This document shows, piece after piece, positions 1-64,000 of a stretch of DNA of 64,000 nucleotides (within the stretch, counting starts at the first letter, position 1; each line of letters starts with the position of its first letter). The stretch covers positions 3,410,001-3,474,000 of the forward strand of contig NC_135260.1 of NCBI RefSeq assembly GCF_964204865.1. Reading direction: 5' to 3'. The stretch comes from Styela clava. Taxonomy: Eukaryota > Chordata > Ascidiacea > Stolidobranchia > Styelidae. A model generated the notes under the pieces. That model searched no databases. It saw only the letters and a program-made list of their open reading frames with translations, and had not been told where the DNA came from. The translations under genes were made by a program, and so were the position numbers.

Positions 1-1550
1 ACCGCCCTATCTCCCCCAACCTTCCTATCCTCGACCCACTGCTCTATCTCCCAAACTTTCGCATCCTCAAACCACCGCTTTATCTCCCTCAACCTCTCTC
101 TTCTCGACCTACTGCCCTATCTCCCTCAACCTACCTATCTTTGGACCCACTGCCCTATCTGCCACAACTTACCTATCTTTGACCTACGGTGCTATACTAT
201 TCGGTACTCGACCTAACGGCGCTTTATTCACGACCCGATCGCCACACTGAACTTTGCTATCTTGCGACCAACTTCCATGGGTTATACTGGTAGTGTATGC
301 CAATGAGTTGATTCAATCGTACGTCGACAAAACATGATTGACAGCATTCGTATATGTAGGCTGGAATCTCAAATAGTAAACAATAACCTTAATTGGCAGT
401 TTAAAAATGTTTTACTAATAGGGCTACTGATGGTCTTTTGTTGGGAATAACAGTTTTCTAAATTTTAACAAGCCGTTTTATGCCCTTAATAATTGGCCAT
501 GCCGTGAGTCTTGTGACAATATGATGCTGATCCGAGATAAGCAATAGTGCTCTGGTCCGTATCAAGTATTTTTCTTCAACATTTTATAGTAAAAGCGATG
601 CCGAAGATTACGTACTAACTGCGTCCTTTGCCACTTTATTAAGTTGCAGATAAGATAACCTCAATTTTGGGACTATACGCTAATGGCTTAAAAATAGTTT
701 GGAAGGGATTACACTTACTGAGCTCACTCACACTGTTTTTGACTTTTCGGCCTTCTCAGTCACGTAAAAGAAATTTGTATATACAACAGAATATGGCAGA
801 ACATTTGTTGCAAATGACTAAGCGTGCAAATATTTGATTATTTCCTCATGGTTTTGCCTTGCATGGAAATACAGGCGACATTAAATGAGTTTCTAGAAAT
901 GAATTCAGGTATGTCGATATCGAATGGTCTTTCAAAATTTTAAAAACAGTCACCTCAAACCCGATGCCATCAGTAGCTTAATTAGTAGCACATTTTTAAG
1001 CTACTAATTATGGTTACTGATTACCAATTGAGATTCCAGCCCACATTTTCGAATGCCGTCAATCATGTTTTGTCTACGTACGATTGAATCATCTCATTGG
1101 CATACTCGACCAGTATAACACATGGAAGTTGGTCGCAAGATGATAGAGTTCATTTTTACAATCGAGTCGTGATTGTAGCGCTGTTAGGTTAGGTACTGAG
1201 TAGTGTAGCGTCGTGGGTCGAAGATAAATAAGTAGAGGGAGGTCGGACGGTGGGTCGAGGGTGTGAAGTTTGAGGCAGATAGTGCAGTGGATAGAGGAAA
1301 GAAAAGTTGAGGGAGATAGGGCAATGAGTCGAGGATAAAGAGGTTGAAGGGGATAGGACAGTGGGTCGAGGATAGGAAGGTTGAAGGAGATAGGGCGGTG
1401 GGTCGAGGATAGGAAGGCTGAGGGAGGTGGAGCAGTTGGCCGAGGCGAGGGGGACAGGGCAGAGGATCGAGAATAGAAAAGTGGAGGGAGATAGGGCAGT
1501 GGGTCGAGGGTTTAGGTTGGGATGACTGTATAACTTCACTGGCTCTAAAG
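1..1550. mobile_element. Foldback-like element with 37-bp minisatellite arms, left end cut by the window
   Basis: Positions 1-250 are a tandem array of a ~37-bp unit (CCTATCTCCCTCAACC type). Positions 1198-1540 hold the same unit in reverse complement (GGTTGAAGGAGATAGG type). Inside the arrays, 264-410 and 1000-1145 are also inverted copies of each other, about 85-90% alike by eye, enclosing ~0.6 kb of single-copy sequence. This is a long inverted repeat with tandem-repeat arms, as in foldback transposons. The outer left end and any target duplication lie outside the window. The short open frames over 1184-1570 are by-products of the array. Confidence 0.7.
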
Positions 1551-1554
1551 TCTA

Positions 1555-2640
1555 AACTAGAGGTCGGCAAACTTTTGTCGTTTGCGGGCCAAAATTAAAG
1601 GTTGGTCATTGGTGGGTAGCACGTATTTTAGAAAGTTAAAAACCAAAGGAATGGCCAATGAATCACATTTTTTCACCCAGAAATTTCAGGCAGTGCGCGA
1701 AGACTGATCATTTGTTTTTTTTGCAGCGTCATTAAACCATTTGCACACAGCATCAACTTTTTTACGTTCTGTTGCCATGTCTCTAATTATAATCAACGAT
1801 ATTCTCATTAAACGAGTGATTGTGAATTATATACTTGTTAGGTTATAGTATAATTTAGTTTCTCAAAACAAGTTTTGTCACGTGAAAAATATATTCGTCA
1901 ATAAAGCTGTTTTGTTAATACAATCCAGTGAAGCGTCGCGGGCCGAATCCAGATAAGTGTTGCTCGTAAATTTTCTATTCTGAACCCTCTCCCTTTTAGA
2001 AAACCATGGCTGCTGCGTCCTTAGTTATAGATAAAGTTATATTTGAATCACTACCACATTTCGACACCACCATCGTCAAATTTTATTAGTGACGGTAATG
2101 CTTCTTCACAGATACAAAATTAACCAAGTCAGTTTTTTAAGTGAACAAATAGCTCGCGGAGCCCTGAGGCTCCGTACGGAGCACTTATAGCAGTGGGTTT
2201 CAACGCCCGACAAAAGACTCATCTTCTCACCGTCATGGGATAGAAATACATCACTCAAACCATACATATAAGCGGAATAACAGCGAATAATGTATAAAGA
2301 TTGGTTTCACGTGTATCTTAGAGCAAAGCATCCAAAATTCATTAAAAAAACAATACATTTTTTCCCGCCTATCAGCGTTTTCATACATAAAATACAATTA
2401 CAGATCAAGGCTAGAGGTAGAAAAATATCTTCGAGTTGCCGTCTCCCAAATTAAACCTCGATTTGATATGTTGTGTAATATACACAAAGCTTATAATTTG
2501 CATTAGTCATAATAAACGCTATTATTCACAATTTTATGTGATAAGTCTTATATAATTTTGTGCAAGAAAAATGCTAGTGTCGACAATAGTCTTAAAATCG
2601 ATAACTAATTACATGTTTACCAAATGCTTGGGTCGCGCTA
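1555..2640. repeat. Degenerate hAT fragments
   Basis: The start (AGAGGTCGGCAAAC near 1560) looks like a hAT terminus. Around 2030-2215 the sequence resembles the subterminal part of the hAT copy ending at 38449 (shared GCTCGCGGAGCC) and of the stretch at 18075-18240. Another hAT-like end (GTTGCGGACCCCTG) sits near 2650-2663. No intact element or gene is visible. Confidence 0.45.
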
Positions 2641-2663
2641 AAAAGTAGTTGCGGACCCCTGTA

Positions 2664-2880
2664 TTAGAATACTCCATAATATACACATATTTGAAATGGA
2701 GAATTCTGGAGGGCGAGCAAAACCTTTAAAAAAGTTTAAAACATGAGAAATATTATGTACCCGCCGACCAGCACACACACACACAAAAAATAAATCACAT
2801 AAAACACAAACCCACCTAAAACAAGGCTTGGGCCAGAAATAATCAAACAAAAGATACTCGAATGTATTGAATTTCCGGGC
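2664..2880 (+). repeat. Dispersed repeat, GGAGAATTCTGG family
   Basis: Related copies sharing GGAGAATTCTGG, TTTAAAAAAGTTTAAAACATGA and a GCTTGGGCCA tail occur at about 23390-23560, 46785-46960 and 47035-47130, with a fragment near 28590-28720. Ends are ragged and no terminal repeats were found, so the class is unknown. Confidence 0.6.
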
Positions 2881-2999
2881 TGTTATACTTTTAAAACACC
2901 TAAGCTATTGCAGTAATAATGACCAATTTAATGTGTACCGTATATGCCAGCAATACGCTGTTAATTAAATGTCTATTTTGCAGCATCGTATTTACTCTT

Positions 3000-4590
3000 T
3001 ATCTTTGAAATTTTGTTGATTTTACTGTTTTTTTTTTATATTAATCCAACTTGAATATATAATTAATTGAACGACAATCACCGTTTTGAGTCGTCATATC
3101 GTTACGCCGTCTTTCCTCGCTCATTAAAAATCGAAAAACAAAAGAGTATAAGAATGAATGCATTACAGTCATGAAATTAACACTTAATTTACTTCAAATT
3201 AATGTAGTCCGAACGACACTTTACCCGAAATAGCCTTAGTAGCTTCTGGTGCTTTAGTGATCGCTAAGAAATTCGCTTAGAAATCAATCTCCTTTACTTC
3301 TGAGTCATTATCGTTAAGACGGCTCATCGGCTTTCCTCTTCCCCGTGATAATTTAAAAATTCCTCCTTTGCTTATAACGGAGCCAACGAACGAAAGTAAA
3401 ACAATAAATGCATTACGGTCACAAAATTTAACAAAGCACAGGTAAGTTCATTAAAAATAATGTAGTCATCGAGAATGGCTCAGTTAAAGAGCCCTGTAAC
3501 TAGGTCATTACGGCAACAGTCATCGACCATGTCTGATTGAGACTAACCCAAATTATCATTTCCCAAAGCCCGTGAGGATGATTTCCGTTTAGAAGGTACA
3601 TGAACACGGAAGTCCCACGCAATGCACATAACTGCTAAGCTTGCGAATAGAACACAGTATAGATAGTTGTTCATCAGGCTATTTTGGATTTGAAACAAGA
3701 TTGGCAGAAATTGATTATGGTAGAGACGCCGCTAGCTTCGTAAACGCGGGGCAGGATATGGTGGGTCTTCGCAATGATGATAAAATGCCGTGCCCCACTG
3801 TTTTGTGTTACTGTTAAATATGTATATTGCGAGACTAATGGTTGCAGTCACAGTTAATTAACTTAAATTAGTGAAGTCCTGGCAAATGATACATAGTGAA
3901 GGTGATGATACAGACATGATACATTAGTGTTCGAGGGGAGCCGCTCTGTAGTCCTATAGACCTTTTCCCGACCTTTGACCCCCGGAAAATTCTTCCTATA
4001 CTTTACCATTGCAAAATTTTCGGGGCTATTTTAAGTGTGCTTTTGCGAGTTGGTGCCTGTGAAATGGGATATGTGTTTCTAACCCTCATTATGATTCATC
4101 GCATACAACAATCTGTTTTTTAAAAGTACCGGAAAAGAATTTCAGGCTAGTCTATCACAGCTATTTCTACACTAATTTTTATTACTGCAATTAAATTAAA
4201 ACTCCTAGGAAGACAGAGTGATCATTGAATTATCTGATTTATATTCAAGTTTCCGAAACACATCTAAAAACTAACGAATAGAGTTCAAAAACGAGGTAAT
4301 GTTTACAACCACGCTTGAAAATCTGTCTGAGTGAGAAAAGTGTCTGAGCGGATGCGAAAAGGGGGCATTGTTACGTCACTTTTTGCATCTTGCTGAGTGG
4401 TCAATGTCACGAAGTAAACAAGGAAGTCGATGTTCGGGGAAAAGTCCATCGCAGGCCCAGTTTATGAAACCCTGCTTTAGACTCAAAAGTACCGCTTAGC
4501 AAAGCTTGATAATATTGTTTGAATGTTTTGGAAATATGCACTCAGATTTTTTGTCAATACCGCTAAGATATTTCAAGAGGGCAATTGCGT
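3000..4590. other. Non-coding upstream part of unit 1
   Basis: No gene is visible. A SINE tail fragment (about 3299-3350) is present. The rest is the intergenic part of the duplication unit, paired with 11150-12960. Confidence 0.55.
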
Positions 4591-4594
4591 AGAA

Positions 4595-5760
4595 CAGAGG
4601 TGACGAACCTGCGGCCTGCCAAGGAGTTTCGTGCGGCCCGCGAAGCATTCAGGCGATTGTGTATATGTTTGGCTTGAAGTCATAGGCCTTTTTTATTGAC
4701 ACCGCTATTTCCAATACATCTTGTTTGGTTGTATCATCGATACCTTTACCGGAGGCGTTGGTGTTTTTTAGGGCGAGGGATTTGTACAAAAGATCTCGAA
4801 ATACTTATCGGAAGCATTATTAATTGGAATGTTGCATATTAACCCGACACAAAATGTCACAAAGTACGAGGGTTCGATAAGACTTAAAATACGTTCAAGG
4901 GCGCCGTCAGAATTACCAAAAGTTGTAAAAAAATCACTTTTTCGACGGATAATGTTTTTTCTGATATGGTATGTTGTCGGGTAATGTTTCGCAGTTGCGC
5001 AAAATATTCAATTGACGACTGATCCGAGTCTATTCATGCTGCTTTGCATTTTATTAATCTAATTCTGTGTTTTATCGGCGGTTGCGTCGACAAAAGAACA
5101 TTACTACGAAATATCACAGCAATCCGCGGCCATAAAAAATATTTCAAACTGCCCGATTATATTTAGTTTTGATTTGTATTTTTTGCAATGTTACAAATCA
5201 TACAAATTTAATCTGTTCTTGAAACACTGACTCCGCTTTGTCACAATGGTATCTCCAACATTATTTTCATGATATCAACATTAGGAAAATTCCTAGATCT
5301 GTGATAAAATATCAAAGACTACAATTTCATAGTGCAATATAAATTGATTGCACAGTGATACCTAGGTATCTAGGTAGATCAAAACATTCGAGTCAAAGAT
5401 GATGCTGTATTCTAACGGAAATTCGGATCTCGAATACCCGAACCGAGCGGAGCTCGCGGCCGAGTGAGATGACAATTGTGTGTAGTTGAGAGTTTCCAAA
5501 TCGTCAATTCGTCTTAATAAGAAGCGCTTAGTAAAGTAAAAAAGTTTCCAAAAACCTCGATAAGAACATGCATTGAATGTTCTATTTTTATTTTATGCTG
5601 CAATTTATCATCAAATAGCTTCAACTGTATGGATGCAGTTGTTCGTTTTAGTTGTTGAAAATTAATAGGCATCACAGTATGACTAAAAAGTTGTGCAGTT
5701 CGCTCACTCATCGGTGACTGATAAAATGGCCCGCGTTAGCAAATGGGTTCGTCACCCCTG
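4595..5760. mobile_element. hAT element, non-autonomous
   Basis: Ends are CAGAGGTGACGAACC on the left and GGTTCGTCACCCCTG on the right. It is flanked by 8-bp duplications GCGTAGAA (4587-4594) and GCATAGAA (5761-5768), one mismatch. The paralogous position in unit 2 (about 12950-12975) lacks it. Only short broken frames lie inside, including a 65-codon minus-strand frame at 5514-5711. Confidence 0.85.
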
Positions 5761-5861
5761 GCATAGAAGCATAAATGAATTACCGAGTTAAGAGTTCATT
5801 GAACCGGATATACCCGCTTCACGAAGACGATTCATTTTTCATAGAAGACGATACAATAATA

Positions 5862-5869
5862 TGACGTCA
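5862..5869. promoter_or_regulatory. CRE-type palindrome upstream of gene A
   Basis: TGACGTCA sits in a block conserved between units. The same palindrome is at 20046-20053 upstream of gene C. Unit 2 has TGACGCCA at 13263-13270, one base off. CREB/ATF binding is established for this motif; use here is inference. Confidence 0.4.
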
Positions 5870-6417
5870 CTATGATACAAGGAAATCATTGTTCCAGCAC
5901 ACTGTAATCAAAATAGCAGGCGCTTGTAACACGAGTTAGTAGACACGAAAGATAAGACAGGTACAGTAGCTTACGACATAGAGGCAGCAATGGAAGTTAA
6001 GTCAGGAAAATAAGGTCTCATTTCTTGTTGTTGTTGACTTGCTGTTAGGGGGAGGGGATTGTTGTTGTTATTACTCGCTTTTCTCCGTAACCATACGGAA
6101 AAATCTATTTCAATTTCGAGTACTTGAATACTCTCAGATTATTTCAACAAGCTCAGTAATGCGTTTCATGTCAATAGATTAGAGCATTGCTCGCTTGTCT
6201 GGCTTTCAATCTGTAGTTACTAAAATACATAGAATTTCAGTTCAAACTCCAGAGATTTTGACTCGGATAATTTTCAACTATGACCCCGACCACTAGTCTC
6301 AAACCAGCAATTAAGCCACCAGAAAGATTCTTTCGTAGAGAATTCTCTAAATACCCTCCCTTCATCTACAAATAGTGCACGGCATTGTTAATATTTACAT
6401 ATTTTTTTTTATTTTAG

Positions 6418-6477
6418 GACTTGGTAATACAATACAAATCCGCGTTAACGCTAATAGCTCATTACCAGATAGCAGAA
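6418..6477 (+). promoter_or_regulatory. Conserved 5' block of gene A, with possible splice acceptor
   Basis: The ~60 bases before the ATG contain ACAAATCCGCGTTAACGC. The equivalent block precedes gene B (14098-14166) and gene C (about 21155-21212). In A and B it directly follows a pyrimidine-rich tract ending in TAG then GACTT. That reads as a 3' splice site for an upstream untranslated exon or for spliced-leader trans-splicing. C lacks a clean match. Confidence 0.45.
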
Positions 6478-9400
6478 ATGAAACAAATCATTAACCTGAT
6501 GTTAATTGGTAAGTTTGTTAAATATTTTTAAGTCGGCTTTCTTCTACTATTAACAAATTTCACTAGAAAGTTTATAAGAATTGACTTCACCTCCAACATA
6601 AAATTTTTTTGTACTTCCTGCTTACGTCACCCACAATTTCGTAAAACCAACGGTAGAACGTGAGGCTATATAATTAGTAATCATCCAGAATGGGTTAAGG
6701 TGACGAGTGCAGATTGCGCTGTAAATTTATAGAGTCAAATCATTTCTAATCCGAACTCTAATTGAATAAGCATAATTTTTTTTTTAAACGTGGCGGTTGT
6801 GATTTTCTCAAATCCCACATTTTTGCGTTAGTGACGTGTGCTTTCCAGTGGTGGGATTCAGCCGGTTTGCACTGGTTCTATAGAACCGTCTCACGGAATT
6901 TTATGAAATCAGCGAACCGGTTAGCATTATTCAGTTTATCTGCTAAAAAATATGACTTTTTGTAATAGAACCGGCTGTAAAAATATGACTTCTGTGATGG
7001 AACCGTCTGACAAAAAATTTGAATTCCATCACTGGTGCTTTCTACAAAATATCCCCAAATTCTTATTAGCAAAAAAAAAATTCAAATGATGAAAAATAGA
7101 AAAAATTTATCTAGAACCGGAAGTTGGGGAACATTCATTTCGAAAGTCATCAAGTTTAAAAATGTTGAGAGCGACTCAAGAATTTCAAAATCTGGACCTG
7201 ATTACAATAGCATTGAAAATGGCAAAGTTAGACTCTTAGCACGGCAGACCCGGTCGCTTTAGGATAGCACGTATTAGAAATAAATAGATATCAGTGACCG
7301 CTTGTCCAGATCCAAATAAAACCCAAAATGAACAAAAAAAAACATGTTTTTGGTATTTCTGGACCCCACAAGCATTTTCTGTCCACCGACCTCAGTGTCT
7401 CTCATCACCGTATTTTACGGCCCTGCGCGCACCTTCAATGAATTGCTTAGATTGGGTTTTGTCCACCCATAAGGCAAACCAAAGACGCATAGGTTTTTAG
7501 GGAGTATCGGGTTACCGTACAAAGCTCATTGAACAAAAAACTCCATATTTTACTAGTTTTAAGTGTGGACAATAAAGCACTACATGTGCACACACTACAT
7601 GTGACTTATAAGGCCGTTTAAAACATAAATGAATTTAAAGTGCGTCATGTCGTATACAATTTGTTTCCCAGCATTGCTCGCATTTTGTGCGAGTGGAGAA
7701 TGGAGATATAAGACGTTAAGAGATATGCAAGGGAATATTACATACAACGACTTCAAAACTACTGATCACAATGACTTGAATCCAATTACAGAGTATAGCG
7801 ACAACCATGTACTTTTTATCCACATTAGAGATGTTTCTATGTATCGATGGAAGGTCGGAAACTTCGGATATAAATGGAAAGAATGTACAGCGGATTTGTA
7901 CCTGCCAGGTAAAACAGCTTATATTTGGTTTAATATCAACTAGGCGCGTCGGTGTGGCTCGTCGTGCTAAGCGTTGGGAATACACTCGCCGCCGGACCTC
8001 TGATTACTCTGCGTGGGTTCGAATCCCATGCGGGGATGTTTATGTGCGAGGGGATTGCTGGATGGTTCATGGCAAGCGGATTATGGCTTCCTCCACCATC
8101 AAGTCCATGCTTCCGAAAACAAATAACTAACTAATCCCATACCCGACATGAAATGGTAACCGACAAGAGGTCGTGGTTTGCCATACGGTCAAGCCATCTT
8201 ATCGGCTTTCCTCTCCCCCAGAATAAATATGTAAATCCTATCCTAACTACCTAATTCGCCTAGTTCACATCGTTGCAGTGATTTTATATTGGCACCAATT
8301 CCAGACCTACAGGCTTCATATGAGTTAAAGTCACTGCAACGGTGTGAAATGGTGCCACTATAAAGGGTGTCTCGAAAATGCCATATGCACATTGTCTTGA
8401 CGTAACAACTCGCTGAATATATAAATGTCATCTTCCATTCTGTCAGATATTTCGGGAAGGGCATCCATCTGTTTGACCCCGAAAGTAAGATGTTTATTCT
8501 ACCAACCGATTGGATGTAACATAGGAAGTAACTTCGATTTTGTGACGGATTTCAACGGCTTCGAATGCGACAAATACGCGTGGTTTGTTTTACCAAAATT
8601 ACCATCGACTCTCAAAATATACAAACGGTGGGAAGGCGAAAACGTTGTTCAACTTCAGTACAAGTATTTCGAATGCCTGAAAAAAATCTCATCGACAGTG
8701 ACCGGTAGGCTTCCTATTTTTCTATTTTCATTTTGTTATATCAACGTTTTCCTACCGGGGGGATTTCAATCTCGGGTAGTATTTGCTAATATTCCTCAAA
8801 ATTCTTACTATAATGCTCATATATGGTACTCCCGAAGTATGTGAACCAAGAGGGCGGACACCGGAGAATGTGTATGAAGTACTAGGTTAGGGATAGGCCA
8901 TAATTTCATTCCAATTTCCCTTATTTTAGTTCTATTATAAGTTCGGGGACTAGCCAATGTACCTCAAATTATGGCCTAGCCCTAACCTGGTACACATACT
9001 ACGTTTCGGTGTTCGCCATCTTGGTTCATATACTTCGGGACTACCCATTGCTGTACACATAAACTACTTAAATAGTACAAAAGCCCGAATGCGACTCGTG
9101 CAAGCCTAGCTAATGATTTATGAACAATTCAACAAATAGTAGTTTTTATGCATAGGGAGGGAAGAATATAAAGTTCAAAAATGGCCGAAAGGGATAATTA
9201 AACGAAAAAGGTGAGGAACAATCCGCCTCGCCATTCACTCTTGCTCCATAGTCCTCGCTGCATGAGCTGGCCCGACATTAACTATTGCGGGGGAACGAAT
9301 TGCCCAAAGTGAAGTCTGGGTAAAGATTAAGAGAATAATTGAAGATTTTGCAATAGAAAATTCGTCTTTAAACAGAAAACCTGATTTTAAAATTTTTACC

Positions 9401-10410
9401 GCCATCACTGAATAAAGGTAAGTATATTTTACGACAGACGCATCAACCATCGCAAATCCTGATTCCACGACACTTGACTACGATCACAGCGTGTCGACAA
9501 ATGAAGAAATTGTGAAGACGGACAGCGGGGCGCAGATGTTTCAAGGCAAAATGCAAATGACTGCTGGACTTTCGATCGCCGTTGCTTTGCTTGTCGTATC
9601 TTGGGTGGTGTTCGGGGTCGTATATATGCGAAACCGGTAAGTATTTTTTAAGTGAGTATCAATCTACCAATAAATTGCACCCAACACATTGCTGATGGAT
9701 GTTTCTCCGAACATCGCTTTCTCGTTTATTTCCGTAACAATGACCAGTCAGCAACGTCGTTCATATTGCAATTGGTGCAGCCGCTCAGACAGATATCCAA
9801 GCATGATTATAAGCATTGCCTCGTTTTTGTGGGTTTTGCGCGGTATTCGTTACTTTACAGTTGTGTTTCCAAAAGATATTTGTGAATTAAAAGTGAAGAG
9901 ATGCTTTGATACTTTTCTTTCCCAATGCTTTGATACTATCCTGTTATTGCCCACCGCAATTTTGTCCCATTTCGTGGTTTACTTAGATTAGGATAAGTTT
10001 TCTCATCGATGTGCAACTTTCGATACAGGTGGGGCAGATACAAATAACTGGGTGAAACCGTGCACCGCGCCATTATTTAACATAGGCTTTCTAGTAGTTG
10101 CCACTTGCAGGAACAAAAATTTTGGTTGTTGATCTTATGACATGCGTTGTTCTCTTTGCATAAGCTAGCTGTTATGGCATTGTAACGTCATAGGCAGAAT
10201 CGGGTGTAGCCTAAGCTCTTGAAAAATGATATATTTAACCTCAGGTCAAAGGCCACCTCACGCAAACCGGATGTCAAAGAAACTGAGGCGGAAGAATCAA
10301 ACACCCGGGAAATCGTGGTCAATGCAATATATGGAGAAAATTTCGAAAGAATGGGAGACGATTCGCAGCAGACTAGCTCGAGTGCTGTGTATAGCGTGGT
10401 CAAGAAATAA
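6478..10410 (+). CDS. Receptor gene A: type I membrane protein, novel family (5 exons)
   Basis: Coding exons are 6478-6508, 7672-7908, 8447-8704, 9438-9636 and 10245-10410: 891 nt, 296 residues. Every intron is GT-AG, phases 1,1,1,2, identical to genes B and C. Exons 1-2 encode a split signal peptide (starts MKQIINLMLI). Exons 2-3 form the ectodomain with six cysteines shared by all three paralogs and a potential N-glycosylation site (NIT). Exon 4 gives a linker and one transmembrane helix at about residues 218-239, followed by R-N-R. Exon 5 is a 57-residue tail with Tyr271 (AIYGENF) and Tyr291 (AVYSVV). An AATAAA overlaps the stop codon. Exon 2 faintly suggests a CUB-like beta-sandwich, but I do not recognise the family. 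Recognition or adhesion at the cell surface is inference. Confidence 0.85.
6846..7034. mobile_element. hAT MITE in intron 1 of gene A
   Basis: It begins CAGTGGTGGGATTCAGCC and ends TGAATTCCATCACTG. Both sides carry the perfect 8-bp duplication GTGCTTTC (6838-6845 and 7035-7042). A related copy is at 30617-30796. Confidence 0.9.
7943..8244 (+). mobile_element. tRNA-derived SINE in intron 2 of gene A
   Basis: The head is tRNA-like, with a perfect B box GGTTCGAATCC and an A-box-like TGGCTCGTCGTGC. The body ends in a shared tail (CTTATCGGCTTTCCTCTCCCCC then ATAAAT). The full-length relative is at 48991-49324 on the minus strand. Tail-only or head-only copies lie near 3299-3350, 10443-10521, 11636-11735, 25828-25925, 28453-28565, 35457-35612 and 38895-39018. 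Confidence 0.85.
8825..9045. mobile_element. Long-TIR MITE (GGTACTCCCGAAG family) in intron 3 of gene A
   Basis: Starts GGTACTCCCGAAGTATG and ends in the inverted form. The arms are ~90 bp and meet in a short centre. This copy has GAGGGCGG where the family has GATGGCGG. It is the most frequent element in the window. Confidence 0.85.
9690..9910 (+). repeat. Repeat shared with 13370-13625
   Basis: Shared words include CATTGCCTCGTTTT and CGCTCAGACAGATA. Here it lies in intron 4 of gene A; its partner lies upstream of gene B. So it is either a dispersed repeat or a piece moved after the gene duplication. No terminal repeats are visible. Confidence 0.5.
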
Positions 10411-10442
10411 AGAGTCATTTGCAATTGCACGGTGTACACTAA

Positions 10443-10662
10443 CGGCTTGACGTCTGATGCATCGCGATAAGCGATTGAGACACCTTCGCCATCGCACCTC
10501 TGATTACCTTGCGCGGGTTTAAATTGAGCGCTCCAGAAGTGTATGTACCAATATGGAGGTAACTAATTTTGTTTGCCGTACCTTTAATATAACTAAAATA
10601 AGCAAAATCGGAATAAAATTATGCCCTAACTCTAACCTGGTACACAAACTAAGCGAGTACCA
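10443..10662 (+). repeat. SINE head fragment followed by a deleted MITE (variant B)
   Basis: Bases 10443-10521 match the tRNA-like SINE head. Bases 10527-10662 start GCGCTCCAGAAGTGT and end in CTGGTACACA and GAGTACC, the variant-B MITE ends, with the middle missing. Confidence 0.6.
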
Positions 10663-11640
10663 AAAATGCATCATCTTGTAATTTACTATGTTCTATTTCA
10701 AGCGAAAGCCAAGCCAAACTCAACGATAGAAGTGTCATTGTAGTAGCAAGGTCGACAAAAAACCGTAGCCAAAAATATAACTTCATCATTAGCGGAGGTT
10801 CTTACCACACTACCGCCATCTAGTTATTTTTTTGTTATAGCTATTTCTGTACGTCTACAGATACTGGTACCGGTATATATAAATTCTATAGGTAAACCAT
10901 ATTTGTGAAACAATTTTCGTCATTATTTATGCCTTTTTTGATCAAATTGTCTGTAGTATGATTTATTTCCTTTTATATATCGATATGGCTATTTCCCAGA
11001 AAGTTAATATAACGGCTCAATCATATAGCAAGGCAAAGCCTTTCATCCGGTTACTAGTCAAAGTCCAGTTATTTCAGTTGTATTTGATATGAAACTGCCG
11101 GTTTTTATGTTTGGGCTCTGTTTCTCTTTTAATGTCTATTAAACGTGTTTGCTTGTTATCTGTGAAATTTTGTTGATTTTACTGAATTTTTTTTATTTTG
11201 TTTCAACTTGAATATATAATTAATTGAACGGCAATCACCGGTTTAATTAAATCAAGGTGAGTCGAATCGAAGAGTAAATTATTCCAATCGGTTCAGAGCA
11301 AAATTTTAAATCGCCGCCATCTTGTTTTTTATCTTCTCGCCAATGGTCGAGGTGAATTCCCCTTTTTTTTCATGCAAGTCATATTTTTTTAACGCAATTC
11401 TCACATATAACTATTTTCTGTAGTGAGTTATTGATAAAACGTGTTTGTTATTGTGTGTGAGTTGTCAGTAAACTATCTGAGTGATGTCTTCTATGTTTTC
11501 AGTAATTCATTTGTTGAGAGGACCAATTACAATAAAAAAGTCGCTTACAATTATATATTTCCAAGTATTCGAGATTCGATTCAAAAAAAATATTCGATTC
11601 GGTTCTGAAATCAGAAGGTATTCGAAAATGCCCAGGCCTA
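10663..11640. other. Intergenic sequence between genes A and B
   Basis: No gene is visible. From 11145 the sequence matches unit 1 at 2990. Near 11580-11630 ATATTCGATTC words resemble the end of the element at 33295-34396. Confidence 0.5.
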
Positions 11641-11739
11641 ACTCATACCCGACATGGATTGGTAACCAAACGAGAAGTCGTGGTTTCCATATCGTTACGC
11701 CGTTTTATCGGCTCTCCCCTTCACTTTGATAATATGAAA

Positions 11740-13016
11740 TTCCTTCATTGCTTACAAAAAGCCCAACAAACGAAAGACAATAAATGTCACCAAATTTTAA
11801 CAAATTCCAGTTAATTTACTTTGAAATAATCCAGTCATCGCGAATGACTCAGCTCTATGTCATCACAGCAACAGTCATCGACCACGTCTGATTAAGAGTA
11901 ATTCTATGATCAATTCTCGAAGGCTATGAGGAACGCACAAAAGATAATTTCCGATAGAACGGTTTAGGAAGTCCCACGCAATGCACCACATAATGTTTGC
12001 GAATAGAGCAGAGTATAGACTATATAGACAGATGTACATCAGGCTATTTGGATGGGGATTGTGAGACATTGCTTATGATAGGAATGCCACTAGCCTCGTA
12101 AACAAGGGCGGGGCAGTATGTTCTCAAGCTTTTTATATTAGGGGGGTAGGTATTATGTTTTTGGTGATAAAACTATTTTTAACCTATAAAAATGTGTTAC
12201 GTATTTGACTGATCGTCTTCACCGGCATATGAACCACTTTCTGATTATTTGATTACATTTTTATTTGCGTTAAGAATTGGTGTATGCTGTCAAACCTGAA
12301 AATTAGGGGGCTGTCTGAAATTTTAGAGTGTTCACCCCCTATAAAGGGATGTAAAGAAATTAATGGGGGAGGGCACGATGAGCTTTCGCAATGATGGTCC
12401 TTATAGTAGTGTCATGCTATACTGTTTTAAGTTAGGGCAGATATATATTGTGGACAAATGGTTACAGTCACATTTAATTAACTTGAAATTAGTGTGAAGT
12501 CATCGCAAATGTTACATAGTGAGGGTCTGCTCGTGGAAAACCGCTTGGTAGTACCATAAAAAGCATCGGATGCCCAGCTTATGAAACATCGCTTTAGACT
12601 GGCGTTGTCGGACATGTCCGCGATTTTAATGGTCAAATTTGCGTCAGGGAGAAATGTTAGTGCTTTAAATGTCAGAGATTTTTGAACATCGTGCCACCCT
12701 GCTACAGATCCTTGAGTTTTCAGATATTGCGCGTCCGCGAAATTGATTTCAGAGATATAGATGTCATAAAAATTTGTCAACGTGCCAAATTAAAATTTTG
12801 TCAGGGATTTTGTTTTTTCAGATATGGCAACGCTACTTTTGACCCAGAGGCATCACTTACCAGAGATGTCGAGTTTCAATATTACTAGAATGCTGTAATA
12901 ATGTGTAATAACCTCTTGTTTGCCAAGACTGTTAAGATGCGGTCCAACAGGGTAATTGCATTTAAGCCTAAATGAATCACCGAGTTAAGAGTTCATCGAG
13001 CCCGTTTAACATGAAT
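11740..13016. other. Non-coding upstream part of unit 2
   Basis: No gene is visible; short open frames are unrelated to one another. It aligns with 3400-4590 and 5770-5800 of unit 1, without the hAT insertion found there. Confidence 0.55.
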
Positions 13017-13246
13017 GGGACTCCCGAAGTATGCGAACCAAGATGGCGGACATCGGAATGTAATATGTGTACTAGGTTAGGGTTAGGCCATAATTTTAGG
13101 TATAAATACTACGGGAAGCTCTTGGCTAGTCTTCGAACTGATAATAGGACTAAAATAAGGAAAATTGGAAAAAAATTATCGCCTAACCTGTTACCCATGT
13201 TACGTTCCGTTGTCCGCCATCTTGGTTCGCATACTTCGGGAGCACC
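13017..13246. mobile_element. Long-TIR MITE, GGTACTCCCGAAG family
   Basis: Left arm has CCAAGATGGCGGACAT and the right arm its complement, ending GGGAGCACC. It interrupts the conserved upstream block of unit 2, which continues after it. Confidence 0.85.
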
Positions 13247-13369
13247 AGACGAAACCTTATTATGACGCCAATATTGTATACGGAAATCATTGTGCTGTCA
13301 CACTGTAATCAAAATAGCAAGCGCTTATACCACAGGGTACTCGTCATCAACGATAGGTAGCAGAGTATG

Positions 13370-13625
13370 AATGTTTTCCCGAGCATAGATTTTCGTAATA
13401 ATGATCAACCAGCAATAAGTCAACAATGTTGTAACAATTGCAATTTGTACAGACGCTCAGACACTTCTTTAGCTCAGACAGATAGGTATTCAAGCATGGT
13501 TGTAAACATTGCCTCGTTTTCGTGGTTTTCCGTGTTATTTGTCAATTTTCAGTGGTGTTTTCAAAAAATATTTGCAAATCTAATAACTCTATTGTCATAT
13601 ACTGTCTTCAGAGAAGCTTTGCAAC
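13370..13625 (+). repeat. Repeat shared with gene A intron 4
   Basis: Partner of 9690-9910. A 106-codon frame runs through it, but the partner copy is not open in the same way, so I do not call a gene. Confidence 0.5.
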
Positions 13626-13716
13626 ACGAGGTTGTCTTCATGAACGATAATGTAGTTTGTACAGTTGCTGGCGACGGCTTTCTATAATTCAGTATATGTA
13701 ATTAATTGGGATATGA

Positions 13717-13990
13717 CAGGGTGGGCAAATTGCCGTCCGGATCCGGCCCACCGGAGTATATCATCCGGCGCCTTTGCGTCTGCCGATATTACGACTATAT
13801 TTTTTATGAATATAAATTTCGGTTGAAGATATCTATGTAAATAACGTCATAATGACCCCGATTGTTACATGGTGCTTATTATTATTATGTAAACGTTAGC
13901 CTTGCTGTTGGAATAACTTTTGTAAATAAACTGTTTTATTCATAGTTTTTCATATTGAGTTTTTCGACTCCGGCCCAGTAACCAAGTATA
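13717..13990. repeat. hAT-like fragment
   Basis: Starts CAGGGTGGGCAAATTGCC followed by a GGATCCGGCCC subterminal word typical of hAT ends. A matching right end is not clear; CTCCGGCCCAG near 13970 may be its remnant. Confidence 0.4.
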
Positions 13991-14097
13991 TTATCCAAAA
14001 CCAGCAAATAAGTCACAAGGAAGATTTCTCTGTATAAAAATTTTTATCCGTCCTTCACTTATGAAAAGTGCACGACATTGTTAATTTTTACATCTAG

Positions 14098-14166
14098 GAC
14101 TTCGTATTACAGTACAAATCCGCGTTAGCGCTAACAGCTCCTCAGCACAGTTTCCAGATTACTGAA
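14098..14166 (+). promoter_or_regulatory. Conserved 5' block of gene B, with possible splice acceptor
   Basis: Contains ACAAATCCGCGTTAGCGC and follows TTACATCTAG, matching the block before gene A. AGTGCACGACATTGTTAAT just upstream is also shared with unit 1 (AGTGCACGGCATTGTTAAT). Confidence 0.45.
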
Positions 14167-17100
14167 ATGAAACGAATAATTTGCCCGATGTTGATATTTG
14201 TTGGTAAGTTTTGTTGAATTTTCGTTGACTTTGTTTCCTGCAATATGACCATTAACAAATTGTAAGAATTGACTTTACTTCATCGCCAAAATACGAGTAC
14301 TCCCTGTTTACGTCATTCAACATTTCCGCGAAGTCTACTCAAGAAAAGATCAACGTACGTCATATTGTATTGCCAAAACTTTGTTGCAAAGTTGAATGTC
14401 GACTTGACATTTCGCGCATTTCGTAAAGCTCCAGGACACGCTTGCCATAGCTCAGATGATTACTAGTCTATGAACCATACGAAGCCTGACATGAGAAAAC
14501 TACGGCCCGCGGGCCAAATCCGGCCTGTTGGGTAAATTAATCTGGCCCACCTGATGTTGCCACAACCAAACTACAGCCAAATTTTAATCTTTTAGCTGAA
14601 AAATTGCTCAAGGAATTCGTTGAGATTGCGATTAAATTCAGTTTTGACACGTGGCTTATTGTTTTCCGCATTTGTTTTTGTAACACTGTTAATTTTGTTC
14701 ATGAGATGTAACTTATTAGGTCACACTTACATGACCCGCCAATCTGGGTGGGAAAATTTTTGGATACTCCCGAAGTAAGTGAACCAAGATGGCGGACACC
14801 AGGAACGTATTATGTGTACTGTACCAGGTTAAGCCATAATTTTATTCCAATTTTCCTTATTATATTTCTATTACGAGTTCGGGGACTAGCCGTAGTTCGA
14901 TTTGTACCTTAATTTTTTGGCCTAACCCTGACCTGGTACAGTATCTCCGCCATCTCGGTTTGACATACGGGAGCACCAATTTTGGGGCCCTTATGCGAAA
15001 ACCTTGCTCACCCCTGATACAAAGCTGTGGTCAGTGGTAATGGACTTTCTTCCATGAATGAAGAAGGACTACAAGTTCTGATATTGTTTTTGCTTTGTTT
15101 GCAGCATTACTTGCAACTGGGGTGAAAGGAGGCCTGGTTGAGTTGCGCAATCGATCGGGAGAAGTCACATATGAAAGAGTCGACGCTACTAAATACAATA
15201 CTTGGAAATTTCCTCCTGATTATAATAATAACCACGTGCTATTTATATTTATCAAAAATGTTTCGATGCATGGATGGATATCAAAGAGAAACTCCACGGG
15301 CTGCATTGGCAGGTTGTATTTGCTAGGTACGCTGTATATTTTCTTGAACATGATTACATTCCTTCCAGTGATTCACAACCTTTTTGGTGGAGCTCAATGA
15401 AACATCCAAAGTCTCGAAAATATCCCGAACAATTATTATAATTACTTATTATTTTAATGGTCTGAATTATATAAATATGAATATATATATATATATCCAG
15501 CAAACCAAACTTACTTACTATTACTATTACTTACCAAACAAAATGATACTTAAAATATAGCAAGTGTTATAACAGTTCCAAACACTTTAGGATTATTACA
15601 TTTAAACAATATGCGTATGGTAATATAGTCAAGAGATGGGCAAACAAATCCGGCTCGTTGGGTAATTTATTCTGGCGCCCCTGATGCTGCCACAACCAAA
15701 CTAAAACCAAATTTTAATGTTTTAGCTAAAAAATAGCTCAAGGAATTTGTTGAGATTGCGATTAAATTTAGTTTTGGCACGAGGCTTATTGTTTTCCACT
15801 TTTGCTTCTGTAACATTGTAAATTTTGTTCATAAAATTTAACTTTTCACGTCACACTCACATGGCCCGCCAGTCCAGATGGGCAAAATTTTTGGCCCCCA
15901 GTCAAAAACCTTGTCCACCTCTGATATAGACTCTTGGATTCAAATGAAAATTTGCTGTACTGGTGGTTGGAACCACTGGACATCCCGAGTCCACTTCATC
16001 GCAAGTAAGCTGCATCGCATTTTGTTTTTGTCTCAAACTAACTGCAGCTGGAATTAAAACAAACTTTTCAGGAATAGCAGGGACATGTCAAAACACCGAA
16101 ATAAAATGTCTGTTCTATCAACCTGTCGGATGCATTTTGAAAAACACAGCCAGCATATTCACAGGACCGCATATAAACGGCGTTGCCTGCGACAAGTATA
16201 TATGGTTTCACCTGTCAAAAATGCCACGGTCTTTTAGTATATCTGAATGGTATTACGGTGAAAAATTCGTTCAAGTACAGTACAAGTATCTCGAATGCCG
16301 AAGAAATGAAACGGAATACTCAACAACGGTAACCGGTAAGTGAACCAGCTTTTGAGACCTGAATGGTAATATAAAAATTATTATTTATTTCAACACCGGG
16401 CATAGGTTTACTCCATCACCCAAGTCTACCAGTGGTTAAACGACAACACTATTCATTACGGGTCGTACATGAGTGTAAATCAAGAATGGGCAAGGTTTTC
16501 GGACCAGGGGGCCGGTGGTCGAGGGTCAGTGGTCGCATGAAACTCACTTATTATTATCATTTTAACTGAGGTCTCGAGTACTCCTTTACAGAAAATTTAT
16601 ATTCTTAATTACAGACTCATCTACCGATCAGACTTCTTCTGTGACGGCAAATGACGTGACAAGCGACAATTCACCACAGATGCTCAATGGCAGAACCGAA
16701 CTGATTGCTGGCCTGGCAATCGCCATCGGATTACTTGTCATGTCGTGGGTGGTGCTCGGAGTCGTGATTTTTCGAAACCGGTTAGTAAAATTACCATGCT
16801 TTTGTATCATCCTGTTATTGCCCCACCACTAATCCAAGAAAAAATAGGGATGAGGCAATAGCAGTATGGTAACCGTGCTTTTAATATAGGTTTTGTGTCT
16901 ACACTTGGAACTAGGCGCTGTACGAGCATGGGGGTTAAAGGTCGAACCCTCCCTCCTTTCGAAATGTAAAAAAAATTATTGTATCATACATAGCGATTTT
17001 TCGTAGCCTGAAACGCTCTTAAGACGCTAAAGACTCTAGCCGGATCCGCTTGATATTACGGTCTAACTTGGCCATTAGAAATTTCCTCTCTACGAAAAAT

Positions 17101-17656
17101 CTTGAATGAGATATTTAGAGCACCCTCATTTCCTATCTGTAATATGAGGCGTTTGTGAAGAAATAATGTAATTCTATCCTCAGACTATTTGACGTAATTA
17201 TTAGATCTTCGTGTCCTTTTATTTGAGCATTGATTCTGTTATTAGGTAAATTTTACTGACTAATATAGGGTAGATGGGTTATACCAGTCTTTGAGTGAAG
17301 ATTAAAAGGGTGCACCATTCAATAAAAGGTTGACAAGCACTGATCCACGGCAATTAACTGGTTAACTATTCTCTGTTTTGAAGAGTTAACAGAACACTTC
17401 ACACTCTCATGGGATAAATCTTAAAATGCGTGATGAGCACTGCAGATTCTGGTGTAGCCTAATCTCTCGATATGATATATTCAATCTCAGGTCAAAGGCC
17501 ATCTCACGCAACCCGGATGTCAAAGTAACTGAGGCGGAAGAATCAAACACCCGGGAAATCGTGGTCAATGCCATATATGGAGAAAATTTCGACAGAATGG
17601 GAGACGATTCGCAGCAGACTAGCTCGAGTGCTGTGTATAGCAGGGTTCATAAATAA
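14167..17656 (+). CDS. Receptor gene B: type I membrane protein, novel family (5 exons)
   Basis: Coding exons are 14167-14203, 15105-15326, 16072-16335, 16615-16780 and 17491-17656: 855 nt, 284 residues. All splice sites are GT-AG; the exon 4 donor is a weak GTTAGT. The signal peptide starts MKRIICPMLI. The ectodomain keeps the six cysteines (one in exon 2, five in exon 3) plus the motifs NHVLFI, NVSM, CLFYQPVGC and VQYKYLEC. N-glycosylation sequons NRS, NVS and NST are present. The transmembrane helix is at about 205-227. The tail has Tyr259 and Tyr279 (AVYSRV). Exon 2 is roughly half identical to that of gene C, while exon 5 differs from gene A at only six of 55 residues. Function is unknown; a surface recognition role is inferred from the layout. 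Confidence 0.85.
14490..15016. mobile_element. hAT MITE carrying a nested MITE, gene B intron 1
   Basis: Same family as 15630-15923 and, in reverse, 40192-40492 (shared CAACCAAACT and GCTCAAGGAATT). The right end is CTTGCTCACCCCTG; the left end is eroded. A long-TIR MITE sits inside at 14763-14977. Confidence 0.75.
14763..14977. mobile_element. Long-TIR MITE nested in a hAT MITE
   Basis: Flanks AATTTTTG and AATTTTGG are an 8-bp duplication with one mismatch. The sister hAT copy at about 15885 shows the uninterrupted site AAAATTTTTGGCCCC. Confidence 0.85.
15630..15923. mobile_element. hAT MITE in intron 2 of gene B
   Basis: Ends are CAAGAGATGGGCAAAC and CTTGTCCACCTCTG. Flanks (AATATAGT and ATATAGAC) are an imperfect duplication. 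Confidence 0.75.
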
Positions 17657-18683
17657 CTAGCTTACAACTTCCTTACCAGACATATGATCCAGCCGTTGGC
17701 TCTTTCCTTGCCATGGAAAATTATGTAATAATGAACGCCAAAACGTAGCTACTCTATGTTTATTCGAGTAACACGCATACCCATACTGCCCCCGTTTTTA
17801 TATATCTCGCCTACTAAGAATAATCCCCAACCAGTCTTGGACGATGTACAGGATTAACTGATAAAGCAAAGCGGCTTGATATGTAGATATATCACATTTT
17901 AAGTGTAAACTATGCAATACTATTTTTATCGGGTAATATTTACGTTTCAGAAAATGATATTTAAATAAAATTTTCAGTTGTATCGTACATACAGGGTCGT
18001 AGCCGGAAAGTGGATTTTCAAGAATGTTGAGTCTCTTTTTTACATTTCAAGGGGGGTGGTTTTGACCCTCAAAGGCTTGTTGCCACATTCCGACGCTACC
18101 GCTTTCAAATTTTATTAATGCCGTTATTGCTACTTTGGAGTGCTATAAATTTAGCCAAGTCGGTACTGTATTTCGATGAGTAAATGAATATCTCACAGAT
18201 CCCATTAGTTTCTCGCACGGAGTCCTGGGACTTCGTATACACAATTTTTACTTCGGGAACACAATATTTTACAGTCAAGGATCACATAGATTGAATTTTT
18301 TAAGGTAAAGATGTCTTTTTCATTAGCAGTCACGGTCAAACAGAAGTTTTTAAAAGGCTCGAAGTTTGGAATTGGGTGTTTATTTTCCCGACTTCACAGC
18401 ATAGTCGTAGCCAGAACAGATTCCTGATTCAGACATAGCTTCTTACATTAAAGTTGGGGTCAGTGGCTGCTTATGCGTAACCTTGTTCGATGCCAAATTC
18501 GTATAAATACGTCGAGTAAAAATAACGATGTCGGGATTGGCGGATCACCTACTAATCAGTTTGAGTATAATAATATTATGGTTATCGTCAGTGGTGTATC
18601 TACCTAAAATGGCGTTCATGGCAAAGTTTGAAAATGCAAATTTTAGTTATTACCAACATTTTGCGATTCAAACTTTTGCCGAA
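17657..18683. other. Intergenic sequence after gene B
   Basis: The first ~30 bases after the stop match those after gene C. Bases 18075-18240 resemble hAT subterminal sequence at 2030-2215 and 38240-38430. No gene seen. Confidence 0.5.
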
Positions 18684-18895
18684 GGCGCTCCAGAAGTGTG
18701 TGTACCACTACGAGGTAATTAATTTTGTTCGCCTACTTTACATCAAGTTGCATAAAGAGACTGAAGCCTATGGGCGGGGCTATATTCACTTGGCTAACAC
18801 AGACAGTTCCCGAACTCGTAATAGAATTAAAATAAGAAAAATCGGAATAAAATTATGCCTGAACCCTAACCTGGTACACACACGACGGGAATACC
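18684..18895. mobile_element. Long-TIR MITE, variant B
   Basis: Starts GGCGCTCCAGAAGTGTGTG and ends GACGGGAATACC. The centre (TTTGTTCGCCTACTTTACAT) is shared with 40572-40783, distinguishing this subfamily from the GATGGCGG copies. Confidence 0.75.
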
Positions 18896-19068
18896 AAAAT
18901 AAGAATTTCTGGACTCCTCGCCATGACAAAGTGGTCGTTTGGGGCTTCCTTCATCGCCAAGTTCATGAGTCTGGAACAAATTACTGGTTTACTATTCTCA
19001 AGGACGGATCATGGCCTTTAGAGGCCCTAAGCACTCATGACTTTGGTGACCTATATATAAATAATTTA

Positions 19069-19271
19069 GGCACTCCCTTAGTATGTGCAACAAGATGGCG
19101 GGCACCTGAACATAGTATGTGTACCAGGCTAGGGTTAGGCCTTAATTTAATTTCCCTTATTTTAATTCTGTTATGACTCCCGTAGTATTTGTACCTAAAA
19201 TTATGGCCTAACCTGATACACATACTACGTTTCGGTGTCCGTCATCTTGTTGCACATACTACGGGATTACC
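19069..19271. mobile_element. Long-TIR MITE
   Basis: Starts GGCACTCCCTTAGTATG and ends CTACGGGATTACC. Arms carry CAAGATGGCGGGC and its inverted form. Confidence 0.8.
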
Positions 19272-20228
19272 TAAACAATAATAATGAAATTGTTGTTGTG
19301 TGTTATCTGTTATTGATTGAGTGAGTTTCAGAATAAATTGATTACTGATTTGAAGGCCGAGTTATGATTAATTCAGATAATTATCATACCTACAAATATT
19401 TATAGAGAGGTTAAAGACGATACTTGAGAAAGAAAAAAAAGGCAAAATTTATTTCACTCAAGCAATATTAAGTTCTGAGTCGTCTGACCAATCATTTCAT
19501 TAAACACTGAGGCCCTATTGAAAACTCCGCTATGAAAATATGCCGCCTTTTTCTTGGTATCCCAAGCCCTGCCTATTTTACTTAAAATTCAGCCCTTGCT
19601 ACAACATACTTGCATTATTATACGCCTACAAATCTGAGGCATAATAAAGTAAGACCAAATAGAGTTAGCCTCGCGCTGTCACCCAAACTATTACCTTCAG
19701 TGAAATCGAATATTGATAGGATCGAAGGTACTGTGAAATGCTATTCAAACATTTCACGACTGACGCTTTTTAACAGTATTGAAAATACAGACAAATGCTA
19801 TTTAAACGCAATCATCTTAAATAAATATGAAAAACCCATTCCAAGTTTCTTTTCGCAAAACACTCTTGTCAAAGCTGTCGAGTTCCGATATTATTAGAAC
19901 GTTTCCATAATACGCATTCAGCTTGTTATTTTGCTAAGACAGCTGAGAAATACCCAATGGCGTAAACACACATAACAATATATGAATCACCAAGCCGGAT
20001 ATACTTGAAGACTAATAATTTTTCCTAGAAGACGATACAATAATGTGACGTCACTATGATACAGAGAAATCATTGTTATGTCATATTGTTATCAAAATAG
20101 CGAGCGCTTGTAACACGAGGTAGTTTCCTACATGAGCGACAAGATAGAGTAGTATGTAGTAGTAGTGTAGCAGAACTTTAGTCAAGTCAATTTGTTAAAT
20201 TCCTGTTGTTTTGGAGTGATTATTTTTG
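19272..20228. other. Non-coding upstream part of unit 3
   Basis: No gene visible. The stretch from about 19700 is the shared upstream part of the duplication unit; a 95-codon frame at 19610-19897 has no counterpart in the other units. Confidence 0.5.
20046..20053. promoter_or_regulatory. CRE-type palindrome upstream of gene C
   Basis: TGACGTCA, in the same conserved context (ACGTCACTATGATACA) as the site at 5862-5869. Confidence 0.4.
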
Positions 20229-20433
20229 GGTACTCCCCAAGTATGTGAACCAAGATGGCGAACACCGGAACGTAATATGTGTACCAGATTAGGGTTAGGC
20301 CATAATTTTTTTCCAATTTTTCTTATTTCTGTTCTATTACGAGTTCGATGATTAGCCAGAAATTATGGCCTAACCTGGTACACATGCTAAGTTCCGGTGT
20401 CCGCCGTCTTGGTTCACATACTTCCGGAGTACC
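20229..20433. mobile_element. Long-TIR MITE with perfect 8-bp target duplication
   Basis: Starts GGTACTCC and ends GGAGTACC, flanked by TATTTTTG at 20221-20228 and 20434-20441. This copy defines the family's ends. Confidence 0.9.
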
Positions 20434-20631
20434 TATTTTTGTACTAGAAATTGCTTATGTCTGCAGCGAAGCACTGATCGATCTCAAACTTTCAGTTCTG
20501 GAAAGTGTAAACTTTAAAACGGCCCGATATTTTCCAAAATTTTAATTCTATAATTGATTATCCCATATTGCTCTACTGCATTGGTATCGCTTGTCCGAAG
20601 ACCTTTTGAGTAAATTAGGTGTATTGTAAGG

Positions 20632-21038
20632 CAGGGGTGCACAACTCAAATGGGGATGCGTGCCAAATTATACGAAATAATCTTGTCACGTGCCACGCAC
20701 AATCGTTGGTATTGTAAACGAACTTCCGTAAAACACACATCAAACAAATTTAAATAATAATACATAATAACGAATATCTATTTATTGAAACGATTTAATG
20801 TCCTGAATGACTGCTGATTTGAAGACGTGTGTGACGAGTCATACGGTAGTCGCTTTGGTATGAATGAATATTCCGATTTAGATTATTACGACATAAACAG
20901 ACCTTATTGCCATCAACGATAAGTGGAAAATCACGTTTCACCTACAGCAACTACCTTCGGAAAACAGGGCCACGAGCTAGCAATTTGTGGATAAACATGA
21001 CACCATTTGGCATGCGTTCCCCGTGTTGTGCACCCCTG
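20632..21038. mobile_element. hAT MITE upstream of gene C
   Basis: Ends are CAGGGGTGCACAAC and GTTGTGCACCCCTG. Flanks TTGTAAGG and TTGTTAGG are an 8-bp duplication, one mismatch. It lies ~175 bp before the gene C start codon. Confidence 0.85.
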
Positions 21039-21154
21039 TTGTTAGGCCTTACCATGCCGGTACCGATGCGCAATCTTTGTGTCCATATATTTTAGCATTG
21101 ATCTGTTATTTGTTTGTTTTTTTCATCTATAGTTAGATTATATCTGCGGCTAAG

Positions 21155-21212
21155 CATCAGTACAAATCCGCGTTAGCGCTAATAGCTCTTTAGCAGTTAT
21201 CAGAATGCAAAA
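21155..21212 (+). promoter_or_regulatory. Conserved 5' block of gene C
   Basis: Contains ACAAATCCGCGTTAGCGC as in genes A and B. A two-codon upstream frame (ATG at 21205, stop at 21211) precedes the chosen start. Confidence 0.45.
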
Positions 21213-24200
21213 ATGAAACGAATCCTTCACCCGATATTGATGTTATTTGGTAAGTTTGGTTGAAATTTTGAAGTCGACTTTGTTTCTGAATTAACATTAA
21301 CAAACAGCTCGAAGAAAATCACTGGATTTGCCTTCACCTTTCGCATCACATTATTTAGTACTTCCTTTTTGTGTCATTCGACACTTCCGCGAAATCTGCC
21401 CCTAATAGAACGAATTTGCCTAGTTCTGGTTATGATACTAAATAGGTATTTCTTGTTTACAGCATTTATTGCCACTCAGGTGAACGGAGTCTGGGTTTAT
21501 GAAGAGTTGCGTAATCCATCGGGTGAAATTACATATGATAACGAAAGCGTTTTCTCTAAGATTTGGAAGTTTTCTGCCGAATATAAGGACAACCACACCC
21601 TCTTCATATCTGTCGAAGATGTGTCGATGTATGGACAGATACCTGGGGAAAACAGTTCAGGCTGCAGAGGATGGTTGTATTTGCCCGGTACGCTTTATAT
21701 TGTAACTATTTTTGACCGCGATTGCCTTGTCTATTCCAAGTCACTAAATGCATTTTCCCTTGGTCATAGGCGCACGCACCCAAAATATCGACGTTTCGTT
21801 GCTTTGCTATCAATCCTTTCTCCAAACGAACCAATCTAGATAAATTACATTGAATAAGATTGTTAAAAATATCGTTGAATATCAGTGGCCATTTATACCT
21901 ATACTTGTTCAGAGCGATAATTACACAGTTTCACTGGGAAAGGTAATTTGTAGGGAACCAAAGCATGTCACTGAGCAACGACACCATGGTTATAATATTT
22001 AATTTAAAATATCGAAGATTCAAGTTTCGTACTGCTGTTGTTGTCGGCCAGTGGAGATTTTGGCGAATTACCTAATCAACGTCACTTTCGAGAAGTTACG
22101 GATTATATTATTGAAGCGCTATTTTTAAAAACAGATGAAAAATGAATTTTAATAAAAACCCTTGATTTTCAGAAAAGTATGGAATATGCCAAAAGCCACT
22201 AATAAAATGTCTGTTCTATCAACCTGTTGGATGTATCTTGCCAAATACAGCCACTTTAATGAGTGCGGGTGTAGACGGTATGGTCTGCAACAAATATATG
22301 TGGTTTCGTCTGTCAAAAATGCCGGAGCAATTGAAGATATTTGGCCAGTATTTCGGTAGAAAATTCGTTCAAGTACAGTACAAGTATTTGGAATGCCTGA
22401 GGAATGAAAAGGAATACTCAACAACGGTAACCGGTAAGTAAACCAGCTTTTGAGACCTGAATGGTAATCAGCGGCGTGTCTAGAGTGTGGCAGCCATGGC
22501 TCGTGCCATGGGCGCCGTTTGGACAGGGGCGCAAAGTTGGCGAAAAGTTGTAATTGTAAAATGTTTCAATAAATTAATTTCAAATTGGAAATAATTGAAA
22601 CTGATTGATTAAAATTATTTGGTATTTTTCTTAAATAATAAAATAAAATAAAAGTTTTTTCACGTATCAATTCTAACCCCCACCTGACTACACCATCCAA
22701 AAATTACGTCATTACGACGTCACAGTGACGTAATAGAGCCCTTCAAACTATACGAACTGCCATCTAAGACGCGCAAACGAGCACCCGAAATCGAACAGTT
22801 ATTTCTCTCGTTTTCTCGTCGCAATGATTCCAATAGGAGAGAGATCGATAACGTCAGTCAGTTCTTTATCGTCGGCGTCGATGCCATTTCGGTCGATCGT
22901 GCGTATATTTGGCAAGCTCTATGACGTGATTGTGATGTCGTAGTGATTTAATTTTTGGATGCCGTAGTCAGATGGGGGTTAGGATTGACATATCAAAAAA
23001 TTGTTATGCTACACCCACTATCTCAATTCAACGACAGTCGTTAAAACTTGTCGGTCAACAATCAAAGGGGGCGCATATTACGTAGATACGCCACTGATGG
23101 TAATATGAGAAAAAATAATTCTTTTCAACATAGAGCATAGGTTACCATATCCATATAAGTCCATACATCGTTGTAAACGACATGCTATTTATTCTGGGTC
23201 GCACACGAGTTGCAAATGCTTCCGGATTCTGAAAATCAAGCACATTTCTCTTTGCTGTTTCCTGTACGACGTTGAGATTAACCTAATATATGGTGTTACC
23301 TCAAAATACACAAAGCCCAGGCCATTTGGAACATATTCTAGAGATAACATAGCTTTTGTGCAAAGCGTCCTAGATAGATAGTTTATTTTGAAAACTCCAT
23401 AATTCACAAAATTTAAAAATAGAGAATTTGGGAGTGCGCGCAAACCTTTAAAAAAGTTTAAAACATGATAAATATCATGTGCCTGCTCATCACCACACAC
23501 ACAACAAGAAAACTAATTAAAAGAGGTTTGGGCCAAAATGAAAAAAAATTAAAATACGCGAATGTATTGAACTTTTAGACTGTTGTACTTTCAAAACGCT
23601 AAAGCTAACAATTCAATCTGATACAATATATGCCTTCATTTATATGTCTCGGAAGGATGGAAATATAAAATTTAATTTTCAAACGTCATGAAACTTAGTA
23701 CACCAATATACAGATATATGTTGTTAATTAAAGTAATTTTCATTTTGCCCTATCTCTCTGTGTTATTGCGATTAACCAAAGATATTTAGCATCAAATGTA
23801 AACCATGATTTTTTTATTTTCGTAGAAGTCATAACGAAATGTATGCCAAATTTGCATTCTGAATTACAGACTCATCTACCGATCAGACTTCTTCTGTGAC
23901 GGCATATGACGCAACAAGCAACAATTTACCGCAGATTCATGTCGGAACCGAACTGATTGTCGGCCTTGCAATCGCCATCGGATTACTTGTCATATCGTGG
24001 GTGGTGCTCGGAGTCGTCATTATACGAAACCGGTGAGTGTAAATACCAGAGAGAGATTTATTGTTTGGTCAATCAGAAAAACAAGCATTGCAACAGCAAT
24101 AAAAATATACAACAATAAAATTATTCGGTATAGACCGGGAGGAGCGATACGACCATACGGTCATCAGAGTCAGCTCCCCCCATATTCACTATTTTATAGT

Positions 24201-25815
24201 ATGTACGTATAATATTTTTTGCTTGCAGAGAGATGTCAAAGTAATATATAAGAAGACAAGTGAATGTTAAATAAAAATGTAAATATTTATAATAGTATGA
24301 GTTGATGTAACAGCAAAATATAATGCAGTATCGTAATTTCATTATCACAAAATATGAATATAAAAAGCACCATTGGCACCATCGGAGTTGTCAAGTCAAA
24401 GGGTCTCGAATGTAGAGCAATTCAACCTAAACACAACTGGCATTTAACATTGCCAGTTGTGTTTGAGGATTTGTTTCTTGATTGAGTAAATAGTTGATTT
24501 ATAAAGGACACTATGATTTAACAAGCCACTGTCTACAGATGCAAAAAATTTTCACATTTTAACAGGATGTACTACTGAGTTGGTAGTATTCCACAAGTAT
24601 AATGATGGAATACGAGACCAGGAGGAAAATATTCAATGATGTCTAGGACCACAGTAGGCCCGAACGAGTTGTATAATATATACAGGAAGTACTTAAGACA
24701 TGTACGCTCAAAAGAAGAGTATAAGCTGCAATATACTATACGAAATATATATATTAATATAATTTGAATGACAGAAGTACAATGTTAGGTGACACCACTC
24801 ACAGTGTTCCCTCTAAGGTGTGCGCAGAGGCTGCGCACACGCATAGATTTACTGCCCACGGACGTATTTCGATGTAATGTAACAATGTGCTCGGTTGGCA
24901 GGTTGAGATAGTTTGTTGTTGGCCCACTTATTACCCGGTTAGAACGCCAAAATTTTTTCATTGGTTTTTGCACAAATATGAGTCATTTCCAAAAATGTGC
25001 GCACACACCAAAATTTCTGCGCACACATACTACAAAAAATTGGAGGGAACATTGACCACTAATTATATACACTTGGAATAATACAAAGTCTAAATGATCT
25101 ACACTATACAAAATTGATTTCATATTCTAGAATCCGAATAGTTGTGAAAGATTTTTCATCATTGTTCAGTCCCTTATCAATTTTTATAATCCATATTGCC
25201 CACATATAGGGTCCCAGTTTCGTATGGACTCAACGTAGGAAGAGAATGTGGCATTTTTTATCAGTATAAACAATAATCATGATTTGAGACGTATAGATGC
25301 AAGTTTGAACACAGAAAATTGGATGCAGCAATTTATATCAACATATACAATAATAATGATATGAGATATAAATCCTTTAGATTGGATGAATAATATAAAT
25401 GCAAATTTGGTTTAGGGTTAGGCCATAATTTCAGATACAAATACTACGGGAGTCACTTGGCAAGTTGGACCGGAACTTGTAATAGAACTAAAATTACTAA
25501 AATTGGAATAAAATTATGGCCTATTCTAACCTGGTACACATACTACGTTCCGGTGTCCGCCATCTTGGTTCACATACTTCGGGAGTACCGATTCTGGTGT
25601 AGACCTATTTCTTGAAAAATTTTATATTTAACTTCAGGTCAAAGGCCACCTCACGCACCCCGGATGTCAAAGTAACTGATGCGGAAGAATCAAATACTCG
25701 CTCACTCACTCGTGAAATCGTGGTCAATGCAATATATGGAGAAAATTTCGACAGAATGGTAGACGATTCGCAACAGACTAGCTCGAGTGCTATGTATAGC
25801 ATGGTTCATAAATAA
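21213..25815 (+). CDS. Receptor gene C: type I membrane protein, novel family (5 exons)
   Basis: Coding exons are 21213-21249, 21463-21687, 22173-22433, 23870-24032 and 25638-25815: 864 nt, 287 residues. Introns are GT-AG in phases 1,1,1,2. The signal peptide starts MKRILHPILM. The ectodomain keeps NHTLFI, DVSM, the glycosylation sequon NSS, CLFYQPVGC and VQYKYLEC with the six shared cysteines. The transmembrane helix is at about 204-226 and closely matches gene B. The tail is 61 residues, four longer than in A and B because of a 12-base insertion in a CTCACT repeat (adds R-S-L-T or equivalent). It carries Tyr262 and Tyr282 (AMYSMV). Introns 3 and 4 have collected hAT and MITE copies. Family not recognised; surface recognition role is inference. 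Confidence 0.85.
22469..23096. mobile_element. hAT element in intron 3 of gene C
   Basis: Ends are CAGCGGCGTGTCTAGA and TAGATACGCCACTG, flanked by a perfect ATGGTAAT (22461-22468 and 23097-23104). Gene B has the unoccupied site CTGAATGGTAATATAA in the same intron. A shorter relative is at 49651-49917. Confidence 0.92.
23390..23570 (+). repeat. Dispersed repeat, GGAGAATTCTGG-related
   Basis: Relative of 2664-2880, sharing the AACCTTTAAAAAAG and GTTTGGGCCA words, in intron 3 of gene C. Confidence 0.55.
24802..25054. mobile_element. hAT MITE in intron 4 of gene C
   Basis: Starts CAGTGTTCCCTCTAAGG and ends TTGGAGGGAACATTG. Flanks ACCACTCA and ACCACTAA form an 8-bp duplication with one mismatch. 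Subterminal TGCGCACAC words are inverted at both ends. Confidence 0.88.
25411..25589. mobile_element. Long-TIR MITE, left end missing
   Basis: Only from GTTTAGGGTTAGGCC onward; the right end CTTCGGGAGTACC is intact. It stops ~50 bp before exon 5 of gene C. Confidence 0.75.
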
Positions 25816-25827
25816 CTAGCTCACAAT

Positions 25828-25925
25828 TTCCATACCAGACGTGGACTGGTAACCAGATCAGATGACGTGTTTCGCCACGTGATTAAACCGTTTTATCGGC
25901 TTTACTCTCCTAGAGATGATTATTA
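25828..25925 (+). repeat. SINE tail fragment
   Basis: Matches the 3' part of the tRNA-derived SINE (ACCAGACGTGGACTGGTAAC to TCGGCTTT). Confidence 0.6.
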
Positions 25926-26208
25926 ATTGCCCATGCTTCACATCCTAATCTTAAACAACTCAAACGCTTGCTGCTTTGTGTTATTGTATTTCGATGCTTA
26001 TATGCCTGATTTGCCAAAACCGCATTCGCCGACAACAACAGTAGCAGGAAACTTGAATTTTCTATCTTTCAAATTAGATATTTCAACTTTGGCGTCGTTG
26101 ATCTGTAACCAGTTTTGGTTGCCTGCGAGTTTCTTTCCCCGGTCCAATTATCGCTGATAAAGGCCAGGTTTAAACAAACATCCACTATTATACAACGATA
26201 TCTTAAGC

Positions 26209-26644
26209 CAGTGGTTCTCAAACTTTTTTTGCTCACGGCGCTCAAAGCAAATAAAAAAAAATTTGCGCCACACTTGTAAAAAATAAAGTTGGCTTTAAAC
26301 GAATTATTCTGCAAATGTTAATGCGATGTGTGTGCCTGTTTTGAGAAACAATTGAAAAAAGGTTCCGTCGCTCCTTTTTTTGCTTTTAATTTCAGCCATA
26401 GCAGATAATACGTTTTTACAGAGTCATGAAGATGCAAATGAATAGATTATTTTGCACCGATGATTGGATAAAACTTATAAGGCGGTAAGACTCGCCCAAA
26501 ACTGTTTCCCTGTTAATCTAACCTGAGCACGCAAGTCAATATACTAATACTGTATGCGACAGTCTCACAAGCTTACCTGTTGCATGCATAGCTTATTTTC
26601 TAAAATTCCAAAAATCTCCGCGGCACACTGTTTGAGAAACGCTG
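26209..26644. mobile_element. hAT MITE
   Basis: Starts CAGTGGTTCTCAAACTT and ends GTTTGAGAAACGCTG. Flanks TCTTAAGC and TCTTAGGC are an 8-bp duplication with one mismatch. Confidence 0.88.
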
Positions 26645-26837
26645 TCTTAGGCCGTCGGCCTTCCCTTGGATAAACATAAAATTCCTATCCTTTTCCTAAT
26701 ATATACCGCATGCTACTCTATTGGTATTGGGAGGTATTACAGTGCACATAACCATACTGGCCGTGTTTGTATCTATTTTGTTTGTATTATCTGTGTGATG
26801 AACTGATTAGCAAAGCGCCTTTATATGTAGATACATA

Positions 26838-27045
26838 CAGGAGGCCAAAAAGTTTCGCCCGATTTTATGATAATAACAAATGTAAATTAAAATAAATTTA
26901 TTGTATGATAATAGATAGGCACAACATCCAACATCTATAACATCAAATTCAATACAGGCTGACTGTAAATCTTTTTACAATTAAAAAATAAATTATCATT
27001 CGATTTTAAAGACTTTATGACCGGGCGAAACTTTTTGGACGCGCG
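26838..27045. mobile_element. Mariner-like MITE with TA duplication
   Basis: Inverted ends share CCAAAAAGTTTCGCCCG, and TA lies on both sides. A TA target and this end type are usual for Tc1/mariner. Confidence 0.75.
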
Positions 27046-27079
27046 TAATTTAAAATAGGTGTAAACTATGCAATATTAT

Positions 27080-27869
27080 TGGACGCGACGTGGATCCATG
27101 GATTGTTTCAATATTTTTTTGTTGTTGTCATTATCTTAGTATTTTTCTTCTTCTTGTTGTGAAAGAATCACTTTTCTCATTAATTTCTGGACCAATTGCT
27201 TTGAAATCTCCGATGGTTGAAGATGCATGGAGTCTATCTTTACATTAACGACAGTCTCAGGATTTTCCAAAAATCCTCTGGATACTTGAACGTTTCCAAT
27301 ATACGAATTTATTAGTGTGAATATTTTGTTTCTACATTCATATTCAATTTTAGGCTTTCTATTTTCATGTTGTGGTTAGACCCCATCCAGAGTGTCGCTG
27401 TTCAATAACCAGTACTGGTTTTTCTGACGTCTTCCTCCACCCTGAAATGCTATTTATTCTTCTTTTATTCTACTTCGTAAGGTACATCCTTACGTATTTT
27501 CAGCATTGGTGAAATTACTGTATTGTTCGCTAGAGGGCTATTACTTTTATTTATTTCGAAACTCCCTGTGACCTGTAAGTGATTTTGTGTGATGACCTCT
27601 TTAAGATTAATAAAAATTATTTGTAGCGGTTCTGCAAACTCATCCGCGCTGCGCGAAATTCGGAAGTTTTTGACCGTACCTTATACTAGTTAAGGTGCAC
27701 CACTGCTTCGCTTTGGACTTCGTCTCCACATATTTAAGCATTGCTCACTTGTAATTATTAATATGGTGTGGCATAATGTTATTTAGTTTGATCATTTACT
27801 AAGCGTCATAACTTACGTTTCTCTTTTCTAATTTTATTTTGTCTGCGTGAATGTGTCAGCGGACACTTA
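27080..27869. repeat. Gene-free stretch with a repeat shared with 28730-28975
   Basis: The part from 27088 to 27240 shares GGACCAATTGC and TTGTTTCAATATT words with 28730-28860. A reversed relative may lie near 50100-50230. No gene seen. Confidence 0.45.
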
Positions 27870-28209
27870 CCGTGTTTCCCCGAAAATAAGACCTAGCCCG
27901 AATTTTGAAAATGATTTTAATATAAGCCCTCCGATTAAAATAAGACCTAGTCGACAGCGCAGATTTCTTTTTGTCTCCTACTCGTTTTAAATGATTAATC
28001 TAAAACGTGTGAGAGAGGGAACGGTTCAATTGCCTGAGGTAACGTGTGGGTCACGCCACTATTCATATTTTGTGAGTTTGAAAATCTCGTAGTTCTCTAC
28101 TTTGTAATTTTATCCTTGATAAGGAAAATAAAAGACATCCCTCCAAAACAAGTCCTAGCGTTATTTTACTGAAGTTGAAATAAGACCGTCTTATATTCGG
28201 GGAACCACG
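27870..28209. mobile_element. MITE with CCGTGTTTCCCCGAA ends
   Basis: Left end CCGTGTTTCCCCGAAAATA; the right end is the inverted TATTCGGGGAACCACG. A TA is present on both sides. The AATAAGACCTAG subterminal word recurs inside. Confidence 0.65.
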
Positions 28210-28452
28210 ATATTACTTATTTTGACAACGACATTAAATCTAAAATCTGTACGTTTTTTGTTTGAATCAGTTGTATTTATTTTGTTTTTATCAATCATCT
28301 TGTCGTTTTTTATGCTGATTATGGAGTCAAAATAAAATAACTCATTGCAACTGAATATCGAAGTCATACCTCAAACTGCTATACGCCACCTAGTGATCTG
28401 AAAAGCCGGGGAAACATAATTCTGAGTTCATGCATTTGTAAACAAATCAATG

Positions 28453-28975
28453 GCTAACAAATCCCATACACGACATGGACTGGTAACCGGACGATTGGCC
28501 GTGGTAAGCCATATGATTGAGTCGTCTTATCGGCTTTCCTCTCCCCCGGGATAAATGTTTAAATCCTATTCTAGTATGGGATTACTTATCAGCCCGAAGG
28601 CCTAATACTATCGCGTGTTTTGTTCAATTTTGGCCCAAGCCTAATTCAATTGGGTTTGTGTTTTTGCGTGTGCTGGTGTGCAGGCACATGATATCTATCA
28701 TGTTATAAACTTTTATTGGACACGTAGTGGACATAACGATCGTTTCAATATTATGTTGTTCTTGTTCTTTGACACGTTTTCAAAAAGTCGCTCTTCTCTT
28801 CGAATACTGGACCAATTGCCTTGAAATTTTCAGTGATTAAAGATAAAAATTTTCTCCAGAAGGCTATTACTTTTTTTTTCGCTATGACGTCATCAAAATT
28901 ATGTGACTCTACGTGTCCATATATTTGAGCATAGCTCTCTTGTATAAATTTAGCTTGCCCCCCAGAATTCTCCAT
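28453..28975. repeat. SINE tail, then dispersed repeat fragments
   Basis: 28453-28565 is the SINE tail. 28590-28720 carries GGCCCAAGCCT, an inverted piece of the 2664-2880 family. 28730-28975 is the repeat shared with 27088. The 74-codon minus frame at 28751-28975 falls inside this repeat. Confidence 0.5.
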
Positions 28976-29037
28976 TTTTAAATAATGTTTTTATTATGAA
29001 GTTTTGAAATAAACTACCGGTACTCATCTATCTAGTT

Positions 29038-29574
29038 CAGGGGTTCTCAACCTTTGTTCTGGTAAGTACCCATCCGGCCCGCCCCGCCCCAAGAGTCACG
29101 AAACAATCAAAGGGAACCCCCAATAATCAGACACCAAACAAAGTTGTGATATATTGACTGACAAATTGCTGCAACGACAACTGCTGTAACTATTCGTGTA
29201 TCGTGCTGTATCTATTAGTGTTGATGTTATTGCCCTTGTCCTCCACCCAAGACCCAACTAATGAATTCTTGAAATCACTCTCAAGTTTCGATGAGCACAT
29301 CACTTTCTGCAATGCTCGCAGCGCATTGTCTTTTGAGATTTCACAGTTTGGCTGAAAAGCCGTGCATTTCACATTGTTGCGTCACAATCACAACAACGTT
29401 AGATCAGTGAAAATTAACGCTGAGTTTCAATTGGCATTCATTTTCATCTGGTAGTTACTTAGTTTTCCTTTGTTAAAAGATATTGAAAAAAAAAAAACTC
29501 GACTGCCATCCAAGTACCCCTGGAAATCTTCTCGTGCACCCCTGGGGGTTCGCGAACCCCAGGTTGAGATCCCC
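29038..29574. mobile_element. hAT element, non-autonomous
   Basis: Starts CAGGGGTTCTCAACCTTTG; the right end is AGGTTGAGATCCCC. Flanks ATCTAGTT and ATCAAGTA match at six of eight bases. A broken 60-codon minus frame (29190-29372) lies inside. Confidence 0.7.
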
Positions 29575-29815
29575 ATCAAGTAACACCTCATATATAGTTA
29601 GAGGGCTCCAGCAAAACTCTCAAAGTTACCTGTAATTATCTCTGGCGGGAATAGTGCTTCTAAAACTAAACACACATATTGCTTCAGATATAATGCTGAG
29701 TATTGGGAATGAACGAGAGGAATATGAAAAAACATGATTATCAATGATTTACAAAGAAACATTTGATTCAGCAAGAACTGTTAAGTATGAGAGACATTGA
29801 AAAATAGTAAAGGTA

Positions 29816-30510
29816 TATAGCACCAATGAAAATGTTGACATTTGGATATCTATATCAGGAATATTGAGATAAAGTATATTTCAAGCATATTCCACTGCAG
29901 TGCAAATAAGGATTGAGTTTTTTTGAAAATTGGGAAATATATAGTGAATGAAAGGTACTCCAGAAGTATGTGTACCATGTTAGGGCCATAGTTTTATTCA
30001 TATTTCCCTTATTTTGGTCCTATTACGAGTTCGGGGACTGTCTGTGTGAGCCTAGGGAATATACCCCCTGCCCATGGGCTTCTGTCCCTTTACACAACTT
30101 GAATTAGGCAGGTGAACAAAATTAGTTACCCTAATATTGGTACACATACTTCTGGAGCGCCGAAAAAATAGAATATAGCACCAATGAATATGTTGACACT
30201 TGGATGTCTATATCAAGAATACTGAGATGCACAGGGTATCCATAAAGTCTCAATTTCATTATGAAGTTAGTTCTCAATAAATGTTGACCAGATTTGTTGT
30301 TCTTAAATCAGTAATTGTTCAATTATTTTAACTTCATTTAATACATCTGTGAGGGCCAAAACAATATATAATATCGATAAATTCCCTTTGTAAATCAAAA
30401 AAATCAGACTTTAAAGACACCCTATATTTTAAAACACACTTTACTTCTGTGCAAATATTAATTAAGAAGCGAAAATTTCGGAACTAAATATTGAATGAAA
30501 GTATTGTTAT
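29816..30510 (+). repeat. Direct repeat pair with MITE insertions
   Basis: 29816-29950 and 30170-30510 are copies (AGCACCAATGAA, TGTTGACA, ATCTATATCA). Between them is a variant-B MITE at 29954-30161. The second copy is split by a mariner-like insert at about 30233-30424 (ends CAGGGTATCCATAAAGTC and GACTTTAAAGACACCCT). Confidence 0.6.
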
Positions 30511-30616
30511 TCAAAAAATTCCTGAAAAATGTCGAAAAATAGTAAAAGCACTGAACACGCACAGGCACAACACTGTGGAGTTGATTAGGAAAGGAAAGTG
30601 CTTCCTACAATATACC

Positions 30617-30796
30617 CAGTTGTGGGATTCAGCCGGTTCTATAGAACCGTAAATAGAGTATAGACTCAAAATTTTATCAGTTCAGCGAACCGGTTAGCAT
30701 TACAGAAAAAAAACATTACTTTTTGTAACAGAACCGGCTGAAAAATATGGCTTTTGTCATGGAACTGGCTGACAAAAAAATTGAATCCCACCACTG
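30617..30796. mobile_element. hAT MITE, same family as 6846-7034
   Basis: Starts CAGTTGTGGGATTCAGCC and ends TGAATCCCACCACTG. Flanks AATATACC and ATTATACA are an eroded duplication. Confidence 0.8.
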
Positions 30797-31960
30797 ATTA
30801 TACACCAGGTGCAGATAAGCTTGGCAGTCCATGGAAAGTGAGGGAGTCATTCATTTAGCATTTACGGTTTCAAAATTAGAGGGAAATTCCATATGATTAA
30901 TAACAGTTGCATTTAAACTAGAACTCTCGAAAATCGAACTTTTCAAAAGTGGCCCATATTAACAAGAGTTTGCCATATTTTTTGATGGCCCACAAATTTA
31001 AAAACATGTCTGCGAAGCTAAGTATAATGAAATCACAGAATCCAACCTGATGATATAATATGTGCACCATAGAATAAAAAATTGAAAAATGTGAAACAAA
31101 TAAATTTCATGTACCAGTTAAAAAACATAAGTAATATTCTGTTACCGCTCCAACATTAATTTTATAACCAGTTGTTTTCTAACACAGTATGTTCCCCAAC
31201 ATTTTTTGGGGGGGAAATGGGGGTGTTTCCAAATTTTAGGATGGTAGATATTTTATTGGGGGGTTGATCACCCCCCGTATAAAGAAAAACTGATCGGAAT
31301 AAAAAAGTACCAATCAAAATGAGTGGCGATTGCAGAAAAGTATTCAACTGTATCGCTAGTTCAAAATACGAAAAGCAGTACCAGAAAAAACAAATAACTA
31401 ATAAGTATTTAATTTTCACACTGAGGAACACTGCTACTGTACCTGTAAAGTTGTTGCCTATTTGTAATTAATTTGTTTAAAACATGGTTCGCTCACTCAA
31501 AAGTAGAGAAAAAAAGCAGACTCATCCTGGAGTCTGAGCAAAGTTATGTTTAGCCCCTGAAATGCTAAAAGCTGGAGTGAGAGCTAGCTAGCCCACTTAT
31601 ATTTTACGAAGATCAAGTAACACTGAATGGCGCTATATAATTATCCCAACCCGTATTTGACATGATAAAGACAAAATTTACAGCAGCTGAAAATTAAATA
31701 ATTGCATTTATCAAAAAAATGTACAGAATAAAAGTTGAAAAAAAAATTGTCAGAATAAGAATTAAAAATTCAAAATTTGATATGTTTGGCTGTATATAGG
31801 CTACATTGTAGCAATTAAATTGCAGTGATAAACTAAGAGAGGACTTTTCATAATATCTTAATGGAGAGGAGGGCCGACTGGATGGCTTACTCATATTTCA
31901 AACCATGTCCTCTCGTCTAGCAGGACATCCAGTAATTTGTTCTAAAATTTCACCTTAACA
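30797..31960. other. Gene-free stretch
   Basis: AT-rich sequence with homopolymer runs. I see no convincing gene, terminal repeat or conserved block; short frames (31162-31431, 31694-31894) look random and hydrophobic by composition. Confidence 0.5.
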
Positions 31961-32637
31961 CATTGGTTCTCAAACTGGGGTCCACAGTCCCTTAGGGTCC
32001 GCGAAGCGACTTTAGGGGGACCGCGAGACAACTTTAACCTCGGCACAGAAGCACTGTGATTTGAAGTAAAATTTTGATAGTGTTTCTCCAAAGCACGACA
32101 CGCTCTACCGAAGACATTATTACGTATAACAAACGTTGGAGAACGTGTCAAGTACCGTAAATCAGAGCGCATTGTTTATGGAAGGCGTGTGCGTCTGGTT
32201 GTAAATCTTCACAGGGTAATTTAAAAATACCCCTGCCATAAAAAATAAATTTAGATATAAAATTCTGCCGTGATAAGTTCTGAAGGAAAAAAAAAACCAC
32301 AGTGGCAGAGATGGCGCTAAAAATGCTTATTCCATTTGCAACAACTTACGAATGTGAGACAGCTTTTTCTACGTTACTCGCTATTAAAACAAAATGTTGA
32401 AACAGAATGGACACAATATGAGAGTTGCATCATCCAAAACAGAATCCAAGTTGGAAGAACTATTGGAAGCCAAGCAGGCGTACCCATCTCATCGAACTGT
32501 TTCAATATCATTCAATAAATAAATGCTTGAAATACCGCGTTGCTATTTGCTTTCATTTCTTTAGTGGGCCGCGAGTAATCAGAAAAATTAAAAGGGAACC
32601 GTTATGCATAATTTTTGAAAAAGTTTGAGAACCACTG
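31961..32637 (+). mobile_element. hAT element with remnant of transposase C-terminus
   Basis: Ends CATTGGTTCTCAAAC and GTTTGAGAACCACTG, flanked by a perfect CCTTAACA (31953-31960 and 32638-32645). From 32323 a + strand frame reads IPFATTYECETAFSTLLAIK, the hAT C-terminal dimerisation signature. It then breaks by stop and frameshift, and ELLEAKQAYPSH follows in another frame. It is a dead transposase piece. Confidence 0.9.
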
Positions 32638-32649
32638 CCTTAACAGCTA

Positions 32650-33290
32650 GTAGGACTGGCCGGAGGCGTCGAAAATGTTGGTTTTTAATAGTCTTGAGGG
32701 TCTAAAAAGTGTTTCATCCCACGAAGAATTTCTATGCATGATACAAAAAAATTCTATTTTTTACATTTTAGAAGGGGGGTGGGGGAGGGGATGAATACCC
32801 AACATCCCCCTTCTTCAACCCTGCCCATGTATTTGAGGCTGAAAAAGTTGAAACTTTGAGGATTTTCCTATTTATCTCTGGAGAGAAAAAGTAATAAGAT
32901 TGGCTAATCAGATAGCAAAACACATCCTCTCTATCTGATTTACTAGCTAGGGAGTGAATGGAAGAGCACATGAAATATTAATCAGCTAATTAAGAAAATT
33001 GTTCTAGATTTGATATTACAAACAAATTTTGAGTTGAAATTTTACAAAAATTATGTACCAGTCATGGCTATATAGATATGGAAATTTTGTTCATACGTGA
33101 TGGCCTTCTGCTAAATGGATTGGATATGGTGTTCTCTAGAAAGGTTCCACAAGAGTGATTTACGATGACATCATACTGTTGTAGTAGTGAATTTGAATTT
33201 ATCCCAAACCAAAGCAATATATCCATAAATAGGGGCGCCAAGTTGGGAAACAGTGCTTGAGGTAGATACATAAATGTGATGTTTTTCTTG
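32650..33290. other. Gene-free stretch
   Basis: No gene or defined repeat recognised. A G-rich run (GGGGGGTGGGGGAGGGG) lies at about 32774-32790. Confidence 0.5.
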
Positions 33291-33294
33291 CATC

Positions 33295-34396
33295 TAGGGC
33301 TGTCCAAGCGAACCAAATATTCAAAAGCGAATCGCAAATTATTCGAAGCGTTTTTGGTACATAATGCACCTCACGACCATCTTTTCACCGAGCAAGCAAA
33401 AACGTATTTCTATCGATTTCTTTGCTATAAAACGGTTTCTCTCCGGTGACATGTAATTATCCATTTCATGCATGATCATAAATGAAAAGTTATCGTTAAC
33501 AAAGATTTAAAGATGACGTTTTTTGATAGAACACAAGGAGAAAAGGGCAATTTAATAATATCACCAACGGCGTCCTATAAATAGAATCGATTTTTAGCTG
33601 CTGAGTTAGTAATCACAGGAAAATTTGGAGGTCCAATATTTTTTTTTTAATAGAATTCTAATGACAATACTTTGTACTGTATTACTCATCTATTACTTTG
33701 ACAAATAATTGCACTTTTGCATGTTGATAGCTGCTGTAAAAACATGGTCATCAAACTAGCTCTAGAATTCCCGAAATACAATTCTAAATTTTTTGGGCAA
33801 CAGTTATTACTTATCTATCTCAAGTATGTTGATAGGTATTTGTCTGTTTGTCTGTTAGATGAACGCGATATCTCACGAAGGCGAGGTTGAATCTGCTCCA
33901 AATTTTACATGTACATTCATCATATCTCGGATCAGAAGCCTATTGATTTTGGATGAATTATGTCGTATAATTAGCGAGTTATTATTTAATTAGAGATGGG
34001 AGACGCGGTGTCACCATGGAGTCATGAATCGAAACTGCAGTTTCGATCGATAAGTTTTCGGTTTGCGACCGATATTCTTGTATCTATATTATTAGTTGTT
34101 TATCATTTTGCTGAAAATCACACAAGTCTGTGCAATTTCCAACTTCCAAAACTCGATAGTTTTAGAATCCCTAATTTTTTGACCATTTCAAGGAGGCTTG
34201 TGATCTACTCTTATAACTCTGAAAACATAGTTATGCAATAATTTAGATGTAACTGCAAATACGTTATCACAATATCGAAGAGGAAGTTTTTATTGTGCAA
34301 TAGAGACAAATTTGGAATTGCGCAATAATATTCGGTTCGATTCGAGAAAAATATTTGATTGGAATCAAAGAAAATATTCGGTTTTGGACAGCCCTA
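33295..34396. mobile_element. DNA transposon, TAGGGCTGTCCAA ends
   Basis: Starts TAGGGCTGTCCAAGCG and ends TTGGACAGCCCTA, flanked by a perfect 8-bp CTTGCATC (33287-33294 and 34397-34404). Subterminal ATATTCG/CGAATCG words repeat. An 8-bp duplication fits hAT, though the TAGGG start is shifted from the usual CA. A relative with similar ends lies at 52623-53834. Confidence 0.85.
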
Positions 34397-34633
34397 CTTG
34401 CATCCACTCTTGATTTGATGGCGTTCCACAGTTTTGTAACTAAAAATTGTCACATGAACACTCTAGGTGTATTATGTGATTCTGTGAGTAATTTACAATG
34501 ACTTAAGATGTTTGTTGATAGTAAATTTGTTCAGCGATCCGCCACCAGAAGCAAACTCGCCCGAGGAGGGTGTTTTTCCAACCCTTATGCGAGATGAGGA
34601 TAACATACAACACCATTGCACATCAAATTTCAT

Positions 34634-37600
34634 TTATCGTCTATTCGATGGACCAGCTGATAAATCTTCTCTTGACGTGTACGGGGGAGGCGGGGTGGAA
34701 ATACGCTTGTTCGGATCCTCTTCACTTTGGGGAGAAGATGGGGGTGGGTGTAACAACGCAGGCATGATTGGTTCACTGTTATTACCCCCTGAAGGAGGCC
34801 CGGGATACCCAGGTGGCACAAGGGATTCCCCTTGTATTAATATATATTGCCCATTGCCAAGTTCCACAAGTTGTGGTCGTCCAGAAGAATAAAAAACCTG
34901 TCCGTGATTGCGTTTTGGAATGCAACATATCGCAGCACAGCAGAAAGCAGCGTGAACAATATTAATAATAAAACCAGCTGACGCTATGATACTTAAAAAC
35001 ACATACACAGCTAAAAGTGTAGATACATTGGGGAACGCTGCTAGTATGGACATAATAAACATCACACACATAAATATACAGGAAATAATACTCAGGGCCA
35101 TGTTAATTCTGATGATACAAGCGGATGATTGACGGTTGACACGAACTCCAGCGATCCCAGAAAATATAAGAAATATTCCGCACCATAAACCTGGAAAAAA
35201 AAAGACGTTTAGTAAGAGGACCACAGAATACCATGAATGTATTTACAGCACATAATTATCACCCTTCAATATACAGGGTGATCGCTAGAAAAGCAGAAAA
35301 TTTGAGGGTCAGATGAGAATGCGTGCTTATTTATTTTCCCATACTTTTTTTTTCCTTATAGATTCTAGGTTGTTTTAGGTACTATTTGATTTCAATTTGA
35401 CACCCACATCATTTCTGTTTTTCTAGCGACCACCCTGTATATGCATGTATAGGATAGGATTTACATATTTATCCCGGGGGAGAGGAAAGGGATAAGACGG
35501 CTTATCCATATGGCGAACCACGGCCTCTCGTCCGGTTACCATTCCAAGTCGGGTATGAGATTAGTTATATTGTTTTGTTTTCGGAAGCATGGACTTGATA
35601 TGTATATCCCCTCAGGAAGACTTTGCAAGACTGAGATGCCCATCATGTCCCCAATACCCACAACAAATACAATAACAGTTTAATAAGACTGCTGCATTAT
35701 AATTGGACAATACAAATAAAATAACAAAATACAAAAGCAAAATTCTGACAAATTAAACAAGCCAGTTTGGATTTCATGGACTTTTTCCACAACAATTTGG
35801 GCATGCAAACACAGATCCCGGCGTCTCATGAAACCGGCGATAATGCGTATTTTTGCATAGGTTCAAATAATTGGCGCAAACAGAACATGCTAAAATTAGA
35901 ACTGTTAATCTGTTAGAACTTTTTATTGATGGCTTTTTCATTCCACCACCGTTCATACTCTCAGATATATTGGTGAGCAATCAAGAATTTTCTACGGCAT
36001 TCTCGCATGCATTTTAGGGGAGCACAGCGTACTCAGGCCTGTACCTGGTACACAGGTAAAAGGTACAGTTATGTTATACATGACAAGTTGTGATGTGTGT
36101 AGTGACAACTGACAACAATTGTCACTTATGGTTCTTGACACCCCATTTACACATTTTTATTTGGAAGTAACCTGATGAAAGATTTTCTATTAAAAGAATT
36201 TTCTTAAACCAAGGCCGGGTTCAGTGAATAAGTAATAATTCTCCAGTTTTTCTATGAATCTTATATTTTGGTTTGCATTTATTGTTAGTGTCATATCATA
36301 ATTTCATTGTATACTTCACTGGTCACTAGTATAAATACCATTTATTCAACTGTAAAAGGGATGTCTGTCCCTTATGATATGTTCTGCCTGTTATTTACTC
36401 TAATAGTGAACATGTATGATACAGAAAAATGTCGTTTATTGTTCCATTTCAAAATGAGAAGGGGGGTCCGACACTCTAAACCAGGGGTTCTCAAACTTTT
36501 GGTGTTGCGGAGCCCGTGAAGATGTTGACTATTATTCAAGGAGCCCTAAAATGAATTTTAAAATTGTTACTTAACGATTAATACTACTGAGTAAGTTAAA
36601 AGTACTTTACTTGATTTAAATGCTAAACCTTTTTTAATAGGGTTAATACAAGTCATAAATAAATCTAAATTTCAAAGATAAATCATATATATTAAGGCTG
36701 TAAATTTGACACTTGACCAACATATTAATAAATTAGGGGTCGAATCTTTTTCCTTTTGATATTTTTGGAAGACTTAAAATGTTGCTGCGCGATTGCATTT
36801 TGGTACAATCGCCGACTGTTTTCGTCAGCGAGAAACGTTATACCTTATTAAACATCTTTACGTCGGTGTTTATTCTCCCTAAATCAAAAATTTCCTCCGG
36901 CATATACATGTATTGTTCCATAATGACGACGATAATTGCTTTTTTGTTCTCGTGGGGAATCATGAAATCGATGTGAAAAACATGTTAATATATTATAGTC
37001 ATCGGCGACGAGATGCTAAATATAATTATTAACAAATCGGCGGTAAATCCGCAACTCAAATTTCTTGATTGAAAAGCGGCATTATGAAATATTAAAACTA
37101 AAACTAAAAACCGAAGATAACACTATAAATATTGTTTCAGCAGACTCACGACAGATTCAAAATGCTTTTTTAGACATTGCAAATGACAATATAAATTTGA
37201 TGTTATCTTAGGTTTTCTTTGGTTATTTATCGTAGTAACTGAAATCGAAACCCATTCTGAAACCACCAACGGAGCAGCATGCGATAACATAAATTTCAAT
37301 CGTTCGTATTTTGCCTAGACCTTGTGATTCTTTAAACGATCGGGTGATATCTTGCAAAGAATCTGAGCGACAGACCTGCGATAGGGTGGAGTCAGTGCTG
37401 CAAGAAGGGCTCAAATTTGTCGAATTCGCTAAATCACTATGATCCACCACACTGCCACGCAATCAATCAGTCATGATTACGATTTGATCGGGACGGGCAC
37501 AAATATCTTATCAAACTTCTGGCACCGGTAGTAGGTATTATGTTCTTTTGTCGGCAATATGACTCTGTTCCTAATATCTTATGATAACAGCGTTGTTCAG

Positions 37601-38791
37601 GATATACGGTAGTCCACAAGAACTTCGTTCACTTAACTTTGTTTAATTGTTTCTCGTTTCATGTCCGCGGATTGCTGTGGTTATTTGAGAAGTAATGATT
37701 TTCTATTGTAAGTCGACACAACCGCAGGTTACATTGAACACAATTAACCCAATAAACAAGTCATTTTAAATATGCCCGCATCGGTCATGGATTGCACAAT
37801 TGTATATTGTACTTATTGAGTTTTAACATCGACCTCAGGATTTTTGGAACAGGGATATCTTGCTTAAAAATAATCTCGAGTGCGAAGGAACAAATCAAGT
37901 TTGACAAATCCCAAGATCGCGAAAATACGATTCCAATTTATTTATAGTTGGCAACTTATCACGTATTTTATGCTATTTTAGAATAGTAATCTTTTATTTA
38001 AGTAATCCTCGTAGTAATCTTGAATCAAACGTGAGTGACGATGAGCACAATTAAATTATTATGACAAGACATTTTAAATGTTGCATTAGTCATGGATTGA
38101 ATATTTTACGCAACAGAAATCTCGTTATCCACTAAAAAAGTTTTTTACTTAATCGCGATTAACGTTGCGCGGAAATTTCCGATTCCAATTTTGATCCCCC
38201 CCCCCCCCCGCTCCCTTAAGAATTCTGGCTGCGCTCTTGCTTATAAATAATGTAAATCTCGAATTCCGTCACTTTGTCATATTTCGAGACTATACTGTTG
38301 CCAAATTTTATTAAAGCTGTATTGCTTCTTTGGACAGTTACAAAATTAGCCAAGTCAGTCTTTTGAAAACTAATCAAATAGCTCGCGGAGCCCCTAGGCT
38401 TCTCTCGCGGAGCCCTGGGGCTCGGTACTGAGCACTTTGAGAACCTATGCTCTAAACACTCTGCATCAAGATCAGAAAACACAAAAGCATAGAAGAGGGA
38501 TATGCAATTAGTACTGCAGAAACCAAATTGATAACAAGCTAAATAAATACCCGAAGATGTTGATATCATGCTGTTCTTCCAATGTACTGAAGCAATAACG
38601 AGGCCGACAATACAAACACTGCAGGATGCAATCCCAAGTATAATCTCGATAAATCCAAACCAATATAACGTTCTTTTGTAACGTCTGCGCTCCACTTTTT
38701 GTCCTCGGGTGTGAGAGTTCATTGTCATCGTAACTCCTTGCATAGCCATTACTCGAGCATATGTATCCAAAATATGTGGTCTCGTGTGCAT
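34634..38791 (-). CDS. MS4A/CD20-like four-transmembrane protein 1 (2 exons)
   Basis: Coding exons on the minus strand are 38791-38551 and 35190-34634: 798 nt, 265 residues. The donor is GGTATTTATT at 38550; the acceptor has a T-rich tract ending CCAG at 35191. The join restores a Gly codon before LWCGIFLIFSGIAG, which aligns with VWCGTMTIISGVLG of the gene at 45930. Helix 1 is near residues 45-68 (WFGFIEIILG start); helices 2-4 are in exon 2. The cytoplasmic C-terminus is proline-rich with PPPPY near the end, a WW-domain ligand of the kind bound by NEDD4-type ubiquitin ligases. MS4A members are small four-pass proteins of plasma or endosomal membranes; role here is unknown. Several in-frame ATGs near the start leave the exact N-terminus open. 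The intron holds a MITE, a SINE piece and a hAT copy. Confidence 0.8.
35274..35437. mobile_element. Mariner-like MITE in the intron of the MS4A-like gene 1
   Basis: Ends CAGGGTGATCGCTAGAAAA and inverted CAGGGTGGTCGCTAGAAAA, with TA on both sides. Confidence 0.8.
35457..35612 (-). repeat. SINE tail fragment, minus strand
   Basis: Shares ATCCCGGGGGAGAGGAAAG and CGGAAGCATGGACTTG with the full SINE at 48991-49324, in the same orientation. Confidence 0.7.
35774..35980 (-). other. Small ORF with Cys/His pairs, uncertain gene
   Basis: A 68-codon frame has C-x2-C, then H-x4-H, then C-x2-C (CSVC, HYRRFH, CPNC), a spacing that could bind zinc. It lies inside the intron of the MS4A-like gene on the same strand. 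No second copy, flanking exon or recognised family supports it; chance is possible. Confidence 0.2.
36482..38449. mobile_element. hAT element in the intron of the MS4A-like gene 1
   Basis: Starts CAGGGGTTCTCAAAC and ends CTTTGAGAACCTATG, flanked by a perfect CTCTAAAC (36474-36481 and 38450-38457). Internal frames are broken. It ends 101 bp from the exon 1 splice donor. Confidence 0.9.
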
Positions 38792-38894
38792 TTTAATCTA
38801 GATTCAAGTAATATTTTTACACCTATGTGCCATAGCTTCTACACCTGATAATGAATTATCATGCAACATGAGAGCATTTCGTAACTTAGAGGTA

Positions 38895-39018
38895 TAATAT
38901 AGGATTTATATTATTTATCCCAGGAAAAGTAATGCTGATAAGAGGGTTACCAGCTCATGTCGGGTACGGGATTAGTTAAGTAGTTATTTGTTTTTCAGAT
39001 ACATGGACTTGATGGTGG
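38895..39018 (-). repeat. SINE tail fragment, minus strand
   Basis: Shares ATTTATCCC, CATGTCGGGTACGGGATTAG and ACATGGACTTG with the SINE tail. Confidence 0.55.
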
Positions 39019-39059
39019 TAGACCAGAGTAATCAAAGGTTTGTTGTCCGAAGCGTTAGA

Positions 39060-39273
39060 CAGGGCGGCCCAAAAGTTGGTATACAGTTATTTCATTTATT
39101 TTCTTTTACCTTCCAAACAGCTTGAAAACTAATGTAAAATTCACACTAGATTTACTATCTAAAAAAATAAGCAATTTTTGTGGTACTTAACAAGTAACAT
39201 AAAGTGAACTGCAAGTAGCTCCGAAGCATATAAAATAGTTTAATAACTGTATACCTACTTCTGGGCCACCCCG
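39060..39273. mobile_element. Mariner-like MITE
   Basis: Left end CAGGGCGGCCCAAAAGTTGG, right end inverted (CTTCTGGGCCACCCCG). TA follows on the right; the left flank is GA. Confidence 0.6.
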
Positions 39274-39279
39274 TATATA

Positions 39280-39726
39280 AAGAGTCATTTCGCAATTTGC
39301 TAAAAGTGGTCAATCTCTTGCTTGGAAACCCCCTCACTCTGTCAAAATCCGTTATCTTCCAAAAATGGCAAGAAATGTGCAAAGGTTAGCAATGAAAATT
39401 CTGAAAACTAATGGTGATAGAGTACGTATACATAAGCGCAGTAAAAATATGCGAATATAAAATAGATTGTAGATTAATAATGAAAAAAAAATTGACAGAG
39501 GAATTTACTTAAATTTGACATGATTAAATCATATGATATAAAACAATCAAGCATGTACCATGAATAAAATACAATTTAAACCAGTGTCTCGTGCCCCATC
39601 TCAAAAATAACTAGCTAACAATAAGCTATAAATAACAGATAATACGGCGAAGGTATCACGTTGAAAATACATGGATGGAACATAAATATCCAAAATAAGG
39701 CGGCAATCTAACAAATATATTTATTG
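39280..39726. other. Gene-free stretch
   Basis: No gene or repeat recognised. Confidence 0.45.
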
Positions 39727-39953
39727 GGTGCTCCCGAAGTATGCGAACCAAGATGGCGGACATCGGAACGTAACAGGTTAGGGTTAGGCGATAATTTTTT
39801 TCCAATTTTCCTTATTTTAGTCCTATTATCAGTTCGAAGACTAGCCAAGAGCCTCCCGTAGTATTTATACCTAAAATTATGGCCTAACCCTAACCTAGTA
39901 CACATATTACATTCCGATGTCCGCCATCTTGGTTCGCATACTTCGGGAGCCCC
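39727..39953. mobile_element. Long-TIR MITE, GATGGCGG type
   Basis: Starts GGTGCTCCCGAAGTATG and ends CTTCGGGAGCCCC. Closest to the copy at 13017-13246 (shared CGAACCAAGATGGCGGACAT). Confidence 0.85.
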
Positions 39954-40191
39954 TTTTTATTATTTTTAATTAGCTTCGCGGCCCCTTCAAAAAATTGTCC
40001 ATGACCGCCTTGTGGGGCCGGATCCACTGTTTGGGTACCGCCGATATAAACAGTACCACTCACTCAGTAAGACGGTAAATTAATAACGGCGCTGAACATT
40101 GTCAGTTGTCGGAATCAAATACCATGAAATGAAAGTAAGTAAATGAAATTACCTCCTTAAATATAAGGAATCGTGCTCCTAGGAACTAATA

Positions 40192-40492
40192 CAGGGGGGG
40201 GCAAGGTTCTTAAACCAGGGTTCAAAAATTTTCCCCACCTAGACTTGCGAGCCATGTAAGTGTGACGAAAAAAGTTACATTTTATGAACAATATTTAGTT
40301 ACAAAGACAAAAAGTCAAAAACAATAGGCCGCGTGCCAAAACTGAATCTAATTGAAATCTCAACAAATTTCTTGAGCTAATTTTAACTAAAACATCAAAA
40401 TTTGGTTTTAGTTTGGTTTTGGCAGAATCAGGCGGGCCAGATAGAATTACTCAACGGGTCGGGTTTGGCCCGCGGGGCAAAGTTTGTCCATG
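40192..40492 (-). mobile_element. hAT MITE, same family as 15630-15923
   Basis: Reverse orientation; shares TTTGGTTTTAGTTTGGTT and TTGAGCTAATTTT. Ends are CAGGGGGGGGCAAGG and TTTGTCCATG. Confidence 0.7.
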
Positions 40493-40571
40493 TCTAATCT
40501 AGAAATATTGTGGAAATATTACAATGGAATTGTTGAAATAAAAAGTATAGATAAGCGATGTATTGAAAAAA

Positions 40572-40783
40572 CGCCTCCGGAAGTATGTGTACCAATATCA
40601 AAGTAACTAAATTTGTTCGCCTACTTTACATAAAGTTGTATAAAGGGACTGAAACCAATGGGCAGGGGGATATTCATTTGGCTAACAAAGACAGTCCGCG
40701 AACTCATAATAGAACTAAAATAAGGAAAGTCGGAATAAAATTATGGCCTAACTTTAACCTGGTACACATACTGCGGGAGTACC
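40572..40783. mobile_element. Long-TIR MITE, variant B
   Basis: Starts GCCTCCGGAAGTATGTG and ends CTGCGGGAGTACC. It stops ~20 bp from the end of the next gene. Confidence 0.75.
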
Positions 40784-40805
40784 AAAAAAACAGGAGGGGG
40801 GATAA

Positions 40806-41435
40806 TTAAATGTGATATAGTTGCCGAAGTCCATCCATTTGGAAATCATTTAACTCATTTCTAGTGTAGAAACGACTTCGATTGACACAGCAGCATCCAT
40901 GGGCTAACACTACATGGAATGCTGATAAAACCGATATAAGAAAACCAATAACAGCACAAAAAAGGTATAGAAGGTTCAAATCCTCTTGTCCTATAAATGC
41001 AACAATCAAAGCCATCACAACATAAGGAACACAAAAAACTAAAGAAACTATTGCCAATAAAGCACTTATATTTTTTACCCTAACGCTTCGTTTTTGTTTC
41101 ATAATATAAACTGCTACGCCAGATGAAAAAGCTATAATACTGCATACAATACCAATAGCGCCAAGAACAATGTCGAACACAGGTTTCGGTGGTTCAATAC
41201 ACTCCCTAATAGCAATAGTGTCGTAGCACAGCGTTGATTCCATAGGTCCATGTAGCAAATAGAACGCCAATGAGAACAGAGGAATGGCAATAATGATTTC
41301 TGTGACCCCGATCCCCAAAGTTATTTTTATTTTTTTAACAGCTTGTTTCCGTTCCCTCCACATCTCTTCATCCATACCACATCGGAAAACTCTGTGCTCT
41401 CTCTCCGAAGATTCAAATCGCAGATTGCAACACAT
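40806..41435 (-). CDS. MS4A/CD20-like four-transmembrane protein 2 (single exon)
   Basis: An uninterrupted 209-residue frame. Four hydrophobic helices: about 37-61 (KITLGIGVTEIIIAI start), 88-112 (IVLGAIGIVCSIIAF), 121-147 (ISALLAIVSLVFCV) and 153-178 (LLYLFCAVIGFLISVL). A Cys pair sits in the first extracellular loop and a CCC cluster follows helix 4, a likely palmitoylation spot. No PPxY, unlike its two neighbours. A second in-frame ATG at residue 21 (MDEEMW) could be the true start. The intron found in gene 1 is absent. Assignment to MS4A rests on topology and length; other tetra-spanning families remain possible. Confidence 0.65.
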   Translation of the reverse strand: MCCNLRFESSEREHRVFRCGMDEEMWRERKQAVKKIKITLGIGVTEIIIAIPLFSLAFYLLHGPMESTLCYDTIAIRECIEPPKPVFDIVLGAIGIVCSIIAFSSGVAVYIMKQKRSVRVKNISALLAIVSLVFCVPYVVMALIVAFIGQEDLNLLYLFCAVIGFLISVLSAFHVVLAHGCCCVNRSRFYTRNELNDFQMDGLRQLYHI

Positions 41436-41439
41436 TTTG

Positions 41440-42960
41440 ATCTCTTTTTGAACTCTTTTTTGAAGAAAAAATTATGAACTGTTAACGAAATATAGCTACA
41501 TATAAATGATTATTCAAAGTATTGCTGCGAACTAACACAGAAATATATTATGTTAATGCGCAGCAAGACTCTTGTATCGGTCAGAATAATTTTTTTCACT
41601 CTCGCTACAGCATCCTTTGACTCACCTTGGGAGTTGTTTACAAATTATAATATATGAGTACAGTACAGAAATATTTATTAGATTTATTCACCACAGTAGT
41701 GACTTGTGGAGGGGGGAGGGGGGTACTTAACAACGGCAGAAACGCATCTACCCCCTAATGTGCGAACATATTAATTATTTAATAACATAAACACATAATT
41801 TTAAATCTTAACTTTACTTAGTCAAAACATAGGTCAAATCATTTATATTTCTCGCCACCAACAATTTGCTTCAGCAATCTTTGGTGATAAATAATTAATA
41901 CGTCGCCATAATAACACAGCGAAGCATGCCGTGAATACGCGTTTCCTATAATAATAAGTATCATCCCTCGTTTCCACAGAAGCTTTGTACCCAAAACACA
42001 AACGAGTCATCCAAGTTTCTAAGAAAAAATGGGCCCTCAACTCAAAAATAAGCACTTTTCTTGGAAATAAGCACATTGTTACTTTATAACACGCGGGCTA
42101 GAACATAAGCACAAATCTTAGAAATAAACAGGATATGGTAACCCTGCTTATACCGATAACATGATACAGCGAAAGTAAAATAAACTCCAACATAAACAGT
42201 CTTGTCTAGGTAAGTTCCACCGCCTATGGGTAATAACATCCATGGGTGAAAAGTCGGTACTCCTTTAACATACAGAATAAATTGTGTATACTTTGAATAA
42301 GTTTTATATGCATGTAAATCGAGTACAAATAAAACATGTAACATCTTTTCTGGCTAATAAGCAGAGGACAATTTTTATCACTAAAAATGAGGGTTTTCCA
42401 TTTTGTCACCAAATAATCAGATTTATTTTTTTTCCACAAACATATTGAGAACCATACATAAATTTTAATATAAAATCAAAATACCAAGCCCTCATCTAAA
42501 AGTTAATGAGTATTGGTAGAGCGATTGCAGGCTTTCACAGACATACTGAGAGCCATATAAAAGATCTGCTCAATGCAACATCCCCAGACTTCAAACTAGA
42601 AATGAGAGGATCACAAATAGAATAATTACAAGCTAAGACAGTAACTAAAATTTACACATGCATACATTTTAATCAAATTTGCTCAAAGAAAGCTCAAGAA
42701 TCTTAATCTTAAAGTGAAAATACTAAGAGTCTCAATAAAACAATTGCAACTGCAAGCATACTAAATACATAAAATAATCCAAAGAAGTCTTCAGCCATTT
42801 CGATCCAATATTCCCTAAATCATTGGAGCATAACTAGCCAGAATAATCCCATCCCATTTGTAAACTGTCAGTGCCGCTTTCTTAAAGAACTGAACTAGAT
42901 CCTATATACTAAAAACCTGCAGATGAACAAAAAACAAAGAATTTAAAAAACACAAAATCC
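41440..42960. other. Gene-free stretch
   Basis: A fragment at 42345-42440 (GACAATTTTTATCACTAAAAATGAGGGTTTTCC-like, quoted only in part: ACTAAAAATGAGGGTTTTCC) matches the MITE at 42965-43229. No gene seen. Confidence 0.5.
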
Positions 42961-42964
42961 TGTA

Positions 42965-43229
42965 TTTTTCAGCTAATAAGCTGACTAATAAGGGACAATT
43001 ATTAGCACTAAAAATGAGGGTTTTCCCATATTACACCCATTAAGCATAGGCAGAAAATGTGTTACTTTTCTTCTCTGTTTGTCAGTTTTGGTATTTTCTG
43101 GCCGAAAGGTAATAACAGGCCGACCCCCGAAAAAGGGTAAATAAGCTGATCCTCCCAATAAACTGATCAGAAAAAAGGCCAAAAAATTAGGCCCAGAAAA
43201 TCAGCCTATTAGCTGGAAAATATGGTATA
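42965..43229. mobile_element. MITE with TTTTCAGCTAATAAGCTG ends
   Basis: Left end ATTTTTCAGCTAATAAGCTG; the right end is inverted (CAGCCTATTAGCTGGAAAAT). ACTAAAAATGAGGGTTTTCC is shared with 42385-42405. Confidence 0.6.
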
Positions 43230-43603
43230 ATAAGCATTAGTTAAAGAGTTCAAGCAATATACTGTATAATAAGCATTATAGTTAAGGAGTTCAAGCAATA
43301 TACAGGCTTTTTTGAGAGTGAGAGGCTGGGGATATCATAATGGATTGCTCAGTAAGACTCAATGATGTGAATTCATAATTTGAGAAAGTGTTCAAAGCAG
43401 TAGCTTATAAACAGTATGTGCTACCCGCCGGTACAGTCCAAAAGGTCCGTCTCCAACAAATTTCATTTTTTTGCATTTTCAACATTTATTTCATTCGCCC
43501 CATTTAATATTAAAAGGGGCGTGGCCAGGTGTGGGGCGTAGCCGGATGAGGGTGGTTTGAGGACTAAAACCCCCCACTCTTGGTATGTGAAATAAAAAAC
43601 TTT

Positions 43604-43711
43604 CGGACCTCCTGAAGTATGCGCACCAAGATGGCGCACAACCTGAACTCAGGTTGTGTACCAGGTTAAGGTTGTGCGACATCTTGGTGCGCATACTTCA
43701 GAAGTACCAAA
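43604..43711. mobile_element. Short long-TIR MITE
   Basis: A near-palindrome starting GGACCTCCTGAAGTATG and ending CTTCAGAAGTACC, with GCACCAAGATGGCGCAC in the left arm. A truncated relative is at 54207-54266. Confidence 0.75.
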
Positions 43712-43947
43712 CTTTATGTATCATACATAACTTTTTAGACCCTCGGGATCAGGAAAGCCCACGTTTACCGACCTACCGGCGGGCCTGGTACTTTGAAATT
43801 TCCTGGCGACGTCCCTGACAGTGATATAAATACCTGCAATACATAGATCAGTGGTCTCCAACCATTCTGGTGAAGGGAAACCCCAAAGGAACCCCCTAAC
43901 AATACATGTAAGGTTGTGAGAAGAATTATTCAAACTATAAATATATA

Positions 43948-44201
43948 CAGGGTGTCTCTAAAGTAAGTACCATATATACTTTTATTTTGATTTGCTTTTC
44001 AGGTACTCACCATAGAGCGTTCCCTTCTCTAGAAAACACAGTATGGATAAGTAGTAAAATTTAGGTATTGTTTGCATTTTTCATCAACCCACAAAATGAC
44101 AAGAAGATTAACCCAAAAAATGAAGGGCAAAATTACTGTTTGGCAAGAAGCATATAAATCAGTAAGTTAAACCCAGCGCCTCTTACTTTTGAGATACCCT
44201 G
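43948..44201. mobile_element. Mariner-like MITE with TA duplication
   Basis: Ends CAGGGTGTCTCTAAAGTAAG and inverted CAGGGTATCTCAAAAGTAAG; TA on both sides. Confidence 0.8.
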
Positions 44202-44382
44202 TATAAAAGCAAATTTAAAACTGCCTAAATAAAATGATCTTTATTAAAGCCTAGCAAAATAATAACAGTGGCAAATCCAATTCATATTTGAGTATATTTA
44301 TTAAACAAAATACATATATTATTAATATAAAATTGAATAGAAACTTGCGGAATCCCTGGACTGAACTGCAGGAATCCTAGGG

Positions 44383-44714
44383 AAGGGCTACTCAATTATT
44401 TTTACCAAAAGTCCGTTAACAAAACTTAAAAATTACTGGGGTCCGGACATAGAAAATTTACTTCATTAAATAACTAACTTTCAAATGCAATACTCAATTA
44501 AATACAAGAGCAATGAATGGCTCGCAAATATGGACACAAATGTCACACATTGGTACCAGTAGGACAAACTGTATAGCTGTGCATTTAAATTGTATCAAAA
44601 TCATCTAAAACTAAAGCAATGCTTATGCTGCCAAATTAAACAAGCAGACGCGGTCCAAATTAAATAGTTGAAAAGTCTGGATTCGGACCGTAGTCCACCA
44701 GTTAAGTAGCCCTG
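44383..44714. mobile_element. hAT MITE
   Basis: Left end AAGGGCTACTCAATT, right end AGTTAAGTAGCCCTG. Flanks TCCTAGGG and TCCAAGGG match at seven of eight bases. GTCCGGAC/GTCCGGATT-like subterminal words appear on both sides. Confidence 0.75.
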
Positions 44715-44722
44715 TCCAAGGG

Positions 44723-45696
44723 TACCGCTGAACCGCAGTCGGAAACCAATGAACTAGACAAACACACAGGAAATTGGGAAAATTGCCAAAACATTTCAGT
44801 ACAGTAATAAGTATCAGTTTAAGACGCTCTATAAATAACATATCGGGTGATTAGACAAGGTATCCCCAGAGAGTTGCCTGCTTAGGCCGGCTAACCATCT
44901 ACACTAGACTACTGCCTTAGTGTATCAGTTTTCAATTCTTCTACTGGTACTCTACTCACTCTTTCAGATTGGGGTTTGAGCTTTTTTACAGCTGATTTGT
45001 ATAAAAAATTTACTTTACTAAATGAAATATAAAATAAATTGTGATAGAGAACCAAACCATAATTTTATTTTCTCTATATCACAGTAATAATTATTTTTGT
45101 ATGATGCTTATCCACACATTTTAATCCGAAAGAGTCACTGTATAAGCAGCCAATGATATTTAACAATATGCGAGGGGCCACCGTCTTTGTGAAGAAGTGA
45201 TTTTTTATAAATCTATAATATAAATATTCAGAATTCAAAGCTAGGTAACAAAATTACTTTAAACAAGATGATCAAAAACAATATTCAAAAAAAGTACTCT
45301 CAATGATTGGAGTCTCTACTATTTTTATCATGGAATCAGGCTTTATCGTATATCCTCGTATATAAGCGGCGTTTAAAATTTAAAAAAAAAGGTTGCCAAA
45401 CTGAGGGGTCGGCTTATATGCGCATAACTCCGATTGCATTAGTTCTCCCCTGCAACCATTTGTTGTGATGGGTGCGTACGGTGGTTAAGGGTCTCCTTAT
45501 ATGCAAATTTTTTTTATAAATTCATCGTTTTAGGGCCGTTTTCTAGGGGGTCGGCTTATATGTGAGATCGGATGATATGCGAGGAAACGTGACATCTCAA
45601 ATTTCAATGCAGTTTCTCGAAGTCTAATTCCAGTATTCAAACATTGAATAAATATATATAGATCTTTATTTTATTTTAAATCTACAGAAAAATCAC
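44723..45696. other. Gene-free stretch with a probable MITE
   Basis: 45345-45595 contains GGGGTCGGCTTATATG twice, with TATCCTCGTATATAAGC on the left and GATATGCGAGGA on the right; probably a MITE. No gene seen. Confidence 0.45.
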
Positions 45697-45921
45697 CATA
45701 TTTTACGGACTGTAAGGCGCATCATATTATAAGTTCAATAAATTGCTTAGATCAGTAGATTGAGTTTTTATTCATACACAAGGCACATCACACCATACAC
45801 AGATGCAACCCTTCTTGAAGCAATACACTTCTTAAAGTGTGAGTGTGCCAGCTTAAAAAGTTCACGATTAATTTTTGAAAAAAAAAGAATTTAAAATCAG
45901 CTTACGGTCCGTAAAATACTA
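45697..45921. mobile_element. MITE with TATTTTACGGACTGTAAG ends
   Basis: Left end ATATTTTACGGACTGTAAGG; inverted right end CTTACGGTCCGTAAAATA. It lies directly downstream of the next gene. Confidence 0.75.
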
Positions 45922-45929
45922 TACACATT

Positions 45930-46604
45930 TCAAGCACTTTCAGTATATGCCGGTGGGAATAAGTCTTTTGGAACAATGCGGCCATCAGATAACGTGGTAA
46001 TTGCGCCTTGAAAAGGCTGATTCTGCAGTACAACAGCACGGCTAGTGTTATTTAATTCAATATATTGCCCTATAGTACCATGATAGATAATATTGCTTTG
46101 TGATAGCCATGGAAAACAGCATTTTATAGTGCAAGTATAAGAAGAATGAAGAACAGATATAATAAGACCAAAGAAAGCTATGACAGCTAAAAAAGCATGA
46201 AGAGTTGTAAGCGTGTTATTTTTGTCTCTTGTGAAACAAGCGACCAAAGAAATGATGAATTGAAGAGCCATGAAAAATGCAGAAATTACACTCATCATTA
46301 AATTTACATTCATGAGCGTCTTAGATTGCCGAGATCTCCACAAGATACCCAAAACGCCGCTTATAATTGTCATCGTTCCACACCAGACTCCCGTAGCCAT
46401 ATGTGTGACATGGTCACTCAAGGTCACGCTCCACTTAATCACGACAAGCGTCAAACACGTAAGAACAATTGAAGTAATACCGAGTAAGACTTCTACGATT
46501 CCAAAATCATGGCAAAGTTTTTTATTTTTTGCATTTTTTTGTTCTCTCACTCCTCCTCGGATGATCGTCACATTTTCAGAACCCGAAGACGAAAAAGCAG
46601 ACAT
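45930..46604 (-). CDS. MS4A/CD20-like four-transmembrane protein 3 (single exon)
   Basis: An uninterrupted 224-residue frame. Helices at about 34-56 (FGIVEVLLGITSIVL), 69-90 (ATGVWCGTMTIISGVLGI), 100-124 (NLMMSVISAFFMALQF) and 135-158 (FLAVIAFFGLIISVL). The segment before and through helix 2 is the typical MS4A pattern and aligns with gene 1 across its splice junction. The last residues (LFPPAYTESA) hold PPAY, a WW-domain ligand as in gene 1. NVT near the N-terminus is cytoplasmic by this topology. No intron at the site where gene 1 has one. A pyrimidine-rich tract ending TTTTTCTAG lies ~30 bases before the ATG and could be a splice or trans-splice acceptor. Function unknown. Confidence 0.75.
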   Translation of the reverse strand: MSAFSSSGSENVTIIRGGVREQKNAKNKKLCHDFGIVEVLLGITSIVLTCLTLVVIKWSVTLSDHVTHMATGVWCGTMTIISGVLGILWRSRQSKTLMNVNLMMSVISAFFMALQFIISLVACFTRDKNNTLTTLHAFLAVIAFFGLIISVLHSSYTCTIKCCFPWLSQSNIIYHGTIGQYIELNNTSRAVVLQNQPFQGAITTLSDGRIVPKDLFPPAYTESA

Positions 46605-46784
46605 TTTAAGAAAGAGAGAAATAGATAAGAAACTAGAAAAAGAGAAGAAAATAGGGAGATAGGTCTTACTTAGGGCAGCGTTAGGTATGAGCTTTAAACC
46701 CTAAGTGAGTCACAAATCATCATAGTCTTCCAACTCAGCTCCGCTACGATATGCACTTGGATAGGATAGTGGATAGTTTATTTC

Positions 46785-47130
46785 GAAAACTCCATAACAA
46801 ACCTAAATTTAAAATGGAGAATTCTGGAGGGCAAGCAAAACCTACAAAAAAGTTTAAAACATGAAGTATCTCATGTGCCTGCCCACCAGCACGCACACAA
46901 AAACACAAGCCCAATTAAATGAGGCTTGGGCCAAACTTAAAAAACAAAATACACGATAGTAATAAACTTAATAGTAATAAACTAACACTTAAGTCTTGAA
47001 CTTAGATAGATCATGGATAGATAGTTTATTTTGAAAACTCCACAATCTGACAATACAAACAAATTAAAAATGGAGAATTCTGGCGAGCAAATCCTTTAAA
47101 AAAGTTTAAAACAAGATGAGTATCATGTGC
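46785..47130 (+). repeat. Two copies of the GGAGAATTCTGG dispersed repeat
   Basis: Copies at about 46785-46960 and 47035-47130, each starting with a GATAGTTTATTT word and AAAACTCCA. Adjacent same-strand placement suggests a local duplication. Confidence 0.6.
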
Positions 47131-47612
47131 CAATCGCTATTTATCTATCAGTTAGCAGTAAAATAGAACAAATGTCAGATTGTACAGTACAATACCCGAA
47201 CTGGGGTAGGTCTACTTCAATGCTTCAGTTCAAAAACTCTAAAATCACAGAATACAGGAATAATAATCACAAACAACAAACAAAATTTATCTTTCTCGGC
47301 TAAAACCTACCGTATTTTTTTTATTTTCTCTTCTCGGCTAAAACCTCGACTACGATCAGACGGTACCGGTAACGTACTGAAGTTAAAACCAGGAAAACTA
47401 TTACAGTATTACCGTAAATTCGTACCGGGACCTGTACGCGGCTGCACACCAACATCAAATTTGAGAAATCACGACAGTATGTGGTACGGTACGATGCCGG
47501 TTCGGCGTCAGGTTAAGTCAATGTTTTCATCCGATACGGTACCCATTACTGCCATTAAAGCAAATAATTCAACGAAAACTGAACACGCTACCGTTTACAT
47601 AAAATTCAGAAC

Positions 47613-47795
47613 TTGAAAAACAATTTTTGACGTAAACATTGACCAGATATTTTCTAGTCGTTGTTCTCGCGCTATGACGTCATTCTCAAGTTCTTATTCC
47701 CCAATTTGAAAAACAATTTTTGACGTAAACATTGACCAGTTATTTTCGAGTCGTCGTTCTCGCGCTATGACGTCATTCTCAAGTTCTTATTCCCC
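47613..47795. repeat. 93-bp tandem duplication carrying two CRE sites
   Basis: Two near-identical copies, period 93. Each contains TGACGTCA (47675-47682 and 47768-47775) within CGCGCTATGACGTCATTC. It is ~1.0-1.2 kb upstream of the divergent start of MS4A-like gene 3. Confidence 0.85.
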
Positions 47796-48176
47796 GTTTC
47801 ATCGCATTCGCAAGGTTGTAATCATCGATACTTTCTCCTTCTCGTTTCAGTAGCGAAGATTAAAGAAAACTGTTGCTTCAATTTGGTTGGAACTGCACGT
47901 CACATGACTGCCCACACACGGGATTCAAACCGGCCATTTTGTCATCACTATTTTGTTACAAAATATTTTAGCAGCGGCCGCCGTGAAGAACCAGTAATTT
48001 ATTTCTTTACATGCTGAACATACCAACTATACATACACAAATTAAAAGACATATAAAAAAATTTCAAGGTGAAAGGAGACGCCGAAAATCAATAACTATT
48101 TTCAGTACAATCTTCTATTCGAACATTTTCAGGGACGTTTCTAGTATTGAAATACGCACGCAGCCATTTTGTATAA

Positions 48177-48322
48177 AATTATTGTCCGCTTTGCCCTAAA
48201 ATGCATGCGAAAACCATCTCCTAATGCTGGGGTTTTTAATACGCTTGGCGGGCCGCGTATTGAAAACCCCAGCATTAGGAGATGGTTTCCGCATGCATTT
48301 TAGGGCAAAGCGGACAATAATT
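48177..48322. repeat. Near-perfect hairpin, 68-bp arms, 10-base loop
   Basis: Arms 48177-48244 and 48255-48322 are inverted copies with two mismatches; the loop is TTGGCGGGCC. Arm word GCATGCATTTTAGGG also occurs near 36008. Nothing in the arms is an ORF. Confidence 0.92.
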
Positions 48323-48772
48323 CGATGAAATCAAGCTTTGCCATAAGTGAGATGATTGCGAAATCGTCGCGTCCTTTCGTTGATAGAAGCTTTATTGAAG
48401 AGTGAGTGTATGTTGAAGGCTTGTGAAATAATTTTTTAACAATGAGAGTTAACAAATCAGCCTTTCGCACACGACTAACGGACGAGAGTTTGTATGCTGT
48501 CTAAAGACCAGCAAAACAACGCAAAATGAGACCAAACATCGAGTCTCACCGCTACAAAACGGTGCCAAATACCCAACACAAGTAAACGAATATGTTTCAT
48601 GTCTCGCTTGGTGTAAGATTCAAAGGTAATTTCAACAAATATATTCAGATTTACTTAGTTCATTTTTGTATAACAATTTTGTATATAATTTGTTAGTTTG
48701 CGGTCCGCGTCGTCAATAAATTTCAAAAAGTGGCCCGCGACATATAATATTTTGAGTTGGAGACCCCTGTCC
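48228..48772. mobile_element. Probable hAT element overlapping the hairpin
   Basis: Right end GTTGGAGACCCCTG with subterminal GGCCCGCGAC; left end CTGGGGTTTTTAATACGC with GGCGGGCCGCG. The left end lies within the hairpin. No clear target duplication. Confidence 0.5.
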
Positions 48773-48990
48773 TACTGAGTTATGTTTTCTAATCGGATGT
48801 TATCATTTTGTCGATTATATCGAGAAAAGGTTATAAAATACCTGAAACAGTTTTCTGGCAACTGTTCCATTGAAACTTGGCGAGTTACAGTGTTTACCAT
48901 GGTCTTTATGCCATTGTGTTTACTTCATCCTATCGGCCGTGGTTCACTGGGACTTTATGCCCAAGTTTTTAGATTTTTTTTAGATTAGAT

Positions 48991-49324
48991 TTTAATATTT
49001 ATCCCGGGGGAGAGGAAAGCCGATAAGACGGCTTATCCATATGGCGAACCACGGCCTCTCGTCCGGTTACCATTCCAAGTCGGGTATGGGATTAGTTAGT
49101 TATACTGTATTGTTTGTTTTCGGAAGCATGGACTTGGTGGTGGAGGAAGCCGTAACCGACCAGCGGTTACGTGAACCACCCCACGACGGCGAGGAGTCCA
49201 GCAATCCTCTCGCACATAACCATCCCTGCATGGGAATCGAACCTGCGAACCCACGCAGAGTAATTAGAGGTGCGGTGGCGAGCGTATTCCTAACGCTTAA
49301 CCCGTTGAGCCACACCGCCGCGCC
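48991..49324 (-). mobile_element. Full-length tRNA-derived SINE, minus strand
   Basis: Read on the minus strand it begins GGCGCGGCGGTGTGGCTC, with A-box-like TGGCTCAACGGG and a perfect B box GGTTCGATTCC. It ends with TCGGCTTTCCTCTCCCCC and ATAAATATTAAA. It is longer than the copy at 7943 by small insertions after the B box. Confidence 0.88.
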
Positions 49325-49650
49325 ATGTAAACATGTAGGTCCAGAGAATAAAGGCAAAAGGTCAACTCTTCTTCCTCATCTCTGCCTGATTTCCCTTTGA
49401 AATGCTAAAAAAATCACTCATGTTCGCTAAACTCGGTCCAGCAGATAAACAAACTAAAGCGCACGAAACCCGTCGGGAACCGCTGCACTAGGATATATAT
49501 ATTTGAATAGGGCGATCAATCTTATCTGACTGCATTCAACGTCAACAACCTCAAACTGCCTAACATCGACTGTTTTTTTTTTTTTGTATGTCATTACTGG
49601 GATTTCGCTTTTGCTCAATGTAGACTCCGGGTGCTATTATAGCGGGAGAC

Positions 49651-49917
49651 CAGTGGCGTATCTAGGGTGTGGCAGCCATGGCTCGTGCCATGGGCGCCGT
49701 TTGAACAGGGGCGCAAAAACGGCGAAAAGTATCAATATTAAAAACGTTTCAATGAAATAATTCAAAATTGGAAATAACTGAAACTCGTATTTTTACTCAA
49801 ATAATAACGTACAAGTATCTCGATTCAATAATAGTCATTATAAATTGCCAAACAACTATCAAGTGGGCGCATTTTTAGACTTTGCCATGGCCGCCATTTT
49901 TTGTAGATACGCCACTG
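49651..49917. mobile_element. hAT MITE, short relative of 22469-23096
   Basis: Starts CAGTGGCGTATCTAGGG and ends TAGATACGCCACTG, flanked by a perfect CGGGAGAC (49643-49650 and 49918-49925). The first ~80 bases closely match the longer copy (TGGCTCGTGCCATGGGCG). Confidence 0.92.
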
Positions 49918-50033
49918 CGGGAGACCTACCCTCGAGTTTTGTCCCATTATTTTTATCGCGGGCTAGGGGGACTTGATCTCTCATTTATCATATGGCTTTT
50001 AAATAATTTGTCCAATATTTAAAATCTAAACCA

Positions 50034-50291
50034 GTGGTACTCAACCGATCTGCTTGCAGCACAATGTTGATCATCTTATCATCATCTTAATACAATCATA
50101 AACAAGAGAACTGTGCTCAAATATATGAACACGTCACAAGGTGTTTTTATTCTGACACATAAAAAACGAATCTCTTGAAGTCCACAGAAATTTTTGAAAT
50201 GAGTAAAAGTAATAGCCTTCTTATAGTGTCTCGCCTCTATCTTCAATGTTCCTTATCTTGCTAAGGTTTCACCAAAGCAACACACGATATT
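50034..50291. repeat. hAT left end, cut by the BEL element
   Basis: Starts CAGTGGTACTCAACC after a TCTAAAC flank. The BEL LTR begins at 50292, so the right end is expected beyond the window. Confidence 0.5.
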
Positions 50292-50428
50292 TGTAAATGA
50301 TGGCTCAGCCGTCATTTTATTTATTGCCCTTTGTCGCCTCATTGTGGTACTTTAAATTGTTGCGCAAGTTTGTCTCGTGGTTGCGCCATTTTCAGGATTT
50401 TGTTGAACAGGCTGACAGGGTTTGTGCT
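50292..50428 (+). repeat. BEL 5' LTR, part 1
   Basis: Identical by eye to the first 137 bases of the 3' LTR; interrupted by the foldback insertion after GTTTGTGCT. Confidence 0.92.
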
Positions 50429-51035
50429 GGACAACACTAAAAGGCTGAAGGAAGAAACGGATGAAGTGGAGGGAAAACGGAAGTTGAAGTGTTCCCAAAG
50501 GTGAAAAATTAAAAAACACTAAAAGGCTGAACACTAAAAGGAAGAAGTGGATAAAATTTCTTCCGACGGGTAGTTAGGTGGCTGAAGTCACTAAAAAGCT
50601 GAACACTAAAAGGAAGAAGTGGATGAAATTTCTTCCGACGAATAATGAGGTGGTTGAAGTCACTAAAAAGCTGAACACTAAAAGGAAGAAGTGGATGAAA
50701 TTTCTTCCGACGAATAATGAGGTGGTTGAAGTCACTAAATAATAAGGTGATTGACGTCACTAAAAAGCTGAACACTAAAAGGAAGGAGTGGATGAAATTT
50801 TTTTCGACGAATAATGAGGTGGTCGAAGTCACTAAAAAGCTGAACACTAAAAAGAAGAAGTGGATAAAATTTATTCCGACGATTGATGAGGTGGTTGAAG
50901 TCACTAAAAAGATGAACAGTAAAAGGAAGAAGTGAATGAAATTTCTTCCGGCGAATAATGAGGTGGTTGAAGTCACTAAAAAGATGAACACTAAAAGGAA
51001 GAAGTGGATGAAATTTCTTCCGATGGATAATGAGG
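50429..51035 (+). repeat. Foldback left arm
   Basis: About 100 bases of unique terminal sequence, then ~7 units of 72 bp (GAGGTGGTTGAAGTCACTAA core). One unit is internally deleted near 50730-50760. Confidence 0.9.
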
Positions 51036-51039
51036 AATA

Positions 51040-52040
51040 CTTGAAAATTTAATATATTAGGAATTGGGTAATTTAATGTTTGTTCTGTTCGTATTTATGA
51101 GACAATGTCCTCGTGGATTCGTTTTTTGTTAATTTTTTATATGTTATGCTCAGTTCGAGCCTGGCGAATTGAAGGCCATGACATTCTCGTTATATTCTTT
51201 TTAATTTTGATGTAATGTGCAAACAAATTAATATATATATATTTTCATATCTAGCTGTTCGAGATCAACAAACCTTGTAATTTATAATATGTTTGTGGCC
51301 CACCTCAAAATGCCTCTGAGGCTTACCAGTGGCCCATTGGTTGAGAACCAGTGGTCTAACAGGACTTCGATTTGACTAATACATAATTATTCAAAGTCTT
51401 CGTGCGTGAACTGCTTGCAAAATTTATAAAAACAGATATTAAGTTCAAGGAATGAAATACGGAATCAAAAATAAATTATATTCGGGCACAATATCACGGC
51501 AATCTATTATTAATCACGGCAATTATCACGGCAATTATTATTAATTTTTGATTCCTATTTTCGTATTTACAAAATACAACGGCGATCCATGGACTTAAAA
51601 TGTGTGGTAAACTGCCCGATTATAATCAATTCTTGATACATATTTTCGTATTTATAAAATAATAAAATATATATATGCGGACATTGAAGTGCCCGAATAT
51701 AAAAAAAAATCCATTCGTATTTACGTACTCACGAAAAAATTGTCGCAAGTCAGAAATATAATTTATACTTTATCCCGCTTTTTAGCAAATAATTTGGATA
51801 ATGGTTGGTATTTAAAAGTATGGACTTTTACTAGGATGATTTTGTGTTGCGCAAAATGTTTAAATCTATGACCGATAGCACTATTTTAAATGCTTGCCGT
51901 ATTAATTTAATTCTGATAACGTAACTCATGGTATATAAAAATATATCGCAGTAATCTGCAAACATGAAATGCATGGTAATATAGTCATGTTGTAGATAAC
52001 AGTTATTCCATTGTTTATTGTATGCAAATTCCTTCATATA
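51040..52040. other. Foldback core, left part
   Basis: AT-rich with no convincing gene. A hAT terminus (GGTTGAGAACCAGTGG) stands at 51336-51351 without a partner inside the foldback core. Confidence 0.55.
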
Positions 52041-52048
52041 CTATAGAT

Positions 52049-52389
52049 CAGTAGTCGGCAACCACCGGGTCGCGGCCCATCGCCGGTCTGCGGAAAGGTC
52101 ACTACCGGTCTGCAGAAAGGTGACATGAAAACGTACAATGCCATTGTTATCTTCATGTGAGGTTGGGTTTTTAAAATGGCAATTACAAAAACGAAAGATC
52201 GAAGTGGGTTTAACGTAAGAAATACGTTACGTGAATAGTATCACCTTCGTTTTTGAATGTATTGTCAACATACATTTTCTAACGCATATTATTTATTACA
52301 TTAGATTAGTTCGTTTGTATAAAGGTGGTCCGCCAAAATTTTGGTCAGGCTTTACCGGTCCGTTACTGAAAAAGGGTTGCCGGCCACTG
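52049..52389. mobile_element. hAT MITE in the foldback core
   Basis: Ends CAGTAGTCGGCAACC and GGTTGCCGGCCACTG, flanked by a perfect CTATAGAT (52041-52048 and 52390-52397). Confidence 0.9.
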
Positions 52390-52397
52390 CTATAGAT

Positions 52398-54206
52398 CAT
52401 TGATTTTCAACCGGTGTTCCGCGGAACACCGGTGTTCCGCGAGAGACCTCCGGGTGTTCCGCAGAAAATTGCTTTTTGCAGTATTATGACGTCATAACTG
52501 ATATTTAACCGTCCGATGGATTTATATAAATTTCACAAAGCGCGGTTCACAACCGCTTCCAATCTTGCTATCATTTTCCACTACCTATCTTTGCGAAATG
52601 AGTTTTTAAGCATGGCCGGTCTAGGGCTGTGCAAAATATTCGAATAGCGAATACAATATTAAAATATTCGAATGCCATTTTACTATTCGTATGTACAATA
52701 CCACATAATCTGTACCGCTTTGCTTGGGCACGGAATTCACGCCGGTAAATCGATCGCTTGGATTACGCGAGAATTCACCCTCGGCTTCCACTGTTATTAT
52801 GCAAAAAGCGTGCCGACACTAGTCCGTAAATGTAGAAACGTCAACCCAAATAAGATATCTAAAATAAAGTTACCAGATTTTAAAGATGTTATTAGCCTCC
52901 GCATGCATGACCCGAATAGAAAATCATTTTCGGAAATTAAGAGTTACAAAGACGTTTTTTTTGGAGTGTTGAATTTGCAAATTCCGTAAATAAAATTATG
53001 AATTTCCCGGTAACGATATTAGCTATGATATTGGTCGGGGTATTGATTTGTTGTAAATAAATGGTGACTTGAGGTGATTAATTATAATTAGCGTCTTCCC
53101 TTCTACTAGGTACGAAAAGCACTTGGGCACAAAATTGTTTACAATTTTTTTGGTATCAGGTCGCGTATGTAAAATATCGTTCAAGAGTGCTGCCAAACGA
53201 CAACGTAGAAATGCCTTTATTTCAGATTTTAAATCAACATTCTTTATTCACGCAATCACAGCTTCACAGATTTATCTAATCACAGTATCAAATTGATTTA
53301 TTTCGAAAATAACACTGAGCCTAAGAAAGTCAATTGTCGTCCTAATAATAAATGTGTGCATCCCGTTGACGATAATGATAATATTATTTGCTTAAAACTG
53401 GGACATTTAATTTGCAAACGGCGATAAGTTAGATCAGAGTCGGCGCAAAAGATAAATATCAGAATACAATTAATTTGGCTTTGAAATCACTCCTTAATGT
53501 CATTAAAATCTGTCGCTGATGTGAACTCATAGTTATATCAATAATATGAAACTTCGATCTCCGCCGACCCACGGGAATTAATAGTTGCGCAAAAGAACAA
53601 ATGGCGGGAATTTAAAAACGTTCAGGGGGACAAAATATCAGCGCATATGACGAAATTAACCAGTAAAAATCGCTTTGTTGCCGATTTTCAATGTTTCTAT
53701 TAATTTCCAAATCTACCTCCGACGTTCTGGACCCTGCTGCGTATAAAAAATATTCGGTATTGGACTATTCGGTATTTGTTAAGAATATTCGAATTATTTG
53801 ATTCGAAAAAAATATTCGATTTTGCCCACCCTTTTCTTGGCCGCCATAAGAGTATAAAAACACGAAAAATTGAGAGTCGTCGAGAAAGAGCTGCGTGTTT
53901 GTCTCTCTCAATTAAATTCCAGCCAGAATAAAAAATTGAAACTCATTGAAACAGGCCCAGATATTACATTAAAATACCATTTCTGTTCCTAGCTCATCGG
54001 TAGCTCTGAATCGGAATATGTGTAACGTCTTTTCCAGCTGAAGTTGACAAGCTAATATTAAATCTCGTTAATTTATTTTTTTCCGAAATGATCGATGTCA
54101 GTTAATTGCATAATATAGTTTATTTCCAAAAATCTCATTTGGTGTTCCGTCACAATTTTAGAATAAAAAAAGTGTTCCGCGATACAAAAAAGGTTGAAAA
54201 TCACTG
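52398..54206. mobile_element. hAT element abutting the previous one, with a nested insertion
   Basis: Ends CATTGATTTTCAACC and GGTTGAAAATCACTG, with GTGTTCCGCG words inside both ends. Left flank CTATAGAT and right flank GTGTACGA do not match, so one side was rearranged. A 105-codon frame at 52672-52989 lies within the nested insert and is unrecognised. Confidence 0.75.
52623..53834. mobile_element. Nested DNA transposon, relative of 33295-34396
   Basis: Starts TAGGGCTGTGCAAAATATTCG and ends ATATTCGATTTTGCCCACCC. Target duplication not clear. Confidence 0.65.
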
Positions 54207-54266
54207 GTGTACGAGGTTAGGGATCAGGTTGTGCGACATCTTGGTGCGCATACTTCAGTAGTACCA
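54207..54266. repeat. Truncated long-TIR MITE
   Basis: Right half only (GTTGTGCGACATCTTGGTGC to AGTAGTACC), matching the short copy at 43604-43711. Confidence 0.65.
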
Positions 54267-54769
54267 ATATTTCAATTTCAACGAAGTTTAAATTAAATTT
54301 CAATCAAAATTAAATGTTTTCTAGAAGTCGGTATCTGATCGTTTATCAAATCATGTCAAGGCGTACCATAACTTAGTCGCAGAGAAGGTGTGCTGTTGCA
54401 TATTTTTATCAAAATTGCAACGAACTTTCGGGTATACGATCCATTTAAATTTGCGTGTGATAGAAACTTAGGTCAGTCACTCAACTGACAGATTGAAGGA
54501 AATTAATTACCCACACAGCACGTCAGCATCTCGAGTGATGATCAGGGTGTGTTGCGCTGAACATGAAAATGAATGAAGGCAGATCATTAAAAGTAAATAA
54601 CGAAAAATTCATTTACATTCCCGTCTGGCAATTGGTGTTATTTGGAGTGTTTGTTTTTCTTCGCTAAACGGCTCTCTTTCTTTCGAATCGCGTAAATCAG
54701 ATTCAAAAAAAATTGCGATTTGAATCGATTCAATTCATAAATCTAAAAGGGGCATGCCTACTCATCAGT

Positions 54770-56097
54770 CCGCTTTCAGGGTCTTCATCCAATCTCACTT
54801 CCGTCGGGATATGTTTTGGCTATTTAACTCTCCCAATGTTCGGTATTTTAGTGACTTCAACCGCCTCAAAATTGATAGGACAAAATATCATCTAACCCTA
54901 ACGTACTTCTTCCTTATAGTGATCAGATTTTTAGTGACCTCAGCCACCTCACCACCCGTCGGAAAAAATTCCATCCACTTCTTTCTGTTAGTGTTCAGCT
55001 TTTCAGTGACCTCCGCCACCTCATTATCCGTCGGAAGAAATTTCATTTATTTTAGTGTTCAGCTTATTAGTGACTTCAACCACCTCATTATTCGTCGGAA
55101 GAAATTTCATCAACTTCTTCCTTTTAGTGTTCAGCTTTTTAGTGACTTCAACCACCTCATTATTCGTCGGAAGAAATTTCATCCACTTCTTCTTTTTAGT
55201 GTTCAGCTTTTTAGTGACTTCAACCACCTCATTATTCGTCGGAAGAAAATTTCATCAACTTCTTCCTTTTAGTGTTCAACTTTTTAGTGACTTCAACCAC
55301 CTCATTATTCGTCGGAAGAAATTTCATCAACTTCTTCCTTTTAGTGTTCAGCTTTTTAGTGACTTCAACCACCTCATTATTCGTCGGAAGAAATTTCATC
55401 AACTTCTTCCTTTTAGTGTTCAGCTTTTTAGTGACTTCAACCACCTCATTATTCGTCGGAAGAAATTTCGTCCACTTCTTCCTTTTGGTGTTCAGCTTTT
55501 TAGTGACTTCAACCACCTCATTATTCGTCGGAAGAAATTTCATCAACTTCTTCCTTTTAGTGTTCAGCTTTTTAGTGACTTCAACCACCTCATTATTCGT
55601 CGGAAAAAATTTCATCCACTTCTTCCTTTTAGTGTTCAGCTTTTTAGTGACGTCAATCACCTTATTATTCGTCGGAAAAAATTTCATCCACTTCTTCCTT
55701 TTAGTGTTCAGCTTTTTAGTGACTTCAACCACCTCATTATTCGTCGGAAGAAATTTCATCCACTTCTTCTTTTTAGTGTTCAGCTTTTTAGTGACTTCAA
55801 CCACCTCATTATTCGTCGGAAGAAATTTCATCCACTTCTTCCTTTTAGTGTTCAGCTTTTTAGTGACTTCAACCACCTCATTATTCGTCGGAAAATATTT
55901 CATCCACCTCTTCCTTTTAGTGTTCAGCTTTTTAGTGACTTCAGCCACCTAACTACCCGTCGGAAGAAATTTCATCCACTTCTTCCTTTTAGTGTTCAGC
56001 CTTTTAGTGTTTTTTAATTTTTCACCTTTGGGAACACTTCAACTTCCGTTTTCCCTCCACTTCATCCGTTTCTTCCTTCAGCCTTTTAGTGTTGTCC
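54770..56097 (-). repeat. Foldback right arm
   Basis: Degenerate units from about 54770, then at least 13 regular 72-bp units from 55070 to 55990 and the terminal ~100 bases. Because 72 is a multiple of three, several frames stay open on both strands (up to 320 codons); these are not genes. Confidence 0.92.
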
Positions 56098-56106
56098 GTT
56101 TGTGCT

Positions 56107-56612
56107 TCTCTGATTTGGTCTTATATATTATTCTTTTCCATACAGTTAAGATTGTTTAATGTTAAATATTGAAGTACCTGCTTGTTTGTGATATTATTAG
56201 CCGAAAAAATCGGTAAGTCATATTTTATGTGAAGATATTTCTGTATTTAGGAATTCATTTGCTGAGTGTTCCTACTTGCTTAATATATGATTTTCATTCC
56301 AAATTCATATTAGTATAGAATAAGTAAAACACTGTGTGGACAAGTTATTGTCTGCTCTTTATTCATAAGTTATTCATGCCTTCTTTATCGTGTGATCAAG
56401 TACCGGTAGCCTATACTGTATTTTGCCAATGTCTCTGGTATTTTTAGATCATCACTGTTGTGTTTTGATTATAAGTTTTACTCTTATTTTAATTGCAGTT
56501 TACACACTTCTTCAATTCATTGAGACTTTATATTGGAACATTTCATCAGTCCACTGAGACACTATTTTGGAACGCTTCATAACATCTAAGTTACCGTATT
56601 TCATTTGGTCAT
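56107..56612 (+). repeat. BEL 5' LTR, part 2
   Basis: Matches the 3' LTR from TCTCTGATTTGG to TTTGGTCAT. The true LTR end lies further right but needs the missing 3' end. Confidence 0.88.
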
Positions 56613-56799
56613 TTTTGAACACGATTTGGAAGTAACATCAAAACATTGTGTTGGACAGTTTCTTGGGGTTTCCAGGTTTCGGTGAGTGCAGCAGTGAGTT
56701 AAACGACGGTTATACCTACACGGCGGAACATACGACTGCGAGTCTGCGACAAAAGGGTTAAATAGACTGTTAGATTCGTAGCATCGTGAACAGCGGCCG

Positions 56800-56945
56800 T
56801 AATAGTAAACGATTTTGTCGATTGCTAACCAAGTTAGTAAACGATTTGGCTTTACTAACCAAGTTAGTAAACAATTTCACACTATTGCAAACAAGTTGGT
56901 AAAAGATTTCAAGATCTACTAAGCAAGTCAGTAGAACAATATCAG
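56800..56945 (+). repeat. Short tandem motif in the BEL leader
   Basis: Four imperfect copies of AACCAAGTTAGTAAACGATT spaced ~30-38 bases, between LTR and gag. Possibly a packaging or translation element; inference only. Confidence 0.6.
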
Positions 56946-57049
56946 AATATTGATGATCAATAAACATGTTATTGTAATTTTGCGAAACTTCACCCTATCA
57001 GTGAATACAAGATATTTATACCAAGAAAAGGGAATATACATTATTAATC

Positions 57050-60000
57050 ATGGCTACAGCAAGATCTACAAATGCAAGTGATGACGTGGACTCTAATTCT
57101 GGTAATGATATGAGAGAAAATCCCAGAAGGTCTGAACGTAGCAGAACACTTACAGAAAAAGGACAAGAATATCAAGTTAAAATGCTTCTGGAAAGGTGTA
57201 AGTCGAAATTTGAATTGTTTTCAAAAATAAGAATGAAGCTCCTGAAAAGTATTGATGATGGTGTCTCATTGCGTACTATAAAAGACGATTTGAAAACCTT
57301 CGAATTATGTTTTCATGGCTATCGTACAGCACATAAGGAGTATGTAGCACTGTTAGTTGATGCCAATGCTATTAATGAAGAAAATGATATTTTCATAAAT
57401 GCTCAACATTTGTTTGAAGAATTTCGTGCTAAAGCGATTGAAGAAATTAGAAGCATCGAGACTGATAAAGATGTCAGTTCTGTACATACCAGTCTTTCAA
57501 GATATTCTCATAGATCTTATTCTTCATCATCGAGTTCATCTGTGGCGTTTAGGCTGGCTGAAATAGCTGCCAAGAAAGCCTCATTACAAGCAGAAGCTAG
57601 TTTTGCTGAAACTGAAGTAAAAATTGCACAAGAGGAGGCAAAATTGAAATCAGAATTAGCACAAGCAGATGCAAAATTGAAGTCAGAACTAGCACAAACA
57701 GAAGCAAAACTCAAAGCTGAAGCTGTAAGGCTTCAAGCAAACGTACAACAAGCTGAAATACAATTACAAGCTGACAAGAGAAGAATGAATCTGCAAAAGG
57801 AAATTGCTAAAGCAGAAGCAGAAGAGAATATTTTTGCTCAAATTGATTGTGAAAATGATAGCTTTAGTAGACGTGATGTGACACATTTTGCACCGAACGA
57901 ACCTTTTGTAGTAAGTCCGCATCAATTCCATACTGCTGAACAAACTGCTTTAACGAATGAAAATTTGGTACCGGCACCTGAAAATACAGCTGTACCATTT
58001 GTTACAAATCATATGAATGCAAATCCTGCTTATTCGAACACTGCTGAAAACGAAGTTTCATATCCATTGAATTTGTCCACTGCACCACAAAACCCATCGG
58101 CAGATGGCGCTAGTAGTTCAGAAATTAAAAGACTAGTTGAAACAGTTGTTGATATTCAACAAAGGGCTTCATTGCCAAATGAAGAACCAGAAGTTTTTGA
58201 TGGTGATTTATTGAAATTTCCTATATGGCTTGGAGATTTTGAAGATCTTATTGAAAGAAATGTTCGAAACCCTAACAGGCGTCTTCGTTATCTTTTGAAG
58301 TATACGACTGGAGATGCAAGAAAGGCTATTGAAGGTTTCATGGGCATAGATGATGAAAACGCATATAATGAAGCAAAAGCGACACTAATGGAGTGGTATG
58401 GCGACTCGGCTACAATATCCAGAGCTTACAAGCAAAGACTGAAGCAATGGCCTATCATACCTATGAATGATGGCGGAAAAGGAATGCGTGAGTTTTGTCA
58501 TTTTCTTACTAGTTGTAAGCTATTGGTAAAAAATTCTACGTTACTGAAGAAATTGGATGATGAAGACTTAATCCAAGTTCTTGTTTTGAAATTGCCAAAG
58601 TCGACAAGAGATAGATGGTCGTCAAATGCATGTGAATATCACAGAAAACATGGAAGCTTTCCACCATTTTCTGAATTCTGTGATCATGTCAAGAAAATAT
58701 CGAAAGTAACTACACTTCCTCTGTATGGAACTGGAGTACTTGATGAACTTGTGGCTAACAATAAGAAAGCTGCAAATGTACCCGTTAGAAGAAGGACTTA
58801 TAATAGAGGTTCTCACTCGTACTCTATTGATGCAAGCGAAGAAGTTCACAGTTCTCGACAAACAGCTAAGTCGAAAACTACCCATTTCTCAGATTCGTGT
58901 GTGTGTTGTAAAGGATCACATGATCTGAATGATTGTACAGCTTTTCTCAAGAAATCTTACAATGACCGAATCGAATTTATCAAGTCAAATGGCATATGTT
59001 TTGCATGTCTAAGAAAAGGTCATCGTTCGAAAGGATGCACCAAAAGAAAGACTTGCAAAACTTGTGGTAAAGGTCACCCTACTGCCATACATTCAGAAGA
59101 ATTCGTTCGCAAGGTCAAGACGAAGATAGATTCAAATGAAGAAAATAGTTTAACGAATGCTGATTGTAAGAAAAGTATAATCTGTCATGCATCAGAAGCT
59201 CGAGAAGTTATTCGAACTACAAGGATTGTACCAATACAAATACTTTGTGCTGATCGACCAAGTAAGAAATTAAAAGTTTATGCAATTTTAGATGAACAAT
59301 CTGATACCACATTCATTTCGGATGATGTCAGACGAAGCTTGGAATCAAATGGATTTAAGGTGAGATTGAACCTTTCTACTATGACCAGTTCGACTGTGGT
59401 GGATTCATACAAGATTATGGGCTTGCAAATTTTAGGTTGTAATGGCCACAAGATAAATTTGCCTCCATGTTACACAAGAGATTCCATCCCAGTAAATCGT
59501 AATCAAATTATAGACAAGAGGGTTCTGAACAAGTATACAAAGTTCCAAGATATTCTAGATGAAATCCCGGACTGTGATCCTAATATTGATATTGGTATAC
59601 TCATTGGCACTGATTGTATGCAAGCATTGCGTCCGTTGCAAATTATATCAGATGCCGACACAGAAAGTTATGCTATCAAAACAGCATTAGGATGGGGAGT
59701 TGTTGGAATGAATGATGCAGTATGTGTTGGTGGATATGCTACCAAAACTTGTAACAAAGTGATATCACATGACCTGTATGCACCTGACATCATTTCTCCT
59801 CAATTTGTACCTATAAATCAAGTTAAAGAAGTCATTAACCCTTTCATGATTTTGAGAAGTTTCGAACAAGATTTCATTGAATGCATGCACAAGAATAATA
59901 TCAAAAAGCAAGAAATTGATGGTACATCGAACAAACCTATTTCTATCGAAGATCGTAGATTTTTGCAGAAGTGTCAATCAAGTATTCACAGGACACATGA

Positions 60001-61258
60001 TGGTCATTATGAGATGTCTCTCCCTTTTCGAAACAAAGAAGTGAAGCTTTCAAACAACAAGCAATTAGCTCTCAGATGCTTACAAGGAATTAAGAAGCGT
60101 TTTGAGAAAGATGAAAGGTTTAAAGAGCTTTATTGTGCATTCATGAAAGATGCAATTGAAAAGGGATATGCTGAGAGATTGTCCGATGGTGACAATGGTA
60201 ATCATGGATATGTATGGTATATTCCACATCATGGAGTGTTTCATCCTTGTAAGCCAAACAAGATCAGAGTTGTATTTAATTGCAGTTCTGAATTTGAAGG
60301 TCAAAGTTTAAATGGGCATTTGCTACAAGGACCAGATCTTACCAACTCACTGATATCAGTACTTGCTCGATTTCGTGAAAAGGAAATTGCGTTCATGACA
60401 GACATCGAATCAATGTTTTATCAAGTTCGAATTAACGAAGAAGACAGAGATTTTGTCAGATTTCTGTGGTGGGACAATGGAGATTGCACGAAAAAACCTA
60501 GTTGTTACAGGATGCGAGTCATGGTGTTTGGTTCTACGTCGAGTCCATCGTGCTGTAATTTTGTCCTCAAGAAGACTGCAGATGACTATGAAAAGGAATT
60601 TGGTGGAGAAGCAGCTCAATTCTTGAGAAAGAATTTCTACGTTGATGATGGTTTAAAGTCAGTTGATAGTGTTGAAGAAGCAACATCGTTGATCAAAGCA
60701 AGTAAGAAAATGTGTGCTAAAGGTGGTTTCAATTTGACAAAATTTGTGTCTAATAATAATGAAGTTTTACAAGCTGTTGATGAGAATGATCGCTCGACAA
60801 AGTTCAAGAATTTAGATCTTGGAAGTAACCCAATACCAGTTGAAAGAGCACTGGGTGTTCAATGGTGTATTGTGGATGACAGTTTCACTTTTCGTATTAC
60901 TTTGAAAGATCGTCCTTTCACAAGGCGTGGAATTCTGTCAACAGTATGTTCAATCTATGATCCGTTCGGATTTATTGCTCCTGTTGTCTTAGAAGGAAAA
61001 CGCATTCTTCAGGAGTTGTGTCGTGATAAGTGCAAATGGGATGAACCCGTTCCAGATAATTTGAAACCAAGATGGGAGCGATGGAGAAATGATCTTCATC
61101 ATCTTGCCGAATTAAAAATTCGACGATGTTTCAAGCCAAGTAATTTTGGTGAAATCAAGGAAACTGAATTACATCACTTTAGTGATGCCTCGACTCGTGG
61201 ATATGGCCAGTGCACCTATTTAAGACTGACCAATCAGAAAAATCAAATTCTAGAGTAG
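57050..61258 (+). CDS. BEL/Pao gag-pol: gag, protease and reverse transcriptase part
   Basis: A 1402-residue frame. A coiled coil rich in Ala/Glu/Lys spans about 175-255. A gag region of the BEL type (DUF1759-like, EPEVFDGDLLKFPIWL near 380) follows. Zinc-knuckle Cys/His clusters lie at about 617-690. An aspartic protease-like site is ILDEQSDTTFIS near 747. Reverse transcriptase follows, with motif A FMTDIE near 1114 and motif C FYVDDG near 1195. The frame ends at TAG 61256-61258, just after HHFSDASTRGYGQC, which is the start of the RNase H region. The rest of pol continues in the frame one base back. Catalytic residues look intact up to the break. Translation would give cytoplasmic particles for replication of the element. 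Confidence 0.92.
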   Translation: MATARSTNASDDVDSNSGNDMRENPRRSERSRTLTEKGQEYQVKMLLERCKSKFELFSKIRMKLLKSIDDGVSLRTIKDDLKTFELCFHGYRTAHKEYVALLVDANAINEENDIFINAQHLFEEFRAKAIEEIRSIETDKDVSSVHTSLSRYSHRSYSSSSSSSVAFRLAEIAAKKASLQAEASFAETEVKIAQEEAKLKSELAQADAKLKSELAQTEAKLKAEAVRLQANVQQAEIQLQADKRRMNLQKEIAKAEAEENIFAQIDCENDSFSRRDVTHFAPNEPFVVSPHQFHTAEQTALTNENLVPAPENTAVPFVTNHMNANPAYSNTAENEVSYPLNLSTAPQNPSADGASSSEIKRLVETVVDIQQRASLPNEEPEVFDGDLLKFPIWLGDFEDLIERNVRNPNRRLRYLLKYTTGDARKAIEGFMGIDDENAYNEAKATLMEWYGDSATISRAYKQRLKQWPIIPMNDGGKGMREFCHFLTSCKLLVKNSTLLKKLDDEDLIQVLVLKLPKSTRDRWSSNACEYHRKHGSFPPFSEFCDHVKKISKVTTLPLYGTGVLDELVANNKKAANVPVRRRTYNRGSHSYSIDASEEVHSSRQTAKSKTTHFSDSCVCCKGSHDLNDCTAFLKKSYNDRIEFIKSNGICFACLRKGHRSKGCTKRKTCKTCGKGHPTAIHSEEFVRKVKTKIDSNEENSLTNADCKKSIICHASEAREVIRTTRIVPIQILCADRPSKKLKVYAILDEQSDTTFISDDVRRSLESNGFKVRLNLSTMTSSTVVDSYKIMGLQILGCNGHKINLPPCYTRDSIPVNRNQIIDKRVLNKYTKFQDILDEIPDCDPNIDIGILIGTDCMQALRPLQIISDADTESYAIKTALGWGVVGMNDAVCVGGYATKTCNKVISHDLYAPDIISPQFVPINQVKEVINPFMILRSFEQDFIECMHKNNIKKQEIDGTSNKPISIEDRRFLQKCQSSIHRTHDGHYEMSLPFRNKEVKLSNNKQLALRCLQGIKKRFEKDERFKELYCAFMKDAIEKGYAERLSDGDNGNHGYVWYIPHHGVFHPCKPNKIRVVFNCSSEFEGQSLNGHLLQGPDLTNSLISVLARFREKEIAFMTDIESMFYQVRINEEDRDFVRFLWWDNGDCTKKPSCYRMRVMVFGSTSSPSCCNFVLKKTADDYEKEFGGEAAQFLRKNFYVDDGLKSVDSVEEATSLIKASKKMCAKGGFNLTKFVSNNNEVLQAVDENDRSTKFKNLDLGSNPIPVERALGVQWCIVDDSFTFRITLKDRPFTRRGILSTVCSIYDPFGFIAPVVLEGKRILQELCRDKCKWDEPVPDNLKPRWERWRNDLHHLAELKIRRCFKPSNFGEIKETELHHFSDASTRGYGQCTYLRLTNQKNQILE

Positions 61259-63306
61259 CACCATTGAAACCTATCACGATACCTCGATTGGAATTGACTG
61301 CGGCACTTGTATCTGTTCGGGTTGGAGTCATGTTGAGGCAAGAATTGAATTTTGTCAACATCAAGGAAACATATTGGACAGACAGTAAAGTTGTTCTTGG
61401 TTATGTTTCAAATGATTCTCGTCGATTTCACATATATGTGGCAAACCGTGTTCAAGAGATTCGTGATCATAGTGAGCCAAATCAATGGTTTTATGTGGAT
61501 ACAAAGAACAAACCAGCTGATGATGCCTCAAGAGGTTTGTGTCCAAAAGATCTACTGACCAAACATGATCGATATCTAAAGGGACCTGATTTTCTGTGGA
61601 AACCACTTACAGAGGAAAAAGAGTTTTCACATGAATTCGAAGAGCTTGATGCTTCGGATCCAGAAATACGTAATTCTGTGACATTTTTGACTGAAGTAAA
61701 AGAGCAATCCTTCCCAAGTCTTTTGGAGAGATTGTCAATGTTTTCAAGTTTATACAAAGCTCAGAGATTTGTTGTCATTTTATGCCGATGGCTGAAAATT
61801 CTTCAAAATCGTAGAAACAAGAATTTGACTTCATCTTTTGATTCAATAACTGTACAAGAGATGGAAGATGCTAAGAAGATAATTTTAAAACTTATGCAGT
61901 GTCAAGTGTATCCAGATGAAATCGAAATATTGAACAAACCTAAGAAATTCGATACTGTAAAGAAATCTTCATCATTATTCAAGCTTGATCCATGTATAAG
62001 ATCTGATGGATTGTTGAGAATTGGAGGAAGATTGAAAGATTCAAGTTTGCCTGAAGAATTGAAGCATCCTGTCATATTGCCCAAGTCTCATCATATTACA
62101 ATTCTTATAATCAAGCATTTTCATGAAGTCGTGAAACATCAAGGACGTGGAATTACACTCAATGAAATAAGATCTGCTGGATTTTGGATAGTTTCTGGCA
62201 TTGCTGCTGTCTCAAGTTTCATACATCACTGCACAAAATGTAGGAGACTTAGAGGAACATTTCAAGAACAGAAAATGGCTGATTTACCAAAAGACAGAAT
62301 GGATGATAGTCCATGTTTTTCATTTTGTGCTACAGATTTATTTGGCCCCTTCATTATCAAAGAAAGGAGAAAAGAACTCAAGAGATATGGAGTTTTATTT
62401 ACATGTATGGCATCGCGTGCTGTTCGTGTTGAAATCGCCCCAAGTTTAGAAACCGACAGCTTTATAAATGCTCTAAGAAGATTTATTTGCAGAAATGGGC
62501 CAATCAGACAACTGAGATGTGACCGTGGAACCAACATGGTTGGAGCATCAAGAGAATTAAAAGAGGGTCTACAGGCAATGAATCATTCAAAAATTCAAGA
62601 AGTTTTACTTAGAGAAAATTGTGATTATTTCCCATTCAAGTTCAATGTCAGCGCTGCAAGTTATCAGGGAGGTGTTTGGGAACGTCAAATTCGTAGTATT
62701 AGAGCAGTTCTTTCATCCATCCTGGAAAAGAATGGAAGGCAACTAGATGAGGATTCTCTTCGCACTCTGATGGCAGAGGCTGAAGCAGTTGTCAATGGAC
62801 GTCCTCTAGTTGTGGATAATTTGTCATGTCCTGATTCACCACTGCCTCTGACGCCTAATCATTTGTTGACTGCGAAGACAAGACTTGTATTACCACCACC
62901 AGGTGTATTTGGAAGGGAAGATTTGTACTCGCGTAAAAGATGGAGGAGAGTGCAGCATTTAGCCAATGAATTTTGGATTCGATTTCGTAAAGAATATTTA
63001 CAATCACTCCAAGTTCGTCAAAAGTGGAACAAAGTTCAACGTGACCTCAAAATTGGTGATATTGTCATAGTCGTTGACGAAATTACACCAAGAAATCAGT
63101 GGAAGATGGCAAGAATTGTTGATGTCTATCCCGGTGCAGATGGTCATGTTCGAAGAGTTCGAGTTCACATAGGAGATTCAACACTCGATGAGAGAGGAAA
63201 GCGTATAAAGGATGTTCTCTTTCTTGATCGTCCAATCCAAAAGTTGATTCTTTTTTTGGAGAGTGGAGATACAAGAGAAGATTCCCGACGAGGGAGCCAG
63301 AAATAG
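61259..63306 (+). CDS. BEL/Pao pol: RNase H remainder and integrase, out of frame with the upstream part
   Basis: Open from 61210 (698 codons from a GTG), but homology to BEL pol starts near 61247 with SRVAPLKPITIPRLEL, so it has no start of its own. RNase H-like motifs include WTDSKVVLGYV and PADDASRG. Integrase zinc-binding H-H-C-C follows (HITILIIKHFH, CTKC). The catalytic triad is Asp at 62335 (TDLFGPF), Asp at 62521 (CDRGTN) and Glu at 62680 (VWERQ). A C-terminal DUF5641-like part has LTPNHLLTAKT. The switch lies around a run of five A at 61237-61241. One lost base or a programmed -1 shift could explain it; the heptamer is not a classical slippery site, so mutation is more likely. Confidence 0.9.
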
Positions 63307-63362
63307 ACATTGTGAAATTGTAATTTTATTTTAGTATAGAAATAGCATTTCTAGGGGAGCCA

Positions 63363-64000
63363 TGTAAATGATGGCTCAGCCGTCATTTTATTTATTGCCC
63401 TTTGTCGCCTCATTGTGGTACTTTAAATTGTTGCGCAAGTTTGTCTCGTGGTTGCGCCATTTTCAGGATTTTGTTGAACAGGCTGACAGGGTTTGTGCTT
63501 CTCTGATTTGGTCTAATATATTATTCTTTTCCATACAGTTAAGATTGTTTAATGTTAAATATTGAAGTACCTGCTTGTTTGTGATATTATTAGCCGAAAA
63601 AATCGGTAAGTCATATTTTATGTGAAGATATTTCTGTATTTAGGAATTCATTTGCTGAGTGTTCCTACTTGCTTAATATATGATTTTCATTCCAAATTCA
63701 TATTAGTATAGAATAAGTAAAACACTGTGTGGACAAGTTATTGTCTGCTCTTTATTCATAAGTTATTCATGCCTTCTTTATCGTGTGATCAAGTACCGGT
63801 AGCCTATACTGTATTTTGCCAATGTCTCTGGTATTTTTAGATCATCACTGTTGTGTTTTGATTATAAGTTTTACTCTTATTTTAATTGCAGTTTACACAC
63901 TTCTTCAATTCATTGAGACTTTATATTGGAACATTTCATCAGTCCACTGAGACACTATTTTGGAACGCTTCATAACATCTAAGTTATTTCATTTGGTCAT
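63363..64000 (+). repeat. BEL 3' LTR, cut by the window end
   Basis: Begins TGTAAATGATGGCTCAGCC. Lacks the foldback insertion and so shows the original target GTTTGTGCT once. It lacks five bases present at 56594-56598 in the 5' LTR. Confidence 0.93.

Follow-up and report, generated by a model that had tools for sequence, protein, structure and literature searches.

Tandem genes for candidate small type I receptors in Styela clava, with tyrosine-containing tails probably shared by gene conversion

Three tandem genes (A, B, and C) lie between positions 6478 and 25815 of the window, i.e., the whole 64,000-nucleotide stretch of Styela clava DNA that was analyzed; the outer coordinates of this span are exact. 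The three are probably intact-looking members of an animal multigene family that encodes small type I receptors spanning the membrane once, with tyrosine-containing tails shared through conversion. The family would grow by local duplication and loss, and neighboring genes would swap tail exons via gene conversion, thus placing differing ectodomains on one common output module. The six-cysteine, potentially N-glycosylated ectodomain would bind an extracellular or cell-surface ligand, and the two tail tyrosines may undergo phosphorylation and dock SH2 proteins or, alternatively, act as an AP-2 sorting signal.

Gene structure and predicted proteins

Each gene comprises five exons, with joins deduced from the sequence (Table 1). 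All 15 exons are in frame with GT/AG introns, exon 1 starts at ATG and exon 5 closes with a stop codon, and the four junctions have phases 1, 1, 1, and 2 in all three genes, confirming the identical layout and phases described in the first-pass annotation. The predicted exon joins are supported by the sequence together with paralog conservation. The products would be 296 (A), 284 (B), and 287 (C) amino acids long, each with six cysteines in the ectodomain and one internal hydrophobic stretch, in keeping with the six-cysteine ectodomain, single helix, and short tail previously proposed.

Table 1. Exons of genes A, B, and C and putative conversion tracts (positions of the window)
Feature	Position	Strand	Basis or remark
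Gene A exon 1, start codon and N-terminal half of putative signal peptide	6478..6508	+	conserved in B, C
Gene A exon 2, putative signal peptide end, first ectodomain part, Cys 1	7672..7908	+	tblastn to B, C
Gene A exon 3, second ectodomain part, Cys 2-6	8447..8704	+	exon model, tblastn
Gene A exon 4, stalk with Ser/Thr residues plus transmembrane helix	9438..9636	+	exon model, protein features
Gene A exon 5, stop codon and cytoplasmic tail with NAIYGENF and AVYSVV	10245..10410	+	exon model, protein features
Gene B exon 1	14167..14203	+	exon model
Gene B exon 2	15105..15326	+	exon model, tblastn
Gene B exon 3	16072..16335	+	exon model, tblastn
Gene B exon 4, stalk and transmembrane helix	16615..16780	+	exon model, protein features
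Gene B exon 5, tail (NAIYGENF, AVYSRV)	17491..17656	+	exon model, protein features
Gene C exon 1	21213..21249	+	exon model
Gene C exon 2	21463..21687	+	exon model, tblastn
Gene C exon 3	22173..22433	+	exon model, tblastn
Gene C exon 4, stalk and transmembrane helix	23870..24032	+	exon model, protein features
Gene C exon 5, tail with 4-residue insertion (NAIYGENF, AMYSMV)	25638..25815	+	exon model, protein features
Putative gene-conversion tract in A, intron 4 end and tail exon	10194..10410	+	91% identical to B 17442-17656, blastn and alignment
Putative gene-conversion tract in B, counterpart of A 10194-10410	17442..17656	+	blastn, alignment

The three genes are part of a cluster that contains nine tail exons and occupies 3.21 to 3.80 Mb of contig C14. 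All nine places found with the tail of B fall within this interval, as do eight of the nine found with exon 3 of C, and a search with exon 3 of A leads to the same set. Part of the cluster appears to be decaying, since P1 is frameshifted and P5 has no GT donor after exon 1 and is one cysteine short, with five in the ectodomain. The other six of the seven cluster models all have six. Six 10-kb pieces covering 30 kb on either side of the window provided no further leads.

One helix, at least one N-glycosylation site, and two tail tyrosines are present in all seven cluster models, the single internal helix having basic residues (RNRSK or RNRSN) on its tail side in each. For the putative signal peptide, N-terminal hydrophobicity over exons 1 and 2, assessed by hydropathy only, exceeded the cutoff in five of the models, including A, B, and C, and was below it in P2 and P5. 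The tail tyrosines are 20 residues apart, in the motifs NAIYG[ED]NF and AxYxx[VI], both found in 9/9 tails (the seven models, P1, and an orphan tail exon). The ITIM consensus, [ILVS]xYxx[ILV], was not matched in the tail of any of the seven models. Because the helix is without a charged residue in six of them, the protein would most likely signal or traffic via its own tail.

Ectodomain divergence and tail similarity in the cluster

A recount from the exon peptides gives 6 differences among the 55 residues of the A and B tail exons, and exon 2 is 49 to 51% identical between B and C, with A further away (38 to 42% to B or C), all of which bears out the first-pass description. Exon 3 identity among the three genes is 43 to 65%, the similarity between B and C being beyond chance (tblastn E value of 1e-35 within the window). 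These data had been read as a fast ectodomain joined to a fixed tail, a reading against which ectodomain dN/dS values near or below those of the tail were to count, and the exon-by-exon comparison among paralogs placed the ectodomain not above the tail. Over six paralogs, dN/dS was 0.39 (interval, 0.28 to 0.52) for the ectodomain versus 0.49 (0.27 to 0.83) for the tail, the 4 of 21 exon 2 pairs without a dS estimate being capped in this calculation and dropped in one ratio. The pairs A-B (0.21 versus 1.11) and A-C (0.26 versus 0.44) behaved likewise, pairwise counting being saturated for A, and B-C alone was opposite (0.57 versus 0.30, with a tail interval of 0.06 to 1.37). Site models, run with our own script rather than PAML, were not significant for six ectodomains (without A and P1 and with the first nine columns dropped; M1a-M2a, 1.28, and M7-M8, 3.13, versus 5.99), nor for seven tails (without P1 and P2), yet the tail values were larger (3.93 and 5.22, respectively). 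What stands of the first-pass reading is a tandem, unrecognized type I receptor-like family with a tyrosine tail, and what does not is the fast ectodomain and fixed tail in this cluster.

Given the low synonymous change in the tail and the conflicting trees, copying between neighbors would explain the near-identical tails better. The A-B tail was probably homogenized recently, because its dS is 0.06 versus about 2 in the ectodomain; the ectodomain/tail dS ratio ranged from 1.9 to 5.6. The ectodomain tree groups A with P1 (support, 100) and the tail tree groups P1 with P2 (support, 100), and by the AU test the grouping A+P1 is rejected for the tail (P = 0.0026), as is P1+P2 for the ectodomain (P = 7e-6). 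A and B share a stretch of identity within exon 5 (P = 0.001) in a test that takes rates to be uniform across the gene and in which two of the three best pairs fall in exons 3 and 4, outside the tail. The A-B similarity continues for about 50 bases into intron 4. Similarity between the genes amounts to 81 to 85% in the intron end beside the tail, 92 to 94% in the exon, and 81 to 89% at the 5′ end.

Against conversion, the low tail dS could reflect constraint on the DNA or RNA of the tail exon, and similarity in the intron end, lower than in the exon, does not exceed that at the 5′ end.

Relatives and a second array

A second array, with 35 matching places at 5.53 to 5.79 Mb, lies on the same contig. 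One copy examined has exons 2 and 3 of the family along with its phases 1 and 2, exon 2 matching with an E value of 1.5e-5 with the wider profile and 0.0042 with the cluster-only profile, and this copy also carries the ITIM-type tail motif VVYDYI. Exon 3 of 17 copies, those most similar to one copy among the 35 places, shows signs of site-specific positive selection, a signal that recombination may inflate. The 2ΔlnL values were 34.8 (M1a-M2a), reached by 0/60 null simulations, and 39.8 (M7-M8); without the exon ends, 2ΔlnL was 17.9 versus a null maximum of 15.7 in 60 simulations. This test was a shortened version of the script, with branch proportions fixed from FastTree, and is somewhat liberal, the nominal cutoff of 5.99 being passed by 6/60 null runs.

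Relatives were also detected on contigs C3, C13, and C16, where exons 2 and 3 each outscored 200/200 shuffles with the cluster-only profile and the last three junctions, as read by eye, have phases 1, 1, and 2. The tail exon of the C16 relative has no tyrosine. ITIM-type motifs were recognized by eye in the C13 relative (VENVLYDTI) and in a further one on C6 (SAYCDV), whose tail ends in YSVVNKSK. The C6 match scored 22.0 bits with the wider profile and 4.3 bits with the cluster-only profile, with which it was not above chance (10/200 shuffles reached its score), and a search of this relative for exon 2 did not find it. A C10 candidate reached only a chance-level score (6.0 bits versus a shuffle maximum of 5.8), and those on C8 and C4 were discarded after inspection.

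Pfam gave no recognized ectodomain in A, B, C, P2, or several of the relatives, and no Ig or sushi match at E values up to 10. The best PDB hits (E values of 0.45 and 0.18) were rejected as matches, and the ten-member profile found nothing in that database. The description of the family as unrecognized was thereby upheld. The whole C3 relative matched DAG1 at 23.6 bits against a cutoff of 23.3; this match was set aside as composition, because the ectodomain alone gave no match and the stalk, helix, and tail together scored 16.9 bits, below the cutoff. A literature search, mostly outside subscription journals, found no evident work on this family.

Alternative readings and known receptor systems

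Compatible with conversion-shared tails but more specific is the idea that the three genes encode receptors for self/non-self or microbe recognition, their ectodomains under selection and their tails signaling, a real possibility, if one we lean against. Tandem arrays with gain and loss, tyrosine tails, and the exon 3 signal in the second array argue for it, as do a few cluster sites with posteriors above 0.5 under M8 (best, 0.90). The cluster itself speaks against it, with an ectodomain omega of 0.39 from counting or 0.50 with model M0, site-model values below the cutoff, and larger ones in the tail; the second array has an overall dN/dS of only 0.50, with dN exceeding dS in just 3/136 pairs, and gene conversion can inflate site tests. 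Considering the signs of selection and the ITIM-type motif in that array, recognition would be reasonable to propose for the family at large, not directly for A, B, and C. Rather less probable are endocytic or scavenger receptors taking up secreted ligand or debris, the last tyrosine serving as an AP-2 sorting signal. YxxV/I motifs are of the AP-2 sorting type, AxYxx[VI] surrounds that tyrosine in 7/7 models plus the P1 and orphan tail exons, and the C6 tail end is of the same kind, but AxYxx[VI] also fits SH2 docking and the first tyrosine motif, equally conserved, is of another type.

It seems unlikely that the low tail divergence reflects strong purifying selection or slow exon change instead of conversion: the tyrosine motifs conserved in every tail and an adjoining intron end less alike than the exon would agree with it, but tail dN/dS is not lower than elsewhere, the tail and ectodomain trees conflict for P1, and the A-B likeness extends into the intron. 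It is similarly improbable that the ectodomain conceals an established domain type, CUB for instance. The likeness to CUB-domain receptors is weak and was noted by eye, comprising GxIxY...W.F within exon 2 as well as a C-x-W in both the C3 relative and the second array. A profile-profile test did not bear it out: ten ectodomains, none from the second array, reached 12.6 when compared with nine CUB domains from this genome (CUB versus CUB, 186.5), 14/60 column shuffles did as well, and neither hmmscan for CUB nor the Pfam and PDB ectodomain searches gave a match.

A broader proposal, which we consider doubtful, is an undescribed receptor system of this lineage with a new ectodomain type on at least four contigs, combining a 35-place array with ITIM-type tails and diversifying selection and the smaller cluster of the window, where conversion would keep genes whose ectodomains are old and separate on a shared tyrosine tail, as a self/non-self or microbe repertoire apart from Ig, lectin, and LRR receptors. 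If true, an ectodomain family missing from the catalogs, equipped with tyrosine tails and forming a large diversified array, would join the invertebrate receptors, and a concrete set of sites would become testable in populations. As for the conversion reading, the cluster in the window would offer a clean case in which copying between neighbors better explains a conserved tail; a diverged ectodomain with a conserved tail is by itself no proof of recognition.

The fester co-receptors (FcoR) of the Botryllus fuhc locus are clustered type I proteins, some carrying ITIMs and some only a core Y-x-x-I/L/V motif (PMC12065747). A, B, and C resemble them in being clustered and, as predicted, type I, but are shorter (284 to 296 versus 520 to 610 amino acids) and have an unrecognized six-cysteine domain instead of Ig and sushi domains; they also differ from fester, with three helices, in having one. 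Gene conversion between adjoining receptor genes is described for mammalian paired receptors such as Siglec-11/16 and CEACAM1 relatives (PMC5701461, PMC7042247). Conversion in Siglec-11/16 is reported to keep the extracellular part alike, whereas in the present cluster the likeness lies in the tails and the ectodomains differ.

Gene anatomy and the cluster on C14

The three tandem receptor-like genes of the first-pass annotation (A, B, and C, window 6478 to 25815, forward strand) are borne out: their 15 exons join in frame across GT/AG introns of phases 1, 1, 1, and 2, and the numerical comparisons previously drawn among them were upheld on recomputation. The predicted products (296, 284, and 287 amino acids, respectively) begin with a putative signal peptide divided between exons 1 and 2. 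The ectodomain, encoded by exons 2 and 3, contributes one cysteine from the former and five from the latter; exon 4 encodes a stalk and helix, and exon 5 a two-tyrosine tail. The block TACAAATCCGCGTTARCGCTAAYAGCTC is conserved ahead of each start codon (upstream of 6478, 14167, and 21213), preceded by a T-rich run ending in AG, a candidate 5′ UTR or trans-splice acceptor.

The window corresponds to G000:C14:3410001-3474000. A search of the whole assembly (376.6 Mb, 379 contigs) with exon 3 of gene C found nine places, eight of them at 3.21 to 3.80 Mb on contig C14 and one on contig C3. Exon 3 of gene A returned the identical nine (ten rows, copy P1 being split in two), and all nine places matched by the gene B tail fell inside the same C14 interval. 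No family member was found in the 30 kb flanking the window on each side; the further cluster copies, P1 to P5, are described in the table. The P1 and P2 tails extend beyond the usual stop with a common extra end, RRQ...TPPR.

No recognized match to the ectodomain was found in Pfam or the PDB, in keeping with the earlier view of the family as unrecognized. The whole C3 relative matched DAG1 at the DAG1 cut-off, a match that was gone with the ectodomain alone. Since the exon 2 pattern is reminiscent of CUB, a ten-member profile was run against nine CUB domains of the same genome; it scored 12.6, with 14 of 60 column shuffles as good, versus 186.5 for CUB against CUB, and the ectodomain is not classed as CUB on this profile test. 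A to C belong to a real, uncatalogued family of predicted receptors.

Features of the window, the cluster, and the second array
Feature	Location	Strand	Remarks
P1		-	frameshift in exon 3; exon 1 looked for, not found
P2		+	no obvious defect
P3, P4		-	no obvious defect
P5		-	no GT donor after exon 1; fifth cysteine lost
Extra tail ends, P1 and P2	G000:C14:3212733-3212928, 3238641-3238815		
Orphan tail exon	C14:3784498		
Array of exon 3 matches	G000:C14:5529297-5787409	+	35 places; query, exon 3 of a diverged A-C relative
Four open frames	window 34634-46700	-	multi-helix proteins
BEL/Pao-type retrotransposon	window 57005-63306	+	RVT_1, Peptidase_A17, DUF5641 matches
72-bp minisatellite arrays	window 50517-51035, 54905-56009		opposite orientation, ~3.9 kb apart
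24-bp element end, ten copies	window 9000, 13039, 13201, 19091, 19226, 20251, 20388, 25544, 39749, 39908		

Ectodomain and tail evolution in the cluster

The first-pass annotation had proposed a fast ectodomain on a near-fixed tail, and possible recognition receptors. Across B, C, and P2 to P5, the dN/dS values of ectodomain, exon 4, and tail were 0.39 [0.28-0.52], 0.40, and 0.49 [0.27-0.83], respectively; the interval for the ectodomain-tail difference (-0.45 to 0.15) includes zero. Pairwise ectodomain and tail values were 0.21 and 1.11 for A-B, 0.26 and 0.44 for A-C, and 0.57 and 0.30 for B-C, the sole pair favoring the proposed pattern, with wide intervals. Codon site models detected no significant excess in the cluster ectodomain (2ΔlnL, 1.28 and 3.13) or tail (3.93 and 5.22). 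Ectodomain dN/dS near or below that of the tail is what the first-pass annotation itself had named as refuting its proposal, and the data speak against a fast ectodomain in the cluster. Mean dS was 0.70 in the ectodomain versus 0.22 in the tail for the same six genes (ratio, 1.9 to 5.6), and the ratio was 5.5 to 34 for A, B, and C only.

The strongest argument for tail exchange is the conflict between the ectodomain and tail trees. Ectodomain and exon 4 pair A with P1 whereas the tail pairs P1 with P2, its neighbor ~18 kb away, with support of 100 each; A+P1 fails on the tail data (P = 0.0026) and P1+P2 on the ectodomain data (P = 7e-6), both groupings having been chosen post hoc from the trees themselves. 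Shared runs of variable sites (P ≤ 0.0015) were found in 3 of 21 pairs, i.e., A-B in exon 5, C-P2 in exon 4, and P2-P3 in exon 3, and the A-B similar tract includes ~50 bases of intron. The identity of the intron end (81 to 85%), however, falls below that of the tail exon (92 to 94%) and does not exceed that of the genes' 5′ end (81 to 89%), making it likely that, besides copying, some constraint acts on the cluster tail. The pattern in the window trio is better explained by tail exchange than by a selected ectodomain.

Diverged relatives and a second array

The C3 relative (E = 5e-4 with gene C exon 3) shares the exon 3 cysteine spacing of the cluster and is preceded by its own exon 2; its tail end, SREYISNVIY, aligns with the cluster TREIVVNAIY. 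Its exon 3 led to relatives on C16 (E = 0.57) and at C14:5.57 Mb (E = 0.14), and the C16 query to others on C13 (E = 0.007) and C6 (E = 0.03). As these chained E-values are weak, the relatives were retested with a cluster-only profile (seven cluster rows; 200 shuffles of each relative) and a wider one with C3 and C16 added, also against shuffles. With the former, exons 2 and 3 scored 29.4 and 31.9 bits in C3, 28.4 and 13.9 in C13, and 13.5 and 12.1 in C16, no shuffle being as high; C6 (4.3 bits) was equalled by 10 of 200 and the 5.57 Mb copy (5.8 bits) by 3 of 200. Both exceeded every shuffle with the wider profile (22.0 and 17.9, respectively). Read by eye, C3, C13, and C16 have phases 1, 1, and 2 after exons 2, 3, and 4, and the junctions flanking exons 3 and 4 of C6 are consistent with this; exon 2 was looked for in C6 and not found.

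The C13 exon 3 query gave six weak matches at C14:5.55-5.79 Mb (E = 0.0095 to 0.5). When the exon 3 located at 5.57 Mb served as query, 41 places matched at E ≤ 0.1. Of these, 35 form an array at C14:5.53-5.79 Mb (one place carries a stop, and two are possibly fragments of a single copy); the other six divide among 6.16-6.19 Mb (three), 19.05 Mb (two), and C13 (one). In the 5.57 Mb copy, exon 3 is joined at phase 1 to a helix exon, and that at phase 2 to a tail exon (motif VVYDYI); a family-type exon 2 lies upstream (ENITFYGPTNDFNCECEWTIP...NVSLP...C...FPG; E = 1.5e-5 and 0.0042 with the wider and cluster-only profiles, respectively). A candidate tail-like frame ending SSIYAVVNKDKK precedes this exon 2 and is probably the tail of the preceding array copy. 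Given the 35 places and a copy with the exon 2 and phases of the family, the bulk of the receptor family appears to sit outside the window.

In exon 3 of this larger array, the site models point to selection at particular sites, a signal that gene conversion among copies can inflate. Among the 17 of the 35 places closest to the 5.57 Mb copy, overall dN/dS was 0.50 [0.31-0.78] and dN exceeded dS in 3 of 136 pairs; site models rejected neutrality (34.8 for M1a-M2a, 39.8 for M7-M8), with ~7 to 10% of codons at an omega near 4. M1a-M2a gave 17.9 without the exon ends and 46.5 on a star tree, and column 63 (R, Y, H, F, L, Q, S) had a posterior of 1.00 with the exon ends left out. The test is liberal, with six of 60 null simulations above the nominal 5.99; even so, the array result stands out (simulated maximum, 15.7).

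Predicted working and neighboring features

The ectodomain would bind a ligand and the tail tyrosines SH2 proteins, AP-2, or both. Of the seven models (A to C and P2 to P5), six have a helix free of charged residues (P4, with an arginine, is the exception), which speaks against a separate signalling partner. A canonical ITIM is found in none of the seven cluster models and is present in two relatives and one array copy; VENVLYDTI (C13) and SAYCDV (C6) match the ITIM consensus, and the C16 tail has no tyrosine. Inhibitory signalling by the wider family is possible and, for A, B, and C, conjectural; recognition is a fair hypothesis for the wider family. All nine cluster tails have xx[VI] after the last tyrosine, the core motif that a Botryllus review gives for FcoRs, with unknown function (PMC12065747).

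Adjoining the A-C array is a tandem CD20-like group of four frames, of which 45930-46700 matched Pfam CD20-like (8e-8) and the other three had no Pfam match at 0.01; by blastp, the 45930-46700 frame resembled those at 34634 (4e-24), 40806 (7e-5), and, weakly, 38216 (0.002). The coding sequence of the BEL/Pao-type element is divided between two overlapping frames, and the minisatellite arrays contain long open frames. The 24-bp ends (ten found versus 0 expected, eight of them in inverted pairs 135 to 162 bp apart) represent a MITE-like repeat located in introns and spacers.
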